From a virus, in IMG/VR virus record IMGVR_UViG_3300036832_000142, positions 1-39,809 of that record: a stretch of DNA of 39,809 nucleotides. One strand, given 5' to 3'. The position numbers and the translations under genes are program-made. The first letter of the stretch is position 1. Each line of letters starts with the position of its first letter. Under the pieces are notes generated by a model. It was not told the origin of the DNA and made no database searches. It saw only the letters and a list, made by a program, of their open reading frames with translations. Positions 1-39,809 of this stretch are shown here, piece after piece.

Positions 1-135
1 GCACGGTCACTTGTCCATCTTGCCGACGACCTCGATCATCTGCGGCAGACGTCGCAGCGCCTGCCGGTAGCGCCGCTGCGTCGAGAGCGACCCGATCAGC
101 ACGCCGACGACGAGCGCGAGCGCGACCAGCCCGAT
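1..135. repeat. Left copy of 135-bp terminal direct repeat
   Basis: Bases 1-135 recur at 39675-39809 with one difference (C at 127, A at 39801). The gene at 7-147 and the one starting at 39684 join with a normal 4-bp overlap across the junction, so the repeat is best read as sequence overlap at the ends of a circular molecule rather than two separate biological copies. Confidence 0.9.
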
Positions 136-147
136 CACGACGAGCAC
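7..147 (-). CDS. Small one-helix membrane protein, unknown role
   Basis: A 46-residue product from a GTG start. It begins almost directly with a hydrophobic helix (about residues 1-20, rich in V, L, I, A and G) followed by a basic, amphipathic tail ending in KMDK. The stop at 7-9 overlaps the GTG of the next gene (39684 in the right-hand copy) once the circle is closed, so it is translationally coupled within the early operon. A holin-like or membrane-anchor role is possible but nothing in the sequence decides it. Confidence 0.6.
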   Translation of the reverse strand: MLVVIGLVALALVVGVLIGSLSTQRRYRQALRRLPQMIEVVGKMDK

Positions 148-149
148 GC

Positions 150-359
150 TCAGTGAGGCATCCCCTCGATCGGCTCGTACGCCTCCGGGTGCAGCGGGCG
201 CGCCAGCTCGGGGTGCCGCTCACACCAGCGCTCGAAGCAGTCGCGACAGAGCGGCTCACGCTGCTCGTCGATCACGAGCGACGGCACGTGATACGGGTTG
301 AAGCCGAACATGCGATCGCAGTTGATGCACGCGCCGATCACGATCGAGTACCCGCTCAC
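150..359 (-). CDS. Small zinc-ribbon-like protein
   Basis: 69 residues from a GTG that overlaps the stop of the upstream gene (GTGA junction); an ATG 15 bases upstream is less likely because of that overlap. Two CxxC-type pairs (CINC near residue 12 and CRDC near residue 39) suggest a structural zinc knuckle. The C-terminal third is proline- and glutamate-rich. No family is recognised; proteins like this are common in actinophage early operons. Confidence 0.65.
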   Translation of the reverse strand: MSGYSIVIGACINCDRMFGFNPYHVPSLVIDEQREPLCRDCFERWCERHPELARPLHPEAYEPIEGMPH

Positions 360-586
360 GTCTCGCCCTCCCATCCGTCGAGCGCGCCGACGTCGATCGA
401 CGCGGTCCCGCCGAGCGCACGCGTCGACTTGGCGAGCGCGTCGACGACCGTGTACGCGTAGCCCTTCGACGGCGTGTCGCCGCTCGCCAGCCCGCAGACG
501 ATCTCGGCGACGATGTCGTTCAGCGAGCGCACCGCCTCTGCGAGGCCGGACAGCCCCTCGACGAGCGTGCGATCGCTGCTGCTCAC
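356..586 (-). CDS. Hypothetical protein, 76 aa
   Basis: Begins at a GTG overlapping the stop of the preceding tiny membrane gene (GTGA). The first part (about residues 8-35) looks like an amphipathic helix with regularly spaced L, I, V and A; the second contains a GYAYTVVDAL stretch. No catalytic motif, membrane segment or metal site is visible. Coding status rests on the coupled junctions on both sides. Confidence 0.6.
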   Translation of the reverse strand: MSSSDRTLVEGLSGLAEAVRSLNDIVAEIVCGLASGDTPSKGYAYTVVDALAKSTRALGGTASIDVGALDGWEGET

Positions 587-684
587 GACAGCCACTGCGG
601 GACCATCGCGACGAGCCAGCCCGCGATCATGCCGAGCGCGACGCCCGTCCAGAAGATTCGCCCGACGAGCCGATCGACGCTCAC
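583..684 (-). CDS. Tiny membrane protein, 33 aa
   Basis: GTG start at 684 overlapping the stop of the upstream gene, and a stop overlapping the next GTG. The product is nearly all one transmembrane helix (FWTGVALGMIAGWLVAMV) after a short basic N-terminus. The junctions on both sides and the uninterrupted hydrophobicity argue for a real gene despite the length. Function unknown. Confidence 0.55.
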   Translation of the reverse strand: MSVDRLVGRIFWTGVALGMIAGWLVAMVPQWLS

Positions 685-851
685 GACGTCGCCTCGCTTC
701 CCACTCGGCGCTTCGCGAGTGCGACGAACGCCTCCTGCTCGTCGGCGGTCAGCATCCCCCACAACTCACCGAGCTGCTCCCAGCGACGCTGATCCGCCGC
801 GACGATCTCGCGCAGCTCGCGCATCGACTTGCCCTGCGGCTGCTCGCTCAT
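681..851 (-). CDS. Hypothetical helical protein, 56 aa
   Basis: ATG at 851 overlaps the upstream stop at 848-850 (ATGA). The 56-residue product is charged and predicted mostly helical, with the run MRELREIVAADQRRWEQLGE followed by a second helix around LTADEQEAFVALAKRR. It resembles short regulatory or coiled-coil proteins in general features only; no family is recognised. Confidence 0.6.
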   Translation of the reverse strand: MSEQPQGKSMRELREIVAADQRRWEQLGELWGMLTADEQEAFVALAKRRVGSEATS

Positions 852-1036
852 CGTGTCGTCCGATCGAGCACGTTGACGCGTGTCCAGTTCGGTGCTGCCT
901 CTGCGATCAGCTCTGCCTCGCGCAGACCGTCCTCGACGCGGAACGTCGCGACCGCCGCTCGCTCGACTGCCAGCGCACGCTCGTCGGCGTCGTCGTCGTC
1001 GAGATCGAAGCGCATCGTCAGTGCGTAGCGTCTCAT
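848..1036 (-). CDS. Hypothetical protein, 62 aa
   Basis: ATG start at 1036 overlaps the end of the winged-helix gene upstream, and its stop overlaps the next start. It has an acidic stretch (DLDDDDADE at about residues 11-19) followed by an alanine-rich helix. No domain is recognised. Support comes from its place in a run of coupled genes. Confidence 0.6.
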   Translation of the reverse strand: MRRYALTMRFDLDDDDADERALAVERAAVATFRVEDGLREAELIAEAAPNWTRVNVLDRTTR

Positions 1037-1443
1037 CGCATCTTCGTCCCGTACTTGAACTCACGACGCAGCATGTGCGCGAGCATCGTGTCGCCGCGTG
1101 CGAAGCGCGACGTCACGTGCGCCATCACGTCGACCATCAGCTCGTCGGGCATCTTGTCGACGGCGAGCAGCGACGGCACCTTCTCGCGTGCTGCGACGAC
1201 GCGTCTGCCGCCCGCTGAGAGCTTCCACGTGCGATCACGATCGTCGAACGCGACCATCCCGTAGCGACGCATCCAAGCGAGACGAATCCCGACCGGCCTG
1301 CCGCCCTCTTCGGCGTCGAAGCCGAGCATGTCTGCGACCTCGTGTGAGCTGACGCCCGCGCCGTTCGTCTCGCGCAGATGCCACATGATGTCGGCGTCGC
1401 GGAAGTCGTACAGCGTTGCGTGTTCGGGTCTACGCCTCGGCAT
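1033..1443 (-). CDS. Winged-helix DNA-binding protein
   Basis: 136 residues. Residues 12-45 (ADIMWHLRETNGAGVSSHEV, then ADMLGF) look like a helix-turn-helix, followed by a WMRRYGMVAFDDRDRTWKLS segment that fits a beta wing, as in small MarR/PadR-type winged helices. The C-terminal half is helical and could dimerise. The gene begins inside the last bases of the zinc-finger gene upstream. A regulatory role in the early operon is inferred from the fold only. Confidence 0.6.
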   Translation of the reverse strand: MPRRRPEHATLYDFRDADIMWHLRETNGAGVSSHEVADMLGFDAEEGGRPVGIRLAWMRRYGMVAFDDRDRTWKLSAGGRRVVAAREKVPSLLAVDKMPDELMVDVMAHVTSRFARGDTMLAHMLRREFKYGTKMR

Positions 1444-2080
1444 CGTGTGCTCCGTTCATCAGCACGTACAGCGTGCCGCCGCCCTTGACGATGCGATCAG
1501 CACGCAGCACGCCCTCGTCGCGCAGCTTCGGGATCAACTCGCCGAGCTTCGACGGGCCGATCGCGGGCTGCACGTTGGCGTCGCGCAGGATGCGAGCGAG
1601 CGCGTCACGTGTGAAGCCCTCACTCAGCTCGTCGGCGTGCGTCTGCAGGAACGCGCGCGTGTTGTCGAGCTTGCGCCGATCGTCTCTCTCCTTGACGAGC
1701 TGCGCGCCTCGTGCGCTGGTCGCCGCTCGCGTCGCTGAGGGCGGCGCGGGATCGAACGTCTTGAGCGCGTTGCGCGCGATCGTGCGTGCCGCGCGTAGCT
1801 CGTTCAGCTCGCTCTTCCGCTTGTCGATCTCGCGGTCGATCTCGCGAAGCTGCACACGCAGCGGCTCGACGAGCGACGCGAGTTGCTCCTGCATCTGCAG
1901 CACGACTGCTGACGTCGTCGGGTTCGGCTTCGACGGCGTCTTCGCTCTCGACTTACGCGACGTCGGTGCTGCGCCGTGCGTCTCGACCATGTGACGACCG
2001 AGTCCCTGAACACGGGTGAAGCTCTTGCCGCAGACGGTGCAGACGTGCGTCTCAGCGACTGCGGGTGCTGGCGTACTCAT
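1430..2080 (-). CDS. C2H2 zinc-finger, coiled-coil DNA-binding protein
   Basis: 216 residues with three visible parts. Residues 14-35 form a classical TFIIIA-type finger, Cys14-x2-Cys17-x12-His30-x4-His35, with a KSFTR core like eukaryotic fingers. Residues about 60-115 form a charged coiled coil (EQLASLVEPLRVQLREIDRE). Residues about 140-210 form a winged-helix-like region (GFTRDALARILRDANVQP) ending in GGGTLYVLMNG. The ATG at 2080 has a strong ribosome binding site (GAAGGAGA, 7 bases upstream). Single C2H2 fingers are uncommon but known in actinophages. It probably binds DNA as a dimer; target unknown. Confidence 0.7.
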   Translation of the reverse strand: MSTPAPAVAETHVCTVCGKSFTRVQGLGRHMVETHGAAPTSRKSRAKTPSKPNPTTSAVVLQMQEQLASLVEPLRVQLREIDREIDKRKSELNELRAARTIARNALKTFDPAPPSATRAATSARGAQLVKERDDRRKLDNTRAFLQTHADELSEGFTRDALARILRDANVQPAIGPSKLGELIPKLRDEGVLRADRIVKGGGTLYVLMNGAHDAEA

Positions 2081-2212
2081 CGCTTGATCTCCTTCGCTTG
2101 ACGGCTCGGTACACGACGACGTCCGCGACTTGTGAGTGGGTCGGGGAGACGCCGTACCCGAGAGTCTAAGCGTGAGGTCGGCGTGAGCGCGCAGACACGT
2201 GGGAAGCGCAGC
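2081..2212. other. 132-bp gap between two minus-strand genes
   Basis: No coding sequence is supported here. Apart from the ribosome binding site for the gene starting at 2080 I see no hairpin with a T-run or clear promoter boxes. This is one of the few non-overlapping junctions in the early operon, so an internal promoter is possible. Confidence 0.4.
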
Positions 2213-2584
2213 TCAGCCACACCCCTCGACCCCCCGATCGAGGCGGTTGACGTCTGCTCGACGCTTGCGGGAGCTGCGTCTGTCCCAGCACTGAGAGCAG
2301 CCCTCGGTGTAGCGATGAGGCCCGAGATCGCCCCCGCAGCCCGTACACGAGCCGTAGCGGGCGATCTCTGCCTCGATCGAAGCGTGCAGCTTGGCTCGGA
2401 CGGCGTCGCGATAGCCGGGGACGGTCGCGAGCCAGTGGAGCTGCAGCGAGTGCTCGGCCTGAGCGAGCAGCTCATCGTCGATCGGCTCAGGGGCTGGCGG
2501 GTTGAGCCGCTCCATGCGCTCACGATGTCGCTCGCGCCTGAGACGCCCGCCGACGACGATCGCTTCGGCGCGCTGAGACGCCAT
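2213..2584 (-). CDS. Zinc-ribbon protein, 123 aa
   Basis: ATG at 2584. The N-terminal 40 residues are arginine- and glutamate-rich, the middle is helical (DELLAQAEHSLQLHWLA), and residues about 79-101 hold a CTGCGG...CSQC zinc ribbon, followed by a basic tail (WDRRSSRKRRAD). The basic tail and ribbon suggest nucleic-acid contact. It sits just downstream of the replication initiator and a mini zinc protein, so a replication or regulation role is possible. No family name is justified. Confidence 0.6.
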   Translation of the reverse strand: MASQRAEAIVVGGRLRRERHRERMERLNPPAPEPIDDELLAQAEHSLQLHWLATVPGYRDAVRAKLHASIEAEIARYGSCTGCGGDLGPHRYTEGCSQCWDRRSSRKRRADVNRLDRGVEGCG

Positions 2585-2599
2585 CGTCCGCCTCGCTCG

Positions 2600-2719
2600 T
2601 CACTGCGCCAGGTCCCGATGCGCTCGGCAGTACGGGTTCGCGGTCAGACGCTTGGGCGCGCCGCAGAGCACGCAGTGGTCGTACTGCAGCGGCGGCGGCT
2701 TCGACGGCTTGAGCTTCAC
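2600..2719 (-). CDS. Mini zinc-binding protein, 39 aa
   Basis: GTG at 2719 overlaps the stop of the DnaD-like gene (GTGA). After a basic, proline-rich start it has CVLCGAPKR and YCRAH, a CxxC plus CxxH arrangement that fits one zinc site. Short zinc proteins of this layout are frequent beside phage replication genes. Function unknown. Confidence 0.55.
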   Translation of the reverse strand: MKLKPSKPPPLQYDHCVLCGAPKRLTANPYCRAHRDLAQ

Positions 2720-3453
2720 GGCTTGAGCGAGCAGTCGTCCGTGTGCATCGGCGGTGAGCAGCCGCAGTCGGGGCAGACCTCGACGGTGACGGGCATGTTC
2801 ACCGGGCGGGCTTCGTGCGGGGCGACGTAGCCGTCCGGCCACTCGCCCGACTGCACGCCCGATCGGAGGAACGCCTGCGGCGCGCGGACGTCGGGAGCGT
2901 GTGAGCGATCGACCCACGCCTGCACGCGCTCGGCCTCTTCGACGTCGGCGCTCAGGTCGCCGTTGAGCGTGACATCGCGAGAGAGAGATTTATCTCTCTC
3001 TGGGGACGGGACGGGTCCGCGCGCGCGTGCCCGCGCGCGAGTCACGTTTTCGTCACGGTCGATGTCACGGTCTTCGTCACGGCCTTCGTCACGCTCGGTC
3101 ACGCTCGCGTCACGGTTCGCGTCACGGGCACGCTGTCGCCGTTTTCGCTCTGCTGCAGTGGGATCGGTCGGGTTGTAGTCGTCCCAGTGATGCACGCGGT
3201 AGCCCGCTGGTGTGTCGTCTGCGAGGCCCGCCGCGACAGCCTTTTGGAGCAACATCTGCAGACGAACTGCTTGCGATGTGCGTGCAGATGAGTGCAGAAT
3301 CGGCAGCAGATTCGCATCCGATGGGAGCACACCTTGCGTCCGATAGCGCGCGCAGTAGCAGAGCAGCGCGAGCCAGTCCCAGCGCTCGGCGGGTGACCAC
3401 CCGGCGAACTTCGGATGCTCGGTGAAGCGGTCGTCGATGCGTAGCCACGACAC
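2716..3453 (-). CDS. DnaD-like phage replication initiation protein
   Basis: 245 residues. The N-terminus (WLRIDDRFTEHPKFAGWSPA) is the hallmark start of phage replication-initiator/DnaD-type proteins: a winged-helix that begins with a tryptophan and an HPK motif, extending to about residue 98. Residues 105-150 are a low-complexity Arg/Asp linker whose DNA is a helically phased repeat array (see iterons). The C-terminus carries a CPDCGC...C metal site (about 227-241). Known relatives bind origin DNA and help load the host helicase. No phage polymerase or helicase gene is visible, so it probably hands the origin to the host replisome. It lies just downstream of the Gp3-like gene. Confidence 0.7.
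   Translation of the reverse strand: MSWLRIDDRFTEHPKFAGWSPAERWDWLALLCYCARYRTQGVLPSDANLLPILHSSARTSQAVRLQMLLQKAVAAGLADDTPAGYRVHHWDDYNPTDPTAAERKRRQRARDANRDASVTERDEGRDEDRDIDRDENVTRARARARGPVPSPERDKSLSRDVTLNGDLSADVEEAERVQAWVDRSHAPDVRAPQAFLRSGVQSGEWPDGYVAPHEARPVNMPVTVEVCPDCGCSPPMHTDDCSLKP
2980..3001. repeat. AT-containing inverted repeat next to the iterons
   Basis: Two perfect 10-base arms (AGAGAGAGAT and ATCTCTCTCT) separated by TT. The arms are purine/pyrimidine pure and the centre is AT-only, exceptional in this GC-rich genome. It lies within the DnaD-like gene, 40 bases from the iteron array. It could be an unwinding site or a protein-binding palindrome. Confidence 0.7.
3041..3126. repeat. Eight phased GTCACG iterons (candidate replication origin)
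   Basis: GTCACG on the plus strand starts at 3041, 3052, 3064, 3076, 3088, 3098, 3109 and 3121: spacings 11, 12, 12, 12, 10, 11 and 12, close to one helical turn each. An inverted copy lies at 2968-2973. Six copies read as Arg-Asp in the overlapping gene but the ones at 3041 and 3098 are in another frame (Val-Thr), so the repeat is kept at DNA level. Iterons inside the initiator gene are the arrangement of the lambda origin. That this is the origin is inference. Confidence 0.65.
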
Positions 3454-3454
3454 G

Positions 3455-4705
3455 TCAGTAGCCCTCCGGGAACTCCCCGAACGGGATCGGCGTCAGCTCG
3501 TCGAGCTGTCGCTGCACGTCGGGGGGCGGCTGGAACGCTGAGTCGCTGCGCTCAGGCGTCGACGCTGACGCTGCTGGGAGCGCCCCTCCCGTCACGGGAG
3601 CGCTCACGCGACGCTCTTTCTCGACGAGCCACTCGATGAGCTGGTGAGCTTCTGAGCGCGTCAGCGCTTCGCGCAGCGGCGACCAGTGCAGCACGTGCTC
3701 GGCGTCGTACCCGTCGAGCGTCATCGCGAGATCGAGTCCGCCGGTCCCGCGCAGTGTCCCGATCGCGTCGTACACGCCGTCCGTCGTGATGTGCTCCTGC
3801 TCGCGCAGCGTGCCCACGAGCACGTTCAGCTTCGCCTTCTGCGGGTCGGTCGCCATGTACGTCTGCTCGCTCGTGTCGTGCTCGTCGGGCGGGGTCGGGG
3901 CGGTCACGTCGCCCGCTGGCACGTCGACGCCGAACGCAGCCGCTCGCCGTCGCCCGAGAGCGGGCGAGTCGGCGGCGTCCAGCGCCTGCTCGATCGTCGG
4001 TTCACGCCTGACTGCGGGCGTGACGCCGTCGCTCGGGGGGAGCTGCGCCCGTACCGAGCCGTCAGCACCGGACGCGGCGAGCGCGGCGTAGCCGACGCCG
4101 AGATCGAGAGTGGGGACAACGAAGCGCGCGACGGTGCCGTCGACGACGCCTCGACGTTGCTCAAGTCTGAGTCGAGCCGGGACGAACTGCCTGCCGCCCG
4201 ACGTCGACTGCGCCGCCGCGATCATCGTCGGCAGCTCGTGCGCCGCGTTGATCCCGCGCGTGATCACGCGCCAGCCGAGCAGCGTGTCGAGTTCGGGCAG
4301 CGCGACGACGAGCCGCGTGTAGAGATCGCAGCGGTCGATCCCTTCGGCGTTGCAGAGGCACGGCCCGCCCGACAGCTCTTCGTCGACGCCGTCGCAGAGC
4401 CGCGAGCGCTTCGTCGCGCCCTCCCAGAGTTCGTACGTCTGCCGCAGCGAGTACGACGGCATCAGCAGGCAGGGCAGCTCAGCGACGCGCGTGTAGACCT
4501 GCCACTCCTGCCCGATCGGTGACGTCCACTCGCTGACGTCGCCGCCGTACAGCGTCGCGGCCTGCTCGATCAGCGCGCGGTGCTGCGACGTGATCCGCCA
4601 CGCTTCGAGCTTGCGCCCGACGCCGCGCTCGGGCTTCTCGCCGCCAGCTCTGATCGCGCCGACGAGTGAGAGTCGACGCTGCAGCTCAATCAGCGGCGTC
4701 GGCAT
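3455..4705 (-). CDS. phiC31 Gp3-like protein (putative recombination directionality factor)
   Basis: 416 residues. The first ~210 fit the Gp3-like family of actinophages: PLIELQRRL start, RITS, ALIEQAATLYGGDVSEW, a YELWEG motif at 91-96, a conserved cysteine cluster (Cys104, Cys116, Cys118, Cys126) and LPELDTLLGWRVITRGINAAHELP. In phiC31, Gp3 binds the serine integrase and switches it from integration to excision. This genome also has a serine integrase, so excision control is the natural reading. Compared with phiC31 Gp3 (about 244 aa) there is a long proline/alanine/acidic extension after residue ~215, with a helical segment at 285-370. The gene carries a copy of the dispersed GC hairpin at 3576-3594. 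Many Gp3-like proteins lie among replication genes, so another role is possible. Confidence 0.72.
   Translation of the reverse strand: MPTPLIELQRRLSLVGAIRAGGEKPERGVGRKLEAWRITSQHRALIEQAATLYGGDVSEWTSPIGQEWQVYTRVAELPCLLMPSYSLRQTYELWEGATKRSRLCDGVDEELSGGPCLCNAEGIDRCDLYTRLVVALPELDTLLGWRVITRGINAAHELPTMIAAAQSTSGGRQFVPARLRLEQRRGVVDGTVARFVVPTLDLGVGYAALAASGADGSVRAQLPPSDGVTPAVRREPTIEQALDAADSPALGRRRAAAFGVDVPAGDVTAPTPPDEHDTSEQTYMATDPQKAKLNVLVGTLREQEHITTDGVYDAIGTLRGTGGLDLAMTLDGYDAEHVLHWSPLREALTRSEAHQLIEWLVEKERRVSAPVTGGALPAASASTPERSDSAFQPPPDVQRQLDELTPIPFGEFPEGY
3576..3594 (+). repeat. Dispersed GC-rich hairpin repeat, copy A
   Basis: GGGAGCGCCCCTCCCGTCA, identical at 38986-39004 and, inverted, at 19633-19651. 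GGGAG and CTCCC can pair over a 5-base loop. Here it lies within the coding sequence of the Gp3-like protein, in the low-complexity C-terminal extension, and is followed by CGGGAG so that a second hairpin (CTCCCGT/ACGGGAG) can form. Confidence 0.7.
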
Positions 4706-4940
4706 CGCGCTCGCCCCTTTCGCGCTCCCACGCGCGCGCCTCGACGACGGCCTCGCGAAAGTCGTTGACCAGTGCGGGCACGCCTGTCGCGTCGCCGTCG
4801 CTGCTCAGCAGGATGAAGCCGCCGTGCAGCTCGTCGGGCACCTGCGCGATCAGTACCCAGCGCGGCGCTTCGAGCAGTGCAGCGCGCACGCGCGTCTGGA
4901 ACTCCTGCACACGCTCGACGAACTCGGCATCGTCGCTCAT
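4686..4940 (-). CDS. Hypothetical protein, 84 aa
   Basis: ATG at 4940, preceded by GGAGG. It overlaps the start of the Gp3-like gene by 20 bases. The product is acidic at the N-terminus, with a helix (FVERVQEFQTRVRAALLE), a strand WVLIAQV and a C-terminal helix. No motif is recognised. Its place between a nuclease-like gene and the Gp3-like gene suggests recombination or replication context only. Confidence 0.6.
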   Translation of the reverse strand: MSDDAEFVERVQEFQTRVRAALLEAPRWVLIAQVPDELHGGFILLSSDGDATGVPALVNDFREAVVEARAWERERGERDADAAD

Positions 4941-4941
4941 G

Positions 4942-5457
4942 TCATGCGCCTCCGTTCTCAAGCCGACGCAGCCAGCCGATCAGATGCTCACGAGAGGTCA
5001 GCAGGTGGCGCGGGCATGTGTAGCAGGGGATGATCCCCTGGTCGGTGTTGTGATCCTCGTAGGACCGCACCGTCCACTCAGCGCGCGTCGATGGACGGAT
5101 CGCGACGATGCCGCCGGTCGGCTCGGAGTAGTAGACGACGGCCCAGGGCTTCGGTATGTCGGTGCGATCCCAGCGCGTCACGGGCTTGACGTACGCGCCG
5201 TACGCGAACGGCCAGTCGTCGGGCGATGTGAAGCTGTAACTGCTCCCGCAGACTTCGACGTAGAGCCGCCACGGTGTAACGAATAGATCGCAGTTGGTGT
5301 GCTTGTGTGCCTCTTCGCGAAAGCGCGCGCGTGTGCGCGTACCGCGCTTAACGGTCAGCCCCTCGTCGAGCAAGACAAGTGCGACGCGATCCTCCATCGC
5401 TTCCCCGCGCTCCATGTTCGGGATGAAGTTCGGGTGATGCGGTGTCGCCACGTTCAC
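4942..5457 (-). CDS. PD-(D/E)XK-like protein with altered active site, unknown
   Basis: 171 residues from a GTG overlapping the upstream stop (GTGA). A helix with Glu22 (AMEDRVALVLLDEG), then NCDLFVTPWRLYVEVCGSS with Asp57 and Glu68, resembles the core of PD-(D/E)XK nucleases (helix, D, ExK), but the lysine position is Cys70. A C-terminal CYTCPRHL could bind metal with other cysteines. The conserved look of CDLFVTPW and YVEVCGSS suggests a real phage family. It sits among recombination genes. The nuclease reading is inference from pattern only. Confidence 0.6.
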   Translation of the reverse strand: MNVATPHHPNFIPNMERGEAMEDRVALVLLDEGLTVKRGTRTRARFREEAHKHTNCDLFVTPWRLYVEVCGSSYSFTSPDDWPFAYGAYVKPVTRWDRTDIPKPWAVVYYSEPTGGIVAIRPSTRAEWTVRSYEDHNTDQGIIPCYTCPRHLLTSREHLIGWLRRLENGGA

Positions 5458-5690
5458 GCGCGACGCGTCTCCCGACGCAGCCGCGCGAACAGACGCAGCC
5501 GCTTCACGTTCGACCGCTTGCGTACTTGCTCGCGTGCTCGACGCTCGCGTGCTCGTTCGCGCTCGTGCCCGCGCCAGTGAGCGCGTCGATCGGTTAGACG
5601 CAACTGCCAGAGCTTGCCGCCGTACGTGCAGCCCTCTTTGACGCACTGCACGCGATCGCCCAGATGATCGAAGCCGAACGCGTCGGGCAT
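5454..5690 (-). CDS. Small zinc-finger-like, arginine-rich protein
   Basis: 78 residues; ATG overlaps the upstream stop (ATGA). CVKEGCTYGG followed by RRAHWRGH gives a Cx4C...Hx3H set that could hold zinc, as in several short actinophage proteins with a terminal HWxxH. The remainder is a basic helix (RERRAREQVRKRSNVKRLR) suited to nucleic-acid binding. Confidence 0.6.
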   Translation of the reverse strand: MPDAFGFDHLGDRVQCVKEGCTYGGKLWQLRLTDRRAHWRGHERERARERRAREQVRKRSNVKRLRLFARLRRETRRA

Positions 5691-6031
5691 CAGTCGTCGT
5701 CTCGCTCGTCGAAGTAGACGTCGCTCACCACCAGCGACTTCGTCTGCACGATCGCGTCGACGAAGCCCTCTGCGTCGCGGCGGTGACGCATCGTCGCCCC
5801 GGCGACGTGAACGGTGACGCTCAGCTCGCGCGACTCGCCTGCGAGCAGCCGGTTGTACGCCTCGACCTGCTGCTGATTCGTGCGATCGAGTTCGTACTGC
5901 CCCGAAAACGCCAGCTTGAGGACGCTGGGGTCGCTCTCGTCGACGATCACCGCGATGCGCGGGACGTCGAACAGCTTGCCGAGATCGGGGTCGCCGGTCA
6001 CGCTCGCGCCCTCGATCGGGATTGCGCTCAT
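5690..6031 (-). CDS. Hypothetical protein, 113 aa
   Basis: ATG at 6031 overlaps the upstream stop. The product looks like a mixed alpha/beta domain: strand VPRIAVIVD, helix (QQQVEAYNRLLAGESRE), strands LSVTVHVAG and LVVSDVYFDE, with an acidic end. No cysteines, membrane segments or recognised motifs. Coupled to the zinc-ribbon gene upstream and the zinc-finger gene downstream. Confidence 0.6.
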   Translation of the reverse strand: MSAIPIEGASVTGDPDLGKLFDVPRIAVIVDESDPSVLKLAFSGQYELDRTNQQQVEAYNRLLAGESRELSVTVHVAGATMRHRRDAEGFVDAIVQTKSLVVSDVYFDERDDD

Positions 6032-6297
6032 GCCCTGCTCCTTTCGTTCGCTTGACGCCAGAGATCGGCGTCGGGGCAGCTCGCGAAGTGCGAGCGGTAG
6101 AGGACGATCGTCCCGTGCTTGCGCCACTCGTCGATGTCGCGCGGCGGGATCACTGCAGCGAGCGGCGCAGCTTCAGCCGTCTGCCCGACGATCGCGACGT
6201 TGCCGTTCGTGATCGCGACGGGATCGAGCGGCATCCTGCGCCCATGCACCGTGATCGCCCAGACGATCTGCTCGCCGCAGCTCTTGCAGCGCGTCAC
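6028..6297 (-). CDS. Zinc-ribbon protein, 89 aa
   Basis: GTG at 6297 overlaps the stop of the RecB/Cas4-like nuclease (GTGA). It opens with CKSCGEQIVWAITVHGRRMP, a treble-clef-like start seen in many small phage proteins (CxxC, then a W and a basic MP/LDP turn), and ends with HFASCPDADLWR. The two CxxC cysteines with the later His and Cys could form one zinc site. A role with the adjacent nucleases is possible but unproved. Confidence 0.65.
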   Translation of the reverse strand: MTRCKSCGEQIVWAITVHGRRMPLDPVAITNGNVAIVGQTAEAAPLAAVIPPRDIDEWRKHGTIVLYRSHFASCPDADLWRQANERSRA

Positions 6298-7124
6298 GAG
6301 CGCTCCCCGACGTTGTCGAGCGCAGAGCCGAACGCGTTGCGCCACTGCTCGCTCTGCCAGCGTGCGACCGCGATCGTGTGCAGCCATGCCTGCCACGCGA
6401 TCTCACCGATCGACACCGGGACCGCGAAGCAGTCGAACGGGCTGATCACGATGCAGAGCGCGCCGTCGACGGTGGGCATCGGCTCGTGCTGCGCCGCCTC
6501 GTCGTACAGGTAGTACCGCTGCTGGAAGCCGTCGTAACGCTGCTCCGCGAGCACGCCGACCTCGGTCGCTCGTGCGTACGCGACGATCTGCAGCGGCGCT
6601 TCCGAGTACGGGTGACGCGAGCGCGCGTCCGGGCCTTTGTCGGTCGTTTTGTAGTCGAACAGCAGACGATGCCCGTCGAGCACCATGATCCCGTCGCACG
6701 TGCCCGCGTACGCGTGCTCCACGTTGTAGACGGGTGCCTCTGCGAGCATGAACTCGGGACGCCACTTGCGATACCAGCGCACGAGCTGCTCGACGTACGG
6801 CTCGGTTCCCGGCACGATCGTCGGCTCGATCCCGAGCGCGATCGCTTCCGCCGCCTTGTGAACGTCGGTGCCGCGCACGCGTGCCCGATCGACGTTGTCC
6901 CAGCGTGAGCTGACGAGCCACTTGATCGTCTCATCGCGCCCCGACTCGCGCAGCATCGCCTCGACCGTCGAGCGCTTGTCGACTGCCGTGATCGCCGTCT
7001 GCTCGCAGTGCCAGTTGACGAGGCCGGTGCCCGAGCCGAGCGCCATCTTCTGCAGCGCCGTCACGCTGTAGAGCCGACGCTGCCCGACCCCGCTGAGCTG
7101 CTGCTGCTCGGTCGCGCTCGTCAT
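6294..7124 (-). CDS. PD-(D/E)XK exonuclease, RecB/Cas4-like
   Basis: 276 residues; ATG at 7124 overlaps the stop of the VRR-NUC gene. The family's motifs are present in order: GTDVHKAAE with His89, AEAPVY (Glu129), GTCDGI with Asp144, LLFDYKT with Asp157 and Lys159, and the QIVAYARA helix with Gln179. This is the arrangement of RecB-like/Cas4-like 5'-3' exonucleases that phages use for recombination or end processing. No single-strand annealing protein is recognised beside it. No iron-sulphur cysteine cluster like that of Cas4 is evident. Confidence 0.8.
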   Translation of the reverse strand: MTSATEQQQLSGVGQRRLYSVTALQKMALGSGTGLVNWHCEQTAITAVDKRSTVEAMLRESGRDETIKWLVSSRWDNVDRARVRGTDVHKAAEAIALGIEPTIVPGTEPYVEQLVRWYRKWRPEFMLAEAPVYNVEHAYAGTCDGIMVLDGHRLLFDYKTTDKGPDARSRHPYSEAPLQIVAYARATEVGVLAEQRYDGFQQRYYLYDEAAQHEPMPTVDGALCIVISPFDCFAVPVSIGEIAWQAWLHTIAVARWQSEQWRNAFGSALDNVGERS

Positions 7125-7504
7125 GCCACGATCTCGTCGAGCAGCGTCGCGATCGGGAAGCCGTCGAGCGTCGCGATGATCGCGTCCTGATCGCTCGTCG
7201 ACCACACGTAGACGCGCGTGCCCGTCTCGCGCAGCGCGTACAGCCACACGATCTGCGCCGCGTCGGGCTTGCGCCCCGGCATCTTGAGTTCAGCGAAGAC
7301 GAGGCCGTGCTTCGCATGCACGAGCACGAGATCGGGGAAGCCGTCTGCGTTGCGATCGGGCACCGCGACCGGCTGAAACGAGCCGTCCGCCATGCGCTTG
7401 CGCACGACCTGATGCGTCGACAGATGCGCGGCGACCCAGTCGCGCTTGCGCGCCTCCTTGAGCACCCAGCGCGTCAGCGCCTTCTCATTCTCGAAGTACG
7501 TCAC
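7121..7504 (-). CDS. VRR-NUC domain nuclease
   Basis: 127 residues from a GTG overlapping the upstream stop. It has the compact VRR-NUC layout: Glu7 in the first helix, VPDRNADGFPDLVLVH with catalytic Asp58, VFAELKMPG with Glu72 and Lys74, then AAQIVWLYALRETG with Gln84. VRR-NUC proteins are stand-alone nucleases of the PD-(D/E)XK superfamily; phage members are thought to act on branched or flap DNA in replication and recombination. All expected active-site residues are present. Confidence 0.85.
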   Translation of the reverse strand: MTYFENEKALTRWVLKEARKRDWVAAHLSTHQVVRKRMADGSFQPVAVPDRNADGFPDLVLVHAKHGLVFAELKMPGRKPDAAQIVWLYALRETGTRVYVWSTSDQDAIIATLDGFPIATLLDEIVA

Positions 7505-7677
7505 GACTGCGCCTGCTGCTCGTCGTCTTGCGCGAGCGGCTGCGAGCCGACAGCGGCGCGCTCGTGACGTCGACAGAGCCGCAGCTCGATCTCGACGTCG
7601 TCGATCTCGATCTCGATCCCGTACGGCAGCGCGTACTCGCCGCAGCCGCGAACTTGACAGAGCACCAGCGAACTCAT
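7501..7677 (-). CDS. Small zinc-binding protein, 58 aa
   Basis: A short gene bounded on both sides by 4-bp overlaps: ATG at 7677 on the previous stop and TGA on the next GTG. Translation gives CQVRGCGEYA early and LCRRHE in the middle, a Cx4C...CxxH site typical of short actinophage zinc proteins. The middle is acidic (IEIEIDDVEIEL) and the end glutamine-rich. Confidence 0.65.
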   Translation of the reverse strand: MSSLVLCQVRGCGEYALPYGIEIEIDDVEIELRLCRRHERAAVGSQPLAQDDEQQAQS

Positions 7678-7973
7678 CGGCTACCCTCCCTGTCTGCGGC
7701 GACGGCGGTGGTGGTGCGTTGGGGAGACTTCGCCTCTGCCACCGCCACGCCGCGTATCTCGGGGTTCGCACTCGCCCACGCCGCTTCGAGTTCCTCGGCG
7801 CGCGTGAGCCACTCAGCAGCAGCAGTCAGCTCTGCGTCGACGTCGATCTCTCCCTGATCGAGTGCGTCTGCCGCGATGCGCAAGTGCCGCGAGCACTCGC
7901 GACGAAACACGTCAGCCAGCTCGCCCGGCTGCACGTCGAGCACGCGACAGACGTCGGCTACCCCGATGGTCAT
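7674..7973 (-). CDS. Hypothetical protein with helix-turn-helix-like start, 99 aa
   Basis: ATG at 7973 preceded by GGGAGGA. The first residues (TIGVADVCRVLDVQPGELADVF) look like two short helices around a turn, which could be a helix-turn-helix; the rest is acidic and alanine-rich helix. It lies 10 bases after the Rpf-like gene. Not recognised. Confidence 0.55.
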   Translation of the reverse strand: MTIGVADVCRVLDVQPGELADVFRRECSRHLRIAADALDQGEIDVDAELTAAAEWLTRAEELEAAWASANPEIRGVAVAEAKSPQRTTTAVAADREGSR

Positions 7974-7983
7974 GCGTCCTCCC

Positions 7984-8472
7984 TCAGCGAAGCCCGCACA
8001 TGCGGGCGGTGTTCGGCCAGGGCGCGAACCCGCTGACCGCGTAGTACGAGATGCCCGCCGCGATCTGCTGCGACGGCGACGCGAGATCGGCCCGTGTCGC
8101 GAACTGCCCACCGAATCTCTGCCACTCGCGCGAGCCGAACTGCAGGCCACCCCAGTAGCCGTTGCCCGTGTTCGACGACCACGCGCCCTCGTACGAGTGG
8201 ATGCACTGGAACGCGTCGACGAGCCAGATGACCCGATCGAGTCGCTGCGCGAGCGCACGTCGAAGCGCGAGCACCTGTCGATGCTGAACGCGCCAGCGTT
8301 GCGCCCATCGCTCCGGTCCCGCACCGTCGAAGCGAATCTGCCCGTACCCGATCTTCCGTTCGTGCTCGTGTGACGCGCTCGTGAACACGACGAGCGCAGC
8401 GCGCGACGTCGTGACGATCACGAGAAGCCCCGCGTACAGCGCGATCGCGCAGACTGCGAGCCTCCGTCCCAT
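7984..8472 (-). CDS. Secreted Rpf-like transglycosylase
   Basis: 162 residues. An N-terminal hydrophobic segment (about 6-30) after MGRR is a signal peptide or membrane anchor. Residues 84-161 match the resuscitation-promoting-factor/transglycosylase-like fold: HSYEGAWSSNTGNGYWGGLQ, with Glu95 as the likely catalytic acid, followed by FGSREWQRFGG, ADLASPSQQIAAG and GFAPWPNTARMCGL. Rpf-type enzymes cleave peptidoglycan in high-GC Gram-positives. Glu is two residues later than in mycobacterial Rpf (CESGG), a form I associate with Thermoleophilia. It is the first gene of the early operon, not part of the lysis cassette, which suggests a role in lysogeny or early infection. ATG with GGGAGG upstream. 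Confidence 0.8.
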   Translation of the reverse strand: MGRRLAVCAIALYAGLLVIVTTSRAALVVFTSASHEHERKIGYGQIRFDGAGPERWAQRWRVQHRQVLALRRALAQRLDRVIWLVDAFQCIHSYEGAWSSNTGNGYWGGLQFGSREWQRFGGQFATRADLASPSQQIAAGISYYAVSGFAPWPNTARMCGLR

Positions 8473-8821
8473 GAGTGCCTCCCTGCTCGGGGTCAGGAAC
8501 GCAGAGGGCGGCGACGGGCACGTCCACGCCGAGTCCCGTCGCTGCCGAAGCTCCCGTCGACGAATGATGGGTCACCCAGTCGTCGACGTTCGGTCGGGCC
8601 GGACACCCTCTGCACGAGCTGCAGCGACAGCTCGTCTCGACGTTCGCTCGACGCGGGCACTGCGAGTCGACGCCCGCAGCTCGATCCCCGACGAGCAGCT
8701 CGCCAAGCCTGTATCGGTGCGCGATTCGCTCTTGCGCTAAATCAGCGGAGCGACTTCTCGCACATCCGTTTTTAGACAAGTTCGCTACTCTCATGTCTCC
8801 CCAACTGCACAAGGAGGCGAC
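8473..8821. other. Divergent intergenic region between early operon and integrase
   Basis: 349 bp without a supported gene. It must hold promoters for the leftward early operon and the rightward integrase. Bases 8740-8800 are clearly richer in A and T than the surroundings and contain the inverted repeat described as candidate attP. AAGGAGG at 8811-8817 is the integrase ribosome binding site. Confidence 0.6.
8748..8790. other. Candidate attP: imperfect inverted repeat upstream of integrase
   Basis: GAGCGACTT (8748-8756) and AAGTTCGCTACTC (8778-8790) are imperfect inverted arms about 21 bases apart, flanking CACATCCGTTTTTAGAC-like sequence. Large serine integrases recognise about 50-bp attP sites with imperfect dyad symmetry, usually right beside the integrase gene. 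The site could instead be a repressor operator over the integrase promoter. Confidence 0.35.
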
Positions 8822-10198
8822 ATGAGTACCAGCACGATCGGACAGCGCAGCTCGAAGCGAGCGAAGCGAGCCAAGCTCGACACGATCGACGTGATCGGCG
8901 TCGCACGTCAGAGCCGAGGCGACGACGGGTCGAAGAGCACCGAAGATCAGGGCGACGCGATGCGCATCACGTGCGAGCGCAACGGCTGGAATCTGCTCGA
9001 TGTGTACGTCGAGCAAGACGTCAGCGGCCAGCGCCCGCTGCGTCGACGTCCCGGTCTGTCGCGAGCTATCGAAGACGTCGAGAGCGGGCGCGCGCAGGTC
9101 GTGCTCGTCGCGTACTTCGACCGGCTCGCGCGATCGATCAAGACGCAGCTCGAAGTGCAAGAGCGACTCGAAGCCGTGCCCGGTGCGTCGCTGCAGGCGT
9201 GCGACGTGGGCGAGATCAGCAACGCGACCGCAGTCGGATGGCTGAGCGCGCAGCAGCTCGGGATGATGAGCGAGTTCTACGCACGACAGACGGGAGAGAA
9301 GACCGCCGTGAGCAAGCAGCGCAACATCAACGCGGGCGTACCGCCGTTCCCGCGCATCACACCCGCGTACGTCAAGCGCGAAGACGGCACGCTTGAGCAG
9401 CATCCCGTGAACGGCCCGCTCGTCAGCGAGGCGTGTCAGATGCGAGCGAAGGGCGCGTCGTACTCCGACGTGCAGCGCTTCCTCGACGAGCAGGGTCTGC
9501 GCCTGACGAAGCCGCAGATTCGCTCGATGTTCGCGTCGAAGCTGCTGATCGGTGAGATTCACTTCGGCACGTTCGAGCCGAATCTGCACGCGATCGACGA
9601 TCCCGTTACCGATCGCGCGACGTGGCGCAAGTGCCAGACGGTCAAGTCGACGCGCGGGCGCAAGCCCGTGGCCGATCATCTGCTCGCACGTCAGGGGCTG
9701 CTGCACTGCAAGACGTGCGGCGCGCGCATGTCGTCGAAGCCGAGCGGGTCGTACACGTACTACCGCTGCATGGCTGACTTCTGCAGCGCGCGTGCGCTCG
9801 TGTCGACGCAAGTCGCTGACGAGTTCGTGCGTGACGCGGCGATCAAGCTGAGCGCCGACTTCAAGGGGCGCGCGAGCGCCGCGAAGAACACCGAAGCTGC
9901 ACGCGTCGAGGCGAAGACCGCGCAAGCTCGACTGAACAGCGCGATCAAGAGTTTCGCCGCGCTCATGGACGAGCCTGCTGCACGCGAGACGCTCGACGAG
10001 CTGCAAGCGGAACGCGATGCGGCTGTCGCTCGTCACGAGCGGCTACTTGCTCGCTCGACGCGTGTCACGCTGACGAGTGCGGAGGCATGGAAGGTCGCGT
10101 CGCTCGCGCAGCGTCGCGCTCTCGTCCACGCCGTGATCGAGAGCGTCGTCGTCGCGCCGGGGAGAGGGGTCGGTCGCATTGAGATCATCGCGCGCTAA
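8822..10198 (+). CDS. int: Large serine recombinase (phage integrase)
   Basis: 458 residues. The resolvase domain (about 21-165) starts DVIGVARQSRGDD with nucleophile Ser31 and includes STEDQ and YFDRLARS (98-105) with the conserved arginines. A recombinase domain follows (about 170-285, GVPPFPRITPAYV to GEIHFG...TWRK), then a zinc ribbon Cys296/Cys299 with Cys316/Cys321, a coiled coil (about 340-420, EAARVEAKTAQARLN) and a short C-terminal segment. This architecture is that of unidirectional large serine integrases, which join attP and attB without host factors and need a directionality factor for excision. ATG with AAGGAGG. It is one of only two clear genes of the lysogeny region and runs opposite to the flanking operons. 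Confidence 0.95.
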   Translation: MSTSTIGQRSSKRAKRAKLDTIDVIGVARQSRGDDGSKSTEDQGDAMRITCERNGWNLLDVYVEQDVSGQRPLRRRPGLSRAIEDVESGRAQVVLVAYFDRLARSIKTQLEVQERLEAVPGASLQACDVGEISNATAVGWLSAQQLGMMSEFYARQTGEKTAVSKQRNINAGVPPFPRITPAYVKREDGTLEQHPVNGPLVSEACQMRAKGASYSDVQRFLDEQGLRLTKPQIRSMFASKLLIGEIHFGTFEPNLHAIDDPVTDRATWRKCQTVKSTRGRKPVADHLLARQGLLHCKTCGARMSSKPSGSYTYYRCMADFCSARALVSTQVADEFVRDAAIKLSADFKGRASAAKNTEAARVEAKTAQARLNSAIKSFAALMDEPAARETLDELQAERDAAVARHERLLARSTRVTLTSAEAWKVASLAQRRALVHAVIESVVVAPGRGVGRIEIIAR

Positions 10199-10276
10199 GC
10201 GCTCGACGAGCTTGTCGTGCGCGATCGTGTCGAGCACGTGCTGCAGCTCACGCTCTGCGTCTGGGTCGTGCGGCAT
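10043..10276 (-). CDS. Doubtful small ORF antisense to the integrase 3' end
   Basis: 77 codons from an ATG at 10276. The first ~30 residues (MPHDPDAERELQHVLDTIAH, then DKLVERLAR) look like a normal charged helical protein and lie outside the integrase gene, but the last ~50 overlap it antisense and become an Arg/Asp-rich shadow. A weak AAGG lies upstream. It could be a real small gene or a chance ORF. Confidence 0.3.
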   Translation of the reverse strand: MPHDPDAERELQHVLDTIAHDKLVERLARDDLNATDPSPRRDDDALDHGVDESATLRERRDLPCLRTRQRDTRRASK

Positions 10277-10368
10277 GTGGGTCGCCTTCCGAGTCGCGAA
10301 GGGGAACGGCGACACCCTGCCGTAACAGACGCTGATCCGCAAGCGCACAAGCGCGCCACAAAGAAACG

Positions 10369-10396
10369 AAAAGCCCGCTCGGAGCGGGCTTTTTCG
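10369..10396 (+). terminator. Rho-independent terminator after the integrase
   Basis: AAAAGCCCGCT, CGG, AGCGGGCTTTTT: an 11-bp stem with three-base loop and a T-run on both strands, so it can stop transcription either way. It separates the integrase from the repressor. Eighteen bases (10376-10393) recur exactly at 11193-11210. Confidence 0.9.
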
Positions 10397-10422
10397 TGGC
10401 TACTTTTCTGTCGGCCGTGTAT

Positions 10423-10437
10423 CGCGCTTCGAGCGCG
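10423..10437. promoter_or_regulatory. Inverted repeat upstream of the repressor, candidate operator
   Basis: CGCGCT, TCG, AGCGCG: 6-base perfect arms around a three-base centre, 57 bases before the repressor start and just after the terminator. XRE repressors bind such short dyads to control their own promoter. Promoter boxes are not clear. Confidence 0.35.
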
Positions 10438-10493
10438 GTCATAGACTCAGATCGTTGGCGACTCCCCACTCTGCGGCGGCAAGCAGGGACGAC

Positions 10494-10916
10494 GTGCCGG
10501 ACGACCCTGAGACGGTGGGTCAGCGTCTGCGCGAGTCTCGTCGTGCGATCGGTCTGACGCAGCAGCAGGTCGCCGATCGGCTGGGCGTCTCGCGTCGCGC
10601 TGTCAGCGAATGGGAGACGGACCTGCGCAAGCCGCACGTCTCGATCCCGGCGCTCGCTGCGCTGTACGGGGTGTCCGAGACGTTCCTGCTGTACGGCGTC
10701 GAGCCTGCGAGCGTCGAGCTGCAGCAGATGCGTGCCGCGATCGACGTGAACACCGAGATCACGGTCGACTTGACGCAGCTCCTGATCGACACGCGCGGCG
10801 ATCTCGTCAAGTTCGCTGAGGCGGTTGATGCCACGTTCGCGGAGCTGCGGAAGATTCTGGACGTCGTACAGCGCGAACTTGAGCGAAGCGACGAAAAGCC
10901 GCGCGATGGTCACTGA
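10494..10916 (+). CDS. XRE-family transcriptional repressor (cI-like)
   Basis: 140 residues from GTG at 10494, chosen because AGGGA lies 4-8 bases upstream; an in-frame TTG at 10455 would add 13 residues. Residues 8-62 are a classic Cro/cI helix-turn-helix: GQRLRESRRAIGLTQQQVAD, RLGVSRRAVSEWE, then KPHVSIPALAALYGVSETFLLYG. The remaining ~75 residues are helical and probably dimerise; no LexA-type peptidase motif is present, so induction cannot be by RecA-stimulated self-cleavage. Its place next to the serine integrase makes it the likely lysogeny repressor. Possible targets are the dyads at 10423 and 35404. Confidence 0.85.
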   Translation: MPDDPETVGQRLRESRRAIGLTQQQVADRLGVSRRAVSEWETDLRKPHVSIPALAALYGVSETFLLYGVEPASVELQQMRAAIDVNTEITVDLTQLLIDTRGDLVKFAEAVDATFAELRKILDVVQRELERSDEKPRDGH

Positions 10917-11231
10917 GTCGATCGAGCACGGCCTCTAGACGGGGCGCGAAGTCGCGATCGCCTCGATCGCCAGTGCGCTCGTCCTCGTACTCGCACGACT
11001 GCGGCGGCGTGTCGCTCTCCCCCCTCCGAAGATGCCTCGGAGCGAGTCGGTTGCGTTTTACGTCCCAAGACGCCGCCATGAAGCGAGCTTGGTGCGCCTG
11101 CCGGTTGCACGTCTCGGGGTCTGGGCTGATCTGACCTGGCGTGAAGCTCGGGACATTAGACGCGCTCGTCGCGGGCTGCCAACTCCGAAACGCGCTCGGA
11201 GCGGGCTTTTCGTGACGGGCAGGTTTCTCGC
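10917..11231. other. 315-bp convergent intergenic region
   Basis: Between the end of the repressor (+) and the end of the lysis cassette (-). I see no convincing gene. It contains two hairpins with the same arms, CTCCGA-N7-TCGGAG, at 11024-11042 and 11183-11201; the second runs into CGGGCTTTTCG. Confidence 0.6.
11183..11212 (+). terminator. Hairpin terminator between repressor and lysis cassette
   Basis: CTCCGA, AACGCGC, TCGGAG followed by CGGGCTTTTCG. It includes an exact 18-base copy of the right part of the terminator at 10376-10393, although the left arm differs. Likely stops rightward transcription from the repressor and may also limit leftward late transcription. Confidence 0.55.
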
Positions 11232-11522
11232 TCAGACGGGCGGCTCGTCGACGCGCGTGGGAGCTTCTGAGCCGCCCCCTCCCGCCCCCGACGGGTCCGT
11301 CTTGATCAGCGTGTCGTCTGGGCGCTCAGCGTCCCACGGGCGCTCCCAGCCCGTCTCAGCGGGCGCTCGATCGCGCTCGACGAAGACGCCGACTCGGAAG
11401 CGTCGATCTTGCGGTGCGCCCTTGTCGCGCAGCATCGAGCGCGCGAGCGCGATCAGCGCGAGCAGCACGAAGAAGGTCGTGAGCAGCCCGGTGATCGTCG
11501 TCGCGTCTGAGTACGCGATCAC
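11232..11522 (-). CDS. Membrane protein of the lysis cassette (second holin or accessory)
   Basis: 96 residues from GTG at 11522 overlapping the holin-like stop (GTGA). One N-terminal transmembrane helix (about 10-30, TITGLLTTFFVLLALIALAR) is followed by a basic then proline/glycine-rich tail with GAGGGGSEAP. In actinophage lysis cassettes a second single-pass protein often follows the holin. The long hydrophilic tail also resembles spanin-like or antiholin proteins; a spanin would be surprising in a host without an outer membrane. Confidence 0.65.
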   Translation of the reverse strand: MIAYSDATTITGLLTTFFVLLALIALARSMLRDKGAPQDRRFRVGVFVERDRAPAETGWERPWDAERPDDTLIKTDPSGAGGGGSEAPTRVDEPPV

Positions 11523-11698
11523 TTGTCGCCGCCATTCGGCGGGAGCGAAACGACCGCGATCGCAACGCCGCCGACGATGCCGAGCGCGGCGAGCAGATCA
11601 GACGAGACGTCGCGGTGCAGAGCGAGCACGATGATCGCGAGCGTAAGCGCGACGACTGAGAGCACGATCAAGATCGCCTGTCGTCTTGCTGGCCTCAC
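11519..11698 (-). CDS. Putative holin, two transmembrane helices
   Basis: 59 residues from GTG at 11698, overlapping the endolysin stop and the next gene's GTG. Layout: basic start VRPARRQ, helix 1 (about 8-26, AILIVLSVVALTLAIIVLA), short HRDVSSD loop, helix 2 (about 35-52, LLAALGIVGGVAIAVVSL) and a short tail ending in DK. Size, two helices and position right after the endolysin are typical of a small class II-type holin, which permeabilises the membrane to release or activate the endolysin. Confidence 0.7.
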   Translation of the reverse strand: MRPARRQAILIVLSVVALTLAIIVLALHRDVSSDLLAALGIVGGVAIAVVSLPPNGGDK

Positions 11699-12606
11699 TC
11701 TGCGACCCTCACGAAGACGAGCGCGGCCTCGCTCGACGAGCGTGAGCGCCGCATCACTTCGCCGCCGTTCGAGTTGTCGCTGCTCGACGTGTTCCCCTCG
11801 ACCGTGTCGAAGCGCGACGCGCTGCCCGACGCGAAGACGCCGATGTGGTCGTACTCGCCGTCCCATCCCCAGTCGAAGCAGACGAGATCGCCCGGCTTGG
11901 GCGACGACGTGATCGACAGCCCGTTCACGCCGAGCCGCGCATCGTTGACGACGTACGGCACGTACGCGTAGCGACTGCCCTTCGCGAAGCTGCGCGACGG
12001 GTTGTCACCGAGCGCATCGCACCACGTGACGAACATCGCGCACCACGGCCCGATCATCCCGTACCAGGCGGTGAACTTGCACTGATTGGAGTTGGCGGGC
12101 GACTCCTTGACGCCGATCTGCGTCGTCGCCATGCGCAGTCGCTCCTGCGCTGAGCTTGCACTCGACGGCGGATCGGGCTTCGGCTCTTCGCCGCCGAAGC
12201 GATCCCACGCGGCGTTGATCAGCTCGACAGAGCGCGCGTCCATCGCGTGCTCGCCCGCGTGCGGCAGTCCCTCGGGGATCACGATCGAGCGCAGCAGATT
12301 GAACGTCGACTTGCCGACGTAGCCGGTGTCGGGCGAGATGTTGCCCTGCCGCTGCACGCCCGCGATGCCGGTGTCGATCACGTTGCCGCCCTTGAGTCCG
12401 TGTGCGAAGCCGTTGCTGTACGCCTGATCGAACGGCTGCCACTCCCAGCGACCGGCGCGCGAGACGGTGCGCTTGTACGCCTCGACGTCTGAGCCGTCGA
12501 CGCTCGCCGGGTGCCCGCTCGCGTCGGGCGGGTACAGCGGACGCGGGAAGCCACGCGTCGCGACCATCGGACCGCCGGGGTAGCCCTTCTCCCACCAGTT
12601 GCTCAT
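11695..12606 (-). CDS. Endolysin with CHAP domain
   Basis: 303 residues; ATG at 12606 with GAGAGG upstream, 10 bases after the collar-fibre gene. Residues 1-72 are aromatic- and glycine-rich without a known domain. Residues about 73-110 (GNVIDTGIAGVQRQ...TGYVGKSTFNLL) resemble a peptidoglycan-binding domain. After a proline-rich linker (141-152), residues 155-303 form a CHAP amidase/endopeptidase: GPWCAMFVTWC with catalytic Cys189, EYDHIGVF with His254 and TVEGNT with Glu270/Asn272. There is no signal peptide, so release depends on the holin downstream. Confidence 0.85.
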   Translation of the reverse strand: MSNWWEKGYPGGPMVATRGFPRPLYPPDASGHPASVDGSDVEAYKRTVSRAGRWEWQPFDQAYSNGFAHGLKGGNVIDTGIAGVQRQGNISPDTGYVGKSTFNLLRSIVIPEGLPHAGEHAMDARSVELINAAWDRFGGEEPKPDPPSSASSAQERLRMATTQIGVKESPANSNQCKFTAWYGMIGPWCAMFVTWCDALGDNPSRSFAKGSRYAYVPYVVNDARLGVNGLSITSSPKPGDLVCFDWGWDGEYDHIGVFASGSASRFDTVEGNTSSSDNSNGGEVMRRSRSSSEAALVFVRVAE

Positions 12607-12616
12607 GCTGCGCCTC

Positions 12617-13264
12617 TCAGTCGTCGAGCTTGACGATGTACGGCACGAACGTCGTGGGCGGCAAGTTCTCGTGCGTACCACCGCCGCCAGCCGTCTTCGC
12701 GGTCCCGGCGTTGGGGAAGCCGCTACCGCTGGCGTCAGTCGAGCGCAGCGTCGAGCCGCCAGCGGTGACCGAGCCGTTACCGTCGATCGGGTGCGTGTGC
12801 GCCGGAATCTCGGCGAGCAGCAACGTGTGCAGCTCTTCGCCGCTGACGCCCGCGAGTGTCGCGCCTGCTGCGCGCACGATGCGCCCTGCAGCAGTGCCGC
12901 CCGGCATCGTGTCGAGTCCGATCGGCGCAGAGCCGCGCAGATCGGGGACGCGAAAGTTGCCCGCGCCGGGGTCGGGCTTGCCGTTGTGCGTCTTCCAGGC
13001 GGCGGCGATGTTGCCCGACGCGAGCGGGTACGTCGCAGTGACGTAGATCGCGCCGTCCGCCCAGACCCAGTGCCCGTACGTGCCCGCGACCGGGACCGCT
13101 GATCCCGACCACATGCGCACTTCGCCGGGGATCGCGCCGCCCGACTTGAGCTGCGAGAGCAGAATCTCAAGCCGATCAGCCAGCTTCTTGACGTCGACGG
13201 GGACGTCTGCCGGGTCAGTCTCTGCGGGGTATGGCAGCGCCCATACCGGCGTCGATGCACCCAT
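12617..13264 (-). CDS. Tail fibre protein with phage collar domain
   Basis: 215 residues. After an N-terminal WALPYPAETDPADVP segment and a helix (DVKKLADRLEILLSQ), residues about 45-215 match the tail-collar fold: GEVRMWSG, GNFRVPDLRGSAPIG, EELHTLLLAEIPAHTHPID and the terminal LPPTTFVPYIVK. Collar-domain proteins tip tail fibres and often bind cell-surface receptors. It lies directly after the tail I gene region and before the endolysin. ATG with AAAGGGG upstream. Confidence 0.8.
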   Translation of the reverse strand: MGASTPVWALPYPAETDPADVPVDVKKLADRLEILLSQLKSGGAIPGEVRMWSGSAVPVAGTYGHWVWADGAIYVTATYPLASGNIAAAWKTHNGKPDPGAGNFRVPDLRGSAPIGLDTMPGGTAAGRIVRAAGATLAGVSGEELHTLLLAEIPAHTHPIDGNGSVTAGGSTLRSTDASGSGFPNAGTAKTAGGGGTHENLPPTTFVPYIVKLDD

Positions 13265-13293
13265 CGGTGCCCCTTTCGTTTAGGCTCGCGTGC

Positions 13294-13464
13294 GTGACGT
13301 CACGCGACGAGCTGTCAGCGAACATCGAGCGAGAGCGCGAGCTGCTACGGCGTGAGCGAGACGTGTCGCTGCGCTACGTGTTCGCAGCGATCGTGCTCGT
13401 GCTCGCGCAGTTCGTCGTCTCGCGTGTACGACGTCACGTCGGCGTGTCGTCGCGCGCAGCCTGA
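13294..13464 (+). CDS. Possible small membrane protein encoded against the late operon
   Basis: 56 residues from GTG at 13294 in the only sizeable gap (13265-13433) of the late tail genes, on the opposite strand; its last 31 bases overlap the end of gene I. It has a charged amphipathic start (RDELSANIERERELLRRERD) and one clear transmembrane helix (YVFAAIVLVLAQFVVS). Layout is that of a real small protein, but the ribosome binding site is weak. It could be a moron expressed from the prophage. Confidence 0.35.
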   Translation: MTSRDELSANIERERELLRRERDVSLRYVFAAIVLVLAQFVVSRVRRHVGVSSRAA

Positions 13465-14084
13465 TAGCTCGGGTACGCCGTCCCCACTGCCGCGTACGTC
13501 GCGTGATTCGTGCGCAACGTCTGATAGTCCTGGCCGGGTGCCGTCGTGTACGTGAGCACGATCCCAGCGGGCTTCTGCGCGAGCAGTGCCTGCTGCGTCG
13601 CAGTCGGGTTCGGCGTCTGACTCGTGTACGTCTTCACGGTCAGGAAGTACGCGTAGTCGGGTGCGGCAGCGGTGCTGTCGCGCTCGCGGAAGACCACCGA
13701 CTGCGCGCCCGTCAGCGTCGCTGCGGCTGCACCGATCAGCGCAGCTCGTGTGCCGCGTCTGAACCCGTCAGTCGACGCGATGCGCGCGCGCTGATCGTCG
13801 GTGCTCGATCCCGGCAGCAGACGTACGCCTGCGAACTGCGCCAGCCACGGCAGCGCCTCGTCGGGGCAGCGATCGAGATCGAGCAGCAGCGACCAGCCGG
13901 GACCGTCGGGCGTGTCGCGCACCCAGTCCTCGACCAGCTCGTACATCGAGCCGATCGCGTTGATCAGGATCAGCAACGACCACGCCGTGTCTGCGTCCTG
14001 CTGCGCGAGCGGCGCGAGCATCGCGTACAGACGCGCTGCGAACGCTTCGGGCGTCAGCTCGACGGGCGGCGCTGGCGTGCTCAC
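13434..14084 (-). CDS. Baseplate/tail protein I (P2 gpI-like)
   Basis: 216 residues from GTG at 14084 overlapping the stop of gene J (GTGA); the reading frame is open further upstream but that part is an arginine-rich shadow of J. Features of the tail I family: helix with MYELVEDWVRD, then LDLDRCPDEALPWLAQFAGV, LLPGSSTDDQRARIASTDGF and RRGTRAALIGAAAATLTG. The W-J-I order is that of P2-like baseplates, where I joins J to form the wedge and links to the fibre. Confidence 0.85.
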   Translation of the reverse strand: MSTPAPPVELTPEAFAARLYAMLAPLAQQDADTAWSLLILINAIGSMYELVEDWVRDTPDGPGWSLLLDLDRCPDEALPWLAQFAGVRLLPGSSTDDQRARIASTDGFRRGTRAALIGAAAATLTGAQSVVFRERDSTAAAPDYAYFLTVKTYTSQTPNPTATQQALLAQKPAGIVLTYTTAPGQDYQTLRTNHATYAAVGTAYPSYQAARDDTPT

Positions 14085-15262
14085 GTGCCCGCGTGCGCCG
14101 TTCCCGAGATCGAGCCTGCTTCGGGCAGCGGCGCGACGCCGGTCAGCGCGACGTCTGCTTGACCGAGCGTGCCGCCGTGCGTGCCGATCGCGAGCGTGTT
14201 GATGTAGTGGACGCCGTCGACGCGGTTGATCTGCTCTGCGACTTCGAGGTATCTGACCTCGGTGTCGTTGATCCATGAGCGCGCGCTCGTGTCGCCGTAC
14301 GGCGGGATGCCCCACGAACCCGGCGACAGGTAGCTCTCAAGCTGCGCGATCGTTCGCGTCTGCACGTCGGTCGGGTCGTAACCGGGGTACGCCTGCAGAT
14401 CGAACGAGACGTCGATCGTCGTGTATGCCGGGTCGAGCACGAAGACGAGGAAGTTGACCTCGCGCTCCGACTGCAGCAGCGAGTCGACCTGCGCCTTGAC
14501 GGTGGGCGAGCACGGCTGTCCGTCGACGTCGCAGATCACGACGCTGACGCAGCGCGGGCAGTTCGTGTCGATCGGCGGGCCGGGGTTGTAGAGGTCGATC
14601 GCGACTGCGCGCGCGACTTCGGGGATCGTGCGCTGCGCGAGCACGGCGAAGTCTTGCGGCAGGATCGGGCGCGGAGCCAGCAGCGTGAGCAGCGCCGACA
14701 GGCGTGCGAGATACGCATCGGTCGTCTCGGCGTCCTGCCCGCCCGTCGTCGGGCTGTCGAGCGTGACCGTCTCGATGAAGGCGAGCTGGTCGATCACCTG
14801 CACGTCGCCAGTCAGACCGCTCTGCGCTGCGCCCGCCTCAAGCGCCTGACACTGCACGGCTGGGACGTACGTCTGCCCCGGCGCGATCACTGCGTCGGCG
14901 CTTACAGCGAACGCGTACGCCGTTGCTGATGCAGGCGGCGTGATCGCGATCACCGTGCCTGCGTCGATCGTGTAGCCCGCTGCGTCGACTGCCGTCCAGG
15001 TCGTCGACGCCGTCGCCTGCGTTGCCGGGTACGGCGGCAACCCGAGGATCGACTCGCCGTAGAACGCGAAGATCGAATCGGGCACGAGCGCCGTCAGCGC
15101 ACGCAGCTCGCCCGCGATCTGCGCGAGCGCTTCGATCAGCCACGCTTCGAGATTCCCCGGCGACGGCGACCAGCCATCGACCTGCTGCGTGATGTAGTCG
15201 AACGCCTCGGCAGCGAGATCGGTCGGCTCTGAGTCGACCGGCACGGGTATGTAACTCGACAT
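14081..15262 (-). CDS. Baseplate protein J (P2 gpJ-like)
   Basis: 393 residues. It follows the gpJ plan: N-terminal helical part with LAAEAFDYITQQVDGWSPSPG and NLEAWLIEALAQIAGELRAL, a beta domain with DAAGYTIDAGTVIAITPP, GGQDAETTDAYLARLSALLT (the typical G.D.ES.e.yr.R motif), REVNFLVFVLDPAYTTIDVS and a C-terminal part around YLEVAEQINRVDGVHYINTL. Gene J forms baseplate wedges in contractile tails. Confidence 0.92.
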   Translation of the reverse strand: MSSYIPVPVDSEPTDLAAEAFDYITQQVDGWSPSPGNLEAWLIEALAQIAGELRALTALVPDSIFAFYGESILGLPPYPATQATASTTWTAVDAAGYTIDAGTVIAITPPASATAYAFAVSADAVIAPGQTYVPAVQCQALEAGAAQSGLTGDVQVIDQLAFIETVTLDSPTTGGQDAETTDAYLARLSALLTLLAPRPILPQDFAVLAQRTIPEVARAVAIDLYNPGPPIDTNCPRCVSVVICDVDGQPCSPTVKAQVDSLLQSEREVNFLVFVLDPAYTTIDVSFDLQAYPGYDPTDVQTRTIAQLESYLSPGSWGIPPYGDTSARSWINDTEVRYLEVAEQINRVDGVHYINTLAIGTHGGTLGQADVALTGVAPLPEAGSISGTAHAGT

Positions 15263-15265
15263 GCG

Positions 15266-15586
15266 CTATGCCTCCGTTCGCACTTGCACGCTCGTCTGTA
15301 CGTGCGCGATCAGCACGTCGAGCGCGTCGGGGTACTGAGCGAGCACGACACCTGCGCGCTCTTCCCAGTTCTCGATCGTGTCGCGTATCGCGTCGAGGTC
15401 GGGCGCTGGCATCGAGAAGGTCGGGTCGTCGAGGCCGAACGTCGGCAGCTCGACGCGAAACCCGAGCGGGCAGGCGAGGATCGCGTACACGCAGTCGGTG
15501 ATCTCGTCGAGTGAGTCCTGCTCGTTCGTCGCGGCGTACGGCGACGCGAAGCGGAACGGCAGCGAGAAGTGCGGGACGTCGCTCAT
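15266..15586 (-). CDS. Baseplate protein W (T4 gp25-like)
   Basis: 106 residues; ATG at 15586 overlaps the fibre-gene stop (ATGA). HFSLPFRF start, EQDSLDEITDCVYAILACPLG and FRVELPTFGLDDPTF are the family signature (poise-and-EPR region of gp25), and the end shows IENWEERAGVV with the conserved glutamate and arginine, then the terminal strand. gp25/W proteins nucleate the sheath on the baseplate, which is strong evidence for contractility. Confidence 0.88.
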   Translation of the reverse strand: MSDVPHFSLPFRFASPYAATNEQDSLDEITDCVYAILACPLGFRVELPTFGLDDPTFSMPAPDLDAIRDTIENWEERAGVVLAQYPDALDVLIAHVQTSVQVRTEA

Positions 15587-16851
15587 GTCACCCAGATCGG
15601 TACGACGGCAAGGAAGGCACTCTGGAACGACCAGCCCGACAGATTGCCGTGATAGCGCAGCGTGCAGACGTCGCCTGCCGCGCACTGGCGGTTGTAGATC
15701 GTGCGCGAGCACGACGCGTACATGCCCGTCGACTGCGAGACGGCGAGACTGTCAGCGTCGCTCGGCGCGATGCTCGCGCTATTGATCGCGACGTTCGTCG
15801 TGCCGCCCTGCATCCAGCCGCCGAACGTCAAGTCGTAACGGCCAGTGCGCGGGATCGTGATCGTCGGGCTATTCGTCAGCGCCGTCCATGTTGCGCCGAC
15901 GTTCGCAAGCGCGCTCGCTGTCGGGTTCTCGTTCGCGAGCGGTGTCGAGCCAATGCAGAGCCACTTCGCAGCGCTCGCGCTCCACTGCATGAGCCACGAG
16001 TACGTCGGCGCGCTCGTCGAGTCGACGAGGATCGCCTGCTGCCCGTCTGACGGCGATGCGGGCAGAGTCGTCGCGACGACGGGCGCGGTGATCGGCGGCG
16101 CGCTCGTCGACGCGATCGTGCCGAGTGCGCCCCAGAGCGTGACGCGCGAGCCAGCGACGAAGTTGCTGCCCAGCCCCGGCGTGATCGTGATGCGGTTGAT
16201 CGCCGCTGAGTTGCGCCAGTGCCCGCTGAACGTACGCGCGCGCTGATTACCGCTCGCTGTCCCGATCTTCGACGCAGTGATACCGAGCAGCGTCTTGTTG
16301 TTGAGCGTCCCCGCATAGTTCGGGATCGTGAAGTCGCTCTCCGCGAACAGCCCAGCCGGGTTGCCGTTCGTCGACTCAAGCGGCGCGCCGAGCGCCGCGT
16401 TCGCGTAACTCTCGCCTGCGCCTGCGGCACTGCCCTGCGCCTCGCCGTACTGGAAGTCGTAGCTCGCGCTCGCGTCGGCGTTGAAGCGCATCGAGGCGGC
16501 GGTCAGACCTGCGCCCGTGCTGTCGTCGCGCAGCGACGCGTGCAGCACGAGCGCGGCGTACGTCTGCGGGATGCTCTGAATGTCGAAGCTCGCCGCTGGC
16601 GACGCGAGCACGATGTCTGCGATCGGCGTCAGTGCGCCGATCCCCGCCGGTCCCGCCGGGCCGGTCGCACCAGCAGGTCCCGCCGGGCCGGTCGCGCCTG
16701 CTGCGCCGGGTGCGCCGTTCGCGCCCGCTGCACCAGCAGGGCCGGTCAGACCAGGCGGGCCTGCAATCACGAGATCGGCCCAGCCTGTCGACGTCTTGAC
16801 GCGAATCGCGCGCGGCGCGTCGATCGTCACGAGCTGCTCGACGTCGCTCAT
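15583..16851 (-). CDS. Tail fibre with short collagen-like stalk
   Basis: 422 residues; ATG overlaps the stop of the preceding collagen-like gene. Residues 1-30 ([20 protein letters not shown]) may attach to the virion; 31-70 are Gly-X-Y triplets rich in Ala and Pro; then a beta-rich part with [18 protein letters not shown], a second jelly-roll-like repeat region and a C-terminal domain ending in the hydrophobic [10 protein letters not shown]. Collagen-like phage stalks trimerise. The C-terminal part probably binds receptor or is shielded until assembly; no enzyme motif is seen. Confidence 0.75.
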
Positions 16852-17654
16852 GGTCCGCTCACGTTCCCCGAGAGCGACGAGTACGGCACCGGAGCGACTG
16901 CGCCGACCGCGACGGGTGGTGCATCGCTTGTGATCCAGATCGAGCCGACAGCGACGCCGATCGGCTCTGCGCTCTGCTCGTACACGCCGAGCACGCCGGG
17001 TGCGCCTTGAGGTCCGGCCGGGCCGGTCGCACCCGCTGGGCCTGTCGCGCCCGCTGGACCCGCTGAGCCGGTCGCTCCCGTCGCGCCCGTGTCACCCTTG
17101 ACACCTTGTGCCCCCTGCGGGCCGGTCGCGCCAGGCGGTCCCTGAGCGCCCGTAGCACCCGCCGTGCCGGGGATGCCCTGATCGCCCTTCGGTCCGGCCG
17201 GGCCGGTCGCACCGGCTGCGCCAGTCGCGCCGACGTCGCCCTTCGGCCCTTGCGCGCCGGTCGCACCGGGCGGGCCGGTCGAGCCGGTCGCACCCTGCGG
17301 GCCGGGTGGCCCTGTCGAGCCGGTCGCGCCTGGTGGACCGGCCGGGCCGGTCGGTCCCTCGGGACCCGGCGGGCCGACAGTGCCGCCGCCAGCGTCGACG
17401 GGCGCGAGCGTCATCACCCACGGCGTCTGCTGCTCGTCGAAGACGACGAGGCAGTCGTCGCCCGCTGTCGGGATCGCCGTCGACGGCACCCACGGGCACG
17501 GTCCCCACTGCTGACGCGAGCCGTCGAACGCGGCGACGACGACGTACAGATCGTCGCTCGTGTCGGCGGGCGTGTTCGCGATCGTCGCGCGTACAGCCGC
17601 GACGGGCGTCGGCTTGTCAACTGCCTCGAAGAGTTCGGAGAGTTCGATCGTCAT
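16848..17654 (-). CDS. Baseplate spike-like protein with collagen-like stalk
   Basis: 268 residues. Residues 1-88 ([20 protein letters not shown], then [19 protein letters not shown]) look like the OB-fold found in spike proteins and short tail proteins that plug onto the hub. Residues about 94-223 are roughly 43 uninterrupted Gly-X-Y triplets, with several GPKGD/GVKGD units typical of bacterial collagens. The last 45 residues ([20 protein letters not shown]) form a small beta cap. It follows the hub gene with a 4-base overlap. It could be the central spike or a fibre adaptor. Confidence 0.7.
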
Positions 17655-19552
17655 GTGCTCGGCCAGTGACGCGGCGTGAACCCGCCCTTCGTGTGCATCC
17701 GTGACTGGAACGCTGGCCCGTTGGCGCTCTGATCACTGCCCCAGTCGCCCGTGCCGAAGTGCTGATCGCCCGCTGAGGTCTTGAACTCGATCCAGACGTG
17801 TATCGCGTTCGCCCAGATCGTCATCGTCTGACCCTCGCCCGCCTGACCCCAGCTCGACGCGATCGCGCCGGACGCGTCGACGGGACCGCCGACGCGGAAG
17901 CCCATGCCTGCGGCTGCGAGCACGGCGCACGTCGAGCCTGAGCAGTCGTACCCGACGCTCGCGACTGCGATCGTGCCCGCGCTGTCGGCGTGCCCTGACA
18001 CGCCGTGGTCGGGGTAGCCCGCTCGCGCGTGTCCGCCGCCCCACACGTACGGGTAGCGCTTCGCGTCGATCGCTTGCGCCGCCGTGTACGCACGAGCGAT
18101 CACGTCGGGCAGACCTGCGGGTGCGCCCGCGCTGCTGCCGCCGATCGAGACGCTCGTCGTCGAGTTCGCAGGCTCGGGCAGTGCCTTCGTCGCGCGCTTG
18201 AGCATGATCGTCGCGCTCGCGTCGAAGATGCCGCGCTGCACGTCTGAGACGAGCCAGCGCCCGTTGGCTGGCCCGCAGTCTTCGAGCACGACGCACGAGC
18301 CGGGGATCAGCGCGTAGCGCGACGCGCGCGCTGTCACGGTCGCGTCGCTCTTCGCCTTGCCGTTGTCGATGTCGAAGTCGATCTGATCGACGCCGAGCGT
18401 CTGCTCTGAGATCGTGACGACCGGCTTGCGCCTGATCAGTGTCCCCTCCGCGACGAAGTAGATCGCGCCGTCAGCGGCGAAGCACGCCCACTGAACCTCT
18501 TGCGCGAGTCGCTGCAGGCACGCCCACGAGTTCTCGATCGTGCCGCTCGTGCCGCCGCGCTGAAACTGGTACGGGAGCTTCTTGATCTGCGTCGTCGACA
18601 GCGTGCCGCTCGACGAGCCGCCCGTGTACGCGTTCACGAACGCCTGCGCCTCCTGCTGGAAGGTGTCGTATCGCGTCGGCGTCGCTGAGCCTTGTACGCC
18701 CTGCGCGACTTGTCCTGCCGTCCAGCTCGGGTACTTCGCAGCGAGCGTGATCGCGCCGCCCTGTCCGGTGAAGCCGCGCGTAAGGAACGCGTTGCAGCAC
18801 TGCTCGATGTCGCGATTGTTGATGCGCATCGGCCCTGCTGTCGAGTCGCGCACTTGCAGGATGCCGCGCGAGTCTGCGTCGCCGCCCGGCAAGTTCGTGA
18901 TGTTCGACTCGTCGATCACCGCCTCCATCAGCGCGAGCGTCGCGCGATCGGAAGCGCCGAGCGAGTTCGCGACGTCGAGCGCGCGCTCTGCGTTCTGCTT
19001 CTGCGTCGTCGACGCGGGTGCGCCTCTGACGGTCAGCTTCGCGCTCGTCGACAGACCGGGCTGCACGTTCGCGGCGCGCTGCTTCGCCGTGAGCTTCGTC
19101 GTCGAGTCTGCGATCTTCTGCACCGTGTGCAGATCGGGGCAGATGAACGGGATGCCGCCGCCCGTCTTGATCTCACGCACGATCGAGAGCGCGAACTCGG
19201 CGCGCGTCATCTTCGCGCGTGACGCCTTGCGCGGCTTAGTGATCGCACGCAGCAGCGAGACGGCGCGGTCCTCGAACGTGAGCGTCAGCGCGTCGCCCTG
19301 CTTCGAGACTTTCACGAGCCGCCACCACAACCCGTCGAGCTGCAGATCGACTTGCTGATCGAAGATGCCTGCGCGCAGCAGCTCGCGGTTGCCGTCGTCG
19401 AGATTGATCGTCAGCGTCGACGCGCCCTGCATCGTGCGCTCGATCGTGCCGCCCGTGACGCGCTGATCCACGCGCTGCTTCGAGCTGAACGCGCCCGCAG
19501 TGAGCTGCAGCACGAGCGCCCCGACGTCGACGTCGTGAGCGAGAGCGCTCAA
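17651..19552 (-). CDS. Tail hub protein with inserted lytic transglycosylase and C-terminal NlpC/P60 domains
   Basis: 633 residues. Residues 1-130 and about 330-460 look like the two parts of a gpD/gp27-type hub ([39 protein letters not shown]). Between them, about 190-310 is a lysozyme-like insertion: [27 protein letters not shown] with Glu215, then the [11 protein letters not shown] and [15 protein letters not shown] helices. The C-terminus (485-633) is NlpC/P60-like: [22 protein letters not shown] with catalytic Cys537, and HVWIEF with His585. Hubs that carry wall-degrading domains puncture peptidoglycan during infection; here both a glycan-cutting and a peptide-cutting domain are in one chain. 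Confidence 0.82.
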
Positions 19553-19664
19553 TCCCTGCCCCCTCGCTGCACGAGAAGCGCTCTCCCGCCCCCGCAGCTC
19601 CCGTGCGCTCTAGCAGTCGCGTGCTCGATCGCTGACGGGAGGGGCGCTCCCAGCGTCTCGACGC
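19553..19664. other. 112-bp gap with GC-rich hairpin repeats
   Basis: Between the LysM protein gene and the hub gene, no coding sequence is supported. It holds copy C of the dispersed hairpin repeat (19633-19654) and a related but degenerate element around 19576-19612 (CTCCCGCCCCCGCAGCTCCC). It may form an mRNA structure that adjusts hub translation. Confidence 0.6.
19633..19654 (-). repeat. Dispersed GC-rich hairpin repeat, copy C
   Basis: On the minus strand this is the same 19 bases as copies A and B plus three further matching bases (GCT) shared with copy A, 22 in total. It lies right after the stop of the LysM protein gene, where a structured element would be transcribed in the late mRNA. 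Confidence 0.75.
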
Positions 19665-20396
19665 TCACGGGAGTCTGAGCACCTGCCCGACGCTGATCGA
19701 GCGCGGGTCGCGCAGCCCGTTGAGCTGAGCGATCTCGACCCAGCGGTCGGCGTCGCCAAGCTCGCGAGCTGCGATCGAGAGCAGATCGTCGCCAGCCCCG
19801 AACGTGCCGTCCGCAGCAGCTCGCAGCGTGTGCGTCGTCGACGTCTTGCGTCCGTGTCCGGCGACGACGCGCTTGTTCGACGCGCCCTGCTTCGTCTTCT
19901 CGCGCTTGAGCTTGGCGCGCTGCAGCTTCGCGGGCGAGTTCTCACGTACGCGCACGTCTGCGATCCATTCGAGCATCGCGATCGTGACCTGCTGGCGCGT
20001 GCGGTTGCCGTTCGCGTTCATGGTCGCGTCGCCCCACGTGAGCGTGTCGATCACCCACGTCGCCTGCTGATGCGGCACCGCTGCGCCGCGTGCGACGAAG
20101 CTGATGCGCGGCGGCTGACCGTCGCTCGCTGTCGCCGTCGCGAGCCGTTCGAGCTGCGCGATCTGACGCTCGACGCTGATCTCGTCAGCGAAGCGATCGA
20201 AGAGAATCGGCAGCGAGACACGCAGGCCGGGTGCGCCCTGCCAGATCGAGAGCGGGCGACGACGCGGGCGCGTGACCTCTTGCCAGCCGCCGTAGCCCGC
20301 GTCGACGTTCGGGCGCGTGTCCGAGAGTCGCGCGGTCAGCGACACGGGCGGATCGACTGACTTGATCTGCACCCAGCCGAGAGCAGGCGCGGCCAT
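19665..20396 (-). CDS. LysM-containing baseplate/tail protein
   Basis: 243 residues, located between tape measure and hub as in many contractile tails. The N-terminal ~170 residues are beta-rich (WVQIKSVDPPVSLTARLSDT, RVSLPILFDRFADE) as in baseplate hub-connector proteins. The C-terminal ~50 form a LysM: AADGTFGAGDDLLSIAAREL, GDADRWVEIAQLNG and RSISVGQVLRLP. LysM in this setting (cf. the P2 gpX group) binds peptidoglycan or the hub. Basic linker around 160-190. Confidence 0.82.
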   Translation of the reverse strand: MAAPALGWVQIKSVDPPVSLTARLSDTRPNVDAGYGGWQEVTRPRRRPLSIWQGAPGLRVSLPILFDRFADEISVERQIAQLERLATATASDGQPPRISFVARGAAVPHQQATWVIDTLTWGDATMNANGNRTRQQVTIAMLEWIADVRVRENSPAKLQRAKLKREKTKQGASNKRVVAGHGRKTSTTHTLRAAADGTFGAGDDLLSIAARELGDADRWVEIAQLNGLRDPRSISVGQVLRLP

Positions 20397-20400
20397 CGAG

Positions 20401-22116
20401 CTACCTCCGTGCGAGCTTGTCTGCGGTGACGCGTGCTGTCGCGCGTGCGATCTCGCGCCCGTCGATCATCACGGGCACGACGACACGCAGATCGCCGTGT
20501 CCGTGTCGAGCGCCTGCTGTCGTCGCTGCGATCGGCTGCACGTTCGCGCCGTTCGGTAGCCCGACGATCTCAGGGCCACGCTCACCGACGAGATACGCGC
20601 CCGCACGCTGCGTGACGCCGCCGTCTGCCAGATGACCGGCGAGGAAGCCGCCGACGCCGGGGATGTGCTTGACGGCGCTCTTCGCGATCCCGGTCACGCC
20701 GTGGACGAGCTTGCTCGGGAGCTGCTTGAGATACGAGACGAGCGCGTCGAACGCCGTGCGTATGTCGTCGATGATGCCGAGCACGAACTTCTTGACCTCG
20801 CCGAAGTGCGTGATGATCAGAGCGGCGGCGACACCGAACGGGCCGAACAGCATCCCGATCAGCAGCGGCCAGTTGGCCTTGATCCAGTTCCAGACGAACT
20901 TCGCGCCCGCGACGATCTCATCCCAGAGCCACTTGACTGCGCGTCGGAACGTCTCGCTCTTCTTGTACGCGATGAAGATCGCGACGCCGAGCGCGACGAT
21001 CACCGCGATGACGAGCACGATCGGGTTGGCGTCGAGCGCGGCGTTCAGCAGCCACTGCGCGATCGTCCAGAGCTTCGTCGCCATCGTGACCTCGCCCGCT
21101 GCTGCTGCTTGCGCGATCGTCGCGATCTTGAGTGCGATCAGCGCGCCTGCGATCGCGGCGAGCGCGAGCTTGAGCGCCCACGCGCGCGACGTGATCGGCT
21201 GCAGCCACTTCGCCAGCTTCGTGAGCAAGCCCGTCACGGCGAGAATCACCGGCATGAGCGCGACGCCGAGCTGCGTCTTGAATCCCTCCAAGGCGCGGTT
21301 GAGCTGGCGCTGCATGATGATCTGCTTCTGCTGCTGCTTGAGCTGCGAGCCGGTCAGATAGTTGCCCGCCTTCTTCTCGTCGTCGAGCAGCTTGCGTACA
21401 CCAGCCGCGCCTTGACTCAGGATCGGGATCAAGTTGCGTCCGCTGCGTCCGAACAGCGACTGCGCGAGCGCGAGCCGCTGCGCGTGGTTGTGCATGTTTT
21501 TCATCGCGTTCGCGACCTTGTCGAGCACGTCCTTGGTGTTGCCCTTCGCGATGTCCTGCTGCGAGACGCCGAGCTGCTTGAGCGTCTCGCGTGCCTTCGC
21601 GCCCGCCGTCTGCGCTGTGACGATCGCGCGTGAGAGCTTCGCGATCTCGGCGGGTGCCTTCTTGCCGCCCGACGCGGCGACTTGGTCGATCTGCTTGCGC
21701 AGCGCCGCGATCGTCGCCGTCTGCTTCTGCGTGCCGGTGCGCGACGTCTCCATCGTCTTCGACAGCTTCGCCAGCCCGACCTGGAACTGCGTCGTCGATA
21801 TGCCGCGCTGCTTGAGCACGCCGACCCATTCGCTCGCGGCCTGCGTGTCGAGGTTCGTCGAGCGCTGCAGCGTGAGTGTCGACTTCGCCAGCTCTTGCGT
21901 TCCGCTGACGGCGCTCTTGATGAAGCGATACGCGCCGTACGCAAGCCCAGCTCCCGCCGCCCACTTCGCGATCGACTTCGCGCTGATGCCGATCTTCTTG
22001 CCCGACTTCTCGGACTGCTCACCGACGTCGCCCATCGCGCCCGATGCCTTCTTCGCACCCGACACGAACTCGGCAACGTTGCGCAGTTCGAGGAAGACCT
22101 CGACGAGATCGGCCAC
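20401..22116 (-). CDS. Tape measure protein
   Basis: 571 residues. Typical features: a helical, Lys/Gln/Ala-rich N-terminal half (TGTQKQTATIAALRKQIDQV), hydrophobic segments at about 314-340, 363-384 and 416-435, and a C-terminal GERGPEIVGLPNGANVQPI motif common at tape-measure ends. At the usual ~1.5 angstrom per residue it predicts a tail near 85 nm, short for a contractile tail. It follows the frameshifted chaperone pair directly, the conserved position. No muralytic motif is seen in it. Confidence 0.93.
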   Translation of the reverse strand: MADLVEVFLELRNVAEFVSGAKKASGAMGDVGEQSEKSGKKIGISAKSIAKWAAGAGLAYGAYRFIKSAVSGTQELAKSTLTLQRSTNLDTQAASEWVGVLKQRGISTTQFQVGLAKLSKTMETSRTGTQKQTATIAALRKQIDQVAASGGKKAPAEIAKLSRAIVTAQTAGAKARETLKQLGVSQQDIAKGNTKDVLDKVANAMKNMHNHAQRLALAQSLFGRSGRNLIPILSQGAAGVRKLLDDEKKAGNYLTGSQLKQQQKQIIMQRQLNRALEGFKTQLGVALMPVILAVTGLLTKLAKWLQPITSRAWALKLALAAIAGALIALKIATIAQAAAAGEVTMATKLWTIAQWLLNAALDANPIVLVIAVIVALGVAIFIAYKKSETFRRAVKWLWDEIVAGAKFVWNWIKANWPLLIGMLFGPFGVAAALIITHFGEVKKFVLGIIDDIRTAFDALVSYLKQLPSKLVHGVTGIAKSAVKHIPGVGGFLAGHLADGGVTQRAGAYLVGERGPEIVGLPNGANVQPIAATTAGARHGHGDLRVVVPVMIDGREIARATARVTADKLARR

Positions 22117-22847
22117 TCAGAGTCTCGCTTTCACCATCGCGTTGGCGATGTGCGTCGCTTGATTGCGTTGCATCTGATCGACGAGCGTCACCGTCTTGCC
22201 TGCGATCGCCTGCAGCACGACACGCTCTTCGTGTGAGTCGGTGGTGAGGTAGCGCTCGACGGGAAGCCCGAGTACGGCGAGCCACGCGGCGACCGCGACT
22301 GCGTCGCCGCGCGCTATTCCCCCAGGAAGTCCTGGTCGATCTCGCCGTTCGCGCTGCCCGCCCATTCGAGCCACTCGCCTGCGGCGTTCGTGATCGCGAC
22401 GGGTGCCGAGTTCGCAGAGCCGAACAGCGTCATCACGACGTCGCGTGCGCTCGACACCGGGCCGAGGCCGAGCTTGTCAGCGAGACGCTCGTCGAGGCCG
22501 AGCGGGTCGCCGTCGTCGTCGACGAGCAACTGGAACGGCTCGCTCGTGCGTGCTCGCCCGAGCACTTCGCGGAACGCCGCGACGAGGAAGTCGAGCTGCG
22601 CGTTCGCGTTGCGCCGTTGCGCTCGCTCGATGATCCGCTGCTGCTGCTGCGCCGTGATCGAGCCGAGACGCAGTCGCAGCTTGCCGTGCCAGCCGGGTAC
22701 GTCGAGGTCGAACGTCTGCGGCTCTGCAGCTCGTGCTCGTTCGGCCTTGAGCGCGTCGAGCACCGTCGAGCTGGCGGCGGGCGTCGCGACGCTGAACTCG
22801 TCGTCGTCCGTGCTGAACGGGACCGGCTGCGTGGTCGGCTCGCTCAT
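22117..22847 (-). CDS. Tail assembly chaperone, long form made by -1 frameshift
   Basis: The short chaperone frame can continue after a -1 slip on GGGGGAA (22317-22323) into the frame that stops at 22117, giving about 243 residues: 176 from the first frame plus 67 starting GIARGDAVAVAAWLAVLGLP. The added part has its own ATG at 22374 but that would give an unnatural Arg-rich start. The G/GT (lambda) and E/E' (P2) arrangement just before the tape measure gene is conserved across tailed phages. The long form coats the tape measure during tail assembly. Confidence 0.75.
22314..22847 (-). CDS. Tail assembly chaperone, short form
   Basis: 177 residues; ATG at 22847 overlaps the tube-gene stop. 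The product is acidic at first, then LDVPGWHGKLRLRLGSITAQ (beta/helix switch) and helices with FLVAAFREVLG. It ends in QDFLGE right after the slippery GGGGGAA. The frame is open further upstream, through the tube gene, but that part is an Arg/Asp shadow. Position between tube and tape measure defines the role. Confidence 0.82.
   Translation of the reverse strand: MSEPTTQPVPFSTDDDEFSVATPAASSTVLDALKAERARAAEPQTFDLDVPGWHGKLRLRLGSITAQQQQRIIERAQRRNANAQLDFLVAAFREVLGRARTSEPFQLLVDDDGDPLGLDERLADKLGLGPVSSARDVVMTLFGSANSAPVAITNAAGEWLEWAGSANGEIDQDFLGE
22317..22323 (-). other. Candidate -1 programmed frameshift site
   Basis: GGGGGAA on the minus strand, in frame as CTG GGG GAA TAG. A -1 slip on the G-run gives GGA ATA and opens the downstream frame to 22117. 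The site sits one codon before the stop of the first frame, as expected. Confidence 0.7.
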
Positions 22848-23254
22848 GCCGACACGTGACCGGACGGCGTCATTTCGAGTTCGATCAGCGCGGCGTCGCC
22901 TGACGTCGAGTCGACTTCTGGCGGCGTCACACGCTTGAGCACGCCCGACGTGACGATCGGCTTCCCGTACGTGTTGCCGTCCGTGTCGAGCGGCTGCTTC
23001 TTGACGACCATGCTGCCCTTGCCGACGCGACTGAGCAGCCACGCGATCGTCTGATGATCGCGTTCGAGCCGATACAGACGCGCGATGATGACCTGCCCCA
23101 CGGTGACGGTGCCGCCGAGCGTGACGATCGGTGCCATCCCTCCGGGCTTGTACGTCAGCGAGTCCGAGTCTGACTCGCCTCCGGTCATCGAGTCGAATGT
23201 GCCGAGCAGCACACCGTCGATCGTGACCGTGGTGTCGAACTGATCCTTGCGCAC
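22844..23254 (-). CDS. Tail tube protein
   Basis: 136 residues from GTG at 23254, 21 bases after the sheath gene. A beta-rich protein with TTVTIDGVLLGTFDSMTGGE at the start, GGTVTVGQVIIARLYRLERD, and a strand ALIELEMTPSGHV at the end, as in contractile tail tubes (XkdM/T4 gp19 group), which form hexameric rings inside the sheath. Position sheath-tube-chaperone-tape measure supports the call. Confidence 0.88.
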   Translation of the reverse strand: MRKDQFDTTVTIDGVLLGTFDSMTGGESDSDSLTYKPGGMAPIVTLGGTVTVGQVIIARLYRLERDHQTIAWLLSRVGKGSMVVKKQPLDTDGNTYGKPIVTSGVLKRVTPPEVDSTSGDAALIELEMTPSGHVSA

Positions 23255-23275
23255 TTGCGTCTTGCCTCCCTTCGA

Positions 23276-24487
23276 TTACGCCGCGACCGGCAGCGACTGA
23301 TCGGTTGCGACCTTGACGATCTCGATCACGACCCACTCGGCCATGCCGGACATGCGCACGCTCAAGATCGCGTGCAGCTCACCGTTGGCGATCGTCGCCT
23401 CGGTGTTGACCTGCACGCCGACGTTGACGTCGTACGCGTCGGCGGGTGCCGTGCCGTACAGAGCGCCGAGGTCGTAGTACGGGCCGAGCATCGCGGCGAG
23501 ATCGCCGCCGAACGATGCGATCGTGCGACGTCTGCCGTCGAGCTGACTGAACACGTAGTGCTCACCGATCGCCTCGGCCTGCGCGACGATCTCCATGTTC
23601 AGCCGCGCCCAGCCGAAGTTCTCCCACGTCGTGTCGACCGACGTGTCGACGATCGTGCGGTAGCCGTACGTGCGCACGCCGCCGTAGACGATGCGTGCCA
23701 TGTTGACGCCGTCGTCATTGAGCGACGCGTAATCGGCGTCTGAATAAGCGCCGAGCAGCGACAGCGCGAACACGCTCTGACCGAGATCACCGGCTGCGGG
23801 CTGATTCGCCGTGTACGCGAGATCATTGCGCGCGATGATGCCCGCCTCGATCGCCGTGTACGGCACCGTGCGCGTCGTGCCCGGTGTGACTCCCGGCACT
23901 TCCGCTGACGGCATGAAGACCGCGCCGTAGCGCGCGTTGACGTCGGTCTGCAGAGCCGTGGCCGCTGTCGACAGCGCCGTCGCGTCGCCGTCTGCGAGCG
24001 ACAGCAGCGCGACACGGTTGCACGCGGCGGCGTGTGCGAGTAGCGCCGACTGATTCGCCGGGTCTGCTGCGAGCACCGGGTCAGCGATCAGAATCTGCCC
24101 CGGTCCGAGCTGCTTGATCAGTGCAGCGAGCGCGGTCGCGATGCCCGTGTCGAGCGCGAGCGGCGCTGCGGACGCCTTGCTCTTCGACGTGCTCGCGCTG
24201 TCGCTCGCGTCTGCCGCTGCCGCGAGCGTGCCGACCGCCGTCGTCGAGCCGATGTAGCACTGCGATCCGCCCTCGCGGAAGTAGACGTCGGCGGCGTCGT
24301 ACGTCGTCTGCTCCGTCCCAGTGCCGCGAGCGCCGAACGTGTCGACGAACTCGGTCAGCGAATGAACGAGCGCGTACGGCGTGTCGGTGTTGCTCGTCGC
24401 GCCGACGATGAAGCAGACGCCCGTGTCGGTTGGTGCTGAGCGCGGCGGCGGCAGCGCGCGCGAGATCACATCTACTCCCGGCCTCAT
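23276..24487 (-). CDS. Contractile tail sheath protein
   Basis: 403 residues; ATG overlaps the stop of the preceding gene. MRPGVDVISRALPPPRSAPT, then TGVCFIVGATSNTDTP and EFVDTFGARG is the standard sheath start; the C-terminal half has AGIIARNDLAYTANQPAAGD, YRTIVDTSVDTTWENFGWAR, LNMEIVAQAEAIGEHYVFSQ and the terminal strand VVIEIVKVATDQS that exchanges between subunits. About 400 residues is compact for the family. It is the best single proof of a myovirus morphology. Confidence 0.93.
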   Translation of the reverse strand: MRPGVDVISRALPPPRSAPTDTGVCFIVGATSNTDTPYALVHSLTEFVDTFGARGTGTEQTTYDAADVYFREGGSQCYIGSTTAVGTLAAAADASDSASTSKSKASAAPLALDTGIATALAALIKQLGPGQILIADPVLAADPANQSALLAHAAACNRVALLSLADGDATALSTAATALQTDVNARYGAVFMPSAEVPGVTPGTTRTVPYTAIEAGIIARNDLAYTANQPAAGDLGQSVFALSLLGAYSDADYASLNDDGVNMARIVYGGVRTYGYRTIVDTSVDTTWENFGWARLNMEIVAQAEAIGEHYVFSQLDGRRRTIASFGGDLAAMLGPYYDLGALYGTAPADAYDVNVGVQVNTEATIANGELHAILSVRMSGMAEWVVIEIVKVATDQSLPVAA

Positions 24488-25143
24488 GTCGTGTCCTCCT
24501 GCGGTAGTGGCTGGTCGGTCGGATAGTTGTCGACGACTTCGTCGTGCGTCTCGACGAGCGGCCAGAGCGGGTACGGATCAAGCTCGTCGGGTTCGGGGTC
24601 AGGCTGCACCGGGCCTGCCAGTGTCGTGAGCACGTCGTCGACCTCGATCGCGAACGTCGCGAAGCCCGCGTACAGCGCGCGCGTGTCGTCGTACGCGAGC
24701 GGGTCGAGACGCAGATCGAGCCATGTGCTCGCGATCGCGTGCCCTTCGAGCGACGGTCGCTGAGCGACGATCGCAGCGTGCGCCGCGACGAACAGCGTCG
24801 CGATCTCGTGCGCGTCGCCCTGCGTACGCGCCGAGACTGCGCAGCCAACGTCGACGTTGAAGCGCACGCGATAGACGCCGTCGCCGTCACGTGTCGGCGG
24901 CGGCGTGATCCCCGGCGTCACGACGAGCACACCGGGGAGCTGATCTTCGGGCCACTTGTCGAACGTCGGGCCGTACGCCCAGCCGCGCACACGCGGGAAC
25001 GTGCCTGCTGCGTAGCCGTGCTGACGTTCGAGTTCAGCGAGGTACGTGCTCGACCACTTGCGCAGCAGCGCGAGCACCCACGACTCGACGTCGAAGCCGC
25101 TGACGACGCGCCCGAAGATCGTGTCGGTTTCGATCAGGCTCAC
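24484..25143 (-). CDS. Putative tail terminator protein
   Basis: 219 residues between the tail-completion gene and the sheath gene, the usual place of the terminator. It contains ESWVLALLRKWSSTYLAELE, PGVLVVTPGITPP, a strand YRVRFNVDVGCAVSARTQGD with helix AHEIATLFVAAHAAIVAQ, a fold pattern of short alpha/beta terminators. The C-terminal 45 residues are acidic and proline-rich. Function by position. Confidence 0.65.
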   Translation of the reverse strand: MSLIETDTIFGRVVSGFDVESWVLALLRKWSSTYLAELERQHGYAAGTFPRVRGWAYGPTFDKWPEDQLPGVLVVTPGITPPPTRDGDGVYRVRFNVDVGCAVSARTQGDAHEIATLFVAAHAAIVAQRPSLEGHAIASTWLDLRLDPLAYDDTRALYAGFATFAIEVDDVLTTLAGPVQPDPEPDELDPYPLWPLVETHDEVVDNYPTDQPLPQEDTT

Positions 25144-25616
25144 GTCAGCGTCTCCCCGTGTGCGACGTCACCTTTCGCGATGTAGCGACCGACGATGCGC
25201 GTGATCATCTGCCGCTCGATCCACGACAGCTCGATCAGGTCGCGTGCGGGCTGGAAGAGCGTGCCCGAGTTCTGCCAGCGTGCGTAGAACAGTTTGGTGC
25301 CGAAGCGCAGCGACTGCGGCTTGCGCTCGTCGATCACGCCGCGTGCGCGATCGGCAGTGAGCGAGCGATACAGCGCGCCGCTCTTACGCTCCGGGCGAGC
25401 GTCCTGCCCTTGCCGCTGCTTGCGTTCGATCGTCGAGTCAGCGAGACGCGGCCAGGACGGACTCTGCCAGTGTCGTTCGTTCGACGTCAGGTACACGCTC
25501 TTGACTGCGCCGCCGACGCGCAAGATGTCACGCGCACGCGGCTCCATCTCCGTGATCGAGCGCAGAGCCTTGTCGAGTCCCTTGACGTCGATCGCGCCTT
25601 CGGTCCCGCGCGGCAT
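25140..25616 (-). CDS. Tail completion / virion morphogenesis protein (gpS-like)
   Basis: 158 residues. Family pattern visible: WPRLADSTIERKQRQG, then a basic region and KSGALYRSLT, LRFGTKLFYARWQNSGTLFQ, PARDLIELSWIERQMITRIV. In phage P2 and Mu the comparable protein (gpS/gpG) finishes the tail so it can join the head. It overlaps the preceding connector gene by one base. Confidence 0.78.
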   Translation of the reverse strand: MPRGTEGAIDVKGLDKALRSITEMEPRARDILRVGGAVKSVYLTSNERHWQSPSWPRLADSTIERKQRQGQDARPERKSGALYRSLTADRARGVIDERKPQSLRFGTKLFYARWQNSGTLFQPARDLIELSWIERQMITRIVGRYIAKGDVAHGETLT

Positions 25617-26140
25617 CAGTGCCCGACGTTGACGATGTTGCCGAGATACGGGCCGAGTCCCGCGAAGCCGTACGTGTACGCCCAGTACGTCGTGCCCGAC
25701 GCCATGTCGAGCGTGCCGAGTTCGGTGCCGCCCGCGCCCGGTGGCGACAGCGACGAGACGAAGTCGACGAACGCCTGCGAGTCACCCTGAAACATCGCCC
25801 AGAGGTTGTTGTACGCAGAGCGATCGGTGCGTATCTGCTCGGGGAAGTACGACAGCTCGACCTCACACGCCGCGACGAGCGACGCCAAGTGCCGCGCTTC
25901 CTCTTGCGCGTCGGCTGGGATCGTCCAGCCGCCTGCAAGCGCTGCGACTTTCGCGCAGCCGTTCGTGATCAGTTGCTCGACCTCGACGTCGGTCGGGCGC
26001 GTCGCGTCGGTGAAGGTGCCGATCTCGTTCGCGCTCGCGTCTTTCGTGCGCGCACGAATCAGGGCGGCGACGTCGTCGACGGTCGGACGCCACGGCACGG
26101 TCAGCGGGTCGACAGGCGTCACGGGTGGTGGTGTGCTCAC
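25616..26140 (-). CDS. Putative head-tail connector (adaptor) protein
   Basis: 174 residues: VDDVAALIRARTKDASANEI start, DATRPTDVEVEQLITNGCAK, AQEEARHLASLVAACEVELS, then a segment ending YTYGFAGLGPYLGNIVNVGH. Early two-helix pattern with T.vEVeqLI is that of gp6-like adaptors that bind below the portal. Its location between capsid and tail completion genes agrees. Confidence 0.65.
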   Translation of the reverse strand: MSTPPPVTPVDPLTVPWRPTVDDVAALIRARTKDASANEIGTFTDATRPTDVEVEQLITNGCAKVAALAGGWTIPADAQEEARHLASLVAACEVELSYFPEQIRTDRSAYNNLWAMFQGDSQAFVDFVSSLSPPGAGGTELGTLDMASGTTYWAYTYGFAGLGPYLGNIVNVGH

Positions 26141-26343
26141 GGGTCATCCTCCGGGTCGATCGGTCCGGCTTGGTCTTCGAGCTGCGCGAGAATCACTGGT
26201 GCCCAGCCGTCGATGATCGCCTGCCGAGGGCCGGGCGGCGCTGCGAGCACTGTCGTCCAGAGATACATCTGGAACTGGACGCGATCACGCGTCTGCTGCT
26301 GCCAGAGCGCCGCCCGGTCGTCCTCGGAGGGGTACGTGCTCAC
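26137..26343 (-). CDS. Hypothetical virion-region protein, 68 aa
   Basis: ATG overlaps the upstream stop and its own stop overlaps the next ATG. Short acidic protein with a helical middle (LWQQQTRDRVQFQMYLWTTV) and PGPRQAIIDGWAPVILAQLE. Not recognised; may be a minor head or connector component by location. Confidence 0.55.
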   Translation of the reverse strand: MSTYPSEDDRAALWQQQTRDRVQFQMYLWTTVLAAPPGPRQAIIDGWAPVILAQLEDQAGPIDPEDDP

Positions 26344-26558
26344 GACTTCGTCTGCGCTCCCGCCATCGCTGCGAACGTGTAGTCGGTGTCGTCGATCGGG
26401 CCACCGAAGTAGCCCGCTTCGAGCGCCTCTTCGTGCGTCGTCGTGACCGGCCCGTCGAGCGGCGGCAGATCGACGCCGCCGTCTGCGGGCATCACCGTCG
26501 TCGTGTCGTCGCTCGTCGTCGACGAGCTGCTGCGTGTCGTCTTGCTGCTGCTTGTCAT
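26340..26558 (-). CDS. Hypothetical Ser/Thr-rich protein, 72 aa
   Basis: ATG with GGGAGA upstream, immediately after the capsid gene. The first ~20 residues are serine/threonine-rich and disordered (TRSSSSTTSDDTTTV), followed by ALEAGYFGGPIDDTDYTFAA. Comparable short proteins after capsid genes serve as head decoration or carry no known role. Confidence 0.5.
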   Translation of the reverse strand: MTSSSKTTRSSSSTTSDDTTTVMPADGGVDLPPLDGPVTTTHEEALEAGYFGGPIDDTDYTFAAMAGAQTKS

Positions 26559-26569
26559 CGAGTCTCCCT

Positions 26570-27517
26570 TTACGCGTGAGTCAGCACGCCGAACGGGTAA
26601 CGCGATCCCGCGACGGGCTGGTCGTACGTGATCGGGTTGGGGACCTGGAACGCGAAGCGCGCGACAACACGCACCGCGACCATGTCCTGCTGCGCCAAGT
26701 TGAACAGCACCGCGTTGGTGTTGTCCATGATCACGGCCTGATCGAGCACCTTGAACGTGATGTCCTGCCGCAGGCCGATTAGCCCCTGCGTGAAGTCACC
26801 GACGATCGCTTCGGCCACGCCCGTAGCCGGGGCGGGCCAGAGGCCGCGCAGCGGATACGTGACGGGCACGCCGTAGACCTCTGTGCCGTCAGGCGACGGT
26901 GCGTTCGCGAGCGCTTCGCCGGTCGTCGCGCGAGCGTTGCGCAGACGCGCCTTGACCGAGCGATTCGCGATCACGCCGTTGACGTCGAAGCCGTCTGCCT
27001 CGACCTTCCCGAACACGTCCGAGAAGTCACCGACGATGCCGCCCGCCGCAGCCGCGTTGGTGCCGTCGACTGCGGAGTTACCCGCTGCGACCGCTGCAGG
27101 CACGATCGCCTGCGGCCACGAGGCGGGAATGTTCGTGCCGATGAAGATCGCCGCGTCCAGCGCGCGCCCGATCGACTCGGTCAACTGCGGGCGAATCAGT
27201 GCCCAGATGTCGTAGTCGGCGTCGTCGAGCACGGCCTCGGGGATCGTCACGATCGCGGCCAGCTCTTCGGCGTTCAGGTAGAGGTTTGTCCAGTTCGACT
27301 CGGTCGTCTGCTTGATGCCTGTGTCGCCTGCGACCCAGTACGCGACGGCGAGCGCCGACTCTGCGGGGATGCGCAACTGCGCACGCGACATCGGGACGCT
27401 GCGAAACAATGTCAGCGCCGCCGACTCGGACGGCAGATGCGTGATGATCTCCCGCGAGTATTCCTCGGGGATCAGCGCAGTGGCTTCGCTGCGGCTGATC
27501 GTGTTGTTGTACGGCAA
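26570..27517 (-). CDS. Major capsid protein, HK97 fold
   Basis: 315 residues, typical of HK97-fold capsid proteins that use a separate scaffold and lack a long delta domain. Visible signs: SREIITHLPSESAALTLFRS N-arm, ESNWTNLYLNAEELAAIVTI, PEAVLDDADYDIWALIRPQL (spine helix), IGRALDAAIFIGTN and the C-terminal DMVAVRVVARFAFQVPNP. The preceding gene is a scaffold, and no protease gene is visible. ATG at 27517. Confidence 0.92.
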   Translation of the reverse strand: MPYNNTISRSEATALIPEEYSREIITHLPSESAALTLFRSVPMSRAQLRIPAESALAVAYWVAGDTGIKQTTESNWTNLYLNAEELAAIVTIPEAVLDDADYDIWALIRPQLTESIGRALDAAIFIGTNIPASWPQAIVPAAVAAGNSAVDGTNAAAAGGIVGDFSDVFGKVEADGFDVNGVIANRSVKARLRNARATTGEALANAPSPDGTEVYGVPVTYPLRGLWPAPATGVAEAIVGDFTQGLIGLRQDITFKVLDQAVIMDNTNAVLFNLAQQDMVAVRVVARFAFQVPNPITYDQPVAGSRYPFGVLTHA

Positions 27518-27566
27518 GGTTGACGTCCTCTCGTGACGAGCGACGACGTCGCGGGCGAGCTTGCTG

Positions 27567-28148
27567 CTAGTCGCGCCCCGACGCTTCGCGGATCAGTCGA
27601 TTCATGTCGACACCGCCTGAGCGTCCCGCTGCGGCACCGCCGCGCCCCACGCCGATGCTGCCCTCGGACGAGTTGCCTCGCTCTTCGAGGTAGCGCTGCG
27701 CATCGGAGCGCAGTGAGCGCGCGTCAGTGCCCTGCAGCCGATGAGCTGCTTCGGGCGGGATGCCAAGCTCCTGAGCGATCGAGCGCTTGAGTTCAAGCAG
27801 CTCGCGTCGCGCGACGTCTTGCTCAAGCTCGATACGCAGCGAGCGCTCGCGCTCAAGTTCGGCACCCTGTCGATCGAGTCGTGCGATCGCACGCTCGACC
27901 TCGCTCTTGCCTTCGTCCTCGATCGCAGAGAGTCGGCGCTCTAGATCGGCAGCACGCTTCTCGGCATCGCGCCGAGCTTCGCGCTCCTTCGCCAGCGTCG
28001 CCCGTCCGCGATCGCGGAGTGCGGTGTCGTCTTGCCGATCGTCAGACGTCGCGTCTGCGTCGGTCGTGTGCCCGTCAGACGTCGCGTCGTCAGGGGTCGG
28101 AGCGTCAGCGGGCGTCGCGCTCGCGTCGCTCGATGTCGGGTCAGGCAC
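27567..28148 (-). CDS. Capsid scaffolding protein
   Basis: 193 residues with a disordered, acidic Asp/Thr-rich first third (ATPADAPTPDDATSDGHTTD), a long charged coiled coil at about 50-125 (REARRDAEKRAADLERRLSA) and a short C-terminal region ending REASGRD. This is the layout of Gram-positive phage scaffolds between portal and capsid genes. It overlaps the portal stop by 8 bases. Confidence 0.82.
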   Translation of the reverse strand: MPDPTSSDASATPADAPTPDDATSDGHTTDADATSDDRQDDTALRDRGRATLAKEREARRDAEKRAADLERRLSAIEDEGKSEVERAIARLDRQGAELERERSLRIELEQDVARRELLELKRSIAQELGIPPEAAHRLQGTDARSLRSDAQRYLEERGNSSEGSIGVGRGGAAAGRSGGVDMNRLIREASGRD

Positions 28149-29574
28149 CTACGCCTCCCTCGGTCGGAGTTGTCGTCGTCGGAATCTGAGCTGCAACTTG
28201 CGCGGGCGTCGGCGTGATCGTCTCGCGCGCAGTGACCGCCGGGCCTTGCGTGTCCGCGCCCTCTGCGATCCAGCGCTCGATCTGCTGCGGCGTCGAGCCG
28301 ACGTACTCCCAGAGCGCCGGACGCGGCACGCCGATCGTCGAGAGCTTGATCGCTGCGTCGACGACTTCGGCGGTCGAGCGCGACTCCGGGTTCGCCCAGA
28401 TCGTCTCGCAGTCGAATGACGTCGCGCGATCGGTTTCGCCCATGATCTGAAACGCCAGGCGGATCGCTTCCTCCCAGCCCTCACCGAACGCGATCTGCTT
28501 GCGTCGCACCTTCGCGACGAGTCCCGTCTCGGTCGCTTTGAGCGACTCGCCGCTCGGGAAGTTGCCCGACGAGCCGAGCAGATAGTGCGGCGGCGTGCGC
28601 GTCTGCGCGGCGACGTGCTGAATGAACAGCTCGATCGCCTTCACGTAGATGCCGAGATCGCTGACCGAGAAGTTGCCGAAGTGCGCCTGCGGCTCTTCGA
28701 CCGCCATCACGCGATCGGCACCGCCGAGGAACGAGACGATCGACGGCAGCGGCTGACCCGCGTTCGGGTGCCCGTCCGGGTAGACGGGAATCTCGACGCC
28801 GGTCACCCAGCGCTGCGGGAAGGCGGCGTACTCGCTCGCGATCATCATGTCGGCGCAGAGCTTGTTCACCGCGTCCTGCAGCGGGATCACGCGCTCGACG
28901 TCCGATCGACCCTGTCGTTCGCGCAGTGTCGGCCCGTTCGCGAGCGGGATCAGCGGCACGACGCCGAGCACGTTGCGCCCGCTCGACGCTTCGTCGAGCA
29001 CCCAGCCCTTGTCGACGCCTGCGCGATCCCACCACGCGATCACGTCGGGCAGATAGAGCACGCAGTGCTCGACACCCCACTCGTCGACCCAGTCGCGCAG
29101 ACCGGCGAGTCGATGACGACCGAGCGCCGGGTCGATCGCGACGACCGCGTTCGTCGGCGGCTCGATCTGAATCGTCGGCTCGCCGCCGTCGTCGGGACCG
29201 ACGAGCGCGTACGCAGTGCCGAGCTTGATCGCCTCGGTGTGCGCGAGTTCGCTCTCTGCGTCGAGTTCGTTGCGCTGCCATATCTCCCACGCGTCTTGAT
29301 CGGCCTCGTCGGTGCCGAAGCGGAAGCCCTCGATCTTGAGTCGCTCGGCGCTCGCGTCGACGACGAGGTCGCACCAGTTGTCAGCGAAGCTCGCGAACAG
29401 CATCCCGAACGTCTCGCGGAACTTCGCGGTCGCGAACAGCAGTTTGTGGTCGCCTTGGTAGTACGAGTCGAAGCGCTGCAGATTGGTCTGTCGCGCTGCG
29501 AGCGCGGCGAGCAGCTTGTCGCGCCACTGCTCGGGCAGTGTCTGCGGCGCTGTCGAGGTCATGGTCATGCTCAT
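28141..29574 (-). CDS. Portal protein (SPP1 Gp6-like)
   Basis: 477 residues. Signature stretches: RFDSYYQGDHKLLFATAKFR, MLFASFADNWCDLVVDASAE, RLKIEGFRFG, then ESELAHTEAIKLGTAYALVG, and a stem/clip region NFSVSDLGIYVKAIELFIQH with PPHYLLGSSGNFPSGESLKA, characteristic of SPP1-type portals in actinophages. The dodecamer forms the DNA channel at the head vertex. Encoded directly after the large terminase. Confidence 0.93.
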   Translation of the reverse strand: MSMTMTSTAPQTLPEQWRDKLLAALAARQTNLQRFDSYYQGDHKLLFATAKFRETFGMLFASFADNWCDLVVDASAERLKIEGFRFGTDEADQDAWEIWQRNELDAESELAHTEAIKLGTAYALVGPDDGGEPTIQIEPPTNAVVAIDPALGRHRLAGLRDWVDEWGVEHCVLYLPDVIAWWDRAGVDKGWVLDEASSGRNVLGVVPLIPLANGPTLRERQGRSDVERVIPLQDAVNKLCADMMIASEYAAFPQRWVTGVEIPVYPDGHPNAGQPLPSIVSFLGGADRVMAVEEPQAHFGNFSVSDLGIYVKAIELFIQHVAAQTRTPPHYLLGSSGNFPSGESLKATETGLVAKVRRKQIAFGEGWEEAIRLAFQIMGETDRATSFDCETIWANPESRSTAEVVDAAIKLSTIGVPRPALWEYVGSTPQQIERWIAEGADTQGPAVTARETITPTPAQVAAQIPTTTTPTEGGVGA

Positions 29575-29575
29575 C

Positions 29576-31009
29576 TCAGAAGCTCACCGGAACCCTTGAT
29601 CGAGGACGCCAACCGGACGAGACGACGTCGCTGCGTGCTTCGTGTGCGAGCACTGCCGCGATCGCCGCGTCGATGTGATCGTTCGCCGTTGCCTTTTCGA
29701 GCCAGTAGCCGCCGCGCACTTCGCGAATCTGAGCGGCGAGCACATGCGCTGCGAGCTGCTCGTCGTCTGCGTGCGGCACGACGCCCTGCGCGACGTCGGT
29801 GCGGAAGCGTTCGAGCGCGCCCATGAAGCGTGAGCGGTTGGTCGGGTAGCGGATCACGACCTCACTGCCGAACTCACGCGCCCACGTGTCGATCTCGGTC
29901 TGCCAGAGCGGTGGGTCGCAGTACGCACGCACGACGCGATAGTTCTCGAACGCGCTCGCAAGTCGCGCGTCGACTTCGCCAGCGGGCACTTCCCACTCAC
30001 GCACGCCGCGCGGCGCTTCCCAGACGCCGATCGTCTGCAGCAGACCGTCGTCGAGTCTGCACGCGACGAGCGCGGTCGCGTCGCCGTAGCGTGAGCCGTC
30101 GAAGCCGAGCGTGATCGTGTCGCCGTACGCGAGACGCTCGCGACGCAGCGACGCCTCCCAGTCTTCAGGTCGCACCCACCACGACTCTGCGCCGGTCCAG
30201 ATGCCGCAGCGGAAGCGATCCCACTGCCACGGCAACATCGACGGCGACTTGAGCGCGAGCGCGAGCGCCTCGATCGTCCACCACGGCGCGGGGTTCGCCT
30301 GCTTGACGAGCACGAGATTCTGCGTGTCGTCGTCGCGCTCAAGCGCCCACTCGTGCATCGCGAACGAGCCGTCAGTCGTGCGCACGTACAGGTGCTTGCC
30401 GTCGCGCTCGACGCCTGGCAGCTTGCGCGCCGCCGCACGCATCTGCCCGAGCACCGACCGCTCGTGATCGCCAGCGGTCGAGATCGTGATCATCTGCCCG
30501 TGTCGCGGTCCGAGGCCGTCGCGGAAGATGCCGTACAGCCCTGCCGACTTGTGACGGTGCAGCTCGTCGACGAGCGCGAGCGTCGGGATGATCCCGTCCG
30601 CCGTGTCGACGTCAGCGGCGAGCACGCGTATCCGTCCCGCCTCGCCGCGCTTGCGTATCTGTCGGTAGCCGCGTTTCGCGACGACACGCTGCTGCAGATA
30701 CGACGAGCGTGAGACGAAGCCCGCCGCCTGCTCGTACAGGATCGACGCTTGATCGCGTGACGCTGCGCCGAGCACGCACTCAGCATCGGGCGTGACGATC
30801 AGGTGGTACAGCGCGAGCGCCGCGAGCAGCGTCGTCTTGCCGTTCTTCTTCGGCAGCAGCACGAGCGTCTCGACGACGCCGTCGAAGTAGTCGCTCAGCA
30901 GCGTGCGCTGATACGACTCGACGACGAGCGGCTCGCCGCGTTCGAGCGGCAGTCCGGCGCAGAAGCGCTCGAACGTGCCCAGCTCGCCCGACGCGTGCGC
31001 GTCGAGCAC
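29576..31009 (-). CDS. Terminase large subunit
   Basis: 477 residues; GTG at 31009, next to the TAA of the small subunit. ATPase domain: ETLVLLPKKNGKTTLLAALA with Walker A at 53-60, AASRDQASILYEQAAGFV, and Walker B TLALVDELHRH (about 144-152). C-terminal nuclease: LGFDGSRYGDATALVACRLD, VVRAYCDPPLWQTEIDTWAR and NDHIDAAIAAVLAHEA, giving the expected acidic residues. It pumps DNA into the head and cuts it. Similar to terminases of phages that have an HNH protein nearby, suggesting cohesive-end packaging. Confidence 0.93.
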   Translation of the reverse strand: MLDAHASGELGTFERFCAGLPLERGEPLVVESYQRTLLSDYFDGVVETLVLLPKKNGKTTLLAALALYHLIVTPDAECVLGAASRDQASILYEQAAGFVSRSSYLQQRVVAKRGYRQIRKRGEAGRIRVLAADVDTADGIIPTLALVDELHRHKSAGLYGIFRDGLGPRHGQMITISTAGDHERSVLGQMRAAARKLPGVERDGKHLYVRTTDGSFAMHEWALERDDDTQNLVLVKQANPAPWWTIEALALALKSPSMLPWQWDRFRCGIWTGAESWWVRPEDWEASLRRERLAYGDTITLGFDGSRYGDATALVACRLDDGLLQTIGVWEAPRGVREWEVPAGEVDARLASAFENYRVVRAYCDPPLWQTEIDTWAREFGSEVVIRYPTNRSRFMGALERFRTDVAQGVVPHADDEQLAAHVLAAQIREVRGGYWLEKATANDHIDAAIAAVLAHEARSDVVSSGWRPRSRVPVSF

Positions 31010-31537
31010 TTACGCGCCGCGCCGCCGCCGCAGCTCTGCGAGCTGATCGACTTCGGAGAACGGATCGTCGGGATCGGCGGCGCGCTCGATCGGCTCTGCG
31101 TCTTCGGGCGCGTCGCGCAGACGCACCGACACGCGTCCCCAGCGATCGGGGTACATGCGCTCAAGCAGCCACGCAGCGGCTTGCCAGTTCTCACGCGCAG
31201 CGCTCGCGATGTGCGCGACGTTGCGCGACTCGCCTTGCGCCTTCGCCAGCTCGACGCGCTCACGAAAGTCGGCGTACTCGACGTCGGCGTCAAGCCCGGA
31301 CGTGCCGCGTTCGAGCCACTCGTGGAACTGCTGACGCGACACGCCAGCCGCGCGCACTGCGACCGTGATGTAGTTGCCCGCGCTGAGCAGTTGCACGATC
31401 AGATCGGCTGTCGCGGGCGTGAACTTCGACGCGTGCCCGATCTTCGCGCCCAAGTGGAACGAGCACTTGTCGCCGCCCGTGACGGCCAGTGCTTCGCACG
31501 GCTGTCCGTCGACGCGTGTCGCAACGCATGTCGCCAT
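31010..31537 (-). CDS. Terminase small subunit
   Basis: 175 residues from ATG at 31537 that overlaps the stop of the ABC/GNAT gene; an open frame continues 34 codons further upstream but is arginine-rich shadow. A short Cys/His start (CVATRVDGQPCEALAVTGGD with CSFH) could bind zinc, then a helix-turn-helix: FTPATADLIVQLLSAGNYIT, VAVRAAGVSRQQFHEWLERG. Late part AARENWQAAAWLLERMYPDR W is a common terminase-small-subunit motif. It recognises the packaging site. Confidence 0.85.
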   Translation of the reverse strand: MATCVATRVDGQPCEALAVTGGDKCSFHLGAKIGHASKFTPATADLIVQLLSAGNYITVAVRAAGVSRQQFHEWLERGTSGLDADVEYADFRERVELAKAQGESRNVAHIASAARENWQAAAWLLERMYPDRWGRVSVRLRDAPEDAEPIERAADPDDPFSEVDQLAELRRRRGA

Positions 31538-32664
31538 CAGGCGGCGATCTCCTTGATCTCTGAGTCGAGCCAGTCGGCGGTCGCAGCAGCAGGGCCGACG
31601 TACTCGAAGACGGCATTGGGGCGACGACCGAAGCGCCACGTCGGGGTACTCGACGTCGAGCCGGTGAAGCGCCCGAGCGCGCCACGCGGTGCTTGCGTCA
31701 TCGCGTACATCGCGGAGCGGTCGTAGCCGTGAATCAGCGCGGGGTGCGCGGGGTACGTGTGGAAGCGATAGCCGTTGTGCTTGTACGCCGCGCCGAGCGC
31801 GTCGCTGAGCACGAACGCGAGGCCGAGTCCTTGCCAGTCGGGGAGCGTGACGAGACGCGACAGCCCCTTCACGTTCGAGACGCGCGCGTGCGGTCGATGC
31901 AGCACACCCGCGAACGCTGCAGGCTCGTCACCGACGAAGAGCACGAAGCAGCGCGCCGCTCGATGCAGCGACGCGGTCAGATAGTGGAACGGAGCGAAGA
32001 GCTGCCACGCGGAGTAAGGAACGCGCTCGATCGTGTACGCGAGTTCAGGTCGCGGTCGAAGAGACTCCCATCTGAACGTCATCGTCGCCGGTTCGAGCAC
32101 CCAGTCGGGGCGCAGCCACTCGACGATGTCGTAGTGGCATGAGACGGCGACGAACTGACGATCGTTGCGGCGCACCCACTTCTGCACGGCGTGCGCGCCG
32201 ATCTTCGCGACTTGACGATCGACGACGCTCGTGAACTCGTCGACGTACAGCGGCTGATCGGCGGGCGACTCGATCATGCGACGAGCAAGCTCGACGCGGA
32301 AGCGCTCGCCGGTCGAGAGCACGTCGTGCGGGCGCAGCCAGGCGGGAATCGTGTTGAAGCCAACCGCTTGGCAGGCGGCGGCGATCTGCTCCATCGAGAG
32401 ATCGGCGTCGAAGTCGTCGATCACTGACAAGCTCGCCCAGAGCGGCACGCGCTCGTCTCCGAAGAGCTGACGCGCTGTCGTCGTCTTGCCGGACCCGGAC
32501 GGGCCGACGATCAGACCGACGTGCCAGTCGCGCTCGTCGAGCGGCACTGCGCCGTGCCACTCGCGCTCGTCGACGTCACGCTCGGGCACGTCGAACATCG
32601 CAGAGAGCTGGCGTGCGCGCATCGAGTTCGACACGGGCGTCGAGACACGGACGTCGACGTTCAT
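31537..32664 (-). CDS. ABC-type ATPase fused to GNAT (acyltransferase) domain
   Basis: 375 residues; ATG overlaps the ParB-like stop. Residues 45-195 are a complete ABC ATPase: LIVGPSGSGKTT (Walker A 54-61), LSTGERFRVELARRM (signature 116-120), PLYVDEFTSVVD (Walker B to about 143) and VAVSCHYD with His177. There are no membrane spans, so it is soluble. Residues 205-375 look like GNAT: FAPFHYLTASLH, VGDEPAAFAGVLHRP, SRLVTLPDWQGLGLAFVLSD AL with the QGLGLA acyl-CoA-binding loop at 278-283. Phage Mu Mom, which modifies adenines, also has a GNAT-like fold, and its genome neighbours here are ParB-like and terminase genes. A DNA-modification role is inference; other acyl-transfer roles remain possible. 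Confidence 0.72.
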   Translation of the reverse strand: MNVDVRVSTPVSNSMRARQLSAMFDVPERDVDEREWHGAVPLDERDWHVGLIVGPSGSGKTTTARQLFGDERVPLWASLSVIDDFDADLSMEQIAAACQAVGFNTIPAWLRPHDVLSTGERFRVELARRMIESPADQPLYVDEFTSVVDRQVAKIGAHAVQKWVRRNDRQFVAVSCHYDIVEWLRPDWVLEPATMTFRWESLRPRPELAYTIERVPYSAWQLFAPFHYLTASLHRAARCFVLFVGDEPAAFAGVLHRPHARVSNVKGLSRLVTLPDWQGLGLAFVLSDALGAAYKHNGYRFHTYPAHPALIHGYDRSAMYAMTQAPRGALGRFTGSTSSTPTWRFGRRPNAVFEYVGPAAATADWLDSEIKEIAA

Positions 32665-33257
32665 GCCATCAGCAGCTTCACGGTCAGTCCTTCCGCTTCG
32701 AGTCGCGCGGCGAGTTCGCTCTGCGCGCGCTCGCTGTCGCAGTCGATCAGGATCGAGTACGTCATCGCCGGGAGCTGCGCGCTGACGTCGCGATCGAGCG
32801 TGTCGAGCAGACGCTGCAGCTCGTTCGCGCCGAAGCCGGTCAGGTCGAGATTGACGTCGTCGGCGTCGAGCTGCGCGAGCAGCGACTGCAGCGACGACGG
32901 CTCCCACTCGCCATAGCTCTGATTGTCGCGCAGCATCCAGAGGCGGGCACGCTCGGGATCGAGATCGACGACGACGGTCGGGATCGTCTGCCAGCCGAGA
33001 TCGACGGCTGCGCGGAAGCGCATGTTGCCCGCGACGATCGTGCCGTTCGGGAGCGCGACGATCGGGCGCGCGTGCAGCATCTGCGGGTCAGCGTCGAGCG
33101 ATCGCTTGAGCTGCTCGAAGCGAGCTGGGGCGATGCGTCTCGGGTTGTCGCCCGACTCGTGGAGCTGCTCGATCGCGAGCTGCTGCACGGGCACGTCTGG
33201 GACGCTCTGGGAAGCCCCCTCCCGTCTCCGAAGCTGCAGCGCTGACACTTGCGTCAC
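32661..33257 (-). CDS. ParB-like (ParB/sulfiredoxin fold) protein
   Basis: 198 residues from GTG at 33257, which has AGGAAGGG just upstream; the frame could start at GTG 33332, but that crosses a hairpin and an A-run. ParB-N features: VPDVPVQQLAIEQL, GDNPRRIAPARFEQLKRSL (38-41 NPRR), PIVALPNGTIVAGNMRFRAA with the GNMRFRA motif (77-83), and LDPERARLWMLRDNQSYGEW. The C-terminal 60 residues may form a ferredoxin-like fold (YSILIDCDSERAQSELAARL). Phage ParB-like proteins with a nucleotide-hydrolysing or nuclease reputation often precede methyltransferases or terminases; here the partner is the ABC/GNAT gene. Confidence 0.8.
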   Translation of the reverse strand: MTQVSALQLRRREGASQSVPDVPVQQLAIEQLHESGDNPRRIAPARFEQLKRSLDADPQMLHARPIVALPNGTIVAGNMRFRAAVDLGWQTIPTVVVDLDPERARLWMLRDNQSYGEWEPSSLQSLLAQLDADDVNLDLTGFGANELQRLLDTLDRDVSAQLPAMTYSILIDCDSERAQSELAARLEAEGLTVKLLMA

Positions 33258-33483
33258 GGACCCTTCCTGACGTGGGAGGCGCGCTCCCGTTTTGGCAGAT
33301 TTTTTTCGCAGATAGGTGGGGGTGTCCCGCACGGGTTGCCGTTACAGGTGCTACCCCACCCCTCCACCGTGTTGCCCACACCGACATCGACGCGACTGTC
33401 GATGCGTCGCACACGAGCGAGCGCGCCGTCGAGGGGGGAGGCGGCGACAGCGCGCTCGCTGCTGACGCCCTCGTGTGCGTGCG
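33258..33483. other. Intergenic region with hairpin and T-tract, candidate cos/packaging site
   Basis: About 226 bp between the HNH gene and the ParB-like gene without a supported start. It contains the hairpin GGGAG-GCGCG-CTCCC followed by GTTTT (33274-33293), an 8-T tract (33299-33306), and opposing G- and C-runs (GTGGGGGTG at 33317-33325; CCCCACCCCTCC at 33353-33364) that could form a second stem. Gaps of this kind next to HNH and terminase genes often hold cos. The exact site is not identifiable by eye. Confidence 0.4.
33274..33293 (+). terminator. GC hairpin with T-run
   Basis: GGGAG, GCGCG, CTCCC and then GTTTT on the plus strand; a 5-bp stem. It is related to the dispersed GC hairpins. 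The only genes around it run on the minus strand, so in the plus direction it would be an antisense stop; the hairpin also forms in the minus-strand transcript. Confidence 0.4.
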
Positions 33484-33780
33484 TCACGAGGGCTTGACCT
33501 CGTTCGCTGGGCGCTCGACGCCCTGACACGAAGCGCAGAGCGCGAGCACTTCGTCAGCGCTGACGATCTCGTGACCGCCGAGCACGAGCGGGCGAACGTG
33601 GTGGGCGGTGAGTGGCGCTCGACTCCCACAACGTTCGCACCTGCCTCGTGCTCGTGCGATCACCTGTCGTGCAACTCTGCGCCATGCCTTCGGGCTGCGT
33701 CTGCGATGCAGCTCGCAGCGCCCCTCTCGCGTTGCGAACTCACGACAGCCCCACACGGCGCAGAGCGTGTGCGCTCTCAT
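33484..33780 (-). CDS. HNH endonuclease-like protein
   Basis: 98 residues from ATG at 33780 (GTG at 33795 is an alternative). It has an N-terminal CAVWGCREFATREGRCELHR zinc knuckle, a basic helix and the HNH core GRCERCGSRAPLTAHHVRPL, VLGGHEIVSADEVLALCASC. The HH pair and zinc cysteines are in place, but the Asn position is Asp and the last His of the motif is Gln (LCASCQ rather than LCxxCH). HNH proteins next to terminases assist cos cleavage in many phages. With the missing His, activity is uncertain. Confidence 0.75.
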   Translation of the reverse strand: MRAHTLCAVWGCREFATREGRCELHRRRSPKAWRRVARQVIARARGRCERCGSRAPLTAHHVRPLVLGGHEIVSADEVLALCASCQGVERPANEVKPS

Positions 33781-33836
33781 CGCCTCATCGCCCACGCCAG
33801 TGTGACCAGCGCGAGCACGAACAGAAGCGCGAGCAC
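33777..33836 (-). CDS. Possible 19-residue membrane peptide
   Basis: A GTG-start frame of 19 codons (VLALLFVLALVTLAWAMRR) lies between the two neighbouring genes and overlaps the HNH start ATGA-style. It is one hydrophobic helix with a basic end. No ribosome binding site is clear, so it may be noise. Confidence 0.25.
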   Translation of the reverse strand: MLALLFVLALVTLAWAMRR

Positions 33837-33846
33837 GTCGTCGCTA

Positions 33847-33942
33847 CTAGCCCCAGCCGTTGAAGTAGGCGAGCACGACGAAGACGGCGATCACGATGAT
33901 CGCGATGTACGCCGCGAGCTGGGCTGCACGGTCGAACGTCAT
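33847..33942 (-). CDS. Tiny membrane protein, 31 aa
   Basis: ATG at 33942 overlaps the stop of the HPI-repeat gene (ATGA). The product is MTFDRAAQLAAY followed by one transmembrane helix (IAIIVIAVFVVLAYF) and NGWG. A short membrane peptide at the front of the late operon; function unknown. Confidence 0.5.
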   Translation of the reverse strand: MTFDRAAQLAAYIAIIVIAVFVVLAYFNGWG

Positions 33943-34796
33943 CAGTGGTGCTCGACGTGCGGGCCGTCTGACGCGGGCGGGTACGTCGTGGCGTCCTCGG
34001 GCACCCATGCCCACGTGAACAGCGAGCCGACTGCAGTCACGTACCAGTCACCGGGCTGAGCGTCTTCGCTCGGCGTCGTGCCGACGATCGGCTGCGCGGG
34101 CGCGGTCGGGTTCGTGACGAAGCCCCACATCAGCGTGCCGCCGACGCCGAGCCACGCCCAGAAGCCCTGCGTGAGATCGGGCAGCTCGGGGTGATCGCTG
34201 ACGCTGTCGAGGTCGAACGTCGGCAGCGAGTTCGGCGGCAAGACGATCGGGTGCTCGGGCACTTCGACGATCGGGTGCGACGGGTGCGGCGGTGACGGCT
34301 GTCCGCCCTCGGGCGGGTTCGGCCACACGATCGGCGGGATCGGATGCTCGACGTGCGGCGGTGGTCCGCCTGGTGCGATCGGGTGCGCCGGGTGACCGGG
34401 ATCGGGCCAGATCGATGGCGGGAGATAGATCGGGTGCTCGGGGTGCGCGTCGCCGTCTGTCGGCGGCTCGGGCATCACGATCGGGTGCTCGGGCTTGAGA
34501 TCGGGCCGATAGATCGGGTGCGCCGGGTAGCCCGGCTCGCCGGGCGTCTCGCCCGTGTCGGGCGGCACGATCGGCTCGTCGTGGAACGAGAACGTGCCCT
34601 GCTCGCCCGTGTTGCGATAGACCGACCAGTTCGCGAACACATCGCCCTGCCCGGCCTCGCGTGCCTCGTGATTCGTGTACCCGCCGAGCTGATGATCGCC
34701 TGCGTCGCGTCCGGCGACGTAGTCGCTGACCCAGCAGACGTGATCGCCGTACCGATCGTGATAGACGGCTTGCCGTCCAACATCTTCTGCTGCCAT
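33942..34796 (-). CDS. HPI-repeat, proline-rich protein of unknown role
   Basis: 284 residues. Residues 1-70 look folded (YHDRYGDHVCWVSDYVAG, FANWSVYRNTGEQGTFSF). Residues 75-190 are low complexity: proline, histidine and glutamate with seven HPI units (at about 93, 104, 121, 138, 151, 174 and 182), mostly as PxHPIV/Y with irregular spacing of 8-23. Residues 207-284 are a second folded part (GFWAWLGVGGTLMWGFVTNP, GDWYVTAVGSLFTWAWVPED) with aromatic-rich beta character. The His/Pro spacer could bind metal or form a rigid extended rod between two domains. I recognise no family with a defined function. Confidence 0.65.
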   Translation of the reverse strand: MAAEDVGRQAVYHDRYGDHVCWVSDYVAGRDAGDHQLGGYTNHEAREAGQGDVFANWSVYRNTGEQGTFSFHDEPIVPPDTGETPGEPGYPAHPIYRPDLKPEHPIVMPEPPTDGDAHPEHPIYLPPSIWPDPGHPAHPIAPGGPPPHVEHPIPPIVWPNPPEGGQPSPPHPSHPIVEVPEHPIVLPPNSLPTFDLDSVSDHPELPDLTQGFWAWLGVGGTLMWGFVTNPTAPAQPIVGTTPSEDAQPGDWYVTAVGSLFTWAWVPEDATTYPPASDGPHVEHH

Positions 34797-34807
34797 GCTT
34801 CGCCTCC

Positions 34808-34912
34808 CTACTCGTTGGGGTCGTCGTCGGTGTCGTCGTCGGTGTCGTCGTCGTCGGTCGTCGTGTCGTCGTCGTCCTCGACGGGCTGCGGCTCGCTCTG
34901 CGTCTCGCTCAC
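34808..34912 (-). CDS. Small acidic Asp/Thr-repeat protein
   Basis: 34 residues from GTG overlapping the stop of the basic protein gene (GTGA). It is VSETQSEPQPVE followed by a nearly pure Asp/Thr run (DDDDTTTDDDDTDDDTDDD). It is fully coupled to the basic gene. A DNA-mimic or charge partner to the preceding Lys-rich protein is one thought; it might also be only a degenerate reading frame. Confidence 0.45.
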   Translation of the reverse strand: MSETQSEPQPVEDDDDTTTDDDDTDDDTDDDPNE

Positions 34913-35157
34913 TTGCGTCTCCCCTTCGGCTTGAGTGGCCCGCGCTTGTGAACGATCGCGTTCACCTTCGCGGGGGTCCCGCTGGTCGACTTGCGTGCCA
35001 CGTACGACTTCGCCGCGCGATGCGTGGCGAGCCGCGTCTTCTCGCTGATCCCGGCCTTGCGTGCCTGAGCTTTCGTCGGCACCGGGTACTTGCGCGTGCT
35101 CGGGTAGACGAACGCGCTCGGCGGCAGCTTGCGTCGCTGCGCGGCGGTTAGAGCCAT
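34909..35157 (-). CDS. Basic Lys/Arg-rich phage protein, 82 aa
   Basis: First gene of the late operon. MALTAAQRRKLPPSAFVYPS, then TRKYPVPTKAQARKAGISEK is a pattern seen repeatedly in small phage proteins of high-GC hosts, though with no known function. The C-terminus is strongly basic (KVNAIVHKRGPLKPKGRRK). It could bind DNA or the capsid interior. Confidence 0.7.
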   Translation of the reverse strand: MALTAAQRRKLPPSAFVYPSTRKYPVPTKAQARKAGISEKTRLATHRAAKSYVARKSTSGTPAKVNAIVHKRGPLKPKGRRK

Positions 35158-35487
35158 CTGCCTGTCCCTTCTGCGCCGCGCCCACTCCCGTTTTCGCGCG
35201 CACGTCGGATACAGCGCTTGCGTGGCGGCGTGATATGTGGCCGCACCGACTCGGGCTGAGCGCAGTCGCCTCGACGTCTGCCGCCGCTGATGGTAGGCGG
35301 GCGTGAGGCTCGTGTCCAGTCAGCGGCTCATCTGACCCCTCGACGGCCCGAGCTGGGATCGCTGCTCGGCAATCGCGCACCAGGGCTCAAACCCGCTCAG
35401 CTTGTCTCAGAGTGAGACGCGGTCGGGTACGCTGACGCCTTCGGCGTCTCATCCCGAGACGCGAAGACGAACGAAAGGAAGTCTCCC
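35158..35487. promoter_or_regulatory. Divergent promoter region, late operon versus plus-strand operon
   Basis: 330 bp with no supported gene. It must hold promoters for the leftward late operon and the rightward small-gene operon. Visible elements: inverted repeat at 35404-35418, hairpin GACGCC-TTC-GGCGTC at 35434-35448, and AAGGAAG at 35475-35481 as ribosome binding site of the first rightward gene. No clear -35/-10 pair could be fixed. Confidence 0.6.
35404..35418. promoter_or_regulatory. Candidate operator, perfect inverted repeat
   Basis: GTCTCA-GAG-TGAGAC: 6-base perfect arms around GAG, 70 bases upstream of the first plus-strand gene. The size and symmetry suit an XRE or winged-helix repressor. 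Possibly the site through which the repressor at 10494 keeps the operon off. Confidence 0.45.
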
Positions 35488-35907
35488 ATGCACGACACGT
35501 ACGAAGCGCAGATCGACGAGCGCATCACGCACTTGATCGAGCGCGGGCACGTCAGCGCGGAAGGCATCGCACGCCTGATGATCGACCGCGACGTCGACGC
35601 CAGCCGCATCCCCGGCGAAGACGCCGAGACGATCGAGATGGTGCGCATCGAGTACCTCGCACGAGCCGAAGAGCTGCTCACGCCGAGCAAGTCGATGACG
35701 CTCAGCGAAGTCGATCTCTACACGTGTCGCTACGCGAACACGTACAGCGTCCTGATCGCAGCGCCCGAGATCGGAGACGCCAAGGATGCGTTCACGACGT
35801 GGCTCGAAGAGCGCGTCGACGGGCCGATCAGCTCAGCTCGCTTGAGCGTGCGCAAGTTCCACACGCGCAGCGAGCGTCCCATCTACACGATCGAGAGGCA
35901 GGCATGA
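35488..35907 (+). CDS. Hypothetical protein, 139 aa, first gene of rightward operon
   Basis: ATG with AAGGAAG upstream. The first ~65 residues are helical (QIDERITHLIERGHVSAEGI, MVRIEYLARAEELL), the second half has strands (YANTYSVLIAAPEIGD, RLSVRKFHTRSERPIYTIE). Overlaps the next gene by 4 bases. No family recognised. Confidence 0.7.
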   Translation: MHDTYEAQIDERITHLIERGHVSAEGIARLMIDRDVDASRIPGEDAETIEMVRIEYLARAEELLTPSKSMTLSEVDLYTCRYANTYSVLIAAPEIGDAKDAFTTWLEERVDGPISSARLSVRKFHTRSERPIYTIERQA

Positions 35908-36092
35908 CCAAGAGCTTCACCCCCGACCCGACCGCCGCTGCAGTGCATCGCGCACGAGCTGAGCGGGCGTACCAAGACGCCGAGAAGTTCCGCAAGCTCG
36001 GCCTCACGAAGTCAGAGCAGCTCGCACGTGACGCTGCTCGCAACGAAGACGAGACGGCTGAGCTGCTCTCGTACGGGAAGTGCCGTCGATGA
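35904..36092 (+). CDS. Hypothetical helical protein, 62 aa
   Basis: ATG overlaps the previous stop. Charged helical protein (AVHRARAERAYQDAEKFRKL, SEQLARDAARNEDETAELLS) that looks like a short coiled coil. Its stop overlaps the next ATG. Function unknown. Confidence 0.6.
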   Translation: MTKSFTPDPTAAAVHRARAERAYQDAEKFRKLGLTKSEQLARDAARNEDETAELLSYGKCRR

Positions 36093-36283
36093 CGCCCGAG
36101 ATCGCCGAGATCATCGCTGCTCAGCTCGTCGCTCGGTACGCGACCTGCACGCCCGCCGACGTTGAGAGCGTCGCACGTCACGGCAGCGTCGACGAGTCGA
36201 TCGTCGGTCCCGACTACGACGACGCACTGACCGACGCCATCTTGGAGCAGCTCGACGAGCGCGGAATCGCGGTCGGCTCGTGA
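36089..36283 (+). CDS. Hypothetical protein, 64 aa
   Basis: ATG overlaps the stop before it (ATGA). Contains IAEIIAAQLVARYATCTPAD and DDALTDAILEQLDERGIAVG, two helices separated by an acidic loop. Not recognised. Confidence 0.6.
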   Translation: MTPEIAEIIAAQLVARYATCTPADVESVARHGSVDESIVGPDYDDALTDAILEQLDERGIAVGS

Positions 36284-36708
36284 AGCTCAAGAAGATCGCA
36301 GCGGGCTGGTACGCGACCGAGGACGGCACGTACGCCGTCATCGGTGACGATCCCGGCGACGTCGTGACGAAGCTCGAAGCGGACGGCGGCGATCTGACGC
36401 ACGCTCCCGGCATCGGCACGGGCTGCGCAACGCAGCGCGAGTGGCAAGTCGTACACGACCCTCGCGGGCGTCTGCGCGAAGAGGCTCAGCCCTCGGGCGG
36501 CGGCAGCTCGACGATCGTGTGGGTCGACACGCTGCGCGAGGGACGCGCTGAGATCGCCAGTCGACTCGCCACACGCGAGCGCTACGTCGTGAGTCTCGGT
36601 CGGCTCGCGACGTACTACGTGCTCGACACCCAGACCGACAAGAAGACGCGCCACGGCTCTCGCGCACAAGCGGTCGCTGAAGCGGCTCGTCTGAACACGC
36701 ACGTCTAA
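36280..36708 (+). CDS. Hypothetical protein, 142 aa
   Basis: GTG overlaps the previous stop. Begins KLKKIAAGWYATEDGTYAVI, a beta-hairpin-like motif seen in small phage proteins, followed by an acidic loop, EWQVVHDPRGRLREEAQPSG and helical end. No enzyme motif. The next gene is 27 bases away behind a new ribosome binding site. Confidence 0.65.
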   Translation: MKLKKIAAGWYATEDGTYAVIGDDPGDVVTKLEADGGDLTHAPGIGTGCATQREWQVVHDPRGRLREEAQPSGGGSSTIVWVDTLREGRAEIASRLATRERYVVSLGRLATYYVLDTQTDKKTRHGSRAQAVAEAARLNTHV

Positions 36709-36735
36709 CCCACAACACGAAAGGCGAAGTCTCCC

Positions 36736-37032
36736 ATGAACGAATCTCAGATCAAAGAAGCGATCACGCAGATGATCGTGCAGTGCGATCTGCACATGCC
36801 CGCGTACGACATGCTCTCAGCGCGCGGCGTGCTGTACGAACTCGGCTACAGCGAAGAGCAGACCGACGACGTGCTCGCGTACATCGCGGCGCACGGGTTC
36901 GACTACTGCCTCGATCACCGCATCGAGTGCTCGAACGGCGACCCCGTGAAGCCGGGGCGCACGTACCCCAGCAGCGACGTCTGCTACTGGGGACCGGATC
37001 AGCTCAAGTCGCGTCTGGCGTTCGTCCGATGA
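36736..37032 (+). CDS. Hypothetical protein, 98 aa
   Basis: ATG preceded by AAGGCGAAGTCTCCC, nearly the same leader as the first gene of the operon. The product has ITQMIVQCDLHMPAYDMLSA and DDVLAYIAAHGFDYCLDHRI and four cysteines, though without a CxxC pair. Overlaps the next gene by 4 bases. Confidence 0.6.
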   Translation: MNESQIKEAITQMIVQCDLHMPAYDMLSARGVLYELGYSEEQTDDVLAYIAAHGFDYCLDHRIECSNGDPVKPGRTYPSSDVCYWGPDQLKSRLAFVR

Positions 37033-37280
37033 CTGATCGCATCACACGCGCCGACGTCGCGATCTTGCGCGCTCAGGTGACGCAGATGCTCCCCGAGGGC
37101 GTCGACATCGACGTCAGCTCGTCGAACGGGCGTCACCACATCGAAGAGACGCGCGACGGCGGGCGCGTCACCGTGCGCTCGATCCGATCGGGCACGAAGC
37201 GCGAGACGTACGAGTACCTGCACGCGATGCGCGAGGCACTGTCGCTCGCGCGTCGCGACAACACGAACGGAGGCAACTGA
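37029..37280 (+). CDS. Hypothetical protein, 83 aa
   Basis: ATG overlaps the previous stop. Helix ADVAILRAQVTQMLPEGVDI, then a strand pair around GRVTVRSIRSGTKRETYEYL, and a basic C-terminal helix. Not recognised. Confidence 0.6.
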   Translation: MTDRITRADVAILRAQVTQMLPEGVDIDVSSSNGRHHIEETRDGGRVTVRSIRSGTKRETYEYLHAMREALSLARRDNTNGGN

Positions 37281-37282
37281 AC

Positions 37283-37582
37283 ATGAACCGCATCGAGATC
37301 ACGCGCGCAGTGCAGGACTACTGCGCCGACATCGCCGAGCGTGACGCGGGCGATCACCCGCGTCAGTGGACGCTCGCTGACGCAGAGCACGTCGCGTCGC
37401 TGCTCAACGAAGACCCGAACCCGTGGGGTCTGTTTCGTCACATCGACGAGCAGACGGGCGCGAGCGACGTCGGCTACCGCACCCGAGACGGGCGCGAATA
37501 CTTCCACGTGCTGCGTCAGATGCGCAACACGCCCGGCAGCGGGCTGCTTGAGACGCTGCGCAAGCGCGAGGCACGGACATGA
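37283..37582 (+). CDS. Hypothetical protein, 99 aa
   Basis: ATG two bases after the previous stop. RIEITRAVQDYCADIAERDA, LADAEHVASLLNEDP and YRTRDGREYFHVLRQMRN suggest an alpha/beta domain. Overlaps the next ATG. No known family. Confidence 0.6.
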   Translation: MNRIEITRAVQDYCADIAERDAGDHPRQWTLADAEHVASLLNEDPNPWGLFRHIDEQTGASDVGYRTRDGREYFHVLRQMRNTPGSGLLETLRKREART

Positions 37583-37782
37583 GCGAGCGCCATCTCAGAG
37601 ACGCACGCGAGCACCCGGTCGTCGACGACTGCACCCTCGTCTACGAGGGGCGCGTCGGCGCACCCGGCTACGGCGAGGCGTATCGCTGCCAGTTCTGCGA
37701 TCGCCCCTGGCTGAAGATCGGCACGCGCTACGTCGACCCGCGCGAAGCCGTGTACGAGCTTCGGCCCGAGGACGTGATCTGA
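37579..37782 (+). CDS. Hypothetical protein with CxxC pair, 67 aa
   Basis: ATG overlaps the previous stop. A strand-rich product with AYRCQFCDRPWLKIGTRYVD; the single CQFC plus an early Cys18 may bind zinc. Function unknown. Confidence 0.6.
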   Translation: MSERHLRDAREHPVVDDCTLVYEGRVGAPGYGEAYRCQFCDRPWLKIGTRYVDPREAVYELRPEDVI

Positions 37783-37783
37783 C

Positions 37784-37990
37784 GTGCAACGTCCCGAGAC
37801 GACCAAGCGTCACGCGCTCAAGACGATCGAGCGCGCGTCGCACAAGCTCGAAGACGCACGCGATACACGCGACGACGCGCTCGTCGCTGCTCACGCTCAC
37901 GGTCTGACGCTGCGCGATCTTGCTGCAGCGTCGGGTCTCGGCGTCGAGACGGTGCGTCGACTCCTACAACGCGAAGGGATCACGACATGA
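37784..37990 (+). CDS. Small helix-turn-helix protein, 68 aa
   Basis: GTG two bases after the previous stop. Residues 10-40 are a charged helix, residues 40-64 a clear helix-turn-helix: LTLRDLAAASGLGVETVRRL LQREG, as in MerR/sigma-70-region-4-like short regulators. The only obvious DNA-binding protein in the rightward operon, hence a likely local regulator. Confidence 0.65.
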   Translation: MQRPETTKRHALKTIERASHKLEDARDTRDDALVAAHAHGLTLRDLAAASGLGVETVRRLLQREGITT

Positions 37991-38211
37991 CCTACGGAAC
38001 GACCGAAGCGATCACGATCGACACGCCAGCTCTGCGCACGATCATCGAGCTGGTCGACGAGCACATCGCAGACTGGACGCGCGTCAGCGAGCGCCCGAAC
38101 GAGCTGCTCGTCGAGCTGAACACGGACGACGAGATCGAGCTGAGCGGCAAGCCCGTCGCCGTCTACACCGTGCAGCATCAGGGCGGCGCGACGCGACAGG
38201 ACAAGCCATGA
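37987..38211 (+). CDS. Hypothetical protein, 74 aa
   Basis: ATG overlaps the previous stop. TPALRTIIELVDEHIADWTR helix then strands LLVELNTDDEIELSGKPVAV. Overlaps the next gene by 4 bases. Not recognised. Confidence 0.6.
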   Translation: MTYGTTEAITIDTPALRTIIELVDEHIADWTRVSERPNELLVELNTDDEIELSGKPVAVYTVQHQGGATRQDKP

Positions 38212-38420
38212 GCGAGACGACGCTGACCGATCGTCAAGTGCAGGCGCTCGTCGGGCTGATCGACTCGATGGCTCTGACGGGCGGGCGCATCATGTTCGGC
38301 ACGTCCGACGCAGAGGACGGGCTGAGCCACGATGAGATGCGCGACATGCGTCGCCGTCTGCACGCGCTGCTGCCCGCCGTCGAGCCGTTGAGCGTCGAGC
38401 CGAATCGCGTGACGACATGA
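38208..38420 (+). CDS. Hypothetical protein, 70 aa
   Basis: ATG overlaps the previous stop (ATGA). Helical with DRQVQALVGLIDSMALTGGR and DEMRDMRRRLHALLPAVEPL. No family; looks like a two-helix protein. Confidence 0.55.
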   Translation: MSETTLTDRQVQALVGLIDSMALTGGRIMFGTSDAEDGLSHDEMRDMRRRLHALLPAVEPLSVEPNRVTT

Positions 38421-38599
38421 GCGAGACGCACTTCCGCAACGAGCGCTTCCGGCGCTGCCCGACGTGCGGTCGCTCGATCGCGCTGACGCGTAGCGATCGT
38501 CTGCGTCGTCACTTCGTGATCGACGAGACGGGGCGTCATCAGTGCTACGACCGCCCGCACGTGCAGCACGCACCGCGCAAGACGAGGCGAGCGGCGTGA
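38417..38599 (+). CDS. Small zinc-finger-like protein, 60 aa
   Basis: ATG overlaps the previous stop. RCPTCGRSIALTRSDRLRRH, then DETGRHQCY, gives CxxC...H...C, a zinc site on a basic helix. Basic C-terminus (APRKTRRAA). Possible DNA or RNA binding. Confidence 0.6.
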   Translation: MSETHFRNERFRRCPTCGRSIALTRSDRLRRHFVIDETGRHQCYDRPHVQHAPRKTRRAA

Positions 38600-38784
38600 G
38601 CACGACGCCGAAGACGACACTCAGTCTCAGCGACGACGAGCTGCGCGCGCTGTATGCCGCGCTGACCGAGACGCTTGAGGGCATCGACGGCGACTACAGC
38701 GACGAGCACGCGCTGATGGACCGCCTGCGCGATCGCATCCGTGCCGCACGTCGTCGACTGGCACGCGCGCAGCTCGACGAGTAG
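38596..38784 (+). CDS. Hypothetical helical protein, last gene of rightward operon
   Basis: 62 residues from GTG overlapping the previous stop. SLSDDELRALYAALTETLEG and DEHALMDRLRDRIRAARRRL are two amphipathic helices. Stops 25 bases before the terminator hairpin. Confidence 0.6.
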   Translation: MSTTPKTTLSLSDDELRALYAALTETLEGIDGDYSDEHALMDRLRDRIRAARRRLARAQLDE

Positions 38785-38808
38785 TCTCGCCCGCTCAGGG
38801 GGGGATGG

Positions 38809-38837
38809 AGCACGAGGGCCGGGGAACCGGCCCTCCG
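38809..38837 (+). terminator. Strong hairpin terminator between converging operons
   Basis: GAGGGCCGG-GGAA-CCGGCCCTC, a perfect 9-bp stem with a four-base loop, extended by CAC/GTG across a bulge and followed by TTTC. It separates the end of the rightward operon from the end of the leftward early operon and can stop both. Confidence 0.88.
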
Positions 38838-38841
38838 TGTT

Positions 38842-38985
38842 TCAGTCGACGCGCTGCGCGATCGTGCGCCAGTACGCGAGCCGCTTGCGCAAGATCGGGG
38901 CACAAGCGACGACGCGCCCGTGCTCGACGACGAAGCCCGCGCAGAGCCTGCTCGTACAGACGCGAAACAGCTCGCCCGACGTCAC
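38842..38985 (-). CDS. Hypothetical protein, 47 aa, end of early operon
   Basis: GTG at 38985, just behind the GC-rich hairpin repeat copy B, which supplies GGGAGGGG as a possible ribosome binding site. The product LFRVCTSRLCAGFVVEHGRV and RLAYWRTIAQRVD contains three cysteines. Last gene before the terminator. Function unknown. Confidence 0.45.
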   Translation of the reverse strand: MTSGELFRVCTSRLCAGFVVEHGRVVACAPILRKRLAYWRTIAQRVD

Positions 38986-39004
38986 GGGAGCGCCCCTCCC
39001 GTCA
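38986..39004 (+). repeat. Dispersed GC-rich hairpin repeat, copy B
   Basis: Identical over 19 bases to copy A (3576-3594) and, inverted, copy C (19633-19651). Here it lies in the 86-bp gap before the last early gene, followed at 39049-39066 by a degenerate relative (GCGGGAGGGAGCTTCCCA). Confidence 0.7.
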
Positions 39005-39071
39005 TTCGAGCACGCACCCTGCACGCTGACATCAGCTCGCTCTGAGCTGCGGGAGGGAGCTTCCCACGCGC

Positions 39072-39275
39072 TCAGTACGCGCTCAGCTCGACGACGCGCT
39101 CGGTGCTGATCTCGATCGCCCAGTAGCGTCGCCAGCTCGACAGCGAGACGGCGTCGTCGGGCCACGCTTCGCAGTGCCAGCGCCAGCTCTGCGTGAGCTT
39201 GAACCCGCACACGCGCGCCCACTGCGCAGCGACTCGTGCATCGCGCAGCGTGTCGGGACCTACGACAGCGCCCAC
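39072..39275 (-). CDS. Hypothetical aromatic-rich protein, 67 aa
   Basis: GTG at 39275, overlapping the previous small membrane gene by 16 bases. RDARVAAQWARVCGFKLTQS, WRWHCEAWPDDAVSLSSWRR, YWAIEISTERVVEL: unusual richness in tryptophan (seven). Not recognised. Confidence 0.5.
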   Translation of the reverse strand: MGAVVGPDTLRDARVAAQWARVCGFKLTQSWRWHCEAWPDDAVSLSSWRRYWAIEISTERVVELSAY

Positions 39276-39376
39276 ACGATCCCCACGATCAGCGCGCCCA
39301 CGATCGCGCCGTACGCGATCAGCACCATCTGCATACGCAGCTCGATGCTCACGCCGGGCTTGACGTCGTGGCTCAT
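39260..39376 (-). CDS. Tiny membrane protein, 38 aa
   Basis: ATG at 39376 overlaps the stop of the coiled-coil gene (ATGA). SHDVKPGVSIELRMQ then one transmembrane helix (MVLIAYGAIVGALIVGIVWA). Function unknown; several such peptides are encoded in this operon. Confidence 0.55.
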   Translation of the reverse strand: MSHDVKPGVSIELRMQMVLIAYGAIVGALIVGIVWALS

Positions 39377-39684
39377 CACGCCGCGACGCGCTTCTCAACC
39401 CGTTCGAGGATGCGCCTGATCGCGCGCAGATCGTGCTCGACGTGCGCGAACGCGGGCAGATCGAGCATGTCGAGCGAGCGCTCGATCGAGTTGCGCGCGG
39501 CGAGCCACTGCAGCCGATCGCGCTCGTGCTGCACGCGCTGCGCCGTACGTGTCAGCTCGCGCTGATCCTCTTCGCTGACGGCTTCGGGTTCGTCGGGCAT
39601 CGCACGATCGAGTCTGTCGGTGTACGCGTGCTCGCTGCGTAACGCGAGCAGACGTAGCAGCGTTTTACCGCGCAGCACGGTCAC
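39376..39684 (-). CDS. Hypothetical charged helical protein, 102 aa
   Basis: GTG at 39684 overlaps, across the circle junction, the stop of the membrane protein at 7-147. A long charged helix (EDQRELTRTAQRVQHERDRL, NSIERSLDMLDLPAFAHVEH, DLRAIRRILERVEKRV) suggests a coiled coil. No family recognised. Confidence 0.6.
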   Translation of the reverse strand: MTVLRGKTLLRLLALRSEHAYTDRLDRAMPDEPEAVSEEDQRELTRTAQRVQHERDRLQWLAARNSIERSLDMLDLPAFAHVEHDLRAIRRILERVEKRVAA

Positions 39685-39809
39685 TTGTCCATCTTGCCGA
39701 CGACCTCGATCATCTGCGGCAGACGTCGCAGCGCCTGCCGGTAGCGCCGCTGCGTCGAGAGCGACCCGATCAGCACGCCGACGACGAGCGCGAGCGCGAC
39801 AAGCCCGAT
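39675..39809. repeat. Right copy of 135-bp terminal direct repeat
   Basis: Matches 1-135 at 134 of 135 positions. The mismatch (A at 39801) changes a leucine codon CTG to CTT in the minus-strand membrane-protein gene, a silent change. This fits a population variant or a read error at a contig end. Confidence 0.9.
39681..39809 (-). CDS. Partial second copy of the small membrane-protein gene (terminal repeat)
   Basis: Same gene as 7-147, cut at the window end because the terminal repeat ends before the start codon. It carries one silent difference (leucine CTG to CTT). Not an independent gene. Confidence 0.85.
   Translation of the reverse strand: MGLVALALVVGVLIGSLSTQRRYRQALRRLPQMIEVVGKMDK

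Follow-up and report, generated by a model that had tools for sequence, protein, structure and literature searches.

A ParB-like protein paired with an ABC-ATPase/GNAT fusion: a predicted DNA-modification module in a contractile-tailed phage

What might a ParB-like protein and an ABC ATPase fused to an acetyltransferase-like domain be doing directly in front of the terminase genes of a phage? The question was raised by a roughly 40 kb contig of a contractile-tailed phage (IMG/VR record IMGVR_UViG_3300036832_000142), and the whole stretch of 39,809 nucleotides is hereafter called the window. A first-pass annotation had proposed that the two genes form a Mom-like DNA-modification module, which acts on DNA at, or just before, packaging. 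Open reading frames, domain matches and PHROG matches confirmed that both genes are present at this site on the minus strand, where the gene order is HNH endonuclease, ParB-like protein, ABC/GNAT fusion, small terminase subunit (TerS), large terminase subunit (TerL) and portal (Table 1). Both junctions of the fusion gene had been described as ATGA overlaps. This was correct for the junction with the ParB-like gene, but the junction with TerS is a TGATG in which stop and start have one base in common. TerS and TerL abut (TAA, then GTG at 31009), and an alternative upstream start of the ParB-like gene is possible (GTG at 33332). Elsewhere, the window encodes a 284-residue protein with many repeated HPI/PEHPI motifs and no PHROG match (33942-34796), a 688-residue protein for which PHROG gave no match at 1e-3 (7970-10036), and two neighbouring proteins matching collagen-like tail-fibre families (15583-17654).

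Table 1. Positions of the module, its neighbours and selected features of related loci
Record	Feature	Position	Strand	Basis or remark
Window	HNH endonuclease	33484-33780	minus	phrog_144 3e-10; upstream of ParB-like gene, context (module membership putative)
Window	ParB/Srx-like protein, 198 aa	32661-33257	minus	GTG start; Pfam ParB_N 8.6e-7
Window	ParB stop/ABC/GNAT start overlap, ATGA	32661-32664	minus	sequence
Window	ABC-ATPase/GNAT fusion, 375 aa	31537-32664	minus	ATG start; ABC at about residues 1-200, GNAT at about 205-355
Window	ABC/GNAT stop/TerS start junction, TGATG	31535-31539	minus	sequence
Window	Terminase small subunit (TerS)	31010-31537	minus	ATG at 31537; phrog_4102 3e-28
Window	Terminase large subunit (TerL)	29576-31009	minus	TerL_ATPase 1.2e-16; phrog_9 2e-70
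Window	Portal	28141-29574	minus	next after TerL in gene order
L201	Mu-like locus with ABC/GNAT at mom end	22411-24140		
L202	Mu-like locus with ABC/GNAT at mom end	33426-35026		
L054	Formyltransferase-like gene	7123-7779		
L070	Formyltransferase-like gene	1826-2473		Gordonia phage NHagos gene 3
L201	Formyltransferase-like gene	23523-24140		
L080	ASCH-domain gene	7073-7537		

The fusion protein matched two Pfam families over their cut-offs, ABC_tran (2.2e-5) and Acetyltransf_1 (1.8e-5), as well as phrog_11143, a family of unknown function (2e-90); a control search with the latter gave matches in 14 of 14 control genomes, probably via the ABC domain. The ABC domain displayed a Walker A motif (GPSGSGKT, residues 54-61), a signature (LSTGE, 116-120), a Walker B and D-loop (YVDEFTSVVD, 140-149) and a switch histidine (H177). 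We aligned 29 full-length members, namely the window protein and 28 relatives, 25 of which were at most 43% identical to it. The ATPase residues G54, G57, G59, K60, S117, G119, D142, E143 and H177 were invariant throughout, as were the family-specific GNAT residues W220, F223, H227, Y228, L229, R270, P275, G279 and G281 and the intact acyl-CoA loop QGLGxG/A. With all motifs of the superfamily in place, the protein carries a complete ABC ATPase, as originally proposed.

AlphaFold2 modelled the whole protein with a pLDDT of 86.6, and the GNAT domain alone with 87.5. A sequence search of the PDB gave only weak ABC matches; the whole model, searched with Foldseek, hit both ABC cassettes and a GNAT among PDB structures, with the folds of MJ0796 and MalK at 4e-7. 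The isolated C-terminal domain (VIA) had its best match in 1y9k (Z 14.3 over about 130 residues), and many GNATs scored above 12. Together with the Acetyltransf_1 match, the models make us confident that the domain following the ABC ATPase adopts a GNAT fold, which agrees with the initial assignment. COG2401 is described as an "ABC ATPase fused to predicted acetyltransferase". A match of the protein to PADLOC mad3 (9e-9), with its best stretch at ABC residues 111-176, was rejected as generic ABC similarity.

Relatives of the fusion protein were found at 68 viral loci, in 58 phage records and in 349 genome stretches. With the best 80 of these 349 stretches taken into the counts, 154 loci were gathered, and 103 were non-redundant after removal of redundancy at 80% identity. 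ParB genes and neighbourhoods were assigned by purpose-built HMMs, and all locus counts are inflated by the relatedness of the loci. The ABC and GNAT domains were called as two pieces in 12 non-redundant loci, with the pieces still adjacent. Judged by sequence, the ABC/GNAT family is real and widespread, far beyond chance.

A ParB gene was located within 300 bp upstream of ABC/GNAT in 76 of the 95 non-redundant loci with enough upstream DNA. By source, these were 18 of 32 loci from IMG/VR, 53 of 58 from genomes (among the best 80 of 349 stretches) and 5 of 5 from annotated phages. The two genes overlapped in 47 of the 75 non-redundant loci having the pair, and about one fifth of the testable loci had no recognised ParB, notably a T4-like and jumbo-like group. 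The proposed ParB/sulfiredoxin-like identity of the smaller protein is supported by its ParB_N match, and this partner is conserved in most relatives. At loci L008-L011 and L015 the module had a pair of ParB-like genes in its vicinity and a lambda-type GpA terminase upstream.

The ParB-like protein of the window displayed homology to the N-terminus of phrog_498, annotated as "DNA methyltransferase" (8.7e-29), and its residues 25-155 matched PADLOC MTase_II (4e-17). Among the 60 phage matches listed, about 50 belong to genes whose annotation is DNA methyltransferase or methylase; the search for ParB relatives in viral contigs gave 7 loci only. By these matches, the window protein belongs to a clade of ParB domains otherwise mostly fused to phage DNA methyltransferases, so that the partner within this one clade is in some cases a methyltransferase and in others ABC/GNAT. 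A ParB_N domain beside a soluble ABC ATPase might also bring to mind a partition, DNA-segregation and repair device, in which ParB works with an SMC-like ATPase. We regard this as very improbable, since the ParB match is limited to the N-terminal domain and reaches 19.7 bits against the ParB/Spo0J model TIGR00180, whose cut-off is 58.45. Moreover, the AlphaFold2 model has no long coiled coil in the ABC domain, no ParA-type partner was found among the window proteins scanned (a subset of the ORFs), and such a device leaves the GNAT domain unexplained. The candidate identity of a chromosomal ParB/Spo0J partition protein was likewise rejected, as Pfam gave ParB_N only, without the central HTH.

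The neighbourhoods often placed the module among late phage genes. Of 79 loci, 62 had packaging or capsid genes no more than about 6 kb away. For the large terminase, a distance of 3 kb or less was seen in 29 of the 55 loci with complete flanks, and for TerS one of 200 bp or less in 28 of 93; the genome loci were in each case those from the best 80 of 349 stretches. Compared with a rough chance expectation of 16%, this proximity has a p of about 4e-10, for related loci that are not independent. By these neighbours, the bacterial copies are largely prophage genes.

A different arrangement was displayed by Mu-like phages. In six IMG/VR records, a Mu-type transposase and ABC/GNAT occupied opposite ends. 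In L027 the transposase matched PF02914 at 1.1e-52, and in L050, L055, L058, L060 and L061 the matches were to a Porphyromonas transposase at 1e-48 to 2e-6, the weakest being tentative. In Mu itself, mom is located at the genome end opposite the transposase. Two annotated phages, Pseudomonas phage Komp_PAO1_1 (transposase, transposition protein, Gam-like protein) and Porphyromonas phage011a (transposase, MuB-like and Gam-like proteins), shared the order of tail-fibre genes, ABC/GNAT and a formyltransferase-like gene. Mu-like phages usually have this last gene beside ABC/GNAT. The Mom family phrog_1384 was absent from the Mu-like ABC/GNAT records and was found in Mu as a positive control. The occupation of the mom position by ABC/GNAT, with Mom absent, favours acylation of phage DNA.

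The module is distant from the terminase in the Mu-like phages, so adjacency to the terminase is not a defining feature, and this argues against a special link to packaging. The association with the terminase expected from the window recurs in many relatives but fails in the Mu-like ones, and modification "at, or just before, packaging" is not upheld. The terminase adjacency in the window reflects the common late-operon site of the module, and a coupling to packaging is hypothetical. The frequent proximity of terminase genes could also suit a GNAT that acylates a protein, be it the terminase, the portal or a factor of the host (RNA polymerase, for instance), with the ABC domain delivering it, so that packaging or host takeover is tuned. 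The best structural matches of the GNAT domain were protein and small-molecule acetyltransferases, including the protein N-terminal acetyltransferases RimI and Naa50, and suit a protein substrate equally well as DNA. However, GNAT fold similarity is uninformative on the substrate, the position of the module varies, with the Mu-like phages having it at the far end from the terminase, and both the clade of the ParB and the ASCH genes nearby speak for DNA; hence, we consider protein acylation unlikely.

ASCH genes occurred within 2 kb of ABC/GNAT in 11 of 79 loci (genome loci from the best 80 of 349 stretches), with the ASCH identity given by Pfam in one locus (5.7e-7). In actinobacterial and other prophages such genes turn up repeatedly next to ABC/GNAT, in many cases on the opposite strand. 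N6/N4 methyltransferases were over the cut-off in 1 of 20 ABC/GNAT records; this count, from these records alone, fits a replacement of methyltransferases and carries little weight. The links to ASCH and to methyltransferases are partial, and this counts against the DNA-modification reading. The presence of the module in many prophages might instead indicate a moron directed against the host or rival phages. The GNAT would then be a toxin, or the pair a system of superinfection exclusion in which ParB serves as the nuclease; toxins of the GNAT type are known, and ParB domains are able to nick DNA (PMC5512222). Nevertheless, we found no antitoxin-like partner, the ABC and GNAT genes remain adjacent even when split, and the module often has late structural genes around it, in keeping with a late role on phage DNA. 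A moron is, in our judgement, distinctly unlikely.

Some relatives displayed a third gene. A formyltransferase-like gene came immediately behind GNAT at 11 of the 93 testable loci (genome loci from the best 80 of 349 stretches) and in 18 of 58 phage records, where it is annotated as "PurN", "tRNA-methyltransferase" or "hypothetical"; none was found in the window. The encoded protein has about 215 residues and matches Formyl_trans_N (PF00551, 5.8e-16) and phrog_9240 (1.6e-43). Known formyltransferases have a catalytic Asn two residues before the histidine of the HPSLLP motif, and all 19 of the 19 sequences aligned here have G, A or I at this position. The nearest solved relative is the N-terminal domain of 10-formyl-THF dehydrogenase (2e-11), which has the same I-Y-HPSLLPRHRG pattern. 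That domain passes a formyl group to the thiol of phosphopantetheine. The missing Asn suggests that the label of auxiliary metabolic gene may be wrong for this gene. The survey also suggests that some "PurN auxiliary metabolic genes" and "tRNA-methyltransferase" genes of phages are part of a DNA-modification operon.

Based on these findings, we postulate that the ParB-like protein and the ABC/GNAT fusion make up a module that modifies phage DNA by acylation and protects it from host nucleases, a reading that we hold to be moderately probable. The ParB-like protein and a dimerising ABC ATPase would hold and scan DNA, ATP binding and hydrolysis would gate access to a base, and the GNAT domain would transfer the acyl moiety of a CoA thioester onto an exocyclic amine, much as Mom, from a separate lineage, does. 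The analysis establishes that the ATPase and acyl-CoA-loop motifs are intact, that ABC is constantly paired with GNAT and that ParB is linked to them; DNA as substrate, ATP gating and the anti-restriction benefit are what we infer. A ParB clade of the methyltransferase type, the ASCH genes that recur nearby and the placement at the mom end in Mu-like phages point the same way, and they favour the DNA-modification role that had been predicted for the pair. An independent published prediction for the same architecture in phage pT24 adds to these reasons. More speculatively, ParB and ABC/GNAT, with the formyltransferase-like protein in some phages, may perform ATP-gated acylation of nucleobases in place of Mom and of ParB-methyltransferases. 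The formyltransferase-like protein may then make formyl-CoA for the GNAT, yielding formylated DNA bases, and members without it, such as that of the window, would use host acyl-CoA. This extended scheme is tentative, and we are inclined to doubt it.

The core idea, that GNAT-ABC proteins acylate DNA bases, is already published as a prediction, and the first-pass annotation had re-derived it. The survey of jumbo phages by Iyer et al. (2021; PMC7824862) describes a GNAT member coupled with an ABC ATPase, with phage pT24 as an example, and refers to a 2013 paper of Iyer et al. in which, as cited there, GNAT-ABC was predicted to give a DNA base an uncharacterised acyl modification. In the literature searched, no acyl-modified nucleobase was reported for any GNAT-ABC member. 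Our survey adds how widely ParB is linked to the module, which clade this ParB belongs to and the mom position, as well as a conserved third gene in some relatives as an apparent addition; these may overlap with the 2013 work. If the prediction is right, phages of Actinobacteria, Firmicutes, Bacteroidetes, Planctomycetes and Proteobacteria would have in common an uncharacterised DNA base and an ATP-dependent route to it. With the survey, a prediction made a decade ago comes down to a few cultured phages with directly testable DNA, among them Gordonia phage NHagos with ParB, ABC/GNAT and formyltransferase-like genes, Leptospira phage LE3 with ParB and ABC/GNAT, and Pseudomonas phage Komp_PAO1_1 with ABC/GNAT and a formyltransferase-like gene.

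Among known systems, the closest is the GNAT-ABC system of Tenacibaculum phage pT24, which has a single homologous place (33% identity, 2e-50 to the window protein) and the same ABC and GNAT architecture, so that the window pair appears to be a new member of the predicted GNAT-ABC DNA-acylation family. In pT24, a jumbo phage, the gene is annotated in two pieces, whereas the window has an overlapping ParB gene and lies beside the terminase. Phage ParB-DNA methyltransferase fusions (phrog_498, and the nicking ParB-methylase described from Bacillus cereus, PMC5512222) share the ParB clade, but their enzyme is a methyltransferase and that of the window a predicted ABC/GNAT acyltransferase. DpdB, a ParB-like ATPase that helps DpdA to insert a modified base, 7-deazaguanine, likewise joins a ParB-like ATPase to a base-modifying enzyme (PMC12839542), with a chemistry that is not that of the window pair; the two are likened by description only. 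Mu Mom is similar in having a GNAT fold and being encoded by a late phage gene, and the ABC/GNAT family occupies the mom position in several Mu-like phages. In Mu, however, Mom has neither an ABC domain nor a ParB partner. The label "Mom-like" holds for the GNAT fold and not for the sequence family, as BLASTP gave no alignment above noise between the window protein and Mu Mom, and phrog_1384 was not among the PHROG matches of the window protein to E 0.1 (Mu Mom itself, 8e-84). A Mom in BFVD ranked 25 for the GNAT model (E 2.4e-4, TMq 0.56), a match that other GNATs equalled. By these sequence comparisons the window protein falls outside the Mom family; if the prediction holds, it would nonetheless act like Mom.
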